Below are positions 1-64,000 of a DNA stretch of 64,000 nucleotides, piece by piece. Positions within the stretch are counted from its first letter, which is position 1. Every line of letters begins with the position of its first letter. Source of the DNA: Gari tellinella. Lineage: Eukaryota; Mollusca; Bivalvia; Cardiida; Psammobiidae. The stretch spans positions 89,152,198-89,216,197 of the forward strand of contig OV277859.1 in the NCBI GenBank assembly GCA_922989275.2, in the 5' to 3' direction. The translations under genes and the position numbers were made by a program. Under the pieces are notes generated by a model. That model saw only the letters and a program-made list of their open reading frames with translations. It did not search any database and was not told where the DNA came from.

Positions 1-282
1 TTTACAGGGCCAAAATGGATGCTTCGTGAACCTTGTCCTTTGTCGTTTGCTGTTTTTTTTCTCAAAGTTACATTTGGCTATTTTGACAGGAGAAACATAA
101 TGTCGAGGTGACGAACAGTTTGAATTCAGATTAGACACCGCTTTACACGGCGTCCGATCTGGGTTCAAACTGTTTGTCATCTAAGGGTATTAATTTTCCC
201 TCCCTGTAACAACTCATTCCGAACAACACACACAATATTTGTTTCTCATTGGGTGTTGTTGCAGATAGCGAGCACTGTAGTA
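1..282. mobile_element. A1 MITE, cut by window edge
   Basis: This is the right-hand part of an A1 element. It has an interior stretch around GTTACATTTGGC, then a core-A palindrome at about 125-180, then the terminal arm that ends ...GCGAGCACTGTA. The A1 family has TA-flanked ends CAGCGCTCCCTCTCTACAAC and the reverse. No transposase is encoded. The left end lies outside the window. Confidence 0.75.
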
Positions 283-285
283 TAC

Positions 286-440
286 AACCAGGCTCCGAGG
301 TTATAAAGCTTTTTAGTTGAGTCTGAGTGTGTTCTCAAGCATTTGATTGGTCAGATTTGAGCCTAGGCTCAAATCTGACCAATCAAATGCTTGAGAACGA
401 GTGTGAGTCTGGACTCAAACGAAGTTTTATAGCCTCGGGG
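286..440. mobile_element. Family I palindromic MITE
   Basis: This is an inverted repeat whose arms read TTGAGTCTGAG...CAAGCATTTGATTGGTCAG and their complement, meeting at AGCCTAGGCT near 361-370. The outer ends are GGCTCCGAGGTTATAAAGC and its complement. Related copies lie at 3,498-3,570 (half), 30,357-30,470 (decayed) and 53,962-54,113. Confidence 0.75.
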
Positions 441-465
441 CCAGGGACCCTGATACGAGTGAGCA

Positions 466-831
466 AGCTAAGGATCAGACAGGTTTTCTTAAAGGGCGTT
501 TTATTGGAGAAAATACCAGATTAATATATGATTTGCTTCATTATACTGAAGAACATGATATTCAAGAAATGAAAAAGCCTTTGATTCATTTCCATGGTCC
601 TTTGTTAAAATAACTTTGAAAGCTTTTACATTTGGTCATTCAATACAAACATGGTTTGATGTTTTTTTTTTATAAAGATGCAAAATCAACTGTAACTCAG
701 TGTGGATTCCTTTCAGACTTTTTTCGAATAGGAAGAGGCTGCAGACAAGGGGATCCTTTATCCTGTTATATCTTTATTTTCTGTGCAGAAATCCTATCTA
801 TTAAAATAAGGTCTAATCCAAAAGCGCTTCG
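466..831 (+). pseudogene. Fossil LINE reverse-transcriptase fragment
   Basis: Translated in pieces, this stretch matches the middle of a non-LTR retrotransposon reverse transcriptase. The first piece reads DQTGFLKGRFIGENTRLIYD. It is followed by EKAFDS at 571-588, which corresponds to palm motif A. A separate frame then gives GCRQGDPLS and FCAEILSIKIR at about 738-825, which is the conserved block before the catalytic YADD motif. The residues between the first two blocks have been deleted, there is at least one frameshift near the T-run at 661-672, and the YADD motif and everything after it are missing. It therefore cannot be active. It lies antisense in intron 5 of the UGCG gene. The family is L1/Tx1-like by recollection of the motif style; the exact clade is not certain. 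Confidence 0.8.
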
Positions 832-1033
832 TGATGTTTCACCACGGCCCACTAACATCAAGGCGAACAAAGGTAGAATGACTATGGAGAACGACAAACG
901 CATGCAATGTTGAAGGCACGTGAATCTGTGGGTGCCCTGAGGTCACGAACCGCTTTCGTTAACGAACGCAGGGCTGGGGCCATTCACTAGACTACCGTAT
1001 GATTATTAAGTGTCTGCAGTAGTTTTGCCTGTA
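832..1033. other. Unassigned intron DNA
   Basis: I see no gene or recognised repeat here. A short GTTAACGAACG stretch and a CGAACCGCTTTCGTT partial palindrome are present. Confidence 0.4.
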
Positions 1034-1305
1034 CAGCGCTCCCTTTATACAACGACACTCAATGGAAGACAAAATATGTGCGTTGTTCGGAAGGAGTCGT
1101 TATAGGAAGGGAACTTGGCTAACATTTGCAAACAGCTTGAATCCAGATCAGACGTCAATTAGTACTTTGAGTAAAACAGTAGACGACAATTTTAATTGCA
1201 CCCATGAATATGTTGGACATAGTTTTGGGTTTGAATGAACAGCAGCAAGTGTCTTTGTAGGGAGGTACTCGTTACAAGGAGGGCCGTTGTAGAAAAAGGG
1301 CACTG
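1034..1305. mobile_element. A1 MITE with deleted core
   Basis: The element starts CAGCGCTCCCTTTATACAAC after TA and ends GGGCACTG before TA. Half of the central palindrome is gone: the core-A arm stops at CAGATCAGACGT and jumps to the opposite flank. It sits in UGCG intron 5, about 90 bp past the exon 5 donor. Confidence 0.8.
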
Positions 1306-1393
1306 TATAAGTCATCGCAGTCTTTAGAACGTTCGACATTTCGTCAATAAATTGTCGTCTTTAAAGAGGTTGGTTAAACTATTAAACTGTTAC

Positions 1394-1506
1394 CTTTTCT
1401 ACATTTGATGCAAATCCCTTCCGTAGAGAAATGTAAGGTATTTGATGTACAAGGCCAACATTTGGGGTCATGTGAACAGCCATGTCTATAAGAGTATCCT
1501 CTTGCA
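1394..1506 (-). CDS. UGCG: UGCG exon 5
   Basis: The acceptor is TTTGTTTCAG before TGCAAGAGG, and the donor is GAAAAG|GTAACAG. The exon holds 113 nt: it finishes a split ATG codon with exon 4 and ends in phase 0. It encodes [14 protein letters not shown], then [19 protein letters not shown] and NVEK. This aligns with human VIPDTLTDMVNQMTEKVGLV and then HGLPYVADRQGFAATLEQ. The array directly upstream on the gene strand (1,507-2,235) is built of copies of this exon's first 40 or so bases with an acceptor. Confidence 0.92.
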
Positions 1507-4500
1507 CTGAAACAAATAAACAACCAGAAAAAATAAACCAATAAATGAACATTGAGTCATGTAATCTGCAATCTCTATATGGGTATCTTTTTGTACTGTA
1601 AGAAGCATCCAATAAACAAACATTGAGTCATGTAAACAGCAAATTTTTCACGGGTATCTTCTTGCACGGTAACAAAACATCCAATACATAACGATTGGGT
1701 CATCTAAACACCAATGTCTATACGGTTATCTTATTGCACTGTAAGAAACATCTAATACAAAAATATTGAGTCATGAAAACACCAATATCTATATCGTATG
1801 TGTATCTTCTTGCACTGTAAGAAATATCCAATCAATAAACATTGATACATGTAAAGAGCTATGCCTATACGGGTATAATTATTCTTGCACTGTAAGAAAC
1901 AGCCAAACAATAAACATTGAGTCATGTAAACAACAATCTCTATATGGGTATCATCTTGCCCTGTAAGAAACATCCAACCAACATGCATATCTTTACGGGT
2001 ATCTTCCTGCACTGTATGCAATAAACAATTAATAAATATTGCGTCATGTAGACTGCAATGTCTGTATCGGTATCTTCTTGCACTGTAAGAAACATCCAAT
2101 GAATAATCATTGAGTCATGTAAACATCAAAATATATACGGATATCTTCTTGCAGTGTAAAACAAACAACCAATAATTGAACATTGAGTCATGTAAACAAC
2201 AATGGCTATATAATGCGGGTATCTTCTTGTAAAACGTGTTCGAGCTGAACGAGTGCATCCCAGGCTGAAAAAACTGTCTTTATATAATTTTTTGAAAGTT
2301 ATCTGCTTCGTGATTATATAAAACTAAAACAACCTAATGATTCGGGCGGAATACTAAATCAAACCTAATCACCATTTTAACATACACATAAAACAACTGC
2401 TTCAGTACGAAACACAACCCAAACTATATACAACACTATACACTAAACACGGTCTTACACCGGGACCTAGCCTAAAGTTGCTAGGACCTAAACCTGTTCA
2501 AACAATAGTCTGCACCATTGCAGTCTACGCACTATAAATCTAAACCCTGTTCATACACCAAGCATGAAACGGTATATATACCTGTGCCCGAACTACTCCG
2601 GTATGTGTTTGAAACACAAAAACAACCTAATACAAACAGGTTCCAAACACGGTATGGAACCGGTCTGAAACAGTTTCAAGCTACTGTTTAATACACTGGC
2701 TTGTATCATAGAACTGCGACTCGCTCAGTCAGTTCCACGCTGTTTCTGAACCTTCTCCCGAAGCAAAGCAGAGCAATATTCGTGAGAACGCTGGATAGAA
2801 CCTCGGCTCTTCGAGCAAAGGGCCAGCTCTGTAGAAACAAGAGGGTACTAAAAGCCTTTTGACTGCTTTTAGATGGAGAGCGATGTTAACCCTACATTCT
2901 CCCCAGCCAATTAACTCATACACTTTCAAACTCGTCCTTATATACCCGTTAACTATACGGAACGTTTGTGTCTGATCGTTTTGTTAACGAAATGTGCATT
3001 TATGTATCGTACCGAAGTAATCTTAATGCCTTTTTTATCTTTATATGCTAAATTGTGAATTAACGAGTAATCAACCAAGAACTAAATAAAGTCATGTGAA
3101 CAGCAATGTCTCAGTAAATGGTATCCTCTTGCACTGTTAGAAACAGCAAATGCTTAAACATTAATTCTTGTGAGCACCATGGGCCCATTTTATAAAACAA
3201 CTTACGCAAAAATTTTGCGAAAGTCAAAATCGTATAACTCTTATTTTTCGATCATAAACGTTTGCAAACATCAAATAGCCAGATCAGAGGACGTGCTAAA
3301 AGCGCGTCCTCAGCAAGTGATAATAAAAAAAATATAAATTAAAATTTTGACGTACGCAAAAAATTTGCGTAAGTAGTTTAGTAAAATGGGCCCCATGTCT
3401 CTATGGATATAGTTTTGCACTGTAAAAACATCCTGTGAATTAGTATACATTCATGTAAGTAGCAATGTCTCATCAAAGCCCCGTTGGTGCTGGCCTAGCG
3501 CTTATAAAGCGTTTGTGTTGAGTCTGAGTACGTTCACAAGCATTGGAATGGTCAGATTTGAGCCTAAGCTTCCTCGATAGCTCAATTTGGTAGAGTGATT
3601 GACTAGCAATCGAAAGGTACAATGTACTCGTTTCGAGTCCCATTCCATAAAAATATTTTTTTTAAATGAAGTGTCTGATCTTTTTTATTTGTCAGTCCAT
3701 AACGCATTGAACAAGAGACAGGTTATGTTTAGTCTTCGTTGTTTAGAATTAATGATGCTATGTACGGTCCAATAATATACAGTGAAACCCCTCTAAACCG
3801 GACGTTTGTGGGGACACCAAAAATGTCCGGTTTAGAGGGGTTTCCTGTTTAGAGGGGTTTGGACCTGTTTCTAGTATGGAAGATAGCTGACCACTTAAAG
3901 CAGGTTGAAAGTAAAGCAGAATGCGCCTTAAGGCGCATTCTGCTTTACTTTCAACCTGCTTTAAGCTATCATCTGCTAGAATGTACAAACTATTTTCTTC
4001 AGTGTAAGAATAAACCAAAGACGTACAATGCGTATTTATGGTGTAATGGGTTAAGATAAAGAAAGGTTGGAAACGGGACCAAAGGTTTTGTCCGGTTTAG
4101 AGGGAATTCCGGTATTTAGAGGTTCCGGTTTAGAGGGGTTTCACTGTATGTCCAAATACATGTACGTTTTGGTTTACTGACTTACAAGACAATATTTACA
4201 TTGGCCCTATCTCTTTCCATTGTAAAAATCGGTGTTCATTTCATATAGACACTCAAACCTTAGGAGGCGGAGCTTAGGGTTAAGTCGCTGCGCATTAATC
4301 TTCACTACTATAAAATTAGAAATCCACGTTGTATTTGACCTAGATTGAATCTAGTTTATTTCCCAATCTTTTTTTAAACACTAAATACCAATATACATAG
4401 ATTTTATATTCATATTGATATAAATTATTTACACTCATTGTGAAAAAAATGCAGTAGGAAGCGCTCCGAAACTTTGTCCGTCTGCTACGGATTTTTATAC

Positions 4501-7500
4501 CCCCCGCAAACAATTTTTTGGCGCCCAATGTAACCGGGTGTTCTTTATAAAGAAACACCCGCGCACAAAATCGCACTTGTACAGTAAGGCCGTTCAAGTC
4601 ATGATAAACCTACACGCTGACACATACCCCCCCCGACAACTTGGAACTTGTGCACAGTGCGTCGATGCTCCAGAGGGGCCATGCACTTAATGGGAAGAAG
4701 AAGAGAAACTTTACAGAATAATCACTGAAATTACTGGTAAATAGCGCTAATGATAGAAAAAAATCACAAAACACTAGTAATCCTCAGCTCCTGGCCGGTT
4801 CCAACTTAGGCTCCGAGATTTGGCTCCAAAACCATAAATACCCCGTATGGTGCCTCTCAGCTTCGGATTTCTCTATGGTCCGCGCCCGTTAAGAATACGG
4901 TATTACACTTGACGATTGCTTGCACCGTTGCATGAATTAAAAACCCGATTGAGGATAAGAAAACGTACTTGGATGTACTTAAAAGTATTTTTCCCTAGTA
5001 AAAACCTGAAGTGAATTTGAGAACTATATTATCCGCGCAGTATAGATCTAGCTATATTATTTGGTTACAGGGGGCGGAGTTAACTTCGTTAAAGCTGTTC
5101 TTTCAAGTCTATTTCTGGGCGTACTTTTCCCCTTTTCAACAACATTTCTCCTTTAAAAACTGAAAGTCTGAATTGTTTTCATAACAAATATAAAGATAAA
5201 ATAATGTAAATATAAGAAATGAACAGATTTTTTTCGGTGTTCAAGCGAAATGAACGACAGAAAATTATCGGCAAATCGCGTTAGCGATTCATGGTATTTG
5301 CCGAAAATTTTCTGTCGTTCATTTCGCTTGAAAACCGAAAAAAATCAATTCATTTCTTAAATAAAGTCGGTAAGCATGTATAAGATTTGATCGAACTTTC
5401 AAGCAATACATTGACACTTATCAATACGTCAACTTTTAACAGCTCAATATTGCCTATTATATTGTTTAAACAATATAATTAGCATTGTATGCAAGTCTAT
5501 GAATAACTAATGATGCATTTTAATGAAAGAATTTCATTTATAAAGTAGGTAGATCTACATGTAACTGTATCTCAACTTCAAATTTCCCATAATTTAATAA
5601 GAAAATCTGTTATTACAACAAATCCTGACTGTAATATTTCCTTTTTTTCTGACCAACTATTTCACCAACCATATATTTGAATAAAATGAAAAAATACACG
5701 TTGAATGAGCCAGTCTTTTGTAATTCAATTTTCTATGAAAAAATAGCATTTTGCAAACATTTAAATAGTTGACAACATATTTTTCTGAACACCTTTATAT
5801 GTTTTTGCCTTTCTTGTAATGAATGTTGTGAACAACTAATAGCACGAGACTTATAGTCATTAGGTTTTTTTAGTTTTGAGAAAAATAAATTCTTCAAAAT
5901 TCCAGGGTTTTGGTAAAAACGAGATCTTAAAGAGAAACCAAACGAACATATTTGCCTATGCTTGCACACTTTGTTTTTTAAGCGATTATTATTCTTTAAA
6001 TAAAGATTCATAACACCTTTCATGAAAACTAAGCTCACCCGCGAGCTACCTTAACGGAAACGATTCATGATTGACACTCTACTTTATGTCTTAAAATCGA
6101 AGTTTTCCCACTGCAGAACACATGCTCACCGTTTAACCTTTAGCAGCTATATTGAAAATATATTCTTGTCTGAAACCTCTAGCCCCAATATGAAAATTTA
6201 TCTTATATAAAAGATTCCTAGCTAAAAAAAAACACGACCAGTCGGTGGTAAATGTATTGTTATAAATTAAGGCATAAGTGAAAATGTGCACATCCTCTTT
6301 CTATGAAAGCATTTGCCTAATTTAATGTAAACATTACGAAACCGCGGGCTAACAGGTACAGTGGAGAATGTGTTATTCATTCCCAAAAATGCGTTTACGG
6401 TAAAACGTGTATATCCATTGCAAACCGTTTGGAGCCAGATCAGACGCCGGGTTACCCGGAGTCTGATCAGGCTCCAAATTTTTTGAAACTCAGATCAAAA
6501 TGAATTGTAAGAAATATCTAAAACATGACATTTTCTACCTTTTAATGCAATGCGTTTACGTTTCGTTTGCGTTTAAACGGGAAGGAATAACGTATTCTCC
6601 ACTGTGAACGATTCCATGCAATGATTGCCATCTTGAAAATTGCAAAGTATGAGATTAATTGATACTCGATGATAGGTCAAATATGGTTAAGTAACTATGA
6701 AAGCTTCTGGAAGGGGGAGTAACTGTAGCTAGGATAATATTAAGGTCAAGGACCCCTAATGAGATCGAATCAAACTCGGTATTCTGGCATACTCTGTACC
6801 ATTCATTAGCATGGTTCGGAACGTTTCCACAGTTGACGAGAATGGGCGATAAATCACCGTAGAGTTCCGATATAGACCGTCATTGACCTGATCTCATTAG
6901 GGGTCCTCAACCTTGAAGGGACTTGCAACCGGATGATGTACTTGTCAAAATAAAATAAAATACTCAAATAAAAGCAAATTTGTGGCATTATTTGGCTTCT
7001 GACATTAAAAAAATATGATCAGTCCAAAAACAGTCTCAAGAATCGTCACCGAATCTTAGTTTTTTAAGATATTTTCCATCGTTTTTCTATAGCGTTAGCT
7101 AATGCTATAGTTGTTGCTTCTCTACAGGGGCTCAGACATAAACCCGAGCCGAATAAAGTATTATCGATCGCTACCAGTGAATTTACAAATTACTATTTTT
7201 AATGCTAAATCCGGTTGCGAGCCTCTTTAAAAGAGAACACGCCTACATTTACGTTTATCTTGTTTTAACATGTGCTCACTGTGAATGAACTACACTCTTC
7301 TGCTTTCAATATTGTTATGTATCTGTATACAGTGTTCCCTACAACGACCCTCCAAAAAACGATTCCCTCCGTACAATAACACTTGCTGCTGTTCCCCAAA
7401 ACAAGAAAATTATGTCCAACCTTTTCACGGTGACAATGACGTCTGCTTAAAATTGTCGTCTGCTTATTTTTTTTAAAGTTACATAATTGACAATTTGACA

Positions 7501-10500
7501 GAAAAAACTTAATGACGAGTGACAAACATCTTGAATCCAGATCAGACGCGGCGTCTGATCTGGATTCAAGCTGTTTGCAAATGTAAACAAATTTCCCTCC
7601 CTATAACGAGTCCCTCCGAGCAACGCACAAAATTGCTGTTTCCCATCGGGTGTCGTTTTAGAGAGGGAGCGCTGTACAATATAATTAATTCTTCGGGTAG
7701 TCTGAGTAAGCTACGAATATCAAATTCATACCTGAATCAGAACTTTTATGTTGCCAAATATGTCAATTTAATGAGCGAGTGAAAACATTAGCATCATAAT
7801 AAAACTGTTCTTTTTAATATTGAACATTAGATGAGATTAATGATCACAATATGAAAATGAGCTGAACGTAATATGAAACGCATGTGTATGAATTTACATA
7901 ATTTTCGATTACATGTATCAAAAGGGGTATCATTGAATATGCATAATCCAACACTGAAATAACAACAGTTTAACCCGCAGTTTTGCTCACGATATGGGGC
8001 ACAATGACTTATTATGCCGCGTCTGATCAGAGTTTAGACGGTTTGTTGATAGGAATATCAATATAAAACAAAACGAAAATACAAATGTAGAGCAGGGCAC
8101 TCCTTAGATATAACATCGATTAATTCCAATACAAAAGCATGGAAGAATTCACTGGGGCACATGGGTTAAACCCTTCACAGCCTGATTTGTCGTCTGCTCT
8201 AGCTCTTCCAGCGCAATAATATCATCTACTAATATATTATTATTTTTATTATACCCGATTTATATAGCGCTCTTTTCACACTGGAGTTGTGCGTTCAAAA
8301 GCGTTTCACATGTAATTATATAAATGTACCTACAAAGCAAGAAAGACAAATAAATACATTCACAATAAAAATGATACAATATTGAGATGCATGGAAACAT
8401 GGAAATTCTTTCAATATCATTACCAAGATTATAAAATTGTTATATAGTAAGTTTGTAAAATCATTTTTAAAATGAGTCAAATAATTAAAAAGATCAATGG
8501 CATGATTAAAACAGAGTGGATTTTTGTTTGTTTGTTTGTTTGTTTGTTTGCTTGTTTATTTGTTTGTTTCAGTGTAGAGCCGAAGAGTAGTTCACAAATC
8601 GTAAAACGAATGTTTAAAACAATACTCTCCATGTTGTTTGGTTGAATTTGTTTGTTTGTTTGTTTGTTTCAGTGTAGGGCCGGAGAGCAGTTCACAAGTC
8701 GTAAAACGAATGTTTAAAACAATACTCTCCGTGTTGTTTGGTTGAGTATTGTTTAATCTATGGCCGTGGTACACCCTTAGTTCATAAACATAAAGCTGTT
8801 CAAGAATTTCACCATAGACCCCTAGCCAAATGGTTTCAAAGCGATTAGCAATCCCTACCAGCAAGATCCACCAGACAGGCACAAGGTCAATGGTACAACT
8901 TCAAAACTGCCATTCAGACCCACAGCATCCACAGCAAGAACCCAGCCCAGAGGTAGCAGTCATTGATTACCTACTTTCTTCTAATAACAGATATTAAATA
9001 GAGGATAATTGTTTTTTTTCAGTATAAGATAGAAATTTAATCCATTGAGTGAACATCAGACGTTATATTTTCACGAGTGGCGAAGCCACGAGTGAAAATA
9101 TAACAGTCTGATGTTCACTCAATGGATTAAATTCGATCTTAAACTGAAAAAATACAATTGTTCTATTTATTTATGCTTTTAAGCCACTTTTTAAACGAAA
9201 TTGTTCGACAATTGTGAAAGCGAAAGTACATGATTTACCCCGTGTTGAGCCCCAAGTTTACATAGAACACATTAACGAAACAGTTTCCCGTACGATGACA
9301 TCACTTATTTATGGATTTGACGTCATCCGAATTACGTCGTTGCTCCCGATTTTCGATTCGTGTTCTTCCGTTGAGTGGTTCGCGACAAATCGGACTGCCG
9401 GAATTTAACGATAAGACACGATTGACTACGATTTTTGGGGAGCCCTACGGGGAAAACGGCGATTGGTGATAATCCACTGCAGTGGATTACCAAGTGATAA
9501 TCCACTGCTATTTTCCGGTAATCCACCGAAAAGCATAAATAAAGAAGTGTGTTTTCAGACGTTTTTTGAAGATACTGTGGTCTGTACTTTTGTTTCAAAA
9601 CTTATTGTTTATTGTATCGTATGTACATAACTAGTAGTTAAACTATGCAAACAAAGTCGTCTAACTTAAAAACAATATGTATTCCAACGCGTTGTCAAAA
9701 TTTGTAAACAAACTTTGAGTCAAACGACATTTGTGTCGGCGATCGAATGGCTTTAGATGGGAAGGGACAGAAACTGTTTGCGACCTAGATATACTCTAAA
9801 TAAATCAAAATTAACATCGGAACTAGAATTTGCATTTTTACTCACTTGGGCGGTCCATTCACGCGTCATCTATGGACATAAAGATAAGCTAATAAGCTAA
9901 ATATATAAGTATCAAGTTAGTATAAACAAAACATTGCCAGTAGATAATGTTATAAATAGAATCTAACATTCGTGGTCATAATAAATTGGATTTATAGAAT
10001 TCGTCTTTTAGAAAACGATAACAAAAGAACTCGATAAGCCTCGTCTTTATCATTTTCTAAAAGAGACTCGTAAATTATGACCACTTATGTAAGCTCCAAT
10101 ATCTAAGGCAAAATGACTATAGAAATATCAAAATAATTGTCAAACAGTTTATTTTTTTATTTTTTATCAGACGCCGCGTTTCGCTGACATAGCTACTACC
10201 GTTTTCAATAGCAAATAATAGTCGCGTAGATCCTTGTCTCGAAAGGTCATGTTAGAAATCAATTCGATTACGTCACTATTAATAAAGACTTACTTACGTC
10301 ACTGGGATACAATAAAAGGAATTTTGTTTTAAAACATACCTTAAAATTCTTGGTTATGTGAGGAAATATTATGTCACTCGTCAATCTTTGAGACAAACTG
10401 ATCTCAACCTCGGCTAGAATAGAACAGTTATTAACCTCGCCTAGGCTCGCTTAATAACATTTCAATTCCAAACTCGGCTGAGATCAGCTTGTCTCAAATA

Positions 10501-13500
10501 TCGCCTCATGACAGATCCAATATATACAATTTACTTACTTTTAATTCCAACTCGGCTGAGATCAGCTTGTCTAAAATATCGCCTCATGACAGATCCAATA
10601 TATACAATTTACTTACTTTTAATTCCACTGTCTGAGATCAGGATCATGTCATATTTGGCTTCGTCATATCCTGTAGCCATGTTGTTTACCTTGGGATTTA
10701 TGCCAAAAGCGTTGCCACCTGCAATGAAAATACAGTTAAAACTTCTAAAATCCTCATTTCTGAAAACAACCAGAAGTCTATGAAAAGCAGAACAAGTTTC
10801 CCGTCAAAAAACCAAGGGCTACACGCTCGTACTTGCTCACTTCTATCTATCTAAGACTAATAAAGAGTTGTAAGGAAAGGTCGTTGTTTAATGCAGGACA
10901 CCAGGACACTATCTGTATTTACTGATATCCTGCAGTAAGCTATGTATACGTATGAAATGTCTTAACCCTTTCCCTTATAGAAGCGACTTTTAGCGCATTC
11001 ATTTTATTCATCCGCCAAAGAAAATAGTTCCATTTTATACTGTCATGAATATGTACCATAAGAAATATTTTCTATATTCTAGCAGATAGTAACCTAAAGC
11101 AGGCTGAAAGTAAAGCAGAATGCGCACTATGGCGCATTCTGCTTTACTTTCAACCTGCTTTAATAGGTCACATATCTTAACTACTAGAAACAGGCTATGT
11201 GGTAATGGGTTAAACGACTGTTAATTCCATTAAGCAGCTTGAACATAGAATTATAAAAGGAAAAGTGATGGCCTTGCTAAACCGATATCCCGGTCATAGA
11301 TTGTGATAATATGGCTTCCTTGTTTGTTTATTTATTACTAGTCGAAAGTAGTGGTCCTTACTTAAACAATAGTCAGGTCGTATGTTGTGACAACATGGCA
11401 TTTTTGTTTATTCATTTCAGATCTGGAAGTTATGGTCCTTGCTAAAACAATGTTCAAGTCGAACATTGTGACAATAAGACTTTCTTGTTTATTCCGTGGA
11501 AGTCGGGAAAGTATAGGCATTGTTAAAAGACGGAATTATACACTCACGTGAGCAGGGTTCCAGATAAGGGGAATAAACTGAACAAATCCAGCATTTTTCT
11601 CACTTATTTTCAGCACCAAATCACATGGTGTTACTACTCATTCGAATCGTCTCTTCGAGACGATTTTAATGAGTAGTGACACCATAGGCTTTCAAGCAGA
11701 ATTGAGGATTTTAGTTTTTGAAATACTCCCCTTATCTTGAACCCTGCGTGAGTGTATAATTCCGTGGTTAAAACAATGTTCTGGTTTTATGGTGTGACAA
11801 TATGGAGTTTATTCAGCATATCTCGTGGGGTTATGGTCCTTGCTATACCGATGTGCCTGAAGCATTTAGTGACAAAATGGCTTTCTTGTTTATTAATTAC
11901 ATTTTCAAAACTAAGTTGTAGATCTACTACAGTTAAACCTCTGAAAACCGAATCGCTCCTGAACACGAGTAGAAGTATGTTCCTTGGAACACATACGGCC
12001 CCTGCTAGAAAGCATCAGTCGTACAAGAGTTATAACCTGAATGAAACGCTCCAGTACATATGTCAATCAACATACATGTAGTACGCTTGCATACAGTGGA
12101 GAATCTGTTATTCTTTCCCAATAAACGCGTTTACGCTAAAACTTTTATTTGCAGTTCAAACAGTTTGGAACCAGATCAGACGCCGGGTAACCCGGTGTCT
12201 GATCAGGCTCCAAACTGTTTGCCACCAAGATAAACATGAATTATCAGAATTGTCAAAAAGTTGTACTTTTCTACGTTTGAGTGTTTTGCGTTTGCGTACG
12301 TTTGCGTTTAAACGGGAAAGAATAACAGATTCTCCACTGTATACACGTACCAACACGTTTTCCTGTATACAGAAAAACCTCTCTATTACGACCATGTAAT
12401 TGTGGTAAGTAGTAGGTGTTTACGACAGGTGGCCTCTTAAAGCAAGGTGACGGTAAAAAAAGAAAGCTCTCGGTTTTACTGTAACTCTGCTTTATGCTGC
12501 CATCTGTCTTTTATACATTTAGTGGTCGTAATAGAGAGGTGTCACTGTAGTTTTATTTAGTCTTACAGACATATAGGTGAGCTTACTGTCATCATACTTC
12601 AAGCAGCCATTGGGTCAGTTTGCAGGACAGTTTTTCTCCTGGGGCCCGTTTCATAAAACTTCTTGCGACAAATTTTGTCGTAAGTCAGATTATAAAAGTA
12701 TCAATTTAATTCTCCATCTAATCCTGTCTTGTGACATCTTTTTAGAATCGTCTTGAATCCAAAAAGATGTCACAAGACAGGATTAGATAGAGAAATCAGA
12801 GATTAAAAGTATTTTAAAGTTTTGGCTTACGACAACATTTGTCGTAAGATGTTTTATAAAACTGGCCCGATTATCAGGACAACGTAGAAGTATGAACTAT
12901 TACCTCTTTTGCGAATAGTTTAATGTGAAAATGTGATACCGCGTGAACTGTGAAGAAAATTATTGATATTTTTATGGTTTATACGAATATCGATCAAATA
13001 CAAATGAACCATGCCATGAAAAAACATGCCTTATTGCATTGCATCATTGTACAGACCAAACACAGCTCTCTATCTGAATTTGGTCTACATTACAAAAAAA
13101 CCGTATCTAATACATCTACACTATAAGGTTTTTCTGTACTCCATACAAATTTGACGGATGTCAAGAAAACCCCTATTGAAACAGTCTGCTAATTTGAAAT
13201 TTAAATATACAGTAAAACCCCTCTAAACCGGAACCTCTTAATACCGGAATTCTCTATAAACCGGACAACAACTTTGGTCCCGTTTCCCACCCATTTTACC
13301 CCTTTGATTTATTCCTTCACTCAAGAAAATACATTCATGAACATATATCATCATAAATATAGTCTATATTCTAGCAGATGATAGCTTAAAGCAGGTTGAA
13401 AGTAAAGCAGAATGCGCCTTAAGGCGCATTCTGCTTTACTTTCAACCTGCTTTAAGTGGTCAGCTACCTTCCATACTAGAATCAAGCTATGGGTTAAAAC

Positions 13501-16500
13501 CCCTCTAAACCGGAAACCCCTCTAAACCGGATGTTTTTGTTGTCCCCCAACATGTCCGGTTTAGAGGGGGTTTCACTGTACTCAAACCTTCTGCATGTAG
13601 CGAAACACCATCTGATAATTAGTGCAAACAGGTTGAATCCATTTGAGACGCCGAAAAACTTGACGTCTCATCTGCATCCTTATTGTTTGGCACTCTGATA
13701 GTTTCTCAATGAGAATGATTTAACCCATTACCCCATAGCCTGTTTCTAGATTTGAAATAGGTGACCACTTAAAGCAGGTTGAAAGTAAAGCAAAATGCGC
13801 CTGAAGGCGCATTCTGCTTTACTTTCAGCCTGCTTTAAGCTACTATCTGCTAGAATATAGAAAACATTTCTTCTGATACATATTCATAACTTTATAAATG
13901 GGAATTATTTTCATCAGTGGAGGAATTAACTAAAGGCGTTAAAAGGCGTATTTATTGGGTAATGGGTTAATAAGCAACTTTGAATAATTGTTACAGACTA
14001 CAAAAATTGCAGACGACAATAACATAGCCTGCAGACGGCTAATTTATTCAAAATATATCAACTGTAAAGAAATGAGAACCGTGAATACACTTCACTTTTA
14101 TCACTGACATGACGTCAACAACTTTAAACAATAATATTGCCGTCTGCTTTTATATCTCAAATTTAATTTTTAGTTATTTTGACTTTGAAAAAGTTTACAC
14201 GAGCGCTAAACAGTTTCGCGACATCTTATCAGAATCCAAACGGTTTGCAAACAACAGTCGTACTCGGGGTGGATCAGTGAATGGGGTTACTACAGTATGA
14301 TAGATATTTAGTATAATCCAATAGATAGTTTGTATAATACAATATACTTTAATTCTAAGCGGCAAAATCATGATGACATTAAAAATTTGCGAACAGTTAG
14401 GAACCTGAGAAGACGCCGCCTAACGCGGAATTTCACCATGATCTAAACTATTTGACACGCTGACCTTGTTTGGAAAATACATTTTGAAAATTCTGTTTTC
14501 AAAACAAAAGCTGACGACAATTGTTGCCGACGAAAAGATCCTCAGCATTCAAAGAGTTGAATAACGGTATTGAAATATATGTAGCAGGATAAGACATGAA
14601 AAATCACACAAACATACAGTTAAACCTCTCTATTACGACCACTGATTACTGTTAATCATTACGTCTTTAAGACAGGTGACTGCTTTAAGCAAAGTGACAG
14701 TAAAATAAAGCTGCTATAGGAGCTCTGTGTTACTGTCAATTTGCTTTAAGCTATCACCTGCCTTTTATACAATCAATAAGCCTTAATTTAGTTGCCTTAA
14801 TAGAGAGGTTTTACTATATCAAATTTTGTATTTAAAGACCACTTATGGAAGAAAAGTGGGTGTCTCTTTAGACAGATAGAATATACACAAAAGTAACAAA
14901 AAAGGCACAAACTAGTATAGCAACTTAACAGATCATTTTTTATCCTTCATGGAAAAACCACCGATATTTAAGACTATCTATAAGTCATATGTTGAGTGGT
15001 GGACGTACGCAAGTTTATCTGTAGACCAAACTTCGTAACGCTGGGTGGAACCATTTCAAAATGGTGCATAGAAATAAGACATTCGTGAGTATGCCTACTG
15101 AAGCATCAAGTGTAACCAGGACCTGCTTTAACTACAGAAAAACGTCTTTGTAACGACCGCTAGATGTTGGTAATTACTATATGTTAACGACAAGTGATTG
15201 CTTAACGAAATGTGACAGTAAAACAGAAATCATTTCAGATAATCCCTGTAGGAGTTTTTTGTTTCACTGTCACCTTGCTTCAAGCTTTCACCTGTCTTTT
15301 GTATTACAGCGCTCCCTCTCTACAACGGCCCTCCCAACAACGATTCCCTCCTCACAACGACGCTTGCCGCTGATCCCGAAACAATAAATTATGTCCAATC
15401 TTTTTACGTCTGTAATATCTTCTTCTTAAAGTTGTCGTCTGCTGTTTTTCTCATAAATTACATATTTGCCCTTTTGACATAACAAACCTTAGTGACGAGT
15501 GACAAACAGCTTGAATCCAGATCAGACGCCGCGTTACGCGGCGTCTGATCTGGATTCAAACTGTTTGCAAATGTAAGCCAATTTCCCTCCCTAGAACGAC
15601 TCCCTCCGAATAACGCACACAATATGTGTCTCCCATTGGGTGTCGCTGCAGAGAGGGAACGCTGCACAAACAACTAGTCTTCGTTTTAGTGATCTTAGAG
15701 GTTTAGCTGTATATTATTAGGTTTTGAACCTGTTTGAGTAAACAATTCCCTAAAAGTAAAAAACCCTTATTACGACCGTTAAAAAGATTGATTTTATGGG
15801 AGAAAGTGACACTTTAAAACAAGGTTAAAATAAAACTTCTGAAGGAGCTTCTATTTTACGTTCACCTTCCTTTAAGCGGCCATTTGCCTTAACCACCTTA
15901 CACTTAGCATAATTTAGTGATCGTACAAGAACAACAATCTTGTCAAGATTCACTTGGTAAAAGACAATGACAATGACAAATATGAAGTGCGAGTACGATA
16001 AACTTACCCTGCTAATCGCATGCGTTTACAATCTCGTAAATCGCAGAACACGCCGTTTTTTGCTTATATTTATATTTTCATAGTTGTCATTGTCTTTTAC
16101 CAAGTGAATCTTGACAAGATTGTTGTTTATGTATATAAACCGGCCCAATATGTTTGATAGATGTAATCCTGGATGTAACAGCCATTCGATCTCTATAATA
16201 TATGGTATGAAAGTAGTCCCAAATACATGTTTTGGAGTTGCATTACAAATTCAGGCTTTTACCCAGTAAACTGTATCCGTATAATTAACAAACACTCATA
16301 AGACATTAAAACTAAACACTGCAACTTGAATATCTATTATTAAAGCATATTTTAAAACAAAATACGTCGCAGATGTGTATTTCAGCCTAATTACACGCCA
16401 TAGCAACCATCAGCTGGTCGCTAGATCGGTATCTCTCCAGCGGAGCCCCCGCCCTCTTTCTAACTGGCTGGAACCAGTTTTAATGAGTAGATATTCTTAG

Positions 16501-19500
16501 AATTATACTTCATATTTTCAGTACGCTTCTAGAAGACGTTACAGGGCGAATGCAAATATTAAAATGTAAATATTTTTAACCTTTTGACCGCTATAGGCCA
16601 CTAAAGTCGACATTGCAAGCAATGCGATTGGATCTAATGCCGTGTTAGATTGCGCCCTATTCGGGTGAAGCTTTGTGGCACTCATATCAATATGTCTTCC
16701 ATCAAAGCATCAACAGTTTAAATTTGGTGTAAATTGTTATTAACCCTTCCCCCAATAGAAGCGCCTTTTAGCGCATTCAGTTTATTCCTCCGCTGAAGAA
16801 AAGAGTTCCAATTTATACAGTTATGAATATGTATCATACAGACTATTTTTTTATTCTAGCAGGTGGTAGCTTAAAGCAGGCTGAATGTAAAGCAGAATGC
16901 GCCCTCAGGCGCATTCTGCTTTCCTTTCAACGTGCTATATATAGTCACCTATTTTCAAAACTAGAAACAGGCTATTGGGTAAAGGGTTAAAAGAATAATA
17001 GCACACGATAGAGTATAGTGTCTGCTAAGGGGTTAAAGCAGGCGTTAGATATGGCGATGAAGAGGATACACATAACTTTTTAAAGGTTTAACCCATTAAC
17101 CCATAGCTTGTGTCTGAATTTGAAGATAGTTAACAACTTAAAGCAGGTTGAAAGTAAAGCAGAATGCGCCTTAAGGCGCATAATGCTTTACTTTCAGCCT
17201 GCTTTAAACTATTATCTGCTAGAACTTTGAAAATATTTATTTTGAGTCTTATTTGTGAAAGTATATCTTGGAACTATTTCATGTAGTAAAGGAATAAATT
17301 AGAGGCGTATTTATGGGGTAATGGGTTAAAGGTGTCTGGTTTTCAGAAATTTTCTTGTAATGCCCTTTTACCAATTTAATTCATCCTAAAGTTTCTACAT
17401 TAAGGATTCTATTATCAGGTTTCTTAAAGTCTCACGTTCTTGTACTAATACTACGATTAGCACTCGAAAGAGCGGTAGTCAGTTTTCGAAAATAGATACA
17501 GCGCTCCCTCTCTACAACGACACCAAATGGGAGACAAACATTATATGCGTTGTTCGGAGGGAGTCGTTGTAGGGAGGGAAATTGGCTTACATTTGCAAAC
17601 AGCTTGAATCCAGATCAGACGCCGCGTAAGGCGGCGTCTGATCTGGATTCAAGTTGATTGCCACTCGTCATTATGTTTTTTTCTGGCAAAATGTCTCATG
17701 TTAATTTGAGAAAAACAACAGACGACCATTTTAAGTGGACTATATGGCAGCCGTGAAAGGGTTGGACATAATTTTATTGTTTTTGGAACAGTGGCAATTG
17801 TCGTTATAAGGAGGGAACCGTTGTTCGGAGGGTCGTTGTAGAGGGGGAACACTGTAGATGCACATGTACTCTGTTGTAATGAAGGACCACCGGAAATTTG
17901 TCTTACATCATGATATATGACTGCTTAAATCAGACTGCAAGTAAAACAAAAATAAAATATTTCTGCTTTACTTCCAGTGTGCTTTAAACAACCGCCTGTC
18001 TTTAACATTGATAAAACTATGAAGGAAAGGGATATAATCATTTTGATAGGTTACACTTTTCTATAGCGACCACTAAATTGTGTAAAATTAGCAGGTGTTT
18101 TAAGCGGTTGACTGCTTAAAGCAAGGTGAACGCTAAACAGAAAGATCCTTTATGTGCTTTCTGTTTTAAGTTCACTTTGCTTAAAGCTGTCATCTGTCTT
18201 TTTGTGATATACGTGACGACGAGTCCACAGATCAAGGACCAAGGACATTCAGTCAAAAAGCCTCGTTTTTAGAGGTCGTAAAAGAGAGAGATTTTACTGT
18301 ATATACTTTTAAATAGACTTAGCATGAAGTCGAATAAATTAATCGCTCACGTTTTATTCACAACCAATAATTAATCATAGACAAATTATACGTAAACACT
18401 TTTCGGAAGGAATTGTGGCTTTTCATTGGCTGATTAACCATTATATCATATAAAGGCATTTTCGTTTCATTGCGTGTATACAAATGGCAGTTCGTGTTTC
18501 TATCGTCCTTAGTAACCTATACTATGACTTTGTATACCAAAGGTATGCTAATTGAAACATTTTTATACAACAACTTCAGTCTATAGATATGATATAGCAT
18601 TACCGAATTTGCCTAGACCAATAAAAACCTGCTCCATGCTGATAAACTATAAATTAACTAATTTTATGCCCACGGTCCAATGTAAGGGACATAGCCAAAC
18701 TGTGTAGTATCTGATCAGAGTCTACACTGTTTGCTGATAGGAATTGCAACATATAACAAAACCAAAAATAAAATTAGACCCGGCACTCCTTAGATACAAA
18801 ATGGACGTATCCAACTTATAAGCATGGAATAACCCACTTTGCACAAATGGTTTAAAGCTGACATCAAGCAAATTAACCCTCTTGACACTAACTTTTAGCG
18901 TCTGCTTGAGCCTTTACCTCTGTTCTAATATTGTGATATGTACTATAATTTAAATCATTTGATATATAATTAAGAAATAGTAAATTCATACTAGTGTGTA
19001 ATCGTGCAATATAACACGGGTATGACTTAAGATGCGTAGTAATGTAATCACGAAGCCGTAGGCCGGGTGATTTAACTACCAGCATCTCACCGGCTATCCG
19101 TGTTCTATTGCACGATAATACACTGGTATAATATTATTATTTCCATTCTAACACTTAAGTTTACTATAATATGCATCGCCGCAACGACGCTACATTTCTT
19201 AATGCGCAAATTTTCGAAGCCTTACCACATCACGTTAAGCTGTTACAGCGCGTGCGAGTTTCAGATTATAGTGAACTAGCACTACATGATGATGTATCTC
19301 TATAGCCGTCCTTAACCGGGAGAGTTATGTCGGTTTTTCGTGCTTTGTTTTTTCTCTCCCTCTCTGTCGTACCCTGAACCCTTCCATGTCTTACAGTTAC
19401 TCGTGACTACAGACTAGTCGCTTGAGTACAATTTGACCGTTGCCATAGTGGGTTATTTTTAACACGGGCTTGAATGTTTAATTCTTTCCCGTGTTACTAA

Positions 19501-22500
19501 TAATCTTGTCATAGAATTTTGTTAGATGTTTTACATGTATTTACTTACTGTGCTGGCGGTCTTTTTGATTGTAAGGTTGTGGAACAGGGTTTATATTTTA
19601 TGTACACTGTTCGTCTTTATAGGTGAACATAGGAGATAAGTGTGAGGTTGGGTGCCCCTAAACCCAGGTTAACCCCCCCCCAGTGGTTGTTAATGGTTAA
19701 TTTATAATTAATTATTGATTGCTGCTGACCGTTCCAAGGCGGGCTCCTATGTTCACTTTGCTTTATGTTTGTCTTGCGTATTGTTTTCTATTTGGTGTGT
19801 GGGATTGCGTGTGTTTGTGTGTGTGTGTGTGTTTGTTATGGTATGGCTGTGTGTGTGTTCTGCTTTAGAGGTGGGTGTATTGTTTGTGTTGCGTTTCCTG
19901 CTTGAGTCTTCTTTCGTATTTATTTTTTAAACATAGCTTCGTTCCTTCTTTGTTTAAAGGGGTGTACCCGCAGAGTATGTAATAATGTAATTAATCCATT
20001 AACCCATAAATACGCCCTTGTACACCTTAAATGAATTCCTCCACTAAATATAACAGTTTTGTTTTATACACTTAACGAATCTTCTAATTGTGCACTTATA
20101 TATGGTATCATATCTCCGGCACTAATGACCAGATCATGTTAAAATTTTGCAGAAAATCAAGAAGACATATTTCTGATGGTCATATGTTTACTTTATTTAA
20201 TACAAAGCAAAAAATATATAAATTGGAAAGAAAAGTATGAGTGAGTAAAAAAAGTTGGTTTCTCAAAAAGAGAGAGGGGACGTATACAGAAACCTCAGGT
20301 GCGATTCCCTACTCTTATTCGCTGGTTATTTTAGAATCCAGTGTAAAGAACAGTTACTGGTCAATAAATTGGTCTTCGGTTTTTATAAAGTCTTATCCTA
20401 TGGAATTTGTCGGGCGGGGGATCGTTCTCACGACCGTTGGTATCGTAGTCGAGCGCGTTACTCTTCGACCACGTCCGACGGTGAGTGTAACAAAAAGTCA
20501 TTAAAACAATATTTTTGTCAATTTAGACAAACAAACGGCTTTAATTCAGTAACGCCTTAGTCCAGCATCGTTTATAACAGCCTGACGTCGACGTCATATC
20601 GACGTTACGCATCATTATACTGCAAAGTAGATTCCTTACTTTTCATTGGTCAACGAGCCCTAGACGTGGTCCCATGTACCATGTGAGCTGACAGGGTACT
20701 TGGGAATGCAGCTGTTTCATTGGCTGACAGGTCCCTGAGTCTTGCTTTGCAGAAAATAAGATGGCCGATAGCTCGACAGGATTGAGTGCATTCAATCGTG
20801 CATCCACCGTTTTAATTCCGTTTCGGCTAAGAACCAATCTATGTTTGGATCTTTCAACAGTCGCATTAATTCTGGGAAGTTTGAAGTCGAAGTCTACTAG
20901 TATGTTCATTTTTCTTTTGAAAAACAACGTCATAAACATATGACGTCACTTACGCTCAACGTCATATGTTTTGACGCGATTTTGTTACTGTTTACTTTGA
21001 GCGCTGTGCACGACAAATTCCGAAATATTTCATTTGAACAATAAAAACTTTGAAGTATAATTAATTCGTTATACAGTTTCTTCACAGGGTACATGAGGAT
21101 TTCTTCCCGGCTGGTAAAATCATGTAACTCTCGCCTAACGGCTCGGGCAACAATGATTTTCCTCAGCCGGGAAGAAATCCTCATGTACCCTGTGAAGAAA
21201 CTGTATAACTAATATAGTTGAACGGCTATTCAACGTCGCTCGATCAAGATATTCGTCCAACAACGTGTTTGTCTTAACTGCGGCTTGATAGCGAATGCAA
21301 GAGAAAAATATCGAAACAATAGTTCACGATTTTCTCGTGCAAATTAAGTATTTTGTCGATTCATGGTTCACTGGGTCTTCAAACAAATTTTTTTAATTTG
21401 ATAACGATGTGACATTTCAATTTCCGTAAATGGCCAACACGCAAATAAGTGAGTAGAAATTCTTATAAATAACAGTTATATAGCGAAAAGAAAAGTGCAC
21501 AGTTAGAATATTCGTTAAGTGTACAATAATTATTACATACCATCAGAAATAATTGTCGTATTCTGGCAGATAAGAACCTAAAGCAGTCTGAGAGTTTGTT
21601 TTTAGCAAAGACGTGCATATTGGGAAGGAATAACGTCTTTGCAATTGTAACAGACTGGTGTATGTATTTAACCCTTTCATACTCAATTTTTTTCTTGAGA
21701 TTTTTACCCCTTCACCGTTTCATTGTCGTCTGCTTTAACTTTGTTGTCTCCAATATCACTTCAAAGTTTAATAAAAGAAGTATGACTGAAGAATTTCAAA
21801 ACGAGTGTCAAAAAATTTGCTTCCTGATCAGACGCCGCGATACGCGGCGTCTGATCAGGATCAAAACTGTTTGCAAAACACGCTTTTAAGCGTCATTGAG
21901 GTAGAAAGGCTTCAGCAAATTTTAGCACATGCTTACTTACTTAAGAGTATTTTGGCATCTACATGAGGATACTTGTTCATCAGAGCTTGAACTATCGACC
22001 TACAGCCATCTGACCCATCCTGGATACAGAACAGAAGCTCATACTGAAATAGATAAAAAGTATATTGGTGCACACCGTGGAGTCTCATCCTGGATATAGA
22101 ACAGAAGCTCATACTGAAATAGATAAAAAGCGTATTGGTGCACACCGTGGAGTCTCATCCTGGATATAGAACAGAAGCTCATACTGAAATAGATAAAAAG
22201 CGTATTGGTGCACACCGTGGAGTCTCATCCTAGATATAGAACAGAAGCTCATACTGAAATAGATAAAAAGCGTATTGGTGCACACCGTGGAGTCTCATCC
22301 TGGATACAGAACAGAAGCTCATACTGCAATAGATAAAAAGCGTATTGGTGCACACCATGGAGTCTCATCCTGGATACAGAACAGAAGCTCATACTGAAAT
22401 AGATAAAAAGCGTATTGGTGCACACCATGGAGTCTCATCCTGGATACAGAACAGAAGCTCATACTGAAATAGATAAAAAGCGTATTGGTGCACACCATGG

Positions 22501-25500
22501 AGTCTCATCCTGGATACAGAACAGAAGCTCATACTGAAATAGATAAAAAGCATATTGGTGCACACCGTGGAGTCTCATCCTGGATATAGAACAGAAGCTC
22601 ATACTGAAATAGATAAAAAGCATATTGGCGCACACCGTGGAGTCTCATCCTGGATATAGAACAGAAGCTCATACTGAAATAGATAAAAAGTATATTGGTG
22701 CACACCGTGGAGTCTCATCCTTGATATAGAACAGAAGCTCATACTGAAATAGATAAAAAGTATATTGGTGCACACCGTGGAGTCTCATCCTGGATATAGA
22801 ACAGAAGCTCATACTGAAATAGATAAAAAGCATATTGGTGCACACCGTGGAGTCTCATCCTGGATATAGAACAGAAGCTCATACTGAAATAGATAAAAAG
22901 CATATTGGTGCACACCGTGGAATCTCATCCTGGATATAGAACAGAAGCTCATACTGAAATAGATAAAAAGCATATTGGTGCACACCGTGGAGTCTCATCC
23001 TGGATATAGAACAGAAGCTCATACTGAAATAGATAAAAAGTATATTGGTCCACACCGTGGAGTCTCATCCTGGATATAGAACAGAAGCTCATACTGAAAT
23101 AGATAAAAAGCATATTGGTGCACACCGTGGAGTCTCATCCTGGATATAGAACAGAAGCTCATACTGAAATAAATAAAAAGCATATTGATGCACACCGTGG
23201 AGTCTCATCCTGGATACAGAACAGAAGCTCATACTGAAATAGATAAAAAGCATATTGGTGCACACCGTGGGGTCTCATCCTTGATACAGAACAGAAGCTT
23301 ATACTGAAATAGATAAAAAGCATATTGGTGCACACCGTGGAGTCTCATCCTGGATATAGAACAGAAGCTCATACTGAAATAGATAAAAAGCATATTGGTG
23401 CACACCGTGGAGTCTCATCCTGGATACAGAACAGAAGCTCATACTGAAATAGATAAAAAGTATATTTGATGCACACCGTGGAGTCTCATCCCGGATACAG
23501 AACAGAAGCTCATACTGAAATAGATAAAAAGCATATTGGTGCACACCGTGGAGTCTCATCCTGGATACAGAACAGAGGCTCATACTGAAATAGATAAAAA
23601 CGTATTGGTGCACACTGTGGAGTCTCTTCCTGGATACAGAACAGAAGATCATACTGAAATAGATAAAAAGCATATTGGTGCACACTGTGGAGTCTCTTCC
23701 TGGATACAGAACAGAAGCTCATACTGAAATAGATAAAAAGCATACTGGTGCACACCGTGGAGACTCATCCTGGATACAGAACAGAAGCTCATACTGAAAT
23801 AGATAAAACGCATATTGGTGCACACCGTCGAGTATTATTTTGTATACAAAACAGCAGCTCATATTGAAAACAACAAAAATATTTTGTTTCATATTTGTTT
23901 TATTCTGTAATACAGAAGAGCAATAACATACAATACTCAAACATACTAAAATCTATTGTCACACACAAAGGTACTTGACACATATATCTAGATATATAAC
24001 CAAAAAGTTTTATTATTATATTTACTATACTTCTATTTGTATCTTTAAAAAAAAAATTTTTTTGGTAATAGATCTAGATCGATGTGTTAAGTACCTGTGG
24101 TCACACATATGACTCATCCTGTATACTGAACACCAAATCATACTGAAACAGTTAAAACCCATATTGTTTCCCATTTGCCTCATCCTGTTATACAGATCAG
24201 TCAGACAAACAATTTCATATTGTAACACACCTGGGGCCCGTTTCATAAAACTTCTTACGACAAATGTTGTCGTAAGTCAGATTATAAAAGTATCAATTAT
24301 TATTTATTTCTCCATCTAGTCCTGTCTTGTGAATCGTTTTGGAATCGTCTTGAAAAGACGATTCCAAAAAGATGTACCAAGACAGGATTAGATAGAGAAA
24401 TCACAAATTAAATGTATTTTAAAGTTTTGACTTACGACAAAATTTGTCGTACGAAGTTTTATGAAGCGGGCCCCTGTTTCAATCTGCATACATAATAGAT
24501 GATACATGTATCTTAAAGGTGTATTAAACTCATGCATTTGTGAAATTGACCAAGTATAAAAAACAACCATTTATATCATGGTTTTGTTTTGAAGAGCTAT
24601 TACAGATGAATGGGAAAATAGAAAAAGATTATAGTTTATTATATTGGTGTACAATTTTTGGCTCTAAGGCCATTTCTAAAAGGTGTGTCAGATTAAGGAT
24701 TTGATATTTCTTATTTTGTCCTGTTAAATGAACCCGCTTCAATAAATTCTATTTCAAATTTAAACAAACATGGTAATTTGGTTTTGTAGTACAGTAAAAC
24801 CTCTCTAAACCGGAAATGTGTGGGGACAACAAAAATGTTCGATTTAGTGGGGTTTCCGGTTTAGAGGGGTTTTGACTTGTTTCTAGTATGACTGATAGCT
24901 GACCACTTAAAGCAGGTTGAAAGTAAAGCAGAATGCGCCTTAAGGCGCATTCTGCTTTACTTTCAACCTGCTTTAAGCTATAATCTGCTAGAATGTACAA
25001 ACTTTTTTCTTCAGTATAAGAATAAACCAAAGTTGTAAACATGCGTATTTATGGTGTAATGGGTTAAAAACAAGAAGGGTTGGAAACGGGACCAACATTT
25101 TTGTCCGGTTTAGAGAGACTTTCAGTATTTAGAGGTTCCGGTTTAGAGGGCTTTCACTGTATTTATTCTATGTCTATGGTAGTATATCCTCATAGAAAGA
25201 CAAATTTAAGACACAGCAATCACCAACTGTGGAATTTATGAAGCTCTAAATACCATAGATATGGTACAAAATGAAACTCGATCATATGTTTAATATCGAT
25301 AAATCGATCTCGCTTAAGTCGATCATACCCTTATTTCAAAGTTAAAACTTGGCTAAGCCACTTTTTAATTTTAACATATAGATATGTTCGAACTAAAGCG
25401 AGTTCGAATTATTGAGTTTCGACCGTAGTTTTTATCTAGAACAGACAGGGCGAGAAAACGAAAACGATACGAATTTACAAAATCCAAACTGTTTTACCCT

Positions 25501-28500
25501 CGTGCTACTGTTGACATTAATATTTGATATTTAAAACAGTCACAGAAGACAATAGTAAATCAGAAGATGATGTACCAGACGACATGTTGACCCCTTCGCT
25601 GCCATGACGTCATCAAATTTCAGCATTTTTCGTCTGCTTTTATTTCTTAAATTTAAATCTTAAGTATTTTGACTTCAGAAATATTAAGATGGGTATCAAA
25701 CAGTTTGGATCCAGATCAGACGCCGCGTTACGCGGCGTCTGATCAGGATCCAAACTGTTTAAAAATAACTATTGTACTCGGGGTAAGGCAGTGAAGGGGT
25801 TAAAACACATCAAGGCTGTTATAAGTTGACATGATTTTTCAAGTGCGCCTTTACCTCATCACCTGTTTCTAATTTTGTTGACACGTGACTTCTTTAAGCA
25901 GCCTGGAAGTAAAGCAGAATGCGCCTCAAGGCGCATTCTGCTTTTCTTTCATCCTGATTAAAGCTACCATGCCCGAGAAAAAATCCGAAGATTTAGAAAA
26001 AATCCGGAGAAATTGCAGCCTTGATTCATGTCTAATACATGTACAACATGGAGAATATTTAAACATTTACTGTCATGATTTCAATGACTTGAAATTTGCC
26101 ATCCGCTTTTATATGATTCATTCACTTAACTTTTAGGTATTTTACTGTTGTGAGTTTTCAACAAAACTGATCATGGTCAGATAACAAGCTATTTTGCCCC
26201 TGGTCAGGTTAAAAACTGCAAACAAATGCAAGTGCCCCGATGCCATTTAAAAGATTATTTTGCCGGGTAACATGACAGGACTTGGAATGATACTTCCTAA
26301 ATGCTTGTTTTGAAAGTTTAATCCCGTCACTACCTACATCAAGTATAACGGTTATCTGTAAACTCCTTACGATATTACTTGGGTCGAATTACCTAAACTT
26401 TGACTTGCAAAATGAAAACAGTGTTTAACCCCTTCACTGCCTTACCCCGAGCACATTAGTTTTTTGCAAACGGTTTGGATCCTGATCAGACGCCGCGTTA
26501 TGCGGCGTCTGATCAGGATCCAAACTGTTTGACACTCATTTCAATATGTCTTCAGCCATTTCTTCAGTCAAAATAGCAAAAATTAAATTTTAAAAGATAA
26601 AAGCAGATGACAATTGTTGAAAATTGATGACGTCATGGCAGAAGGGGTTCAAACAGATAAGGTAATGGCAGTGAAGGCTGGCATCATGGCAATGAATGGG
26701 TTAAAGGTTTAAGGCTTGCTTATTTTGGACAACATAACTCATTGAGCCCTATTGACGTATATATGCGTCCTCTACCAAAACTGTACCAGTGAAGAGTACA
26801 CTTGTATAATGCAAACAGTGAAGTCCCTGATTAGAGGGCTCCTGTAGGAGCCCTCTAATCAGAGGCTTCAATGTTTGTCATTTTGTAATATAATATTAAA
26901 AAGGAAGGCGCTAGTGACAGTCGACTGTCACTAGCGAATTCAACGTGAAATTGCTATTGACAGTCGTTTGTATTTTTATGTTATATGTTGGTTGTGTGGT
27001 AGCGCATTATTATGTCCACACTATGTTTGTGAACTGGGCTTAAGGTAGCACTCCCTGGTAGCGTTACTCGTATGAGAATTTTGTGAAGATTGCATTAGTT
27101 TATCGGTTAAGAGGAAGTATGAAGCGGAAGAGAAATATGCATCTACCAATTTTTTTCACTCTCTTTATCTTCCATTAATCTTTTAAAATATAGCTGATTG
27201 TATAGCGGAAAGGGGAAATAATTCCTTATTGGTATGACTTGACAAAGAACGCCCCGCTTTATGTATTATGTTGCTTTTATAGGCTTTGGTGATCAGCATA
27301 GAATCATACCAGTGAGTATACAAACAACATAACACTATTGAAGTCAACATTACATCTATTCAATAGTGAAGAAGGGGGTGTCTTAATTTTTATCACCAGA
27401 TTATCACTGTTTTCGACAATATGATAACATGTTCAGTAAAGATTCATTACGTACATGTTGTAAAGTGATTATTATTAAAATTATATTGAAATATTAGTAT
27501 CCAAAGAAAATTTCTTACTTACGTCTGTCAATAGCGATTTCACGTCAAATTCGCTATTGACAGTCGACTGTCAATAGCGGTTTTACGTTCAATTCGCTAG
27601 TGACATTCGACTGTCAATAGCGATTTCACGTCAAATTCGCTAGTGACAGTCGACTGTCAATAGCGATTTTACGTTAAAACCGCTATTGACAGTCGACTGT
27701 CAATAGCCATTCCGTATTTAAAAAAAAAAATTGTCTAAAATGGACTAGCCTTTATTGTAAACTGGAAGTATCCATTGGATGTTTCAGGGGGTAATTAGTT
27801 AACTATTACACGGCTAGCTGACTTTCCGTACGTACTCGTTCATTTTCTACAGATTGGTTAAACTAAATTGATACTTCAGGGATTTTTCTTAATCATACAA
27901 GTCCCACAGACCCAAGTCCCTTTTACATTTGACAGCTTAGTGTAGAACACCATTAAACCCCAGATGTTATCCTGTATTAACACAATAAACATGTTTAGTC
28001 GTCCTATACATGTGCAGAGTAGACCTACATAATGAAAACAGTTTAGACCCTAGTGACGGGGCCCTCTGGTCAGTTTTAGTTGTTGTTGTTGTTGGCGTAC
28101 CTGTGCTTAACACTCAACGGACAACTTGATACAGACAGAATGGCATGTCAAGCTGGAGGATTACGTGCATAGCTATTTTCAATTACCTCGCCATATAGAC
28201 AGCTAGAGAGAGTTTTAGCTGGTTGTCAGTTAGCAATAGATTGAATAAATTAGCCATTGATTACCAAATAATGGACTCGACATAATTGGAAACTGAATTT
28301 GTCCATTTGAAGATACAGGGGTGAATACAGGAGCTGTCGATTGCCTTTTGAGAGACCCGTGTTTCTCCTAAGAATGGTCATTGCTCGCAAGTTTCAGGAG
28401 CTGTCGATTGCCTTTTTGAGAGACGCGTGTTTCTGCTAAGAAAGGTCATTGCTCGCAAGTTTCACTGTATGCATACACTTGACTGCAGTGAGAAATACTG

Positions 28501-31500
28501 TCAAACCCTCTATCACGACCACTAAAAACCGACGGCTAATTGATTGTATCAAAGACAACTGAGAGCTTAAAGCAATGTTACAGTAAAACAGACAGCTTAT
28601 AAAAGAGCTTTCTCTTTTACTGTCACATTGCCTTGAGCAGACACCTGTCATAAACACCTTATGATAAACACAATTTAGTGGTCGTAAATAGAGTGGTTGT
28701 ATTGCAGAAATTTTCTTTAAGTAAGTGTCAAGCAAACCGCATATTAAAATGAAATATGTAAATGAATTAGATTTACAAAATGATAGAGAACTATCTTTGC
28801 CCTCCCAATGTTTGTTGAATTATTTTCTTCAAAGTTCATACAATAGACCAAAATATATCTAGCATATCACACAATATTTGAATTTATTTTGTCTGTAACT
28901 ACATGTATACTGTATGTTAATCTAACTCATGTGCGGATCAAGAGAAAACCATGAGTACTTGACAACCGCGCCCACTCCTCCAAACTGTGTTACCCCGGGT
29001 AACGATTACATGTACCCTATAGCCTGTTTCTAGTTTTGAAGACGACAGATAACTTAAAGCAGGTAGAAAGTAAAGCAGAATGCCCTTAAAGGCGCATTCT
29101 GCTTTACTTTCAACCTACTTTAAGCTATCATCTACTAGAATAAAGAAATTTATTCTGATTATACATATTCATGAATGTATTGTCTTTAGTGTAGGAATAA
29201 ATCAAAGGTTTCCTCTAAGCTACAATCTGCTTGGAAAAAAGGAAATACAGTAAAACCCCACTAAAACGACCACTAGTTTATGTTTTTATTATGAGTTTAA
29301 AGCAGGTGACTGCTGAAAGCAAGGTAACAGTAAAACAGAAAGCTCCTTTAGGAGCTTTCTGTTTCACTGTCACCTTGCTTTAAGCTGTCACGTGTATTTT
29401 ATATCACACATTAGCCTTCTTTTAAGTGGTCGTAAGAGAGAAGTTTTACTGTATCAATCATGTTGTATGTTCGTGAATATAGCAAGAGGAACTTTTTTCT
29501 TAGCGGAGGAATAAATTTAAAGCGTAAACATGAATATTTATTGGGTTATGCGCAAAGTAATCTCCGTTACCCCTCCTGAAAACCTGTTTGGATCCGCGTT
29601 CGTGTTTCTTGAAAGAGTGAATAACGAGCTGGGTCATAGTTGGGTAATGAAATCTTACACACATCATCTAAACAGTCTACGTGATCTCGTTTCTTTTCTA
29701 AAATAATTTGTTTTACTTGCAAACTGTTTAAATTCTTTTCAGACGCCGAGTAACGCGGATCAAAAGTGTTCAACACTCATTTCAATGTTTCGGAAGTCCA
29801 AATACATTATTTCTAAATTTGAGAAATAAAAGCAAACGACAAAATTAATATTTAAAAAAGATGACGTCACGGTTATGAAGGGATAATAACGTGCACAGTA
29901 TCAATAGACGGCATAGTTTTTAATGGAAACTAAATATATTTAATCCCTAATACATTATCTGAAAACTTAATGAATAACATTAGCCATTCCATCGCAAAAA
30001 CTAAAATTAAAACAAAACGACGGACGACGATTGTCGTACGACGACGGACCACGCCCACATGTCGATCCCAATAGTTGACCTGTGCACTTCGTGTCAGATA
30101 AGCTAAACAGTCATACGAACCTCAGTACCAACAGGGCTTTGATTAATACTAGTGGCTTTAAGGTGCACGCTGCTTTACTTTCACAGTTTGAAATAAATGT
30201 AGAAAATGACTGGATAGAAAAAATTGACAAACTGCCAGAATCTAAATTGCAAATATTCTAAACCCTGAGGTTATTCGGCGTCTAATCTGACTCCCAACTG
30301 CTTGCCGGACATTCTCGTATAGAGGTGTGGTAAAGACAATCCCTTTTCCAACCTGTGTTCACGATTATAAAGCCTTGAGCTGAATCTGAGATCTTTTTCA
30401 AGCATTTGATTTGTCAGATTTGAGCTTTTGCCTGAGTTTCATCTCAAAAGTTATATTTTCTAGGGGCATGGGGCCCGTTTTACTAAACTACTACGCAAAT
30501 TTTTTGCGTAAGTCAAAATTTTAAATTTTAATTTATATTTTTCATTATCACTTGCTACAAACATCAAATAGCCAGATCAGAGGACGCGCTAACAGCGCGT
30601 CCTCTGATCTGGCTATTTGCTGTTTGCAAACGTTATATATGATCGAAAAATAAGAGTAAAACGATATTGACTTACGTAAAAATGTTGCGTAAGTAGTTTA
30701 GTAAAACGGGCCCCTGTACGTACCTTGTGGTATCTCAGTGTGAAGAAAGTTTCTAGATTTTGATACAGGTTTGGGTCGACGTCCACAAGAGGTTTGAGGA
30801 TTGAGATAGCAGGCAGGTCTTCTAGAACAACGTTGGGGTATTTCCGATGCAGTTTCATTTTCCTGAAATGGCAAATATAAACTTTATTACCCGTGTAAAT
30901 TGCATAACAAAAGGAACATAATCGTGCAGTGGAGACTACGTTATTCTTTCCCGTTTAAACGAAACGCAAACGCAAAACACTAAAACGTAGAAAGGTGCAA
31001 ATTTTGGACAGTTCTGATAATTCATGTTTATCTAAGTAGCAAACAGTTTGGAGCCTGATCGGTTACCCGGCGTCTGATCTGGCTCCAAACTGTTTGCGAT
31101 AGAAATAATAGTTTTAGCATAAACGCGTTTATTGGGAAAAAAATAACGTTTTCTCCACTGTACCTGTTCGCTCACCTATTGCGGGTTTAATTTCAAGGGC
31201 CACATAATGAAGAATGGCCGTCTTATGAAAACGTCCTACGACAAATATTATCATACATGTAAGCCAGGGTATAAGATTCTCAATTTTTAATTATTTTTCC
31301 ATCTAAACCCGTATTGTAACTTCTCTTTGTTATCGTTATCTTCTTGAACAGACGATTCCAAAGAGATGTCACAAGGCAAAATGGCAAAAATCGATGGAGA
31401 GAAAATGAATAAGATGTAATTTTAAGTTTTGACTAAAAACCATTTTTGTCGTACGACGTTTCGTAAGACGAGTCAAAATAGTCTTGGGGTCCGTTTCATA

Positions 31501-34500
31501 GAACTTCGTACGACAAAAACGGTCGTAAGTCAAAACGTTAAAATACATCTAATTTCTGATTTCTCTATCTAATCCTGCCTTGTGGCATCTCTTTGGAATC
31601 GTCTTTTCAAGACAAATCCAAATAGATGTCACAAGACAGGATTAGATGTAGAAATAAATAATAATTGAGAATTTTATAATCTGACTTACGACAACATTTG
31701 TCGTACGAAGTTTTATGAAACGGACCCCAGATACACAAGAGTATATTGAACCCTTTCCCAATCATATATATAGGGCTGACTATTGCGAACACTATCGCCA
31801 CCACGTTAATTATCGATAGTTGAAAACACTATCACGATAGACTGTCGATAGTTTGATTCAATGTGGCGATGCTTTCACGATAGTTTATCACATAATTGTT
31901 TAACCCTTTCAACCCTAAATATCTCTTGTGGCTATTTATACGCCTTTTGGACTCTTCTCGTACAGGCATTTTGAACCAATCTACTGTTTAATTGTTGGTA
32001 TGACAACAAAGAAACAATGAAATCATCCTATAGGAGCCCTCTGATCAGGATCTACACTGTTTGCATATGTAATCATTAATCTCTACAGAGGGCTGTAGAG
32101 TTGAAAGGGTTAATACCATCATGAATATAGACCATAAGGAATGTTTTTTATTTCCTAGTAGATGGAAGTTTAAAGCAGACTGGAAGGAAAGCAGAATGCG
32201 CGTTGAGGCGCATTTCGTTGCTTTGAGCAACCACATGTCTTCAATTTTGAAAACAAGCTTAATGAAAAAGGATGAAACTAGCCATACTGGGAACAAAATT
32301 AAACACGCCATCTCAAGATATCAGGTACAGCGCTCCCTCTCTACAACGGCCCTCCGAACAACGACTCTCTCCTTACAACGACCCTTGCCGCAGTTCCCTA
32401 AACAGGACAATTATATCTAACGATTTTACTACTGCAATATTGTTGCTTAAAATTGTCGTCTGCTGTTTTTCTCAAAGTTGCATAGTGGACATCTTGACAG
32501 AAACAACTTCCTGACTATCGACAAACAGCTTGAATCCAGATCAGACGCGTAACGCGGCGTCTGACCTGGATTCAAGCTGGTCACGAATGTAAGCCTATTT
32601 CCCTCTCTATAACGACTCCCTCCGAACAACGCACACAACTGTTGTCTCCCATTGGATGTTGTTGTAGAGAGGGAACACTGTATAACTCATGGAGAGAGTT
32701 ATTTGCTGCCCAGGCAGCATATACGCTGCCCGGGCAGCAAATATGCTGCCCAGGCAGCATCTAGATACTGCCCGAGCAGCATCTATACTTTAGACCCCTT
32801 TGGTACACCATAGATAGTATCGCTAGTTAGATATTGCAATCGATAGTCGACTATTATGACTTCAACTATCACGATAAGTCGATACTATTATATAGCTACC
32901 GTGCCATCTTATTCACAGGTGACTTAAGTAAACTTTGCAACTACAGCACCCCTGTCTCAAACGACGCCCTATTGGAGACACAAAGTGTGTGCTTGTTTCG
33001 GATTGCAAACGGCTTGAATCCAGTTCAGATGACGCGTAATGCGGTGTCTGATCTGGATTCAAGCTGTTTGTCATACGTCATTAAGTTTTTTGTCTGTCAA
33101 AATATCCATTAGGTAATTTTTTGAAAATCAGCAGACGATTTTTAGCAGATTACTTTGCAGCCGTCCTGTATAGTGAACTGCAACCAGGGTCATTGTAAGG
33201 AGGGAGCCGTTGTATGGAGGACCGTTGCAGGGAGGGAGCGTGTATTATGGATCCTGACCGGACATTGCATAAGTAACAGTTACTCAGTGTCTGATCAGGA
33301 TCAAAATTGTTTGATACTTTTATCGATATTGTTTCGGTCAACCTTCTTTAAATGTTACTGTGTTATAAGTTTAAACAATATTTCATTCAAAGAAAAGGAT
33401 TAGATAACAGACAGGATCTGAAAAATTTGACACACACTTTTAATTCAGTGCATGATCCCTCCCTACAAAGATACAACGATCCTACGAACAACGGTACCTT
33501 ATTTACAACCATGCTTGCTACTGTTTAAAAAAAAACACAAGATGATTATGTCAAACCTTTACACAGCTGCAATATCTCCTGCTTAATGTTGACGTGTACT
33601 ATTTTTCTTCAAGTCAAATAATGGACATTTTGACAGAAAAAACTAATGACGTGTGACAAACAGCTGGAATCCTGATCAGACGCCGAGTAACGCGATTCAA
33701 GCTGTAAACAAATTTAATTCAAGGCCCCTCCCTATTACAACTACCAGCGAACAACACACACAATCTGTGAGGGTATTATTTTACATTTCGTGTATAGAGG
33801 TACACCATTATATAATATATTATATAAGTATCAAGCAAATCGGTTACCATGAGTGCCGACATCCCTCCCCACTATATAGCCTGGTTGATAGTTACAGAGA
33901 ATTACTTATAATATGTCACATAAATGATAATCATATACAAAAACCTCTCTATTACGACCACTAGAAATAAGGCTAATTGTTTGTATAAAAGATAGGTGAC
34001 AGCTTAAAACAATGTGAAAGTGTAACAGAAAGCTCCTGTAGGAGCTTTCTGTTTCACTTTCACATTGCTTTAAGCAATCGCCTGTCTGAAACGACGAATA
34101 TTTGACACAATTTAGTGGTCGTAATAGAGAGGTTCTACTGTATAAAGTCGGCCAATGTCGGTCAATATCGGAAACTCTACGGAGAGCGATCGGCCATGTT
34201 GATCAACTGTTGACGCGTGATAAGCATAGTTCGGAACGGATCGAGAGTTGAGGAGAATTACCAATCGCTTCGCGTACAGTACTGATTTTGTTCCAATTTC
34301 ATTATGGGTCCTTAAAGCGACTAGCAACCAGATGGTGCATTTGCAAAATAAAAGAAAATACTCAAAGATTACCAAAAGGGTAGCATTATCGTGCATCTGG
34401 CATTGGAAAAATATGATCAGTCTAAAAACACACTCTAGAAATGTCTTCAAATCTCAGTTTTTTAGATATTTTCCATCGTTTTATCTATAGCGTCTACATA

Positions 34501-34948
34501 TAGTTGCTATAGAAATTGATCACGGGCTAAGACATAACCCCGAGCCGAATTAAGCAGTTGTATGTACTCGATTAGTTCCGTGGCCCAGTGGGTCAAGCGG
34601 CGTCCTCATTTTGACTTATGTCCGCCCATGCCGGGTCACGGGTTCGATTCGCACCAAAGCTCAATATTCTTTTTTATTGAAATGCAATTTTTAAACAGAA
34701 TTTCTTATCCTAAACTAATTCTTACCCGTTTATATAAGCGTTTGTCACATACATGTATTTACAAATTACTATTTTGCATGCTATATCTGGTTGTGAGTCT
34801 CTTTAACCCTTAAATGAAACATATCCTTAAAACGGACTTTATCTACTTACCCGTAAATAAGAGCACTGATGTGAAACAGCCAATTCCAGCACCAGTAAGC
34901 GAAAAAACAAAGAGCAACTAAATGTAAAAGCAATTCCATCGTGTCCAT
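1394..34948 (-). CDS. UGCG: Ceramide glucosyltransferase gene, 5' half (exons 1-5)
   Basis: This enzyme transfers glucose from UDP-glucose to ceramide, the first step of glucosphingolipid synthesis, on the cytosolic face of the Golgi. Five exons join without a frame break: 34948-34851, 30862-30724, 22043-21941, 10718-10617 and 1506-1394 (98+139+103+102+113 = 555 nt, 185 codons). Residues 5-31 form the N-terminal membrane anchor. ISILKPL and [12 protein letters not shown] at about 52-71 match the human SLLKPL and DPNL.NNLETFF blocks. IQDGSD ends at Asp91, equivalent to human Asp92. GINPKVNN is at 119-126. DSGI has Asp143, equivalent to human Asp144 of the second catalytic motif. The third Asp and the QxxRW motif lie beyond the left edge, so the gene is partial. 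Introns are about 4.0, 8.7, 11.2 and 9.1 kb and full of repeats. Tandem copies of splice junctions flank exons 3, 4 and 5. The identification rests on remembered human UGCG sequence, not a search. Confidence 0.93.
1507..2235 (-). repeat. Tandem array of exon 5 acceptor copies
   Basis: About 11 diverged units of about 71-76 bp lie end to end; one near 1,981-2,042 is shortened. Read on the gene strand, each unit holds GGATGTTTCTTACAG, a good 3' splice site, then TGCAAGAAGATACCC and TATAGACATTGCTG. These match the start of UGCG exon 5 (TGCAAGAGGATACTC, TATAGACATGGCTG) with only a few differences over about 40 nt. The units translate to QEDTRIDIAVYMT-like strings. Because units differ from one another by many substitutions, the array is older than the one beside exon 3. 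Decayed units continue at 3,091-3,179 and 3,396-3,470. Confidence 0.9.
2236..3090. other. Intron DNA splitting the exon 5 array
   Basis: No gene is seen. Exon-5-like units stop at about 2,235 and resume at 3,091, so this block looks like an insertion into the array. It contains loosely repeated ACAACCTAAT and ACGGT(A)T...ACCG motifs at 2,320-2,690. I do not recognise it. Confidence 0.45.
3091..3470 (-). repeat. Decayed exon 5 array units split by a D2 MITE
   Basis: One unit lies at about 3,091-3,179 (GTCATGTGAACAGCAATGTC ... CTCTTGCACTGTTAGAAAC). Another resumes at 3,396 with ATGTCTCTATGGATATAG and TTGCACTGTAAAAACATCC. The D2 element at 3,180-3,395 interrupts them. Conservation with the exon is lower than in the main array. 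Confidence 0.7.
3180..3395. mobile_element. D2 MITE
   Basis: The ends are GGGCCCATTTTATAAAAC and its complement ...GTAAAATGGGCCCC. The subterminal pair is ACGCAAAAATTTTGCG / CGCAAAAAATTTGCG. The interior arm ATCAAATAGCCAGATCAGAG leads to the centre GCGCGTCCTC, which lacks its full second arm. A fuller copy is at 30,474-30,715. Confidence 0.8.
3498..3570. repeat. Half of a family I MITE
   Basis: The left arm (TTGAGTCTGAGTACGTTC, GGTCAGATTTGAGCCTAAGC) is present. The right arm is replaced by the tRNA-like sequence that begins at about 3,571. Confidence 0.65.
3571..3645 (+). repeat. tRNA-like SINE head
   Basis: An A box (TAGCTCAATTTGG, 3,578-3,590) and a B box (TTTCGAGTCC, 3,631-3,640) lie at tRNA spacing. 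An anticodon-like arm TGATT-GACTAGC-AATCG sits between them; its loop would read CTA, which is not a normal sense anticodon in animals. The acceptor ends do not pair well. It is therefore more likely a SINE head or tRNA pseudogene than a working tRNA. A T/A-rich tail follows. Confidence 0.6.
3780..4146. mobile_element. B2 composite MITE
   Basis: The element is flanked by TA and begins CAGTGAAACCCCTCTAAACC; it ends TTTCACTG. Inside lies a core-B palindrome at about 3,897-3,965. The stretch also carries pieces of a family B element (CTGTTTCTAGTATGGAAG on one side, GTAATGGGTTAA at 4,043-4,055). It therefore looks like a TTAA-type MITE captured in a CAGT-type MITE. Confidence 0.88.
4147..5227. 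other. Intron DNA, no gene seen
   Basis: This is intron 4 of UGCG. I see no recognised exon, RNA or MITE. A C-run (CCCCCCCC) occurs near 4,627-4,634. Confidence 0.4.
5228..5345. repeat. Perfect-arm inverted repeat
   Basis: The arms (AAATGAACGACAGAAAATT and ...CGGCAAAT against ATTTGCCG... and complement) pair over about 45 bp around a loop with GCGTTAGCG. The outer edges are GATTTTTTTCGGTGTTCAAG and its near complement. It is probably a foldback MITE; no second copy was noticed here. Confidence 0.65.
5346..6358. other. AT-rich intron DNA, no gene seen
   Basis: The block is AT-rich, with scattered A/T runs and a short open frame at 5,733-6,038 (minus) that resembles nothing I know. Confidence 0.4.
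6359..6604. mobile_element. A2 MITE
   Basis: The ends are CAGTGGAGAATGTGTTATTC and its complement ...GTATTCTCCACTG. The centre is a core-A variant GACGCCGGGTTACCCGGAGT with GGAGCCAGATCAGAC arms. Copies lie at 12,094, 30,927, 44,654, 54,136 and (truncated) 54,877 and 58,026. Confidence 0.88.
6700..7225. repeat. Family O repeat, copy 1
   Basis: An inverted repeat with arms AGGACCCCTAATGAGATC / GATCTCATTAGGGGTCCT (about 6,747-6,905) is followed by AAATATGATCAGTC and TTTTTTAAGATATTTTCCATC. The tail is ATTTACAAATTACTATTTT. Most of this recurs at 34,146-34,830, where it is split by a SINE. Confidence 0.7.
7330..7674. mobile_element. A1 MITE
   Basis: CAGTGTTCCCTACAACGACC follows TA and GAGAGGGAGCGCTG precedes TA. 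The central core is shortened (GACGCGGCGTCTGATCTGG). The open frames on both strands across it (7,265-7,782) come from the repeat and are not genes. Confidence 0.88.
7675..8520. other. Intron DNA with an old repeat tail
   Basis: No gene is seen. A stretch at about 8,250-8,310 (TTTATATAGCGCTCTTTTCA, then GTGCGTTCAAAAGCG) recurs at 46,873-46,935. A short core-A remnant (GCCGCGTCTGATCAGAG) lies at 8,016-8,032 and recurs around 18,710. Confidence 0.5.
8521..8745. repeat. GTTT microsatellite and about 100-bp tandem duplication
   Basis: TTTG repeats at 8,521-8,570 and 8,648-8,668 each precede the same block (TTTCAGTGTAG, GTTCACAA[A/G]TCGTAAAACG, AACAATACTCTCC). The two blocks, at about 8,569-8,645 and 8,668-8,745, differ at a few sites only, so the duplication is fairly recent. 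Confidence 0.85.
9009..9154. repeat. Inverted-repeat MITE
   Basis: The arms run from TTTTTTCAGTATAAGATAG to the complement CTTAAACTGAAAAAATA. They pass through TTTAATCCATTGAGTGAAC and GTTATATTTTCACGAGTGG, and the centre is CGAAGCCACG. The arms pair over about 65 bp. Confidence 0.8.
9465..9525. repeat. TAATCCACTGCAGTGGATTA palindromes
   Basis: A perfect 20-bp palindrome at about 9,470-9,489 is followed by GATAATCCACTG and GGTAATCCACC half-copies. Its function is unknown. Confidence 0.6.
9965..10090. repeat. Inverted repeat
   Basis: The arms GTGGTCATAATAAATT and ...CGTCTTTTAGAAAACGATAA face TTATCATTTTCTAAAAGA... and AAATTATGACCAC. The arms are imperfect, with a loop around ACTCGATAAGCC. Confidence 0.65.
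10387..10500. mobile_element. Inverted-repeat MITE beside exon 4
   Basis: The arms TTTGAGACAAACTGATCTCA and ACTCGGCTGAGATCAGCTTG pair over about 33 bp with centre CTCGCCTAGGCTCG. The right arm by chance shares AATTCCA and CTGAGATCAG with the end of UGCG exon 4. This may have seeded the duplication described in the next entry. Confidence 0.65.
10464..10616 (-). repeat. Tandem copies of exon 4 donor region
   Basis: Two units of 79 and 78 bp lead up to the real exon 4 end. On the gene strand each reads GAGTTGGAATTAAAA|GTAAGT and then AAATTGTATATATTGG and CTGTCATGAGGCG. The true junction reads CAGTGGAATTAAAA|GTAAGT followed by the same intron start. The donor, about 14 exon bases and about 45 intron bases are therefore present three times. 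The remaining part of each unit (CTCGGCTGAGATCAGCTTGT) matches the arm of the MITE at 10,387-10,500. Confidence 0.88.
10617..10718 (-). CDS. UGCG: UGCG exon 4
   Basis: The acceptor is TTTTCATTGCAG before GTGGCAACGC, and the donor is AATTAAAA|GTAAGTAAAT. The 102 nt complete a split Ser codon with exon 3 and leave one base for exon 5. The exon encodes [18 protein letters not shown] and then [16 protein letters not shown]. Human UGCG has GGKKVGINPKINNLMPGY and EVAKYDLIWICDSGIR here. Asp143 of DSG is the conserved second Asp of the GT21 active site. The human Lys-Lys becomes Asn-Ala. Confidence 0.92.
10963..11213. mobile_element. B MITE
   Basis: The ends are TTAACCCTTTCCC and GGTAATGGGTTAA, with a core-B palindrome at about 11,096-11,162 (AAAGCAGAATGCGC and complement). 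The TTAA-CCC...GGG-TTAA ends are of the piggyBac kind. Confidence 0.87.
11531..11766. mobile_element. H inverted-repeat MITE, copy 1
   Basis: The inner ends are CAGGGTTCCAGATAAGGGG and CCCCTTATCTTGAACCCTG. The centre is GTCTCTTCGAGACGATTTT flanked by GGTGTTACTACTCATTCG and its complement. The flanks also mirror each other (CGGAATTATACACTCACG / CGTGAGTGTATAATTCCG), so the palindrome extends past the element ends. A second copy is at 38,949-39,144. Confidence 0.82.
12094..12339. mobile_element. A2 MITE
   Basis: CAGTGGAGAATCTGTTATTC ... AACAGATTCTCCACTG is flanked by TA on both sides. The centre is the GCCGGGTAACCCGGTG version of core A. Confidence 0.9.
12370..12547. mobile_element. C MITE
   Basis: CAGAAAAACCTCTCTATTAC ... 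GTAATAGAGAGGTGTCACTG lies between TA dinucleotides. The interior arms AAAGCAAGGTGACGGTAAA and complement flank a reduced core C. Confidence 0.87.
12641..12868. mobile_element. D MITE
   Basis: GGGGCCCGTTTCATAAAACT ... AGATGTTTTATAAAACTGGC. The inner arms are ATCTAATCCTGTCTTGTGAC and complement, and the subterminal palindrome is TTGCGACAAATTTTGTCG. Copies lie at 24,233, 31,214, 31,486 and 53,666. Confidence 0.87.
13210..13578. mobile_element. B2 composite MITE
   Basis: CAGTAAAACCCCTCTAAACC ... GGGGGTTTCACTG is flanked by TA. It carries a reversed family B interior with core B at about 13,388-13,456 and a visible B end (GCTATGGGTTAA) at 13,485-13,496. Confidence 0.88.
13620..13700. repeat. Core-A remnant
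   Basis: GCAAACAGGTTGAATCC, GAGACGCCGAAAAACTTGAC and GTCTCATCTGCATCC form a decayed core-A palindrome without recognisable ends. Confidence 0.6.
13720..13970. mobile_element. B MITE
   Basis: TTAACCCATTACCCCATAGC ... GGTAATGGGTTAA with core B at about 13,772-13,840. This is one of the most complete B copies and shows the TTAA ends clearly. Confidence 0.9.
14098..14290. mobile_element. A3 MITE, decayed
   Basis: It reads CATGACGTCAACAACTTTAA, GCCGTCTGCTTTTATATC and CAAACGGTTTGCAAACAACA. The core is damaged. It ends TACTCGGGGTGGATCAGTG, the A3 terminal region. An open frame over it is not a gene. Confidence 0.7.
14617..14815. mobile_element. C MITE
   Basis: CAGTTAAACCTCTCTATTAC after TA; the right end reads TAATAGAGAGGTTTTACTA (mutated). 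The core-C region reads AAAGCTGCTATAGGAGCTCT. Confidence 0.85.
15134..15709. mobile_element. C MITE split by an A1 insertion
   Basis: The left part (15,134-15,306) starts CAGAAAAACGTCTTTGTAAC and runs through core C to CACCTGTCTTTTGTA. The right part resumes at about 15,667 and ends TTAGAGGTTTAGCTG before TA. The A1 element 15,307-15,664 sits in between, so A1 moved after this C copy was in place. Confidence 0.83.
15307..15664. mobile_element. A1 MITE, full length
   Basis: This is a full A1 copy: CAGCGCTCCCTCTCTACAAC at one end, GCAGAGAGGGAACGCTG at the other, and an intact core A at about 15,519-15,558. It is nested in a C element. The frame at 15,458-15,673 (minus) is repeat-derived. Confidence 0.9.
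15745..15925. repeat. Decayed C MITE
   Basis: AAAAACCCTTATTACGACC at one side and TTTAGTGATCGTAC at the other, with TTCTGAAGGAGCTTCTATTT as the core. The terminal bases are lost. Confidence 0.65.
15926..16132. repeat. Long inverted repeat
   Basis: The arms ACAACAATCTTGTCAAGATT and CACTTGGTAAAAGACAATGA (and complement) pair over about 50 bp. A 110-bp loop follows, with CGCATGCG-like and CTCGTAAATCGCAGAAC segments. It is probably a foldback MITE. Confidence 0.7.
16740..16990. mobile_element. B MITE
   Basis: TTAACCCTTCCCCCAATAG ... GGGTAAAGGGTTAA with a core-B variant AATGCGCCCTCAGGCGCATT. Confidence 0.86.
17088..17328. mobile_element. B MITE
   Basis: TTAACCCATTAACCCATAGC ... GGGTAATGGGTTAA with core B at about 17,138-17,205. 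Confidence 0.88.
17499..17854. mobile_element. A1 MITE, full length
   Basis: CAGCGCTCCCTCTCTACAAC ... GTAGAGGGGGAACACTG. Core A at about 17,610-17,645 has GACGCCGCGTAAGGCGGCGT. The end beside 17,854 is followed by TA. Confidence 0.9.
17880..18299. mobile_element. Two C MITEs in a row
   Basis: A decayed copy lies at about 17,880-18,030. A longer one at 18,050-18,299 has CACTTTTCTATAGCGACC at one end and AAAGAGAGAGATTTTACTG at the other, plus about 60 extra bases (CGTGACGACGAGTCCACAG region) before its right arm. Confidence 0.72.
18985..19132. repeat. Inverted-repeat MITE
   Basis: ACTAGTGTGTAATCGTGCAA TATAACACGG pairs with CCGTGTTCTATTGCACGATA / ATACACTGG. The inner arms are GATGCGTAGTAATG and TTTAACTACCAGCATC. 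Confidence 0.65.
19133..20234. other. Intron DNA with GT microsatellite and B remnant
   Basis: No gene is seen. A (GT)n run lies at about 19,808-19,835, a C-run at 19,673-19,681, and a decayed half B (CCATTAACCCATAAATACGC) at 19,996-20,080. Confidence 0.5.
20235..20479 (-). repeat. tRNA-derived SINE
   Basis: On the minus strand a tRNA-like head runs from 20,479 to 20,409. The acceptor arms GTCGGAC and GCCCGAC pair with one mismatch. An A box (TGGTCGAAGAGTAACGCG) and a B-box-like GAACGATCCC lie at tRNA spacing. A non-tRNA body follows and ends in CCCTCTCTCTTTTTGAG at about 20,260. Open frames across it (20,241-20,560) are not genes. Confidence 0.55.
20640..20960. other. Unexplained block open on both strands
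   Basis: Two overlapping open frames lie here: minus 20,643-20,939 (98 residues, including [19 protein letters not shown]) and plus 20,761-20,943 (60 residues, [20 protein letters not shown]). ATTGG boxes occur at about 20,645 and 20,719. The end flanks carry repeated ATGACGTCA-type motifs (20,585-20,600 and 20,938-20,970). I do not recognise a protein family. A repeat or an old mobile element is as likely as an exon. Confidence 0.3.
21066..21215. repeat. Near-perfect long inverted repeat
   Basis: Arms of about 48 bp (TTATACAGTTTCTTCACAGG, GTACATGAGGATTTCTTCCC and their complement) surround a loop with CTCGCCTAACGGCTCGGGC. The arms are nearly identical, so the element is recent or maintained by conversion. 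Confidence 0.8.
21668..21898. mobile_element. A4 MITE
   Basis: TTAACCCTTTCATACTC, CATTGTCGTCTGCTTTAAC, core A at about 21,826-21,856, then ACGCTTTTAAGCGTCATTGA. The closing GGGTTAA is degraded. It ends about 40 bp past the UGCG exon 3 donor. Confidence 0.82.
21941..22043 (-). CDS. UGCG: UGCG exon 3
   Basis: The acceptor is TTTTTATCTATTTCAG before TATGAGCTTC, and the donor is CTCTTAA|GTAAGTAAGC. The 103 nt start in phase 0 directly after exon 2 and leave one base for exon 4. The exon encodes [18 protein letters not shown] and [16 protein letters not shown]. Human UGCG has YEVLLCVQDHDDPAIDVC and KKLLGKYPNVDARLF here. Asp91 corresponds to human Asp92 of the first catalytic motif. The acceptor and first 28 nt are one end unit of a 70-bp tandem array that fills the next 1.8 kb upstream on the gene strand. 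Confidence 0.93.
22011..23830 (-). repeat. 26-unit, 70-bp array of exon 3 acceptor copies
   Basis: Units start every 70 bp from 22,081 to 23,761, plus the exon-adjacent unit (26 in all). Most units differ at 0-3 sites. One has an extra base near 23,466 and one lacks a base near 23,600, so overall spacing is restored. On the gene strand each unit reads GCTTTTTATCTATTTCAG|TATGAGCTTC and then TGTTCTGTATCCAGGATG. The first 28 bases after the AG are identical to the start of UGCG exon 3; the next 25 or so (AGACTCCACGG...) are not. The array ends exactly where exon 3 continues. Because 70 is not a multiple of three, all three frames of the array rotate, and the long minus-strand frames here are by-products. 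Confidence 0.96.
23831..24230 (-). repeat. Decayed outer units of the exon 3 array
   Basis: Units with many differences continue upstream on the gene strand: about 23,831-23,900 (TTTTCAATATGAGCTGCTG, TTTTGTATACAAAATA), about 23,900-23,950, about 24,105-24,165 (AACTGTTTCAGTATGATTTG, TATACAGGATGAG) and about 24,175-24,230. Identity falls with distance from the exon. A non-array stretch lies at 23,950-24,100. Confidence 0.8.
24233..24474. mobile_element. D MITE
   Basis: GGGGCCCGTTTCATAAAACT ... GAAGTTTTATGAAGCGGGCC with inner arm CTCCATCTAGTCCTGTCTTG and centre GTCTTGAAAAGACGATTCC. Confidence 0.88.
24560..25275. repeat. Family R repeat split by B2
   Basis: The left part is 24,560-24,791 (GAAGAGCTATTACAGATGAA ... 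CATGGTAATTTGGTTTTGTA). The right part is 25,160-25,275 (TTTATTCTATGTCTATGG, AAGCTCTAAATACCATAG). The uninterrupted equivalent is at 36,950-37,200, which shows the B2 element 24,792-25,159 entered at a TA. Confidence 0.8.
24792..25159. mobile_element. B2 composite MITE, exact insertion visible
   Basis: CAGTAAAACCTCTCTAAACC ... GGGCTTTCACTG is flanked by TA on both sides. It has core B at about 24,908-24,976 and a B end GTAATGGGTTAA at 25,056-25,067. The empty site at about 37,145 fixes its ends. Confidence 0.9.
25279..25425. repeat. Family J inverted repeat
   Basis: CGATCTCGCTTAAGTCGATC / GTTCGAACTAAAGCGAGTTC outer arms and AAAGTTAAAACTTGG / GCCACTTTTTAATTTTAAC inner arms. Copies are at 35,598-35,742 and 54,472-54,645. 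Confidence 0.75.
25590..25802. mobile_element. A3 MITE
   Basis: CCCCTTCGCTGCCATGACGT ... GGGGTAAGGCAGTGAAGGGG TTAA, with core A at about 25,716-25,745. The left TTAA is altered. Confidence 0.86.
25845..25975. repeat. Partial B MITE
   Basis: CCTCATCACCTGTTTCTAAT leads into a core-B palindrome (AAAGCAGAATGCGCC TCAAGGCGC). The right half after GCTACCATG is lost. Confidence 0.72.
26426..26652. mobile_element. A3 MITE
   Basis: TTAACCCCTTCACTGCCTTA ... GATGACGTCATGGCAGAAGG GGTT, with core A GACGCCGCGTTATGCGGCGT at about 26,489-26,508. Confidence 0.88.
26745..26885. mobile_element. A6 element
   Basis: CCCTATTGACGTATATATGC, then the palindrome TTAGAGGGCTCCTGTAGGAG / CCCTCTAATCAGAGGC. A6 copies are also at 31,917, 59,515 and 63,559; full ones have TTAA-CCC ends. 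Confidence 0.75.
26900..27712. repeat. GTCGAC palindrome arrays and the stretch between
   Basis: At 26,900-26,962 one unit reads CGCTAGTGACAGTCGACTGT CACTAGCG. At 27,519-27,712 four to five 43-bp units alternate between GACAGTCGACTGTCAATAGC and a TTCACGTCAAATTCGC spacer, so the array is self-complementary at many scales. Between the two arrays lie about 555 bp with no recognised gene. The pair may mark the two ends of one larger element. Confidence 0.75.
28329..28463. repeat. 67-bp tandem duplication
   Basis: AGGAGCTGTCGATTGCC ... GGTCATTGCTCGCAAGTTTC occurs twice in a row (28,329-28,395 and 28,396-28,463) with four or so differences. Confidence 0.9.
28498..28703. mobile_element. C MITE
   Basis: CTGTCAAACCCTCTATCACG ... 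GTCGTAAATAGAGTGGTTG, core AGAGCTTTCTC region. The TA-adjacent termini are damaged. Confidence 0.8.
29013..29210. mobile_element. B MITE, right end lost
   Basis: CCCTATAGCCTGTTTCTAG, core-B-like GAATGCCCTTAAAGGCGCAT, then ATGTATTGTCTTTAGTGTAG. The right end is replaced by other DNA before the C element at 29,248. Confidence 0.75.
29248..29451. mobile_element. C MITE
   Basis: CAGTAAAACCCCACTAAAAC after TA; GAGAAGTTTTACTG before TA. Intact core C (AAAGCTCCTTTAGGAGCTTT) at about 29,339-29,358. Confidence 0.9.
29555..29886. repeat. Decayed A3 MITE with insertion
   Basis: ACCCCTCCTGAAAACCTGTT at the left, about 110 bp of foreign DNA (GGGTCATAGTTGGGTAATG region), a broken core A near 29,741, and AGATGACGTCACGGTTATGA at the right end. 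Confidence 0.6.
29887..30356. other. Intron DNA, no gene seen
   Basis: A direct run of CGACGG motifs (ACGACGGACGACGATTGTCG) lies near 30,018-30,050. Nothing else is recognised. Confidence 0.4.
30357..30470. repeat. Decayed family I MITE
   Basis: ATTATAAAGCCTTGAGCTGA, CAAGCATTTGATTTGTCAG and then a degraded right arm. Confidence 0.6.
30474..30715. mobile_element. D2 MITE abutting exon 2 donor
   Basis: GGGCCCGTTTTACTAAACTA ... TTTAGTAAAACGGGCCCC. The long arm ATCAAATAGCCAGATCAGAG is intact on both sides of a GCGCGTCCTC centre. The right end lies about 9 bp from the UGCG exon 2 boundary, so only GTACGTACA of native intron precedes it. Confidence 0.88.
30724..30862 (-). CDS. UGCG: UGCG exon 2
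   Basis: The acceptor is ATTTGCCATTTCAG before GAAAATGAAAC, and the donor is ACCACAAG|GTACGTACAG. The 139 nt complete a split Gly codon and end in phase 0 after Lys79. The exon encodes [39 protein letters not shown] and FTLRYHK. Human UGCG has [20 protein letters not shown] and LETFFELDYPK here. The junction shows no tandem copies, unlike exons 3-5. A D2 element begins 9 bp inside intron 2. Confidence 0.93.
30927..31160. mobile_element. A2 MITE
   Basis: CAGTGGAGACTACGTTATTC ... AACGTTTTCTCCACTG before TA. The core has lost part of one arm (TGATCGGTTACCCGGCG). Confidence 0.86.
31214..31728. mobile_element. Two adjacent D MITEs
   Basis: A decayed copy lies at 31,214-31,475 (GTCTTATGAAAACGTCCTAC ... 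CGTACGACGTTTCGTAAGAC). A better one is at 31,486-31,728 (GGGGTCCGTTTCATAGAACT ... TTTTATGAAACGGACCCC). Confidence 0.8.
31768..31905. repeat. CGATAGT/ACTATCG repeat
   Basis: ACTATCGCC, ATCGATAGTTG, ACTATCACGATAGACTGTCG and TCACGATAGTTTATC form overlapping inverted repeats. Related CGATAGT motifs return at 32,808-32,890 beyond several younger insertions, so one older block may have been split. Confidence 0.65.
31917..32310. mobile_element. A6 element followed by decayed B MITE
   Basis: TTTAACCCTTTCAACCCTAA ... GTTGAAAGGGTTAA frames the A6 part (31,917-32,112; AGGAGCCCTCTGATCAGG half-core only). It is followed by a B remnant (TTAATACCATCATGAATATA, GAATGCGCGTTGAGGCGCAT) to about 32,310. Confidence 0.72.
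32328..32680. mobile_element. A1 MITE, full length
   Basis: CAGCGCTCCCTCTCTACAAC ... GTAGAGAGGGAACACTG between TAs. The core is slightly shortened (AGACGCGTAACGCGGCGTCT). Open frames on both strands here are repeat-derived. Confidence 0.9.
32700..32790. repeat. GCTGCCCGGGCAGC palindrome array
   Basis: Four palindromes (GCTGCCCAGGCAGC, GCTGCCCGGGCAGC, GCTGCCCAGGCAGC, ACTGCCCGAGCAGC) follow one another with 7-12-bp AT-rich spacers (ATATAC, AAATAT, ATCTAGAT). Confidence 0.9.
32944..33330. mobile_element. A1 MITE followed by core-A remnant
   Basis: CAGCACCCCTGTCTCAAACG ... TTGCAGGGAGGGAGCGTG (32,944-33,242), core damaged (GATGACGCGTAATGCGGTGT). Directly after it is another core-A piece (GGATCCTGACCGGACATTGC ... 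GTCTGATCAGGATCAAAATT). Confidence 0.78.
33445..33800. repeat. Decayed A1 MITE
   Basis: GATCCCTCCCTACAAAGATAC, CCTACGAACAACGGTACC, TTTTGACAGAAAAAACTAAT and a cut-down core (GACGCCGAGTAACGCGATTC). Terminal bases are not clear. Confidence 0.65.
33938..34140. mobile_element. C MITE
   Basis: CAAAAACCTCTCTATTACGA ... GTAATAGAGAGGTTCTACTG with TA on both sides and an intact core C (AAAGCTCCTGTAGGAGCTTT). Confidence 0.9.
34146..34830. repeat. Family O repeat, copy 2, split by a SINE
   Basis: 34,146-34,572 and about 34,745-34,830 match 6,700-7,160 and 7,180-7,225 (AAATATGATCAGTC, TTTTTTAGATATTTTCCATC, GAGCCGAATTAAGCAG, TTTACAAATTACTATTTTGC). The interruption is the tRNA-headed SINE at 34,574. The repeat ends just inside intron 1 of UGCG. 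Confidence 0.72.
34574..34720 (+). repeat. tRNA-derived SINE
   Basis: An A box (TGGCCCAGTGGG, 34,581-34,592) and a B box (GGGTTCGATTC, 34,640-34,650) are separated by about 60 bp with a long variable region, as in Leu/Ser-type tRNA heads. The acceptor arm is not paired. The tail boundary is uncertain. Insertion into the family O repeat is visible. Confidence 0.65.
34851..34948 (-). CDS. UGCG: UGCG exon 1 (coding part)
   Basis: The exon reads [18 protein letters not shown] and [14 protein letters not shown], then donor TTTACGG|GTAAGTAGAT. These 32 residues match the human N-terminus exactly in length (MALLDL ... FMAIIY), which is why this ATG was chosen. They form the N-terminal membrane anchor. 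An ATG 102 bp upstream in the same frame (35,050) would add 34 residues with five Cys; it could be an alternative start or only open 5' UTR. Exon phase 2 agrees with exon 2. Confidence 0.88.
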
Positions 34949-35081
34949 TTGCCATATTCGAAAGCCTTCGCTGCCTTGTCGCAGTCCACATTTATCTACC
35001 GGTTTGCACCAACATCCATATCCATAATTCTGGGGTGTGCAGACGCTCATTTCGATGTTTTCTAGATTACCCGGTTTGTCC

Positions 35082-35089
35082 TGACGTCA
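35082..35089. promoter_or_regulatory. CRE-like TGACGTCA upstream of UGCG
   Basis: A perfect TGACGTCA palindrome lies 134 bp upstream of the chosen start and 32 bp upstream of the in-frame upstream ATG. This is a plausible promoter position for a CREB/ATF site. The same octamer is carried by A3 elements in this window, so it may be coincidental. No TATA box is obvious. Confidence 0.35.
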
Positions 35090-35154
35090 TATCACGCTTG
35101 GGTATCTAAGAAGCGATGTGTCTGATCAGTGGAATAAGTCGAAATTTAATCTTT

Positions 35155-35366
35155 TAACCCCTTCACTGCCTTACCCCGAGCACAACAGTTTTTGCAAACA
35201 GTTTGGAGCCTGATCAGACGCCGCGCTACGCGGCGTCTGATCAAGCTCCAAACTGTTTGCAATCATTTCAATATTTCTTCAGTCAAAATACCAAAAATTA
35301 AAATTTAAGAAATAAAAGCAGACGACAATTGTTTAAAACTGATGACGTCACGGCAGTGAAGGGGTT
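35155..35366. mobile_element. A3 MITE upstream of UGCG
   Basis: TTAACCCCTTCACTGCCTTA ... GGCAGTGAAGGGGTTAA is complete on both sides. Core A reads GACGCCGCGCTACGCGGCGT. It carries GATGACGTCACGG near its right end. It lies about 200 bp upstream of the UGCG start, inside the likely promoter region. Confidence 0.92.
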
Positions 35367-35597
35367 AAAATAACAATATTTATTTTAACGCATACCTTGC
35401 CGAAACATCAATTGCTTTGAAATTTATGCTCTGCAAAATATTTTCAATTAAGTGTTAATTATTTATCTAAAACTTTCACCAACAAACTATTTCTTTTGAA
35501 ACTCTCGTCTGTTTTATCGTGTCAAAGATAGATTAATTGTAGTATGCAAGAAAAAGTGTCGATATGAGTCCCAGATAGAACTCTCCGATATGTCGAC

Positions 35598-35742
35598 ACA
35601 TGAACTTCATTATTTCATGCTCGGGTATGTCGAACATACCCGTATATCACAGTTAAAACATGGTTAAGCCACGTTTTAACTATGAAATACGGGTATGTTC
35701 GACTTAATCGAGTTCGAGATATCGAAGCTCGACTTAGCAATA
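35598..35742. repeat. Family J inverted repeat
   Basis: GGTATGTCGAACATACCCG, AAACATGGTTAAGCCACGTT and ACGGGTATGTTCGACTTAAT CGAGTTCGAG. The inner palindrome around TGGTTAAGCCA is shared with the other J copies. Confidence 0.75.
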
Positions 35743-36169
35743 TTTTTCCGTATCATATCCACACCAACTGCATATGTTTTCACTGAGTTCACACACGTTA
35801 AAACTATTGCTATTTGTGAATCCATATCATGCACATCTAATTTGATACAAAATAAAGTATGAACCGTAACTTATAATTGAAATTTACAGAAATCGGACTC
35901 TCGCAAAATTTTCAACACAGAATGAATCTAAAATTACTAATTCAATGTTTCTGAAGCCATCTTATAGTGAGTCGAAAGAAATTGTAGATGAACATTTGGC
36001 CGAATGCAAACTTCTTCAGAGTTATCGATTCTTATATACTTACCGTAGTAATTAACCTTTTGCCTGCTGCACCCAATTGTTTAAACTATGGTTAAAATTT
36101 AGCCGCCGGTAAATTTAACCCGGTGTTAAACGTTTATACAATTGGGTGCTAATCGCGACTTTGCGTCTT
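35743..36169. other. Intergenic DNA, no gene seen
   Basis: It holds one short palindrome pair (ACCCAATTGTTTAAAC / GTTTATACAATTGGGT, about 36,069-36,150) with GTTAAAATTTAGCCGCCGG in the loop. Nothing else is recognised. Confidence 0.45.
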
Positions 36170-36420
36170 AATCCTTTACTTCATAGCCTGTTTTAGTATT
36201 GAAGATAGGTGACCACTTCAAACAGTTTGAAAGTTTAAGCAGGATGTGCCTTAAGGCACATTCTGCTTTACTTTCAATCTGCTTTAAGCTACCATCTGCT
36301 AGAATGTAGAAAACAATTCTTATGATACATATACATGACTGTATAGAATGGAACTATTTTCTTTAGTAGAGGAATAAATTGAATATGTTAAAAAGCGCTT
36401 CTAGGGAGGAAATACTCCAA
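36170..36420. mobile_element. B MITE, decayed ends
   Basis: TTACTTCATAGCCTGTTTTA, core-B variant GTGCCTTAAGGCACATTCTG, and AGAGGAATAAATTGAATATG. The TTAA ends are altered. Confidence 0.75.
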
Positions 36421-36488
36421 TCGTCTTCAGGTTTCTATAATTCTAAATTGCACAAATCCAAAGTTTATTTATCAGCATTTGCAGACGA

Positions 36489-36752
36489 CACTTTCAGGGC
36501 TGCCATTTCTCCGGATTGTTCCTAAATCTCCGGATTTTTTCCCAGTTCATGGTAGCTTAAAGCAGGCTGAAAGTAAAGCAGAATGCGCCCAAAGGCGCAT
36601 TCTGCTTTACTTACATCCTGCTTTAAGTGGGCGCATGTCAACAAAACAAGAAAAAGGCTATAGGGTAAAGGTACGATTCGTTAAATCGCACTTGAAAAAT
36701 TCAAATTTTGAAATCTTAGGATTTTTCATGTCAATTTATGGCAGCCCTGCAC
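36489..36752. mobile_element. S composite MITE, copy 1
   Basis: The outer ends are CAGGGCTGCCATTTCTCCGG and TATGGCAGCCCTG; the next inner pair is CTAAATCTCCGGATTTTT / GAAATCTTAGGATTTTTC. A family B interior with core B (AATGCGCCCAAAGGCGCATT) is embedded. Copy 2 is at 49,683-49,940 with the same interior. Confidence 0.8.
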
Positions 36753-36949
36753 TTTCACAGCAGACGACACTTTCACAGCACGATAGGACATACAATTTGA
36801 GTGCAGAGTGGGATCTGATACAAAGTACACACTGTTTGATCCTCATAAGATACCTAGTAATTCGGCGTCTGATTAGAACCAAATATGTTTAAGTTTGACA
36901 CTTATATGGATGTGTCTTTTTCAAAGTATCAAACTTTTTTTCTATCATT

Positions 36950-37645
36950 GTTATTTTGGAAGAGCTATTTATGATGAATGAAAAATTGGAAAAAAAATAT
37001 ATGGTGGTGTCCTTTTTTTTGAGCTACAGCGATTTGAAAAAGGTATGTCAAATTTGGACTTTTTCTCTCAAATTTTACCCATTCAGAGTACAAGCTTCAG
37101 TAAAATCTATTTCAAAACAAAACAAACATGGTAATTTGGGTTTTCATTATTTATTTCATGTCTATGGTGGTATTTTCACATATAGAAACCAAATTTAGAC
37201 AAAGCAGGCACTAGGTTTGAAAAATATGGATCCTCGAATATCACAAATATGCTTCTTATAGGGCATGATTTTATTAGATTTTTTATTTTATGAAAAAAAG
37301 TAAAAAAGTTTGAAAATGAACTAGTTCTAGTATTAAACTTTTTCTTATATTCTACCAAATGAAAGCCAATGCTAAGGCAGTTCAAAATATGAAAAGAAAT
37401 TGAAAGGTCAGTGTTGAAAATTTTGAGTTATTAAAGTAAAAAGAGTTATCTCCCCTTACAAAATTTACAAAAAAGTACCATATCGATGATATTTAGAGCT
37501 TTATAAATTTTACATTTGGTGCCTTTTTTTTTTAAATTAGTTTTTGTATGAAGAAATACTACCATAGACACGAAATAAATATAACAAAACTAAATTATCC
37601 TATTTGTTTTCATTTAAAATGGATTTTATTGAAGCGGGCTGTTTG
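36950..37645. repeat. Family R inverted repeat
   Basis: The left half (CATGGTAATTTGGGTTTTC, TTTCATGTCTATGGTGGTAT) is mirrored on the right by AATACTACCATAGACACGAA and TTTTATTGAAGCGGGCTG. About 300 bp of AT-rich DNA lies between. The left half is the uninterrupted version of 24,560-25,275. Confidence 0.7.
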
Positions 37646-38024
37646 AAAAGGACAAAATAAGAGGAAGTGGGTGGGGTAAATTTTACATTGACGCTGCGTT
37701 ACCCGGCGTTTGATCTGGCCCCAAACAATTTGCAAATCCGCTTTTAGTGTAGAAAGGGTTAAATAAAACAGTTTGTTAAAGAGAGGATTTGGATGATGAA
37801 ACCTGATTTTTGGTTTGCGGCTGGGCGTCAACCGTTATATACATGCAGTTTGATATCCAACTAGAGTCGATCTTTATTAAACTACCCTCCTAATGAAATA
37901 GCCTGGACGCCTCTCAGACAAGTGAATGCTAAATGCAAAATATAGGAGCTTACTGTGTGATTTATCGTCATTATATGTATCGTATAAAAATCTCCATTTA
38001 TATGTGACTGTTAAAAAACCCAGA
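37646..38024. other. Intergenic DNA with A4-like remnant
   Basis: GACGCTGCGTTACCCGGCGT and CCCCAAACAATTTGCAAATC at about 37,690-37,740 and AGAAAGGGTTAA at 37,751 mark the right half of an old A-core element. No gene is seen. Confidence 0.5.
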
Positions 38025-38330
38025 CAGCACTCTTAAGCAGACGATATTGCAGCAGTAAAAGCGTTCTAACGTACTAGACATAAGTGTCCTGTTAAGGGAA
38101 TTGCGGCAAGCGTCGTAGTAAGGAGGAAGTCGTTGTTGGGAGGGCCCTTGTAGAGAGGGAGCACTGTAATACCTTTTGTTACAATGATTATTTGTTTGAA
38201 AATCAATCGGGTACCTGTGGTCCTAAACAGATTGGTTCCTGAACAGACGTCGTATTAAGCGGCTTCTGTTCTGGATCCGAACTGTTTTGGAAGTGTTAAC
38301 CAAGTCACGCTTAGCATAATAAGGGTTAAA
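38025..38330. repeat. Partial A1 and A4-like remnants
   Basis: CAGCACTCTTAAGCAGACGA ... GTAGAGAGGGAGCACTG (38,027-38,167) is an A1 lacking its core. An isolated core-A-like palindrome follows at 38,220-38,290 (GACGTCGTATTAAGCGGCTT). Confidence 0.7.
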
Positions 38331-38401
38331 TTTTCTTTTGGATGGTTGCTTAAAACTTAGGACCCCAAATAGTGAGATAGGGCCAATGTCAGTCAAATTG
38401 T

Positions 38402-38632
38402 AAGCGACTTCACGTGGAACTATAGTTCATACCTTTAGTCAGGCAAAATTGCGGTTAAAGTCGGCAAAGGAACACCGTTTGTCGAACACCGTTTGTCGAG
38501 CCAATGGCAACTAAGAACGGTCCGTCAAATGAAGTCACTTTAGTCGAACCAACTGGTGTTCAGTTGGATCTGTATAGTCACTATAAACGACTACCGGTAT
38601 AGAACGGATTATAGTCCCACGTGAAGTCGCTC
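38402..38632. repeat. Inverted repeat
   Basis: AAGCGACTTCACGTGGAACT ATAGTTC faces GGATTATAGTCCCACGTGAA GTCGC. Inside is a tandem CACCGTTTGTCGA doublet (38,473-38,500). The following 38,640-38,770 resembles family O (TGTTCGGAACAGACCGACAG). Confidence 0.65.
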
Positions 38633-38948
38633 ACTGTGTCTACGAAAAGTGATCGGCCATTCTCGCCAACTGCCGACCTGTTCCGAGTATTGTTCGGAAC
38701 AGACCGACAGTTGTCTAGAATGGCCTATTGCTATACGTAGTGTACCGATTTTGGTCATTGGGAATATTTTCTGTTTATTTGACCGAGATTATTCTCTCTG
38801 TCAAGGCATGTCGGTTTTTTTCGGCGGAGCTGTCTGGTTTCTATTTAGCCACACTTTCTATTTGGCCACACATTTCAACCAATTATATTTGATCAGAAAT
38901 TTAGAGTTGAGAGCACATGTTGAAACTGAATAGTCTGATTGGATAGTA

Positions 38949-39144
38949 GCCAGGGCTCCAGATAAGGGAATTATTTCAAAACTTAAAACCTTTATTTGTG
39001 CATTAAACCCTGTGGTGTCACTATACATTTGAATTGTCTCTTCGAGACAATCAAAATGAGTGGTAACACCATAGGGTTTGGTGCTGAAAGGAGTGAATAA
39101 ATGTGAGTTGTTTAGTTTACTCACTCTTATCTGGAGCCCTGTAG
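38949..39144. mobile_element. H inverted-repeat MITE, copy 2
   Basis: CAGGGCTCCAGATAAGGG ... CTCTTATCTGGAGCCCTG with centre TGTCTCTTCGAGACAATC and GTGGTGTCACTATACATTTG arms; it parallels 11,531-11,766. Confidence 0.82.
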
Positions 39145-40169
39145 GCTGGTCTATGTCCAATTACAGTTTTCCCAGATATGGACTGTGAGTGTAAAATTTA
39201 GAGACACAGACCAGACTGTTTACTACACTGGGCTGATGCAATTATGATTCTATTTTAAGATGACATCTGAAATCTTGAGGAAGCTAGGTGTTTTGTAATT
39301 GTTTGCTACCAATTTGTTTTAATTGTTAACTATTTGTACACATTTACCATACATTAAAAGCAATATTATATATAAATGGCCTCAAGTGAGTTAAAAACAG
39401 TCGTGTGGTTTCATCATTATTTACAAGAGTGAAGTACAGCAGATTGTTGAATCTGTACATTTTGTGTATGCTATAGTTTGTTTCAAGAAACTCTATGAAT
39501 GAAGTTTGATATATAGAACAATAGATTAATGTGAGGATCTCCTACCAGTAGCTAGGATATGAGTTAAATTATTGTTTTATTTTGCATTTCTGTACATGAT
39601 AGTTTTGCATTTTAAATAAAAGTTACTGTTTCAATTGTATACTTTTATTTTTTGCTTTTCAATCCAAGATATTACAATTCTTTGAAAACCTCAATTTCAT
39701 TCAATTTTGCACACCCATCTGTATAGCCTTAGTTCAACCACTCATTCCGCCGAATATCTTTTTTTAAAGATATTTCTTATTAAAACCATGGGAGAAGATT
39801 TGCCGAAATCATCATCATCACATCTCATCATTCATTGGTGCTATATGACCTTTATTGTGTCGTAGTGCCGTAAAACCCAACTTATCAATCCAATGATCAA
39901 ACAAAGTTTTAGAAATGTCTTATTATAGAGCAGTAGCAAGTGACATTTTTGCAATAACAATACTTAGCATAAAAACGTACACTTTTGAGTACCAAAGATA
40001 TAAGGGAGCGTATCAAATGTCAAATGGTCTTTTAATGTTTATGAATTACTTCCCCTGTTCTTGTCCACATTTTCTATAGCAATTGCAGGTTATTTCTTAT
40101 GTTGTTTAGGAGTCAGTAAACAGTTCTTAGCCCCGGTCAGATTCATTGATTTGTGGATTATGGACTCTT
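39145..40169. other. Intergenic DNA, possible transcribed tail
   Basis: No exon or MITE is recognised. AATAAA occurs at about 39,616 after a long AT-rich stretch, which would fit a 3' UTR end, but no upstream coding exon could be found, so this is not claimed. A (ATC)n-like run lies near 39,805-39,830. Confidence 0.35.
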
Positions 40170-40380
40170 AACCCTTAGCCCGCCAAATAAATTGTCGTCT
40201 GCTATATTTCTCGTCTGCTTCAAGTTTCAAAGTGCTTCAAAGTTGCTGAAAATTGCTGAAAATGTTGTCCGAGTGTCAAACAGCTTGGATCCGGATGAGA
40301 CGCCGAGTTACTCGGCGTCTCATCCGGATCCAAGCTGTTTGCATATGGAGCTATAGTCGTGAGTGGCAGGCTGAGGGTTA
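40170..40380. mobile_element. A5 MITE
   Basis: TTAACCCTTAGCCCGCC ... GGCAGGCTGAGGGTTAA, complete at both ends. The interior has AAATTGTCGTCTGCTATATT and a core-A version AGACGCCGAGTTACTCGGCG. It is the only A5 copy seen here. Confidence 0.88.
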
Positions 40381-40559
40381 AATTATACTTTTTTAAACAC
40401 CAGAAGCTCAAATTCAAGGTTTATTTGTGCTATAGTCCAGCAAATTTGCATGTTTTAGTTGTTTCGAAACTAAATTAACCTTGATCTTACTTCTTTTTCT
40501 GCACATGCCAAGTGAAAAAAAACACATGTACTTCCTGCTGGAAACCGGCGACATTTGAC

Positions 40560-41110
40560 AGATTTCAACAGTGTGTCTAAACAAGTTAGCATTGTGGAAT
40601 AAATTGCAGGTCAAGTGCTCTATGTTTTGGCTTGGTTTGAAAGTACTTACATACTGTCCTTATTCAAAGCATGTTGTCGGCTTTGTGCGCCGTCTTACAG
40701 AAAATGATGAATCCGTCAGGCGCCCCGGGTTTGTCCAAAATGGGTGTTTTTGCGGTCAGTTTCCGAGACCCCAGCCAAATGCCAATTCACCCAAGCAGCA
40801 ATAGAAAAAGAACTTTCTGCTCTGTTTTGTGCTTTATTTTTATGCTATTGTTCAGTTGTTGTAGAGAAAGTCTGCTTCTATTTTCAGATTGTGCTCAGAG
40901 GCTTTGTTTTGAGGGTGCTTGCATATCAGTGATTGTCGGCCAGGAAATTTCTGAAGAACTGTGAACTGCGTCCCCAGCGTTCACATGCATATCTTACACC
41001 AACCAACATACATTTAACTTTGATATACCATCAACTTGTAGTTTAAGACACACTGTGAGTTTGGACATGCAGCACTCAAGTTCAACTCCCAGCTCAGCAA
41101 TAAAACTGTT
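40560..41110 (+). other. Open but unidentified stretch
   Basis: Three overlapping plus-strand frames (40,571-40,804, 40,671-40,964, 40,744-40,932) stay open for about 180-290 bp, and local GC is higher than around it. None gives a family I know, and the frames compete, which argues against real coding. A TTTTCAG near 40,880 and TAAAACTGTTTTCAG near 41,100 could be acceptors. It may be a non-coding transcript or chance. Confidence 0.25.
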
Positions 41111-42867
41111 TTCAGCAAGTTTGAGACATATGTTTTCTTTTCATTTCATTTTATTATTGAATTATGTATACTTTTAGGTTTTTCATTATACATGTATCAT
41201 TATAAAATTCTCAAGATCTGCTGTAGTTGCATGATACATGTAATATAATATTATGTCTGATCTTAGTCCAGAGAGTTTTATATCCAATATCAACACAATA
41301 TGCAGCTTATTTCATTTTTGCAATGCAAAATTTAGGATTTATAACAAACGAAATACGTTAAAAAGGTAAAGCGAGCGACCCCGGACTCGGCTCGAACGCT
41401 TTATTAGCATGGTGCCAGATCTCTTTTTTTTAATGAACTTCGTAAACGTTATTAAACCCATAGTATGATTATAAGTTTGTACAATCTCAGCAGAGACAAA
41501 AACAACGTATATTTTTATATTGTATATTGATTAATGTTTGGATAAACCTATTGATTCATGTAATAATTTGTACTTGAATTGTATGGCCACAACGGTGACA
41601 ACTGTCAATGGACATGTTAAATTGAGCTTTAGAAATGTGAAACAGTCTGCCGTGGCAAGGTGAACCTGAGTGTCTCCTAGAACATGTATCACGCGTCTTT
41701 TGAGCTCAAGATTTGCCGAGGCAATCATACATGTATAAGACGCCCGCAGTGCAACACATCAGCTGAAGACCGTTATATGCGTACATTGGCACTACATGTG
41801 TGGATTATTTTGAGATAAAGGATCCGTAGCAGAATACGACATTATTGCGAGGGATTTACGTAGTCGTGCTGCCTTCCTAAGACTGTCGGATAGCATATTG
41901 TTTCCTTCGTATTGTCTTCGTGAGGAGAAAAATACCAGATGACACCGATGAACACATTAGATAAAGAAAGTGTGTTACGATTTGACCAGATGCCTACACG
42001 ACGGCCTTACGAAGGGAAAGATGAACACGCGAATTCAACACGGAAATGCACCTTCCCAAGGTCCTTTCGATAATTATTTGGTAGATCTATGTTCAAGCTT
42101 TTGCTACCGCTCACGAAGTTGCTGCCGAAGCATGAAAACTCAACCGGCGGTCACACGTTGGCTTAAGATGACCCGATGTTTGTATGATCTGGCCCGAATT
42201 GAGCATTTTGATATTCGTATTTCCATCTAAAGTCAATTTCGGGACAGTGTGACGTTTGCACAATATGTCATGCACATCTCCACTTCAATATAAATGCATA
42301 TATATACACAAAGTTTGATGTCAAAGAAAAGGTGAAGGTAGAACCGAAATACATGTAATTTGTGTCACAAGATCGGACAGACAGGCAGACAGATCAATAT
42401 ACTATACACCCCTTATAAATATAAAACTATTTGCAAAGTTTATATGAATTATGTCGAAGATAGGTTTAAATAATTTCTTAAATGTAAACCCTTATCATGG
42501 ACTGTACGTACAATGATAGCAGTTCATTTCCAAACCGTAGATCTGTATATCCTATTTTCTAACCAAGATCGAAACCTATGACACTCTTACTGACTTTCAT
42601 TTTAGACTGAGTTTACTTGGCATGAATTTGTCGGGAATCTGATCAGAGATGACATTGTTCTCAGCAAACGTTGTAGTTTATCTAGGTTGCACGATTTACA
42701 ATGTGTTAATGTATATACCATTTTTCTTGCGACACGGTTCTACTCGATGTGTCTGAGGACACTAGATCATAAAGATGACACTCGTGTTCAATAATATTTA
42801 TTGCCATGACTTTATAAGAGCTGTGATTGGCTGGTGGTTTTTTTTATACCAATATGAAATTCGGTCA
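41111..42867. other. Intergenic DNA, no gene seen
   Basis: A short minus-strand frame at 41,531-41,728 (MIASANLELKRRVIHVLGDT) is not recognised. No MITE of the window's families is present, which is unusual here. Confidence 0.4.
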
Positions 42868-43145
42868 CGCCTTGTCGGTGCTACTTTCTCTTAGTGCTAC
42901 TGCTCTCCACAAGAACTGCCTGAAGTGGGACGCCAAATGACGACATTTACGATGACGTCCTAGCAGACAAACAACGTTGTTTCAGTATTGAAACAACGCT
43001 TATTTAAATGTTGCGTCGTTGTAAGGCCTCGCGTTGTCGGAACTACTTTCTCTTAGTCCAACTGCTCTCCACAAGCGCTGGGTGGAACGTGCCGCCAAAT
43101 GACGTCTTTTGCGATGACGTTACTACAAAACAACATCACGTTTTT
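42868..43145. repeat. About 163-bp tandem duplication
   Basis: The block GCTACTTTCTCTTAGTGCTA ... CTGCTCTCCACAAG ... GCCAAATGACG ... GCGATGACGT at about 42,868-42,960 returns at about 43,030-43,125 with roughly ten changes. Between them is a palindrome AACAACGTTGTTTCA.GTTTCAA. Function unknown. Confidence 0.8.
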
Positions 43146-43546
43146 GCGGTAAATATATAAGGCGTAATCGTGGCTTAAAAGTGTTAAATAATGAGCACTC
43201 GTGTCAGATTCTTTTTAATTTCTTTCTAATATTCATTACTGATATTGCATTCGCAGTTTCATAAAGTGTGGCCAGGTTGGTTTGCATACCTCCATGAAAA
43301 CAACAATATTCTGAATATTCCTTAGTTTAAACAATTTTGATTCCAATTATATACATGAAATGGGGTTGGACCACAAGTTCTACCAACTTAGAGTCGGTCC
43401 TTCGCCTACAGTTTCACAAATATTGATTCTGCTATTAGAATGGTACAATATAGTCTTTGATTTTATAGTGTTCGACATTTTATTTCAGCCTGTTCGATTG
43501 GATCCGGATTAAAGCCGCACTATAATTTATGGAGACCTGAATAAAA

Positions 43547-43816
43547 TTGTTTTTTAAATCCTATTTGAACTTTACAGGTCGTAAAAAAGTAACAAAAAAA
43601 ATAGGTTTTTTTTTATCTCGGAAAATCTTTTTTTCTAATCCACTAAATGCTGCGACCAGTATTCTAATATCTTTTGCATACCCAGGTAGATTTACCCAAT
43701 TAAATCAACTTGTTGATACACTTGAAAGCTTAGTTGGTGCAGCAATTGCCCTGGGTGCGAGTCCAAGTTCAGGTTTAATAATGTTTAATCCGATATTTTT
43801 ACCTGTCAGTCATTGA
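43547..43816 (+). other. Unassigned 89-codon open frame
   Basis: The frame encodes NPLNAATSILISFAYPGRFT and DTLESLVGAAIALGASPSSG near its end. The opposite strand also reads well (LNIIKPELGLAPRAIAAPT, FNWVNLPGYAKDIRILVAAF with one stop). Codons on either strand could therefore be the original. It may be a fragment of an old mobile-element protein. Its first 25 codons are low-complexity Lys/Phe. Confidence 0.3.
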
Positions 43817-44032
43817 TAACACAGAAGTCAAGAGAGTGAAGGTACACGTTATATGACGTATTCTTTTGTTAGCATAAGTTTCCGCTATATAGCTCGTCCT
43901 ATGACGCACTGTCTTATATGTTAATGACATACAATTCAACGATTCGGGTGTTTCATTTGATCAAGCCACACAGTGATGCCTACCAACCTTTTAACTACAA
44001 TGAGTTTTAACTCATTCATCACCAAATTGTTA

Positions 44033-44364
44033 CAGGGAACCCCTCTAAACCGGACATGTGTGGGGACAACAAAAATGTCCGGTCTAAAGGGTTTTTAACT
44101 TATTATGTCTTTGTTTTTTTCTTACACTGAAGAAAATAATTTGTACGTTCTAGCAGATGATAGCTTAAAACAGGTGCTTTACTTCAACCTGTTTTAAGCT
44201 ATCATCTACTAGAACGTACAAATTATTTTCTTCAGTGTAAGAAAAAAACAAAGACATAATAAGGCGTGTTGATTGTGTGACGGGTAAAAATAAAAAAGGA
44301 TTGGAAACGGGACCAAAGCTTTTGTCCGGTTTAGAGAGGTTTCCGGTTTAAAGGGGTTTAACTG
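44033..44364. mobile_element. B2 composite MITE, core lost
   Basis: CAGGGAACCCCTCTAAACCG ... AAAGGGGTTTAACTG. Core B is collapsed: AAACAGGTGCTTTACTTCAA joins the two arms, so most of the palindrome centre is missing. ATTTGTACGTTCTAGCAGAT and complement remain as long arms. Confidence 0.84.
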
Positions 44365-44394
44365 CATATGCTTCGATATTGTTGTCGACAAGAG

Positions 44395-44470
44395 TGTCAA
44401 ACAGTTTGGATCCTGATAAGAAGCCACATTATGCGGCCTCTCATCTGTATCAATACTGCTGAAAAATTCG
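44395..44470. repeat. Core-A remnant
   Basis: GTGTCAAACAGTTTGGATCC TGATAAGAAGCC ... GCGGCCTCTCATC, with no ends. Confidence 0.65.
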
Positions 44471-44653
44471 ACTTTAGTCGCCTATGACGCTGATCACTAA
44501 GGGGTAAATTAAGCCGAGCTATGTTATTTCCTATATCAGCACATCGGAGTTATGACTGAACCCAAACTCGGTAGGAAATTATCTAGCTTTATAACAAACG
44601 ACTGTTTACACAGACTATCATCACCCATGGTCAGTCACCTAGGCGTTTATGTA

Positions 44654-44899
44654 CAGTGGAGAATCTGTTATTCTTTCCCGTTTAAACGCAAACGTACGCA
44701 AACGCAAAGAGCTAAAACGTAGAAAAGAACAACTTTTGGAAAATTCTGATAGTTCATGTTTATCTTGGTGGCAAACAGTTTGGAGCCTGATCAGACGCCG
44801 GGTTACCCGGCGTCTGATCTGGCTCCAAACTGTTTGCACTGCAAATAATAGTTTTAGCGTAAACGCGTTTATTGGGAAAGAATAACACATTCTCCACTG
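44654..44899. mobile_element. A2 MITE, near-complete
   Basis: CAGTGGAGAATCTGTTATTC ... AACACATTCTCCACTG with TA on both sides. Core GACGCCGGGTTACCCGGCGT at 44,794-44,813. It is nearly identical to 54,136-54,381. Confidence 0.92.
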
Positions 44900-45003
44900 T
44901 ATCCGTTGGCATATAGACGTGTTAGAAAATAAATATAGAACATAATAATACATAGTGTCTATCTTGGATAAGGGACCATTCATTAAAGTAGGGCGGGCAT
45001 ATA

Positions 45004-45333
45004 CAATAACACTTCTCTATTACAACCACTAAAGTATGGTTAACCCTTTCACTTTCAGTGACACTTAAAAACACGTTTGCAAACAGTTTGAATCCTGACC
45101 AGACGCCGCGTTACGCGGCGTCTGATCAGGACTTAAACTGTTTGACAGTTGACACGCGTTTTGAAATTTCTTCAGTCAAACCGCCTTATTTTTTTAACTT
45201 TGAAACGACATTGCAGACAACAAAATTGACGCAGCAACAATCAAACGGTGAAGGGTTAAAACTCTCATGACACATTTGGTAGTGAAAGGGTTAAATATTA
45301 GGTTTTAGTGGTGGTGGTATGGAGGTTCTACTG
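45004..45333. mobile_element. C MITE with nested A4
   Basis: CAATAACACTTCTCTATTAC ... GGTATGGAGGTTCTACTG are the C ends. From about 45,042 to 45,290 the interior is replaced by an A4 element (TTAACCCTTTCACTTTCAGT ... GGTAGTGAAAGGGTTAA) with intact core A. Confidence 0.85.
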
Positions 45334-45389
45334 TATAAAGACAGTTGAATGAGAATTGTTACACGAGTAAAGGTTAATTCGGAATATTA

Positions 45390-45631
45390 ACCCTTTCGCT
45401 CTCAATTTTTTTCTTGAGATTTTTACCCCTTCACCGTTTCATTGTCGTCTGCTTCAATTTTGTTGTCTGCAATGTCGTTTCAAAGTTACAAAATAAGGCA
45501 GTATGACTGAAAACAATTCAAAACGAGTGTCAAACAGTCTGGGTCCTGATCATACGCCGCGTTAGGCGACATTTGATCAGGATCCTAAAAGTTTGAAAAA
45601 CGCTTTTAAGTGTCATTGAGTGAATGGTTAA
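45390..45631. mobile_element. A4 MITE
   Basis: TTAACCCTTTCGCTCTCAAT ... TTAAGTGTCATTGAGTGAAT GGTTAA. The core reads ACGCCGCGTTAGGCGACATT, so it is decayed. Confidence 0.85.
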
Positions 45632-45749
45632 AGCGTACAAGAGATATTTATACATTAATTTTATTCAACCTTTGTCAAGCAACCTGATTAATCAATGTAC
45701 CGAAAGTCTTAAAATTACTCCTTTTTTCTATGACTAGATCTACTTGCTT

Positions 45750-46172
45750 CAGTGGCTTTTCAGTTGTGACCGTTTTATTGACCTGGCAGGGCGGATTTTC
45801 ATTACAGACATTTGAATTTCAAGCGTTGGGGGGCGGCAGCACGCTCTTTTTTATCGGAATTTACCGTTGTCGTTTGACGTTTTTCTCTCAACATTACAGA
45901 TTAATGAATATTTTGACAGAAGGAATATAATGAAGAATGACAAACAGCTTGAATCTGGTGCGGATTTAACCAGTTTTTAAATGTAAACCAAGTCTTCATT
46001 TTCTCTCTCTATAACAACTTCCTCCGAACAACACACGCGATCTTTGAAAGTATCTGGAAATAACTATTCAACACGGAACTATACCTGTCACCCCTAAAAT
46101 CAAATGCAAATTAGTTCATTACTGCCAAAGGCTAGATCCGCCCTGCCAGGTGAAAACACGGCCTTTAACACA
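45750..46172. repeat. CCTGGCAGGGCGGA inverted repeat enclosing A1 debris
   Basis: The outer pair is ACCTGGCAGGGCGGATTTTC and GATCCGCCCTGCCAGGTGAA, with GTGACCGTTTTATTG / AAACACGGCC outside it. Inside are A1 pieces (TTTTGACAGAAGGAATATAA, CTCTATAACAACTTCCTCCG). An unknown MITE was probably hit by A1. Confidence 0.65.
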
Positions 46173-46401
46173 GATTCGCTGAACTGCATAACTGTGTACA
46201 TATTTAACAGTTGAAAAATGAAGGACAAGGTAATATGTTAGGCCATGTAAATGAAGAAGCTCTTGAGTTCAGTACCATTGGGGTCATGTCCTAAGGTCAA
46301 AAACCTCTCTCAGTTTAAACGTATCTTTTGAGCTGAGTGTATGCAAAGGGATAGTGTAGCACACGGTAAAATATGTTCTTGTTTATAAACAGGCTTTCTA
46401 T

Positions 46402-47035
46402 TTAACCCATTTACCCATCCCTTGTTTTAAGTTTAAAGGCATGTGACCGCTTTATGCAGGTTAGATATAAAGCAGAATATGTCTTAGGGCACATTATGCT
46501 TTACTTTCAGTCTCCTTTAAGATAGTATACGCTAGTATACAGAAAGTAATCCCTAGTGTGCATACTCATGACAATGTATACTCGAACGGAATGTTTATTC
46601 AGTGGCGAAATAAACAAAAGGCGTATAAAACACGTATATATGGATACATGGTTTAATTGTATAAATATTTGGGTTATTCCCACAGTAAGCTCAGTAACAT
46701 TTGGCATTTCAGCTTGAAATAACCTTTTACCACATAGACTGTTTCCGCTATTGAATAAAGGTTACTTCTAGCTTACAATCAGGTTGAAAGTTAAGCTTGA
46801 TGCCCCTCAAGGCTCATTCTGCTTACCTACAATTACAGACTATTGTAAGCTATAAGAAATATTATTATTAATATTATTATTATACCAGATTTATATAGCG
46901 CTTTTTTCACACAGGGGTAGTGCGTTCAATAGAGTTTATTTCTGTATAAGTTAGGAATACGTGTATTTGTTTTCAAAGGAGGGGTAAATTAAAGGCGTAA
47001 AATTGCGTATATATGGAGTAAAGGCTTGAATGTGG
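46402..47035. repeat. Two decayed B MITEs
   Basis: The first (46,402-46,655) has TTAACCCATTTACCCATCCC and GAATATGTCTTAGGGCACAT. The second (46,725-47,035) has ACCACATAGACTGTTTCC and GATGCCCCTCAAGGCTCATT. It is interrupted at 46,865-46,945 by the same TTTATATAGCGC repeat as at 8,250. Confidence 0.7.
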
Positions 47036-47074
47036 GATTTACTTTAGATATTAGTCAATCATAAGTTTAATGTT

Positions 47075-47289
47075 AACCCCTTCACTGCCTTACCCCGAGT
47101 ACGATGGTTGTTTGCAAACAGTATGGATCCTGATCAGACGCCGCGTGACGCGGCGTCTGATCAGGATCCAAACTGTCTGACACTCATTTCAGTATTTCTT
47201 ACATTAAAATACCTAAATATTAAATTTGAGAAATAAAAGCAGACGACAATTGTTTAAAATTGATGACGTCACGGCAGTGAAGGGGTTAA
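47075..47289. mobile_element. A3 MITE
   Basis: TTAACCCCTTCACTGCCTTA ... CACGGCAGTGAAGGGGTTAA, complete. Core GACGCCGCGTGACGCGGCGT. Confidence 0.92.
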
Positions 47290-47396
47290 GCGTTGGGGAG
47301 GGTAAATGACATTATTGTTGCCAACAAATATAAATGTCTAGTCCGCTTGGAGATAATTTTATCGAATTTTATCGCCTGGAATTAATACCAGTTTCG

Positions 47397-47449
47397 TTGT
47401 AAGGAGGGAGTCGTTGTTGGGAGGGACGTTTTAGAGAGGGAGCGCTGTA
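47397..47449. repeat. A1 right-end fragment
   Basis: GTTGTAAGGAGGGAGTCGTT ... TTAGAGAGGGAGCGCTG followed by TA. The rest of the A1 element is absent. Confidence 0.8.
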
Positions 47450-47564
47450 TTTTTATTATGCGTTAAGAAGGCAGATGTCTGTAGAACTCTCTTAACTACT
47501 TCAATCAATGGTCGCGTAATGCAAGATTGGCTGTATTTAAACGTTCTAAAATGATTTCGAAATA

Positions 47565-47768
47565 CAGTTAAACCTCTCTATTACGACCACTAAAAAGAAG
47601 GCTAATTGATTGTATAAATAACAGGTGACAACTTAAAGCTAGTAAACTGTAAAACAGAAAGCTCCTATAGGAACTTTCTGTTTTACTGCCACCTTCCTAT
47701 AAGCTGTCACCTGTCGTAAACACCTCTTCATTAACACAGTCTAGTGGTCTAAATAGAGAGGTTTTACT
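47565..47768. mobile_element. C MITE 32 bp upstream of methyltransferase start
   Basis: CAGTTAAACCTCTCTATTAC after TA, intact core C (AAAGCTCCTATAGGAACTTT) at about 47,658-47,677, and a right end GAGAGGTTTTACTT mutated at the last base. Only 32 bp separate it from the methyltransferase ATG, so the 5' UTR or promoter must overlap or be displaced by it. Confidence 0.88.
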
Positions 47769-47800
47769 TAATATTTAACAGATTTTGAGATCCAATTACC

Positions 47801-47967
47801 ATGGATGCAGGAGAGTTTTCGAAACACCTTAACCAAATAAACGATGCTGCATACACGTCCTTGTTGATGGCTCTCGGCAGCGAACTTGGGCTCTTTGATC
47901 TAATGATGAAGGAAAATAGACCGATGACGTCACTGGAACTGGCAGACCATGCTGGAATGAAGGAAAG
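47801..47967 (+). CDS. Methyltransferase exon 1
   Basis: Begins MDAGEFSKHLNQINDAAYTS and ends in a split Arg codon at donor GAAAG|GTGGGG. It covers the first helices of the N-terminal winged-helix domain. An upstream non-coding exon is possible: TTTAACAG lies just before ATTTTGAGATCCAATTACC. Confidence 0.88.
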
Positions 47968-50900
47968 GTGGGGAATGCTGGTCTAGTGCATTCAAACTTT
48001 TGTTGAGCGAAAAATACAAAATTGACTTGATTTCTATATGAAATCATCAACGATATTTGTTAAAAAGATTGATAATTTCAGGCATAAATACAAATAAAAA
48101 ATCAATAATAAAGACCATATTATAGGCTATGAGTGAACTTATATAAAATCATATCATCCGTTTTAGTATGACAACAGTTATGCCAACTACCAGAAACTAT
48201 ATATTATGATTTTAGTCATGCGATTTATCTTGTAACCTTTTTGCTGCAGTGACGTCATATGCATTAAACAGTTTTCATCTGCTTTTATTATCAAATTTAT
48301 ATTCGTGCAGAAGGCAAAACAGTCAGATATATCATAACCAAGTTGTTACAGTTGTCTGAATCCATTCCCCTATAATACGCCTTGTTATGCCTATAATTCT
48401 GAAGAAAACAGCTCCTCTTTATACAGTCACGGATTTGTACCAATAAGAAATAGTTTGTATATCATAGCAGCTGTTAGCCTACGACAGGCTTAAATAGAGC
48501 AGCACCTTTAAGCTTAAATGTGTCATCTTTCATTAAAACTAGAAACAGCTATGGGGTAACGGGTTAACCCTTTCGCTCTCAATGACGCTTAAAAGCGCAT
48601 TTGCAAACAGTTTGGGTTGTGACAAAACGCCGCGTAACGCCGCGTCTGATCAGGATCCAAACTGTTTGACACTCATTTTGAAATTCGTCAGTCACACTGC
48701 CTTAATTTTTAACTTTGAAACGACATTTCAGACAACAAAGTTGAAGCGGACGACAATGAAACGGTGAAGGAGTAAACATGAAAGTTTTAAAAGATCTCTC
48801 GAGTTATAATGCAAATATGACTTAAAATATAACCTAAACTTGCAGATACGTGAGAGAATGGCTTAATGGTGCGGCTACTGGCAGGCTTATTAGTTATGAC
48901 TCAGAGAAGAAAACATACCTTATACGCGAAGAACATCATGGTGTCCTGAAAGGTCCTACTACTTGGAGTTTTGGCGTTGTTGCGTTTTCAAAAAGATTTG
49001 AGGATATAAAGAAATGTTTTATGAAGGATGGTCCTTATGGTAAGTTCAGGATACCGTTAACCCTTTCCCCCATAGAAGCAACATTTAGCGCATTCATTTT
49101 ATTCATCCGCCAAAAAAATAGTTCCATTTTATACTGTCATGAATATGTACCATAAGAAATATTTTCTATATCCTAGCAGATAGTAACTTAAAGCAGGCTG
49201 AAAGTAAAGCAAAATGCTCCCTATGGTTGAAATGTATAACTTTTTCAGATTTGAATCGACATACCTTTAAATTTTATTGTCATTATGTCACTTTAAGCGT
49301 TTTGTTTGGTCCTGTTTCAAGTAACGAAACAACGCGCATTTCGGTCGTTCCCCCGCGGTAAATTTGTAAAATAATTTATTGTGACAGAATTGTTTCAGAA
49401 ATGTTGTGAAATTTGTCAAATATGGTGTTAGTACGAGGTCTTCAATCATTTAATGACGGGATAAATCGAATAATGTGCCAGTTCATTAGATAGGACTGGT
49501 TTGTTATGCACGAGGTTAAACCAATGACCGCTCGGCAAAGCATCATGGTAACCGGTTTCTCCCGTCGCAGAATGAACCAGGCCTATATCATGCAATGCCA
49601 GTCAATTTCTCTATTTATACAATCTGTAGTAAAGAGAGACAGGTATGACAGCGTTTGGCTTTGGTCAGGGTTTCATTGAATAACAGGGCTGCCATTTCTC
49701 CGGATTTTTCCTAAGTATTTGGATTTTTATCCTAGCAGATCGTATCTTAAAACAGGCTGAAAGTAAAGCAGAATGCGCCATAAGGCGCAGTCTGCTTTAC
49801 TTTCAACCTGTTTTAAGCAGTCATGTGTATTCAAAACAAGAAACAGACTATGGGGTAAAGGTACGATTAGTAAAATTGCGTCTGAAAAATTGAAAATTTG
49901 AAATCTTAGGATTTGTTTTTGTTTTTTTATGGCAGACCTGGAATAAGAGTTGATATAAGCATGGCCATGTAGCTTTAAACACTTTCATTCTCAATGACGC
50001 CTTAAAGCGCGTTTGCAAACAGTTTAGGTCCTGATCAGACGCCGCGTAACGCGTCTGATCAGGACCCAAACTGTTTGACATTCTAATCGATATTTAATAA
50101 GTCATACAACCTTAAACCTAACTTTGAAACGTGTATTGCAGACAACAATACTGCAGCAGACCACAATTAAGCGATGAAGGGGTAAAATCTCAAGAATAAT
50201 TTGATCATAAAAGGGTTAAATTCACAATAGAGAGGCTCTATTTTATGCATTTTTGTATCCTGCATTCGCCAACCAACTCTACAAAAGAAAGGTTATGGAC
50301 GTGGTGTACGGTGTTCTCTCTCTCTACAACGACATCCAATGGAAGACACAAACTGTGTGCGTTGTTCGGAGGGAGTCGTTATAGGGAGGGAAATGGGCTT
50401 ACATTGGCAAACAGCTTGAATCAAGAATAGACGCCGCGTTACGCGGCATCTGATCTGGATTCAAGCTATTTATCACTCGGTATTAAGTTTTTTTCTACCA
50501 AAATGTCCATCATGTAACTTTGAAAAAACGGCAGACGAGAAGTTTCAACAAACAACATTGCAGTCGTGAATAGGTAGAACATAATTGTCTTGTTTGATGG
50601 AAAAGCCGCAAGCGTTGTTATAATAAGGGAATCGTTGTAGGGAGGGAACACTGTAGTATTGAATGGTGGCTTAACATACAAGTTCAGCATGAACACGTTC
50701 ATTTGGAAGTAAACGTACACGATCGTTGTATACAAATATGCTTTAGGGTTGTCATATTTTCAGGGCTCGGTTATGACAACGATGATTGCTTCTGGAGATT
50801 CTTTGGTACCAGCAGAATGGCTACAGCTGTAGACACTGTTGAAAAGGCTATTGTTGCTAAGCTGAAAGGGACGGACATCATCGACAAGCTAGGTAATTGT

Positions 50901-53649
50901 ATTTTTTGCCCCATAGGCAAGACTATGGCGGCAGAAAGTAATGTAAACACAGGATGCGTGTATGAGAAGTTTCGTGTGTACATCTTGGGATATTGGAGTG
51001 TTGAATGCTACTTTTAGGTCAATGTGGCCTTTACCTTGACCTTTGACCTCATGTGCAAATAAAGCTTGTCCGAAGAGTATCTTCTTTACAATACATGTAT
51101 ACGCCAGGAATAGCAATTTGGGGTGTGAGTACATCCTAAGATGGCGAAATGTCGCGTACTTTTTTAAGCATACTGTGACCTTGACCTTGACCTTGACTAT
51201 TGATCTCAATCTTAAAAATGTTTTTTTCCATAATACATTTCTGTTAACAGTTTAGCTAGGGCTAAAAAAAAAAAGTTTAGCTAGGGCCAGAACATTTGGT
51301 GTGTAAGTATATCTTATGTAAATGGCCGACGTGTGACCCGGTGATCAGGGAGGTAAATGTAAAAGTCGGCAGAATACGAGTTACGTAAATGCAGACTTTA
51401 TAAACCCACACCTTTACCTTTGGATAGCGGAGTTTCGCATATTAATTTAAGGTCTATGTAACCTTGACCTTAAACATCAATTGTAAAAAAACGTTTGTCC
51501 GAAGCATATATTCTGTACCTCATAAACGAAATAGCAACTTTGGTGCCTTAGTACATCTTGGGCTGGTGGAGTGTCGCGTATTACTTCCAGGTTACTGTGT
51601 CCTTAACCTTGACCTTTGACCTAAATTGTAAAAAGAAATGATTATCAGGAGTACTATCTTCTGTACATTACCAGTTAGAGATAACACATTGGATATGTGA
51701 GTACAACTTTGGATGGTGGTAGTGTCATGTATTGCTTTCACATCACTGTGGCATCACGCTTTGACCACTATTGTAGAAAAAGCTTGTCCGGAACATAATC
51801 GTTCGCCTTGTGAGCTAGATATACACAATTTGGAGTCTGATTATATCTTTGGATGTCGAAGGGTCACATAAAATTTTCAGATCACTGTGACCTTGACCTT
51901 ATTTTGTACAATACATTTTTACGGAGTTTATATCCTATAGCTAATCTGCTAGGAATACCCAATAGTTGTGTCGGGATTAAGACTTGGGAATATATCTCAA
52001 AGGTCAATGTCATAGTTTAGTGACAATGGTCAAAAAGGGAATATTTTCTTCGAGAGAATTTGATGAGTCTTGCTGGAGACCCATGTCTGTAGCTTCAAGA
52101 TAAATTTAACAGTACGGTATCAAAGGTTTAAAAGAGAACATTGTGTCTTGTCCGGGCTCAAATTAAAATAAGTTGGGAATGATGTTCATCTAGAAAGACA
52201 ATATGTTGTGTACAACCCCAGGTCTGTAGCTTAAAAGTCAATGTCACAGTCAGCAGTCAAACATCAAAATGAGAAACATTTTGTCCTGTCTAGATTCCAT
52301 CATGCACGGATGCAGTATGAACTAATTTAGCACACATAATTATATTCAAAAACAGATAATGAGTCTGATGCCAGACCCAGGTCTGTAGCTCTATGTTCAA
52401 GGTCACAAACATTTGTTGCAGTTAAAAAGTGACACTTTTTGTGCCTGTGCCACTAACATTGTTTTACATAATATAGTTTTGAAATTATTTGCTACAAATA
52501 GGCTTCCAGATATGTGGCACATGCAATATCCATGTATATAAGTCAGGGCCTCAATCGGTCTCAAAGTGAGAAAGGTCCTGTCATATACATGACCTACGTT
52601 TTAATGTCAGGGATCTCCTTACTGACTGTGGCAGCTCTTGTTTACAGCCTACTTTAGTAATCCCCCATTTATTATGACCATAAAAAAGGAAGATTTATTG
52701 ATTTGAGTGAAAAAAGATGGCAACTTAAAGCGAGATTTAAAGAAAATTATTAAGCCAGATGCTTAAACTCTTCAATGTCAATGACACAAAAAGGCGTATT
52801 TTCAAACAGTTTGGATCCTGATAAGACACCGTAATTTCTTGTAAATGTTATATATTACTTTACATATTGAATATATTTACTCCTTATCATGATAGGCGAG
52901 ACTTGGCAATTATAAGCAAACAGGTTGGATACAGCGTAACGCGGCGTCTAACCTGCACCGAAACCGTTTGCCACCTATATTCAGTTTGTCACGTTTGAAA
53001 GCAGAAAAAAAATATATATTGTTTGTCGCAGACGATATTTAAACAGACGACAATTCAGCATGATACGAATTAAAGATTTGAACCATTTTCAGAATCTGGA
53101 ATAAACGTATTGGATGTTGGTTGTGGGTCAGCAGAGTTCACTTTGGTATTTGGCAAACTTTTCCCGAAGTCAACTTTCACGGGTCTTGAGTATTGCCAGA
53201 TTCCTTTCAAAATGGCTAAGGAACGTGTCGCCAACGCAGGCCTTGACAACTTAACCATCATAAATGGCGATGCACATGCTCTTCCTGCTGAGATGACTGG
53301 TCAGTTTGATTTGGTTACTATGATAGACGTACTCCACGATCTACCAGATCCACACAAGGCTTTGGCAGAAATATGCAAAATCCTCAAACCTGACGGAACC
53401 TTTCTCATGTGGGATTTCGGAGGAGTAAGCAGTAATCCTGAAACTCACATTGGGAATCTCACAATTGCTATGTTCTACACGTGTTCCGTTTATTGTTGCC
53501 TTCCATGCAGTCTTTCGGCGGAACCAAGGATCGGGTATGGTACCTGCTGGGGCGGTAAGAACATCGAGGCCGCTCTTAAAGAAAAGTTTAAAATTGCCAA
53601 GGTCGATTGCATATCACCAGTGTCTTACCTTTACACATGTACTAAATGA
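47801..53649 (+). CDS. Rv2258c-like SAM-dependent methyltransferase, 4 exons
   Basis: This is a complete gene for a 348-residue class I methyltransferase. Exons are 47801-47967, 48846-49039, 50764-50892 and 53093-53649 (167+194+129+557 = 1,047 nt including stop), all with GT-AG introns and matching phases. Residues about 15-85 form a winged-helix-like N-terminus (AYTSLLMALGSELGLFDLM, then LADHAGMKERYVREWLNG). Residues 169-180 carry SAM motif I (VLDVGCGSAEF), 194-196 GLE is the acidic motif II position, and 235-250 FDLVTMIDVLHDLPDP is the motif IV region. The overall order and the C-terminal CWGGKNIEAALKEKF match proteins annotated as Rv2258c-like methyltransferases in molluscs and other invertebrates (from memory). 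The substrate is unknown. Every intron carries MITEs. Start context ACC ATG G is good. Confidence 0.9.
48300..48775. repeat. Decayed B MITE and A4 MITE in intron 1
   Basis: 48,355-48,564 is an old B (CATTCCCCTATAATACGCC ... TATGGGGTAACGGG). 48,564-48,775 is an A4 (TTAACCCTTTCGCTCTCAAT ... ACGGTGAAGGAGTAAA) that shares TTAA with it. Core ACGCCGCGTAACGCCGCGTC. Confidence 0.75.
48846..49039 (+). CDS. Methyltransferase exon 2
   Basis: The acceptor is AAACTTGCAG before ATACGTGAGAG, and the donor is CCTTATG|GTAAGT. It gives YVREWLNGAATGRLISYD, the wing of the N-terminal domain, then TYLIREEHHGVL and SKRFEDIKKCFMKDGPYG. KERYVREWL spans the exon 1/2 junction and is a family signature. Confidence 0.9.
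49057..49225. repeat. Half B MITE 17 bp past exon 2 donor
   Basis: TTAACCCTTTCCCCCATAGA ... AAAGCAGGCTGAAAGTAAAG CAAAATGCTCCC; the element stops at its centre. It is close to the left half of 10,963-11,213. Confidence 0.82.
49226..49682. other. Intron 2 DNA, no gene seen
   Basis: No repeat family of this window is recognised in this part. Confidence 0.4.
49683..49940. mobile_element. S composite MITE, copy 2
   Basis: CAGGGCTGCCATTTCTCCGG ... TATGGCAGACCTGG with an embedded B interior (AATGCGCCATAAGGCGCAGT) and ATGGGGTAAAGGTACG next to it. It has the same order as 36,489-36,752, which shows the composite moved as a unit. Confidence 0.82.
49978..50218. mobile_element. A4 MITE
   Basis: TTAAACACTTTCATTCTCAA ... 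ATCATAAAAGGGTTAAA with core AGACGCCGCGTAACGCGTCT. Confidence 0.82.
50309..50653. mobile_element. A1 MITE, full length
   Basis: CGGTGTTCTCTCTCTACAAC ... GTAGGGAGGGAACACTG with TA on both sides. Core ACGCCGCGTTACGCGGCATC. It ends 110 bp before methyltransferase exon 3. Confidence 0.88.
50764..50892 (+). CDS. Methyltransferase exon 3
   Basis: The acceptor is GTCATATTTTCAG before GGCTCGG, and the donor is GACAAGCTAG|GTAATTG. It encodes GLGYDNDDCFWRFFGTSRM and AVDTVEKAIVAKLKGTDI. This is the linker helix region between the N-terminal domain and the SAM fold. Codons 121 and 164 are split at its ends. Confidence 0.9.
51010..51930. repeat. TGACCTTGACCT-rich diverged tandem repeat
   Basis: About five or six diverged units of 150-200 bp, each with a cluster like CTTGACCTTTGACCT followed by TTGTCCGAAG and GAGTACATCTTGGATGG. 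Clusters lie at about 51,030-51,048, 51,175-51,198, 51,459-51,472, 51,597-51,622 and 51,887-51,902. TGACCT is the complement of the AGGTCA half-site bound by nuclear receptors. This type of repeat is common in bivalve genomes as far as I recall. It fills intron 3 of the methyltransferase gene. Confidence 0.8.
51931..52640. repeat. CAGGTCTGTAGCT-type diverged repeat
   Basis: CCATGTCTGTAGCTTCAAG, CCAGGTCTGTAGCTTAAAAG and CCAGGTCTGTAGCTCTATGT at about 52,080, 52,222 and 52,377, each followed by GTCAATGTCACAG or TTCAAGGTCACA. It is a spaced old tandem repeat of about 145-155 bp. The end CAGCTCTTGTTTACAG at 52,632-52,647 may be outside it. Confidence 0.6.
52663..52990. repeat. C and A4 MITE fragments
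   Basis: CCCCCATTTATTATGACCAT (C left end, 52,664-52,760), then TTCAATGTCAATGACAC and CAGTTTGGATCCTGATAAGA (A4 left half). After an AT-rich stretch comes GTAACGCGGCGTCTAACCTG (core-A half, about 52,936). Confidence 0.6.
53093..53649 (+). CDS. Methyltransferase exon 4 and stop
   Basis: The acceptor is ACCATTTTCAG before AATCTGGAAT; the exon ends ACTAAATGA. It holds the whole SAM-binding Rossmann-like domain: VLDVGCGSAEF at 169-179, NGDAHALPAEM at 221-231, and FDLVTMIDVLHDLPDP at 235-250. It continues with ALAEICKILKPDGTFLMWDF and CWGGKNIEAALKEKF. MFYTCSVYCCLPCSL is a Cys-rich segment. One exon covering the full catalytic domain is unusual beside the small first three exons. Confidence 0.92.
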
Positions 53650-53665
53650 AATGAGACCAGTATCT

Positions 53666-53908
53666 GGGGACCGTTTCATATAACTTCGTACGACAATTGT
53701 TATCGTAAGTCTGATTATAAAAGTCTCAATTGTTATTCATTTCTCCATTTAATCCTGTCTTGTGACATCTCTTTGGAATCGTCCTAAAAAGACGATTCCA
53801 AAACGATGTCACCAGACAGGATAAGATAGAGAAATCAGAAAATAAATGTAGTTTGAAGATTTGACCTTCGATCGATTTTGTCGTACGAAGTTTTATGAAA
53901 CGGGCCCC
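53666..53908. mobile_element. D MITE in methyltransferase 3' UTR
   Basis: GGGGACCGTTTCATATAACT ... TTTTATGAAACGGGCCCC begins 17 bp after the stop codon. If transcribed it would fold into a long hairpin (ATCCTGTCTTGTGACATCTC and complement). Confidence 0.88.
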
Positions 53909-53961
53909 TGTTCTGCTGTTATTAGCACATATTGAAGCTATTTGAAACAGTGAAAACCAAT

Positions 53962-54113
53962 ACCATGCTCCAAGGTTATAAATCGTTTTAGCTGAGTCTG
54001 AGATCGTTCTCAAGCATTTGATTGCCCCGATTCGAGCAAGATCTCAATCTAACCAATCAAATGCTTGATAACGATCTCAGACTTCACTCAGATGCTTTAT
54101 AAGCATGGGGCTA
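53962..54113. mobile_element. Family I MITE
   Basis: CATGCTCCAAGGTTATAAAT ... GCTTTATAAGCATGGGGC, arms CAAGCATTTGATTG and CCAATCAAATGCTTG, centre CGAGCAAGATCTCA. Confidence 0.82.
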
Positions 54114-54135
54114 GAACGCTCGTGACACAGATGTA

Positions 54136-54381
54136 CAGTGGAGAATCTGTTATTCTTTCCCGTTTAAACGCAAACGTTCGCAAACGCAAAGCACTAAAAC
54201 GTAGAAAATAACAACTTTAGGACAATTCTGATAATTCTTGTTTGTCTTGGTGGCAAACAGTTTGGAGCCTGATCAGACGCCGGGTTACCCGGCGTCTGAT
54301 CTGGCTCCAAACTGTTTGCATTGCAAATAATAGTTTTAGCGTAAACGCGTTTATTGGGAAAGAATAACAGATTCTCCACTG
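54136..54381. mobile_element. A2 MITE, full length
   Basis: CAGTGGAGAATCTGTTATTC ... AACAGATTCTCCACTG with TA on both sides and core GACGCCGGGTTACCCGGCGT. It is nearly identical to 44,654-44,899, so A2 was active recently. Confidence 0.93.
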
Positions 54382-54471
54382 TATATAGGAATATGTATTG
54401 TTTTATAGCATCTGTCTTACATGAATCTGCACTCCTTCTCGTGGAAAATCTTCTTATTTCATTATGTAATA

Positions 54472-54645
54472 CTACGAACTCGCTTAAATCGATCTTACCA
54501 GTATTTTGTAAGTTGAATTTTGATAGGTCGATCTCGTTTAAGTCAAACATACCAGTATTTCAGCTAAGCCACACGTTTTAACTTTGAAATATGGGTATGT
54601 TCGAACTAACTCGAGTTCGTAGAATTTAGTTTTTACTGTATATAG
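54472..54645. repeat. Family J inverted repeat
   Basis: CTACGAACTCGCTTAAATCG ... ACTAACTCGAGTTCGTAG are the complete outer arms; inside, GGTCGATCTCGTTTAAGTC and CAGCTAAGCCACACG. The arms are longer than in the other J copies. Confidence 0.82.
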
Positions 54646-54839
54646 ATATTCATAATGTGAGGAGTTTTACATACAATAAGTGTAAATTGTATTTGAATAT
54701 TCAGCGAGACTAGTGTTAAAGGCTGTAAGAAATGAAACTATCCCTTCAAGATTTTAATTTTTGTTGTAGTTCTTTCAAAATTACCTTTTTCTAGTGGCGT
54801 ACCAGTAGCGTGTTCAGTTAACATTGTTGGCGATTTATG

Positions 54840-55150
54840 TAAGCAGTTTGTGCCCCATGTGCAGCGTGCAGAGTACAGTGGAGAAAACGTATTCTTTCAA
54901 TATAAACGCGTTTACGCTTAAACTATTATTTTATTGAAAACAGTCTGGAGCAAGGTCCAACGCCGGGTAACCCGGCGTCTGATCAGGCTCCAAACAGTTT
55001 GCCACTGAGAAGTTAACTGGAAGTTAGAATTATCATAAGGTTATCATTTTATATATCTCATTGCAATGAGTTTGCGTATAACGGTATTTCAGACCAGTAG
55101 CCAATTTTAAATCGATCGCCATCGACGGCCATCACTTTCTTTACTGAACT
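54840..55150. repeat. Truncated A2 inside a larger duplicated block
   Basis: GCAGCGTGCAGAGTACAGTG GAG opens a truncated A2 with core GACGCCGGGTAACCCGGCGT. After it come GTATTTCAGACCAGTAGCC and CGATCGCCATCGACGGCC. The same flanks with a second A2 lie at 58,010-58,310, so the duplication includes non-MITE DNA. Confidence 0.75.
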
Positions 55151-55194
55151 CATGACAGTTACTCCATTCACTGCGGTCACGTAATCTTCTCTTA

Positions 55195-55425
55195 CCCTTT
55201 CAACTTCAACGCCAAAATGATAGTGAAGTTTGTATATTTACACCTTTACCGCTATATTGCCGTCTGTTGTATGCAATCTCGTTTCAACGTCACATCTAAG
55301 GCAGAATGACTGGGGAAATTTCGAAACGTGTGACAAAAAGTTTCGATCCTGATCACCGCCGCTTTATCTGGATCCAAACTGTTTGCAAAGTCGATTTAGT
55401 CGACTACAGAGTAAAAAGGGTTAAA
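55195..55425. mobile_element. A4 MITE, decayed
   Basis: CCCTTTCAACTTCAACGCC ... GACTACAGAGTAAAAAGGGT TAA. The core palindrome is reduced to CACCGCCGCTTTATCTGG. Confidence 0.75.
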
Positions 55426-55473
55426 CAGTAACTTTTGTTGTCCGTATTTAGTCCTTGAATTCAAATTGTAGTT

Positions 55474-55795
55474 CAGTACTCCCTCCCTACATCGACACCC
55501 AATTGGGATATAAAGGTTGCGTGCGTTGTTCGGAGGGAGTCGTTATAGGAAGGGAGATTGGCTTATATTAGCAAACAACTTGAATATAGATCAGACGCCG
55601 CGTCCTGGATTCTAGCTGTTCGTTACTCGTCATTAAGTTTTTTTTCTGTCAAAATGCAGCTTGACTGACGTCATTTCAAAACGAGTGTCAAATAGTTTAG
55701 ATCCTGGTCAGACGACGCGTTACGCGGCGTTTAACAAGGATCCCAAATGTTTGCAAAGGCGTTTTTTGGCATCATTGACAGTGAAAGAGGTAAGC
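55474..55795. repeat. A1 left part joined to A4 part
   Basis: CAGTACTCCCTCCCTACATC ... TTTTTTTCTGTCAAAATGCA is A1. From about 55,660 it continues as A4 (CTTGACTGACGTCATTTC, GACGACGCGTTACGCGGCGT, GCATCATTGACAGTGAAAGA). It may be a hybrid or a nested remnant. Confidence 0.68.
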
Positions 55796-56460
55796 GTCGG
55801 CTTTACTATGTTATCACAAATTACCAGTAGTGTCCATTGTTTAAAGAAATACCGAGATCTCTTAACATAGGTGACCGTTTAGTGCAGCACAAAGAAAAAT
55901 ACAGAACTATTATATACGAGTTGCATTAAATACGTGATAATGAGTAGGCCTGTAGTATGTTTTTCTTTTCTTTCGGTAAACGTTGACGCAGTTTAGTATT
56001 CTGACAAAGACCTAGACATTTTTTGTCTTTCTTTCTTTCTAAAAGTCTGCACATAAATGTGATTGTTAGTATGTACGAAGATGTGGATGTATACGGATAA
56101 TACAACACTAGTAATATGCATAATCTTATTTATCATTGCAAAATAAGTTTCTGCTTTAAAATCACAAAGAAAATTATAAGTATACCTGGCTTCAAATATT
56201 TTTTTTATTCATTTTGTATTAAAATGTAAATTTTTGGAGCTTTGTCAGCCATATAACAATTTTGTTATTATATGTGTTTGTAATGTGTGTCGGTGGATGA
56301 CGCACCTTTGACGGGGACAATAAATGAGGTCCTTACTGACAAGGCCTGAAAAAAACCAAAAAACTTTGACGCTTTAAACCCTGTCGGGCAACTTACTTCA
56401 TGAGTAATTCGGATAGCTAGGAACCTTTTCGCCGCAAAATTTATAGGAGTGTTTTTTACC
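55796..56460. other. Intergenic DNA, no gene seen
   Basis: AT-rich. The frame at 56,268-56,480 (minus) was considered as a first exon and rejected. Confidence 0.4.
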
Positions 56461-56600
56461 ACTAGGCACTTCACCGCCATCTTGTTGTCTCAAATATCTA
56501 TTCAACGTTAGATTTTAGGCAGTGTTACTGACATAATTTCAATACGAATGCAAAGCAGTTTGGATTCTGATCAGACGCGGCGACTGACCTAGATCTAATA
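56461..56600. repeat. A4 remnant
   Basis: CTTCACCGCCATCTTGTTGT, AGTGTTACTGACATAATTTC and CAGTTTGGATTCTGATCAGA match A4 order; the core is cut short (CGCGGCGACTGACC). Confidence 0.68.
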
Positions 56601-56682
56601 TAAACTGTTAATGCAGCAAAGCTTTTCAGAGTTTTAAGTGACCTGATACTCGGTAGGTCATTATCTGGCTTTATAACAACTA

Positions 56683-57064
56683 CAGTGACACCCCTCTAAA
56701 CCAGACATTTGTGGGGACAACAAAAAGTTCCGGTTTAGAGAGGTTTCCAGTTAAGAGGGGGTTTGACATATTACCAAAGAGCTTGTTTCTAGTATGGAAG
56801 ATAACTGACCACATAAATCAGATTGAAAGTAAAGCAGAATGTGCCTTACGGCACATTCTGCTATACTTTCAACCTGCTTTAAGCTATCATCTGCTAGAAT
56901 ATATAAACTATTTTCTTCAGTACAGGAACAAACCAAAGACGTAAAAAGGCGAATTTAGGTGTAATTGGTAAATATAGAGAAGGGTTGGAAATGGGACCAA
57001 ATATTGTGTCCGGTTTAGAGAGAATTTAGGTATTTAGAGGTTCCGGTTAAGAGGGGTTGCACTG
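56683..57064. mobile_element. B2 composite MITE
   Basis: CAGTGACACCCCTCTAAACC ... AAGAGGGGTTGCACTG with TA on both sides. Core-B variant GTGCCTTACGGCACATTCTG. A stretch GACATATTACCAAAGAGC is added beside the left arm. Confidence 0.88.
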
Positions 57065-57681
57065 TATCATCCTAGTGCAGTCACGTAGGTTTATGCATGT
57101 AAAACATGCATAAGCATGCAGTTGCACACAGTTATATAGAACTAATACACATCTTGTGATAAGGGATCGTTCGTTTAAGCAGGGTGGACATATATATATG
57201 CCAGTTTCATACTTGTTCTGCGGGATAACGCCTATGCAGAGAAATATTTCCACATCTATGACTACTGTCTTGTAAGTTGTAAACTGCAGGTAACACACAT
57301 TCGCTGAACCACAGTGCATATCTATATAACAAACGGAGAAAAGGAACAGGTAAACTGTTTGAATATTTATATACAACGCATCTCGCAGGTTAAAAATCTT
57401 TTTGTGCTGAGAATATGCGAACGATATCACAAGTGTAGCATACGGGACAATTTACCTGTTTTTGATAAACGGGCTTTCCACATCCCATAGTCTGTTTCTA
57501 GTGCATATTAAGGACTCTATACTTGAAAAAATATGTTCTTCAGTTGTGGAATAAATAAAAGGATAAGAAAATTGTAATGGATAAAATGCTTTGATATATA
57601 CGTAATTTCCACAGAAATTACAGCAATGGCATTTCAGCATGATATAAACGTACAATAGGCCAATGGTCAACTGTAGTGTGC
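57065..57681. other. Intergenic DNA with decayed B piece
   Basis: CCATAGTCTGTTTCTAGTGC and GTTGTGGAATAAATAAAAGG (57,485-57,565) are the two sides of a B element without its core. The repeated CATGCAT motifs at 57,092-57,122 are short. No gene is seen. Confidence 0.5.
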
Positions 57682-57961
57682 GGGGCCTCCGTGGCCTAGT
57701 GGTATAGTCACTGTGACTTACATCACTAAGCTCCTCACCGCTGTGAGTTCGAATCCCAGTAGGGTCGTTCGGATTTTTCATGTGGGGAAGCCTTCCAGCT
57801 GGCTTGCGGAAGGTCGGTGGTTCTACCCAGTTGCCGATTTGTGCCTGAAACAGTGCATAAAGGGCTTCTGGGGTCTTCCTCCACCTATAATTAGCTGGAC
57901 GTCGCGATATGACTGAAATACTGTTGAAAGCGACGTAAAAACAAAACAAATCAAATCAAAT
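57682..57961 (+). mobile_element. Complete tRNA-headed SINE with 11-bp TSD
   Basis: The head has an A box (TGGCCTAGTGGTATAG, about 57,691-57,706) and a B box (GAGTTCGAATCCC, about 57,746-57,758), Leu-tRNA-like with a long variable arm. The body holds GAAGCCTTCCAGCTGGC, CGGAAGGTCGGTGGTTCTAC and GGGGTCTTCCTCCACC, a conserved central domain I recall from many bivalve SINEs. It ends GCGACGTAAAAACAAAACAA and (CAAAT)n. CTGTAGTGTGC at 57,671-57,681 and 57,962-57,972 is the target duplication. The minus-strand frame of 165 codons over it is the antisense of the SINE. Confidence 0.93.
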
Positions 57962-58009
57962 CTGTAGTGTGCTCAATTAGAACTATTTGCTGCTTAGATT
58001 AGCAGTGTA

Positions 58010-58310
58010 TGTATCGTGCAGAGTACAGTTGAGCAAACATTTTCTTTCCAAATAACCCCTGTTACCCTTAAATTATCATTTTCATTGCAAACAGTTTGGT
58101 AACCCGACGTCTGATCAGGCTCCTAACGGTTTGCCACTCAAATTAAAACTGGTAGTCAGAATTGTCAAAAGGTTGTTATTTTCTATATTTCATTGCAATG
58201 CATTTGCGTCTGAACGAAAGAATTACGTTTACTCCACTGTATTTCAGACCGGTCCAACTCGCAATCGATGGCCTTCGGCGGACATCGATTTCGTTACTGA
58301 ACTTAACACT
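58010..58310. repeat. Second copy of the A2-containing duplicated block
   Basis: ATCGTGCAGAGTACAGTTGA opens an A2 with a broken core (GGTAACCCGACGTCTGATC). It ends TTTACTCCACTGTATTTCAG ACC and GCAATCGATGGCCTTCGGCG. It parallels 54,840-55,150 including the flanks. Confidence 0.75.
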
Positions 58311-58376
58311 GAACATACTGATCGTATAAATCATGCTGAACTCTTAACATAGCTGTTACCTTAATTGATGCAATTT

Positions 58377-58612
58377 TTAACCCATAATCTTATAGCCCAT
58401 TTTTAGTATTGACGATAGGTAACCACCAGCTTAAAGTAGATTTAAAGTAAAGCAGAATGCGTCTTAAATTACAGCGTACAGTAAGCTACACTTTATAAGA
58501 ATATAGACTCTATTTCTGTATATATTAGAACTACATGTCCTTGTAGAAATTTATTCAGTGAAGGAAGAAATTGAAGGCGTAAAAAGTTGTATCTATGTAG
58601 TAATGGGTTAAT
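58377..58612. mobile_element. B MITE, decayed core
   Basis: TTTAACCCATAATCTTATAG ... GTAGTAATGGGTTAA. The core has collapsed to AGCAGAATGCGTCTTAAATT. Confidence 0.78.
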
Positions 58613-58869
58613 TACCAAGTTTATTTAATTGTTCAACAAAAAAATTATTTGTTCTATCTGACAAATATGTGTTCAATAAAAAAATAACTTGTACAATAAA
58701 TTTAAAAAAAAAATTTTTTGAATCAATATATTTTATTAAACATAAATATTTTTATTGAACAAATAAAATACTTTTGCAACACAAGTTACATGCGAAAAAT
58801 TATTCATTCAATAATTGGAGGCGAAAGTTGTAAGCTCGGATTTCATTAGACGAGAAATCGTTCAGCGCT

Positions 58870-59050
58870 TCAGAGGCTATTGACACGACGGTCGAGTCGA
58901 TAACGTTTCTTATTCGCACAACGGTCGTGCGGATAAGGATTTTTATCGGCACGGCAGTCGTGCGGATCAGAAAGCTTATTCGCACGACGGTCGTTCCTAA
59001 ACAAGTCGTGCATATATGAAAGCTTATTCGCACGACGGTTGTTCCGATAC
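58870..59050. repeat. GCACGACNGTCGTGC palindrome run
   Basis: GACACGACGGTCGAGTC, GCACAACGGTCGTGCGG, GGCACGGCAGTCGTGCGG, GCACGACGGTCGTTCC and GCACGACGGTTGTTCC recur every 32-45 bp with AT-rich spacers (ATAAGGATTTTTATC, AAAGCTTATTC). Confidence 0.8.
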
Positions 59051-59066
59051 ATGTACTATATATAGT

Positions 59067-59142
59067 GACCGGGCCCGGGAATCGAACCCGGGACCTCCCA
59101 CTTGCAAGGCGAGCGGTATAACCATTAAGCCAAAAGTCCGGA
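59067..59142 (-). tRNA. tRNA-like, anticodon TGC (Ala-type), probably a repeat
   Basis: On the minus strand a 76-nt cloverleaf can be drawn. The T arm is CCGGG-TTCGATT-CCCGG and the anticodon arm is CTCGC-CTTGCAA-GTGGG with loop anticodon TGC. The A box is TGGCTTAATGG. The acceptor arm TCCGGAC / GCCCGGT pairs at 5 of 7 positions. A second copy 270 bp away shares the same flanks (GTTAGGCTCGAGGGCCTAAC), which suggests a tRNA-derived repeat or SINE rather than an expressed tRNA. Confidence 0.5.
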
Positions 59143-59335
59143 CGTTAGGCTCGAGGGCCTAACACTGCCTATATTCACTACACTCCTCCCCATCTTAATT
59201 TTGAGGTCCTTTTTATCCCTTTCGACTTACGGTAGCTACCACGCGTCATTTCTGACGGTGATCCATGCATCGGGCAAGGACAGTCACCGCCAGATGGTGC
59301 GGAAAAATCCGTTTGCCGACAAACGCCATTATAGT
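59143..59335. other. Spacer between tRNA-like copies
   Basis: GGCTCGAGGGCCTAACACTG CC is shared with the flank of the second tRNA-like copy. The rest (CTTACGGTAGCTACCACGCG, GTCACCGCCAGATGGTG) may be the body of a tRNA-derived SINE read on the minus strand. The end GCGTTTGTCGGCAAACGG (minus strand) is palindromic. Confidence 0.45.
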
Positions 59336-59411
59336 GACCGGGCCCGGGAATCGAACCCGGGACCTCCTGCTTGAAAGGCGAGCGTTATAACCATTGAACC
59401 AAAAGTCCGGA
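59336..59411 (-). tRNA. tRNA-like, anticodon TTC (Glu-type), probably a repeat
   Basis: Same layout as 59,067-59,142. The T arm and acceptor are identical. The anticodon arm is CTCGC-CTTTCAA-GCAGG with one mismatch and loop anticodon TTC. A change of anticodon between copies in otherwise identical frames fits a decaying repeat better than two functional genes. Confidence 0.48.
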
Positions 59412-59514
59412 CGTTAGGCTCGAGGGCCTAACACTGCCTATATTCACTACATATATCAACCTTTGCTACACGAAGTTCGATGTAAGTTTTGATAAACAGT
59501 CAGTATTGGGCTGA

Positions 59515-59645
59515 ACACATTCAACCCTAACGACGACTTTACTCGTCATTTATAACAGTGTACATGTGAAAAGTACAATAGACCTATGAAGAATGTGTAG
59601 ACCTTGATCAGAGGGATCCGAAAAGGGTCCTCTGATCAGGGACTG
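59515..59645. mobile_element. A6 element
   Basis: TTCAACCCTAACGACGACTT, then ATCAGAGGGATCCGAAAAGG / GTCCTCTGATCAGGG. The right arm with GGGTTAA is missing. It is nested in the 58,613-60,820 element. Confidence 0.72.
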
Positions 59646-60820
59646 CAACCGTGAACAATCCTAAATAGGCAAACTTGGACTGACTTAAGTTATGATTGAA
59701 AACGTGGACTGTTGTTTTGAATATGCATGACTTGCGAAAACAAATCTGCAAACTCTTTGAACGTTATATTTCAGTTGATTTCAATAGAAAAGCCAAGTTT
59801 ATCTTCGTCCAATTCATTAACAGTTTTATGTATACCAAATGGTCCACTCCAGGCCCGTAGGAACACGGTGGGAAGATACAATAATGTTGCCAATATTAGT
59901 AAAATATACCTAGTTATTTACATAGACATAAGTAGGTAGTTTACGTGTTTTGAATGTGCGAAACGCCCTCAAAATGTTCACGGGTGAGCATGCTCCCGGA
60001 CCCCTAGTAATTACTGAGTTCCTAGGACTGTCTCAGGTTTGTCTGCGAAGGTCGCAGTATTGCAAAAATTCGGACATTATTCCGCACCCGACGCGGGATG
60101 GCTTGTGATCCTCTCTCTAAATGATAGCTAGATGTAAGATATGTGTCTCACATATTGTCAATATACTCATGCTTTGATGTTAACATGATGATCGAAGCGA
60201 CCATGTTCAAATTGTAAAACGAAGGTGCCTATCGGCACGACAGTCGTGCGGATAACAATTCGTATATTTACGTCAATTATTTATGTAATCGGACGCAAAT
60301 TTTGTTTCATAAAAGGCAATTTTGTCGTAAATTGACAAAAAAGGTAAATTCACGATATCGAAAATTAACGATAGGTGTAGGATAATTCATGACACGGGCC
60401 CCAGAGCTGTATCCTTACGAACGTCGTTCCGATAGACACTTACCTAGACTATGGCTGTCAGCCAATGAAAACCGCCCTTACAAAAACAGGTTAGTATCCC
60501 ATAATGCTAATTTAAGACAATATATTTTTTAACATCCGTTGCAAAACGTGAAAAATATTGATTCGATAATTTTTTATTTTTTTCTATAAATTCAAATATA
60601 TATGTTCATTAAAAAAATATTGATTCTAAAAAAAAATATTTAAAATTTATTGAATACATATATTTTTTAAGAAACAAATATTTTGTCAGATAGAAAATTA
60701 TATTTAAATTATTGAATAAATATTTTTTTCTTGACCATATATTTTTCAGATAGAATGATAAAGTTTTTATTGAACCATTATTTCTTTTTGCAACACTTCA
60801 CATGCCATAGTTTAATAATA

Positions 60821-61215
60821 ATCTAAATACGAGTTTATATGACATATCTGGCTACGAACCAAGTATAATGATGTGATTTTATCACCTCATTGAAATGATT
60901 TCCTTCGAAGTAGGGACATAACTTACGTTAACACAAGAGGCCCAATTGCTTATACTCTCACATGCTTCGGTCTGTGTGAGCTCTTGAAACTATGTGAGCT
61001 AAAATGTAAATACATTTAGGAGATAATTTGAGGTTCAAAAAGTATGATTTGTTCATTATCTTGACTTTTTATCTCATGATCTTGACATTTACGTCAATAT
61101 GACTTTTTCATTGATGTGTAATGTATTCTAATACAATTTGTAAAATAAAGGATCAATATATGTTGTTGACACTTGGTAGAATTTGAACTGAGTTCAAAAT
61201 GTAAAAAAAGTAATA
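60821..61215. other. Intergenic DNA, no gene seen
   Basis: Nothing is recognised. TCTTGACTTTTTATCTCATG and the similar TTGACATTTACGTCAATATG are adjacent. Confidence 0.4.
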
Positions 61216-61586
61216 CAGTGCTCGCTCTTTACAACGACACACAATGGAGACACAAATTGAGTGTGTTGTTCGGAAGGAGTGGTTATAAGGCTGAGGGGAA
61301 AATAAGACTTTGCTTACATTTGCAAACAGTTTGAAACCAGATCAGACGCCGCGTTACGCGGCGTCTGATCTGGATTCAAGCTGTTTGTCACTCGTCATTA
61401 TATTTATTATATATAAAATGTCTTCTTATATGTAACTTTGAGAAAAACAGCAGACGACAATTTTAAGCAGACGATAGTGCGGCAGTAAAAGCGTTCGACT
61501 TAATTGACCTGTTTAGATAACTGCAGCAAGGTTCGTTGTAAGGACTGAGTCGTTGTTGGGATGGCCATTGTACGGATGGAACATTG
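61216..61586. mobile_element. A1 MITE, full length
   Basis: CAGTGCTCGCTCTTTACAAC ... TTGTACGGATGGAACATTG with TA at the left. Intact core A at about 61,347-61,366. Confidence 0.88.
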
Positions 61587-62235
61587 TAGCTCACGACAGA
61601 CGGCGGATAAAGATGAGTGGCATTAGCATACAGATACGTTGGATGTATGGATAGATTGATGAATTGAAATGTGTGTCACTGCGACACAAAGTAGGTCATA
61701 TAGCGTCGATTAATGATGAGGGATGTTGAGATGATATGATGACAGGGAGATGATTTGAGCTAATCTCATTCGTTGTTAAGCAATGCATGGGGAAAACAAC
61801 CGACTTGTCATCCTTTTAGTTCTTGGCAGAGGGGATAATCTCTGTTAAGTATACACAAAACATTTCCTATGGCAGTTAAGCCTCAGAACCACGACAAGGT
61901 AGAAAAGTCTCTAGAAGAGACTTTAGAGAATGCGTTACTTGCAAATGTCAGTATTTATCAGCCTTAGCAGTGAAAGGATTACCATGTACATTAAAGACAG
62001 CACAACAGATGAGTCGAGGTCCAGTTAGTCTGCAAACCAACCATAAGCACACATGACGACCAAGCTCATACATTCTACGAACCGCCAGCAGCGCATTTGT
62101 GACTTCCGCTTGACCCAAGAGCCTTGCAAGGAACATACAAGTTATGCGTGTGCGTTTATTTGATGTAGGAAGAAAGCCGTAGAATCGAAAAGTACGTCGG
62201 TTACAAGATGGACGCAAGTTGCCCGCCAGTGTGTA
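61587..62235. other. Intergenic DNA, no gene seen
   Basis: A minus-strand frame at 61,948-62,217 (89 codons, MRPSCNRRTFRFYGFLPTS) is not recognised, though its sequence is less AT-rich than its surroundings. A weak AGATGA/GATGAG repeat lies at 61,700-61,760. Confidence 0.35.
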
Positions 62236-62593
62236 CAGTGCTCTCTCCCTACAACGGCCCTCCGAACAACGATTCCCTCCTTACAATGATTCTTGTCGCT
62301 GTTCCCCAACAAGACAAATTTCTCCAATCTTTTTACTGCTTCAATATCGTCTGCTTAAAATTGTCGTCTGCTGTTTTTCTCAAATTTACATATTTGACAT
62401 TTTGACAGAAAAAAATCCTTATGACGAGTGACAAACAGCTTGAATCCAGATCAGACGCCGCGTTACGCGGCCTCTGATCTGGATTCAAGCTGTTTGCAAA
62501 TGTAAGTCAATTTCACTCCCTATATTGACTCCCTCTGTACAACGCACACAAGTTTTGTCTCCTATTAGGTGTCGTTGTAGAGAGGGAGCACTG
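62236..62593. mobile_element. A1 MITE, full length
   Basis: CAGTGCTCTCTCCCTACAAC ... GTAGAGAGGGAGCACTG with TA on both sides. Core GACGCCGCGTTACGCGGCCT. Confidence 0.92.
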
Positions 62594-63284
62594 TATTTCC
62601 TGACTGAATCGACTTCCCGGAGTTAATCAGGCTCCCGTACGCCTGGCTCGTAATTTAACGTTACAAGCATACATACAAATTCTTTATGTTTTCAATTCTC
62701 ATCTGAACTTTTTTATATGTCTCAGCTTCAAATCACATAAACGCTCGTATTTAGCAATAGAAAACGAAATTGTCACGTGCGGACTCAATCTACCGCATTG
62801 AGAACATTTGGCTCCCGTGCGCCCGACTTACAGATAAACATGCACGTTTTCGTTTCGAATTCGGTCCCTGCATAGGCCTCAACTAAATTCCAATTTTTTC
62901 GAAACATAAATTGAGTTATATCAGTATAGTAGAAAAAGAAAATGACATATTGTGGCTAACTAAGAATGGGTTTCGTGGTGAATTGTGGTTTACTTGTTTT
63001 TAAAACTAGAATCAAATTCAAATTCAAATTCTTTATTTCGCTCAGTACATGTTTTCACATGAATACATGAGGTTAATTGAAGGTGTAATACAAACTAAAC
63101 AGGTAATGAAAGAGAACTTTAACAATTAAGTATTTTAAAGATATTAGCTACAGGCTCAGGTGGGAGAGCTACAATGAAATTTACAATTAAAGTTTTGTAA
63201 GTTGCAATAAATAGATTTGAAATAGATAAAAATAGATTTATACATCTGTAGAATCAGGCTATGGGGTAATGAGTAAAACATATA
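62594..63284. other. Intergenic DNA, no gene seen
   Basis: CAAATTCAAATTCAAATTC microsatellite at about 63,014-63,031. ATGGGGTAATGAGTAAA at 63,260 is the right end of an old B. Two GGCTCCCGT.CGCC(C/T)G motifs occur at 62,630-62,645 and 62,811-62,825. Confidence 0.45.
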
Positions 63285-63495
63285 CGGTCGAACCCCTCTA
63301 ATACGACCATCAAACAGAAGGCTAATTGTCCGTATAAAGGACAGGTGACAGCTTAAAGCAATGTGAAAATGAAACAGAAAGCTCAAGTAGGAGCTTTCAC
63401 TTTCACTTTCACTTTCACATAGCTTTAAGCAGTCACCTTTCTTAAACGATTATTATTTGACACAACTTAGTGGTCGTAATAGAGGGGTTCTACTG
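63285..63495. mobile_element. C MITE
   Basis: CGGTCGAACCCCTCTAATAC ... GTAATAGAGGGGTTCTACTG with TA on both sides. Core C is partly replaced by a short CTTTCA repeat (CACTTTCACTTTCACTTTC). Confidence 0.88.
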
Positions 63496-63558
63496 TATGT
63501 TCATTCCAGAGTTTCAACAGGAAGCCAATATATGTACCAGTTTTATTTGATACATTCA

Positions 63559-63720
63559 ATACTGTATTAACTCTTTGAACCCTAGTCACCTCTATATGCG
63601 TCATTTGCAAACAGAGTACATGTGAGGGGTACACTTGTCCTATGCAAACAGTGTAGACCCTGATCAGAGGGCTCCCTAAGGAGCCCTCTGATCAGGGTCT
63701 ACACTGTTTGTCATTTTGAC
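63559..63720. mobile_element. A6 element
   Basis: TTTGAACCCTAGTCACCTCT, then a perfect palindrome of about 60 bp with arms GTAGACCCTGATCAGAGGGC TCC and centre CTAAGGAG. It is the best core of this family in the window. The right outer arm is not present. Confidence 0.82.
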
Positions 63721-64000
63721 ATACAATGTATTTTGTAAAAATCAATCATAAAAAGTCACAAATGGACTTGACTAAATTGAAAATTAGAATCGTCCATTTG
63801 AGGTTTCAGGGAGGAAAGGGCAAAGCGACCATTTAATAGAAAACAAATAGGTATGTTTAAAGTCCCATTGTGTTTTCAGACCTTTTTTTAATGTCCGAAA
63901 TACAATAACGGTTAATAATAATGTTTCAACCTTCTTATGGGCCAAACTGATCAAAGAAATGTTAAAGACAGACCTAATTCATCAAAAGTGGCAGTTTAAA
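63721..64000. other. Intergenic DNA, no gene seen
   Basis: No recognised features in the last 280 bp. Confidence 0.4.

Follow-up and report, generated by a model that had tools for sequence, protein, structure and literature searches.

The window, by which we mean the whole 64-kb stretch of DNA analysed here, carries on its minus strand five exons of a UGCG-type gene, which were located using the human UGCG protein as the bait and whose splice sites fit in phase. Four further exons lie past the start of the window on the same assembly contig, giving a nine-exon model that is open over 416 codons and ends short of a placed stop codon. The exons within the window are as follows (a slash marks the splice site here and below):

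34851..34948, minus strand: coding exon 1 (bait search and splice-site fit)
30724..30862, minus strand: exon 2 (splice-site fit), for which exon-edge self-comparison found no duplicated junction
21941..22043, minus strand: exon 3, 103 nt, with acceptor TTTTTATCTATTTCAG/TATGAG and donor TTAA/GTAAGT
10617..10718, minus strand: exon 4 (splice-site fit)
1394..1506, minus strand: exon 5 (bait search and splice-site fit)

Exon 3, read from 22043 to 21941, begins at a codon boundary, is open and retains its donor. The identification of the gene as UGCG, made earlier by a sequence-only reading of this DNA, is upheld by a Pfam match to Glyco_transf_21 (E-value 1e-23) and by the closest named proteins among the best 120 of 153 matches, those of Mactra antiquata (66%) and Mya arenaria (62%). 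These molluscan similarities point to a heterodont bivalve as the origin of the DNA and led to amphioxus being rejected as its source. Nine relatives chosen from these best 120 of 153 protein matches were aligned, and they share the residues YELLFCIQD with exon 3. The proteins of all nine contain exon 3 and have no additional residues where exon 2 joins it, so that among these relatives the doubt whether orthologues contain this exon at all is not borne out.

The assembly holds two more UGCG-type genes, paralogues on C13 and C9. The protein encoded in the window has Gly in place of Glu after FCIQD and GWS in place of GMS, Glu and GMS being the state in each of the nine relatives that were aligned; its FFGSIAK stretch is one residue shorter than, and lacks the His of, the GSQHAK/GTQHAK found in the four nearest relatives. 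These changes at conserved sites suggest that the function of this paralogue has been altered or relaxed, and because of this divergence the gene may be under relaxed constraint. Elsewhere in the window, the exons of a methyltransferase gene (48838-53649, plus strand) encode an Rv2258c-like winged-helix domain (PF21320) and a Methyltransf_31 domain, and this region has no TRF array of period 30 or more.

A tandem array at the exon-3 acceptor

The intron immediately upstream of exon 3 ends in a tandem array accompanied by more decayed copies of the same unit:

22016..23869, minus strand: array over the acceptor junction, period 70 bp, 26.5 copies, 96% match (TRF)
23824-23891, minus strand: decayed copy overlapping the first copy of the array, AG lost (nhmmer, E-value 3e-12)
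24110-24171, minus strand: older decayed copy with an intact AG, homologous to the exon as far as nt 37 (nhmmer, E-value 2e-14)
near 24171-24200, minus strand: exon-only fragment (local alignment)

Thus, the sequence-only reading was right in describing a 70-bp array of about 26 copies at this acceptor that runs without a gap into the real exon: the last copy is itself the start of the authentic exon 3 and passes continuously into the open exon, while the first copy is decayed. Each unit takes in the 3' splice site together with ~31 nt from the start of exon 3; the consensus copy reads, on the minus strand, a pyrimidine tract ending in CAG, then TATGAGCTTCTGTTCTRTATCCAGGATGAG, then about two dozen bases. 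Approximately 72 nt at the end of exon 3, and its donor, are missing from the units, which are therefore not copies of a complete exon. Among the 27 acceptor-like copies upstream of the authentic acceptor, the AG is intact in 26, and 21 match the authentic site over positions -17 to +3. Only five of the 27 match it over -17 to +28, so that the identity of the units to the first 28 bases of the exon, as originally proposed, holds for the consensus, with one mismatch within those 28 nt, but not for most individual units. The extent first given for the array (21941..24230) likewise needs qualification, since it takes in the array and its flanking decayed copies to ~24200, but the homogenised portion reaches only to about 23793, and in the first array copy (acceptor at 23863) the AG has become AA. 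No unit was found elsewhere in the 64-kb window, where the best other nhmmer match has an E-value of 0.99.

The codon following FCIQD bears on the direction of copying. It is GGG (Gly) in the authentic exon 3 and GAG (Glu) in 26 of the 27 upstream copies; Glu is also the residue at this or the equivalent position in all nine aligned relatives and in the C13 paralogue, the C9 paralogue having Asp. The older copy at 24142, which aligns to nt 37 of the exon, beyond the usual unit break, reads GATGAGTCA. Taken together, the GAG of the copies, the Glu of the relatives and this older copy make it very likely that exon 3 is the source of the units, as had been surmised, and the array copies appear to keep an older state of the exon that predates the change from Glu to Gly. 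The argument is not airtight, being weakened by the Asp of C9 and by the closeness of the AG of GAG to the duplication breakpoint, though the older copy with longer exon homology also has GATGAG.

The core units differ pairwise by about 4% on average, and among the 23 units spaced by exactly 70 bp, a set that omits two units carrying 1-nt indels, adjacent units differ by 2.0 positions versus 2.83 overall, a value below every one of 20,000 shuffles. These figures support recent growth or homogenisation of the array, in agreement with the earlier suspicion of recent growth or conversion. At position 17, the unit adjoining the exon has A and exon 3 has G, which implies that the exon does not track its neighbouring units at that site.

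We consider it highly probable that the exon-3 array is a near-neutral, junction-spanning minisatellite, a so-called 'mirage', that has grown and been homogenised. A tandem duplication of a segment across the intron 2/exon 3 boundary would have founded the minisatellite, which would then have grown and become homogenised, presumably by unequal exchange or slippage. Since a duplication across the boundary spares one complete exon with its donor, headed by the last copy, splicing to the last acceptor would give a normal message, and this plausibly accounts for the persistence of the array. The upstream acceptors would be decoys without a strong donor, whose use would extend exon 3 into a premature stop; on the simplest reading they are for the most part passed over, and the array is nearly neutral.

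Junction arrays in the UGCG-type genes and their placement

Further arrays over splice junctions are present in the window gene and in one of its paralogues:

1538..2231, minus strand: array at the exon-5 acceptor, ten units of ~71 bp in decayed form, spanning the acceptor and some 45 nt of exon 5 (TRF, nhmmer)
3087-3147, minus strand: outlying decayed exon-5 unit (nhmmer, E-value 6e-11)
3393-3432, minus strand: outlying decayed exon-5 unit (nhmmer, E-value 2e-6)
10460..10641, minus strand: exon-4 donor duplication, 78 bp x 2.3 (TRF; blastn, 94% over 106 bp)
L027:7188-7503: donor array of the C13 paralogue, 63 bp x 5.0, 96% match, with about 44 nt of exon end and a GTCAGT donor

With its two outlying units (3087..3432), which are presumably older than the main array, the exon-5 array totals about 12 units and is older and more decayed than that at exon 3, the exon part of its units carrying indels. 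The exon-4 donor unit consists of about 25 nt of the exon end and AAAA/GTAAGT; its second donor is intact and the third is lost. Self-comparison of exon edges, which are approximate for C13, C9 and exons 6-9 of the window gene, thus gives four junction arrays among 46 exon edges and 40 internal junctions of the three UGCG genes, a count that covers the located exons, which include neither the first coding exon of either paralogue nor one later segment of C9. Three of these arrays are at the 16 junctions of the window gene and one is at the 12 located junctions of the C13 paralogue, while no junction array was found at the located junctions of C9. The units at the exon-3 acceptor, exon-5 acceptor, exon-4 donor and C13 donor are unrelated to one another and the arrays differ in decay. 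A 100-bp x 2.2 repeat in intron 4 (8536-8754, plus strand) reads TTTGTTTCAG/TGTAGAGCC on the plus strand, resembling an acceptor on the strand that the gene does not use.

That three related genes hold four arrays over junctions, together with the recurrence of such arrays in amphioxus (PMC3087553), could be taken to indicate that a splicing-coupled, R-loop or mobile-element process preferentially duplicates exon-intron boundaries in this genome. A placement test confined to the window (seven arrays of period 40 or more) gives P = 0.01 in favour of such targeting, its observed three including the exon-5 array although TRF ends 32 bp short of exon 5. However, that test preceded the addition of the two paralogues, and we prefer the wider one, which rests on three related genes and in which chance suffices given the number and length of the arrays. 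Within the 96,933 bp spanned by the three genes, 18 arrays of period 30 or more make up 9.1% of the sequence; four arrays touch a junction against 2.3 expected (P(>=4) = 0.19), and arrays cover 4 of 40 junctions against 3.5 expected at random (P(>=4) = 0.46), both values being obtained after manual extension of the exon-5 array as far as its homology reaches. With TRF limits alone, 3 of the 18 arrays lie over a junction versus 2.4 expected (P = 0.43). This suggests that the UGCG introns are simply rich in minisatellites, the overlap with junctions fitting random placement, and we regard targeted duplication of junctions as unlikely.

Predicted splicing outcome of the upstream acceptors

A reading that starts at the acceptor position of any of the 27 upstream copies, in the phase of exon 2, ends at a stop, in 23 cases after 24 codons. 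Reading on past the donor of exon 4, or past that of the C13 array, brings a TAA within three codons. The best donor within a unit scores 5.3, compared to 6.7-10.7 for the eight authentic donors of the gene (both on a human matrix); lacking a strong donor of their own, the decoys would mainly pair with the donor of exon 3. It is conceivable, therefore, that the decoys are regulatory, the upstream acceptors diverting a copy-number-dependent share of transcripts to the early stop and thereby tuning the amount of productive UGCG mRNA. The uniform stops in the phase of exon 2, the near-complete retention of AG and the many copies matching the authentic acceptor over -17 to +3 are in keeping with this, as is the fact that variation within the young array is lowest in the acceptor tract, at 0.12 variants per column compared with 0.52 for the exon part and 0.91 for the middle (over 23 units, no column being counted above 9). 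Both this low variability and the 26 intact AGs of 27 are what one would equally expect if decoys were selected for. Against it, the older exon-5 array shows no preservation of the AG: 7 of 10 units retain the pair, and adjacent pairs in general, all 66 of them, are intact in 7.06 of 10 on average. The decoy AGs of that array thus decay like other dinucleotides, with no sign of preservation, which points to neutrality, and we read the low variability of the exon-3 acceptor tract as probably reflecting youth and a T-rich composition with few changes rather than selection. The weakness of the in-unit donors and the reportedly undisturbed splicing of published mirages (PMC3087553) also speak against regulatory decoys. 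Selection on the decoy acceptors is accordingly not supported, and a regulatory role of this kind seems rather improbable to us. The more specific proposal of a copy-number dial, in which ~26 near-equal acceptors compete, each leading to an early stop, and the copy number of an allele sets the level of productive UGCG-type mRNA, is a shade more doubtful still.

Two other explanations were rejected. The array could in principle be a set of coding cassettes, in which an acceptor and the overlapping CA/GTATGAG donor of the next unit delimit 69-nt in-frame exons, and the 69 nt past the acceptor position are indeed open in 25 of the 27 copies, but the donor scores only 1.2 on the human matrix, two units carry 1-nt indels and two an internal stop, so that this possibility is practically negligible. 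There is equally little to be said for a satellite or transposon dispersed in the genome and containing the sequence by chance, the objection anticipated by the sequence-only reading, since the unit contains conserved exon sequence and a two-unit query against the 1.6-Gb assembly (80 contigs) returned 12 matches, all inside the window, a count that is a lower bound because the search skips very common words. The exon-5 array returned four matches, all at its own locus.

Comparison with known junction repeats

Minisatellite-like duplications of intron-exon boundaries have been described in amphioxus globin genes, at an acceptor in BflGb6 and at a donor in BflGb9, and have been named 'mirages' after the Adh3 case of 2002 (PMC3087553); further amphioxus examples are reported in PGBD5 and troponin C (PMC3902484). 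The initial impression that amplification of an intron-exon junction was undescribed is therefore superseded. According to the globin report, the units measure 10-72 bp in Adh3 and 150-160 bp in the globins, the repeats are unstable in length, and they have been proposed in a model of intron gain; its authors suggest that regular splicing is not disturbed (PMC3087553).

The clam arrays resemble the mirages so described in that the tandem duplication takes in both intron and exon across the splice junction, and in that the authentic exon is intact at the edge of the array, as is exon 3 in a gene open over nine exons. As in those cases, many but not all units keep the AG or GT (26 of 27 in the exon-3 array and 7 of 10 in the exon-5 array), and a core evolving in concert, with about 4% difference and similar neighbours, is bordered by divergent edge units, here the decayed 5' edge. 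They differ in that the host is a bivalve and not a cephalochordate, and in that several arrays of differing decay occur in one gene. The 26.5 units of the exon-3 array compare with six and three in two BflGb6 haplotypes (PMC3087553). Thus, the exon-3 array is a well-formed mirage, large relative to the published examples compared here, an assignment drawn from one assembly. No mirage in a mollusc was found in the open-licence papers searched.

Two other systems show partial likeness. Human variable internal tandem repeats at exon-intron boundaries in segmental duplications are reported to give rise to novel introns and alternative splicing (PMC2812944); minisatellite expansion at an exon-intron boundary is common to these and to the clam array, the latter being known from its sequence. 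In tandem-repeat genes such as UBC, dual-specific splice sites are described in which AGGT is usable as both donor and acceptor (PMC10809524). The clam unit, like that class, carries splice signals, but unlike it has AG/TATGAG, with an overlapping donor as weak as noted above for the coding cassettes.

The finding extends the mirage phenomenon from amphioxus to a mollusc, with several ages represented in one gene family. It provides a natural test of how the spliceosome comes to choose, from 27 acceptors that bear an AG and differ little over their nearest bases, the last one. Since the units appear to keep the older state of the exon, with Glu before Gly, junction arrays may also help to date substitutions, if such preservation holds. 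The placement control, in turn, leads to a plain account of mirages, in which introns rich in minisatellites would have some arrays that cross junctions by chance and are tolerated.
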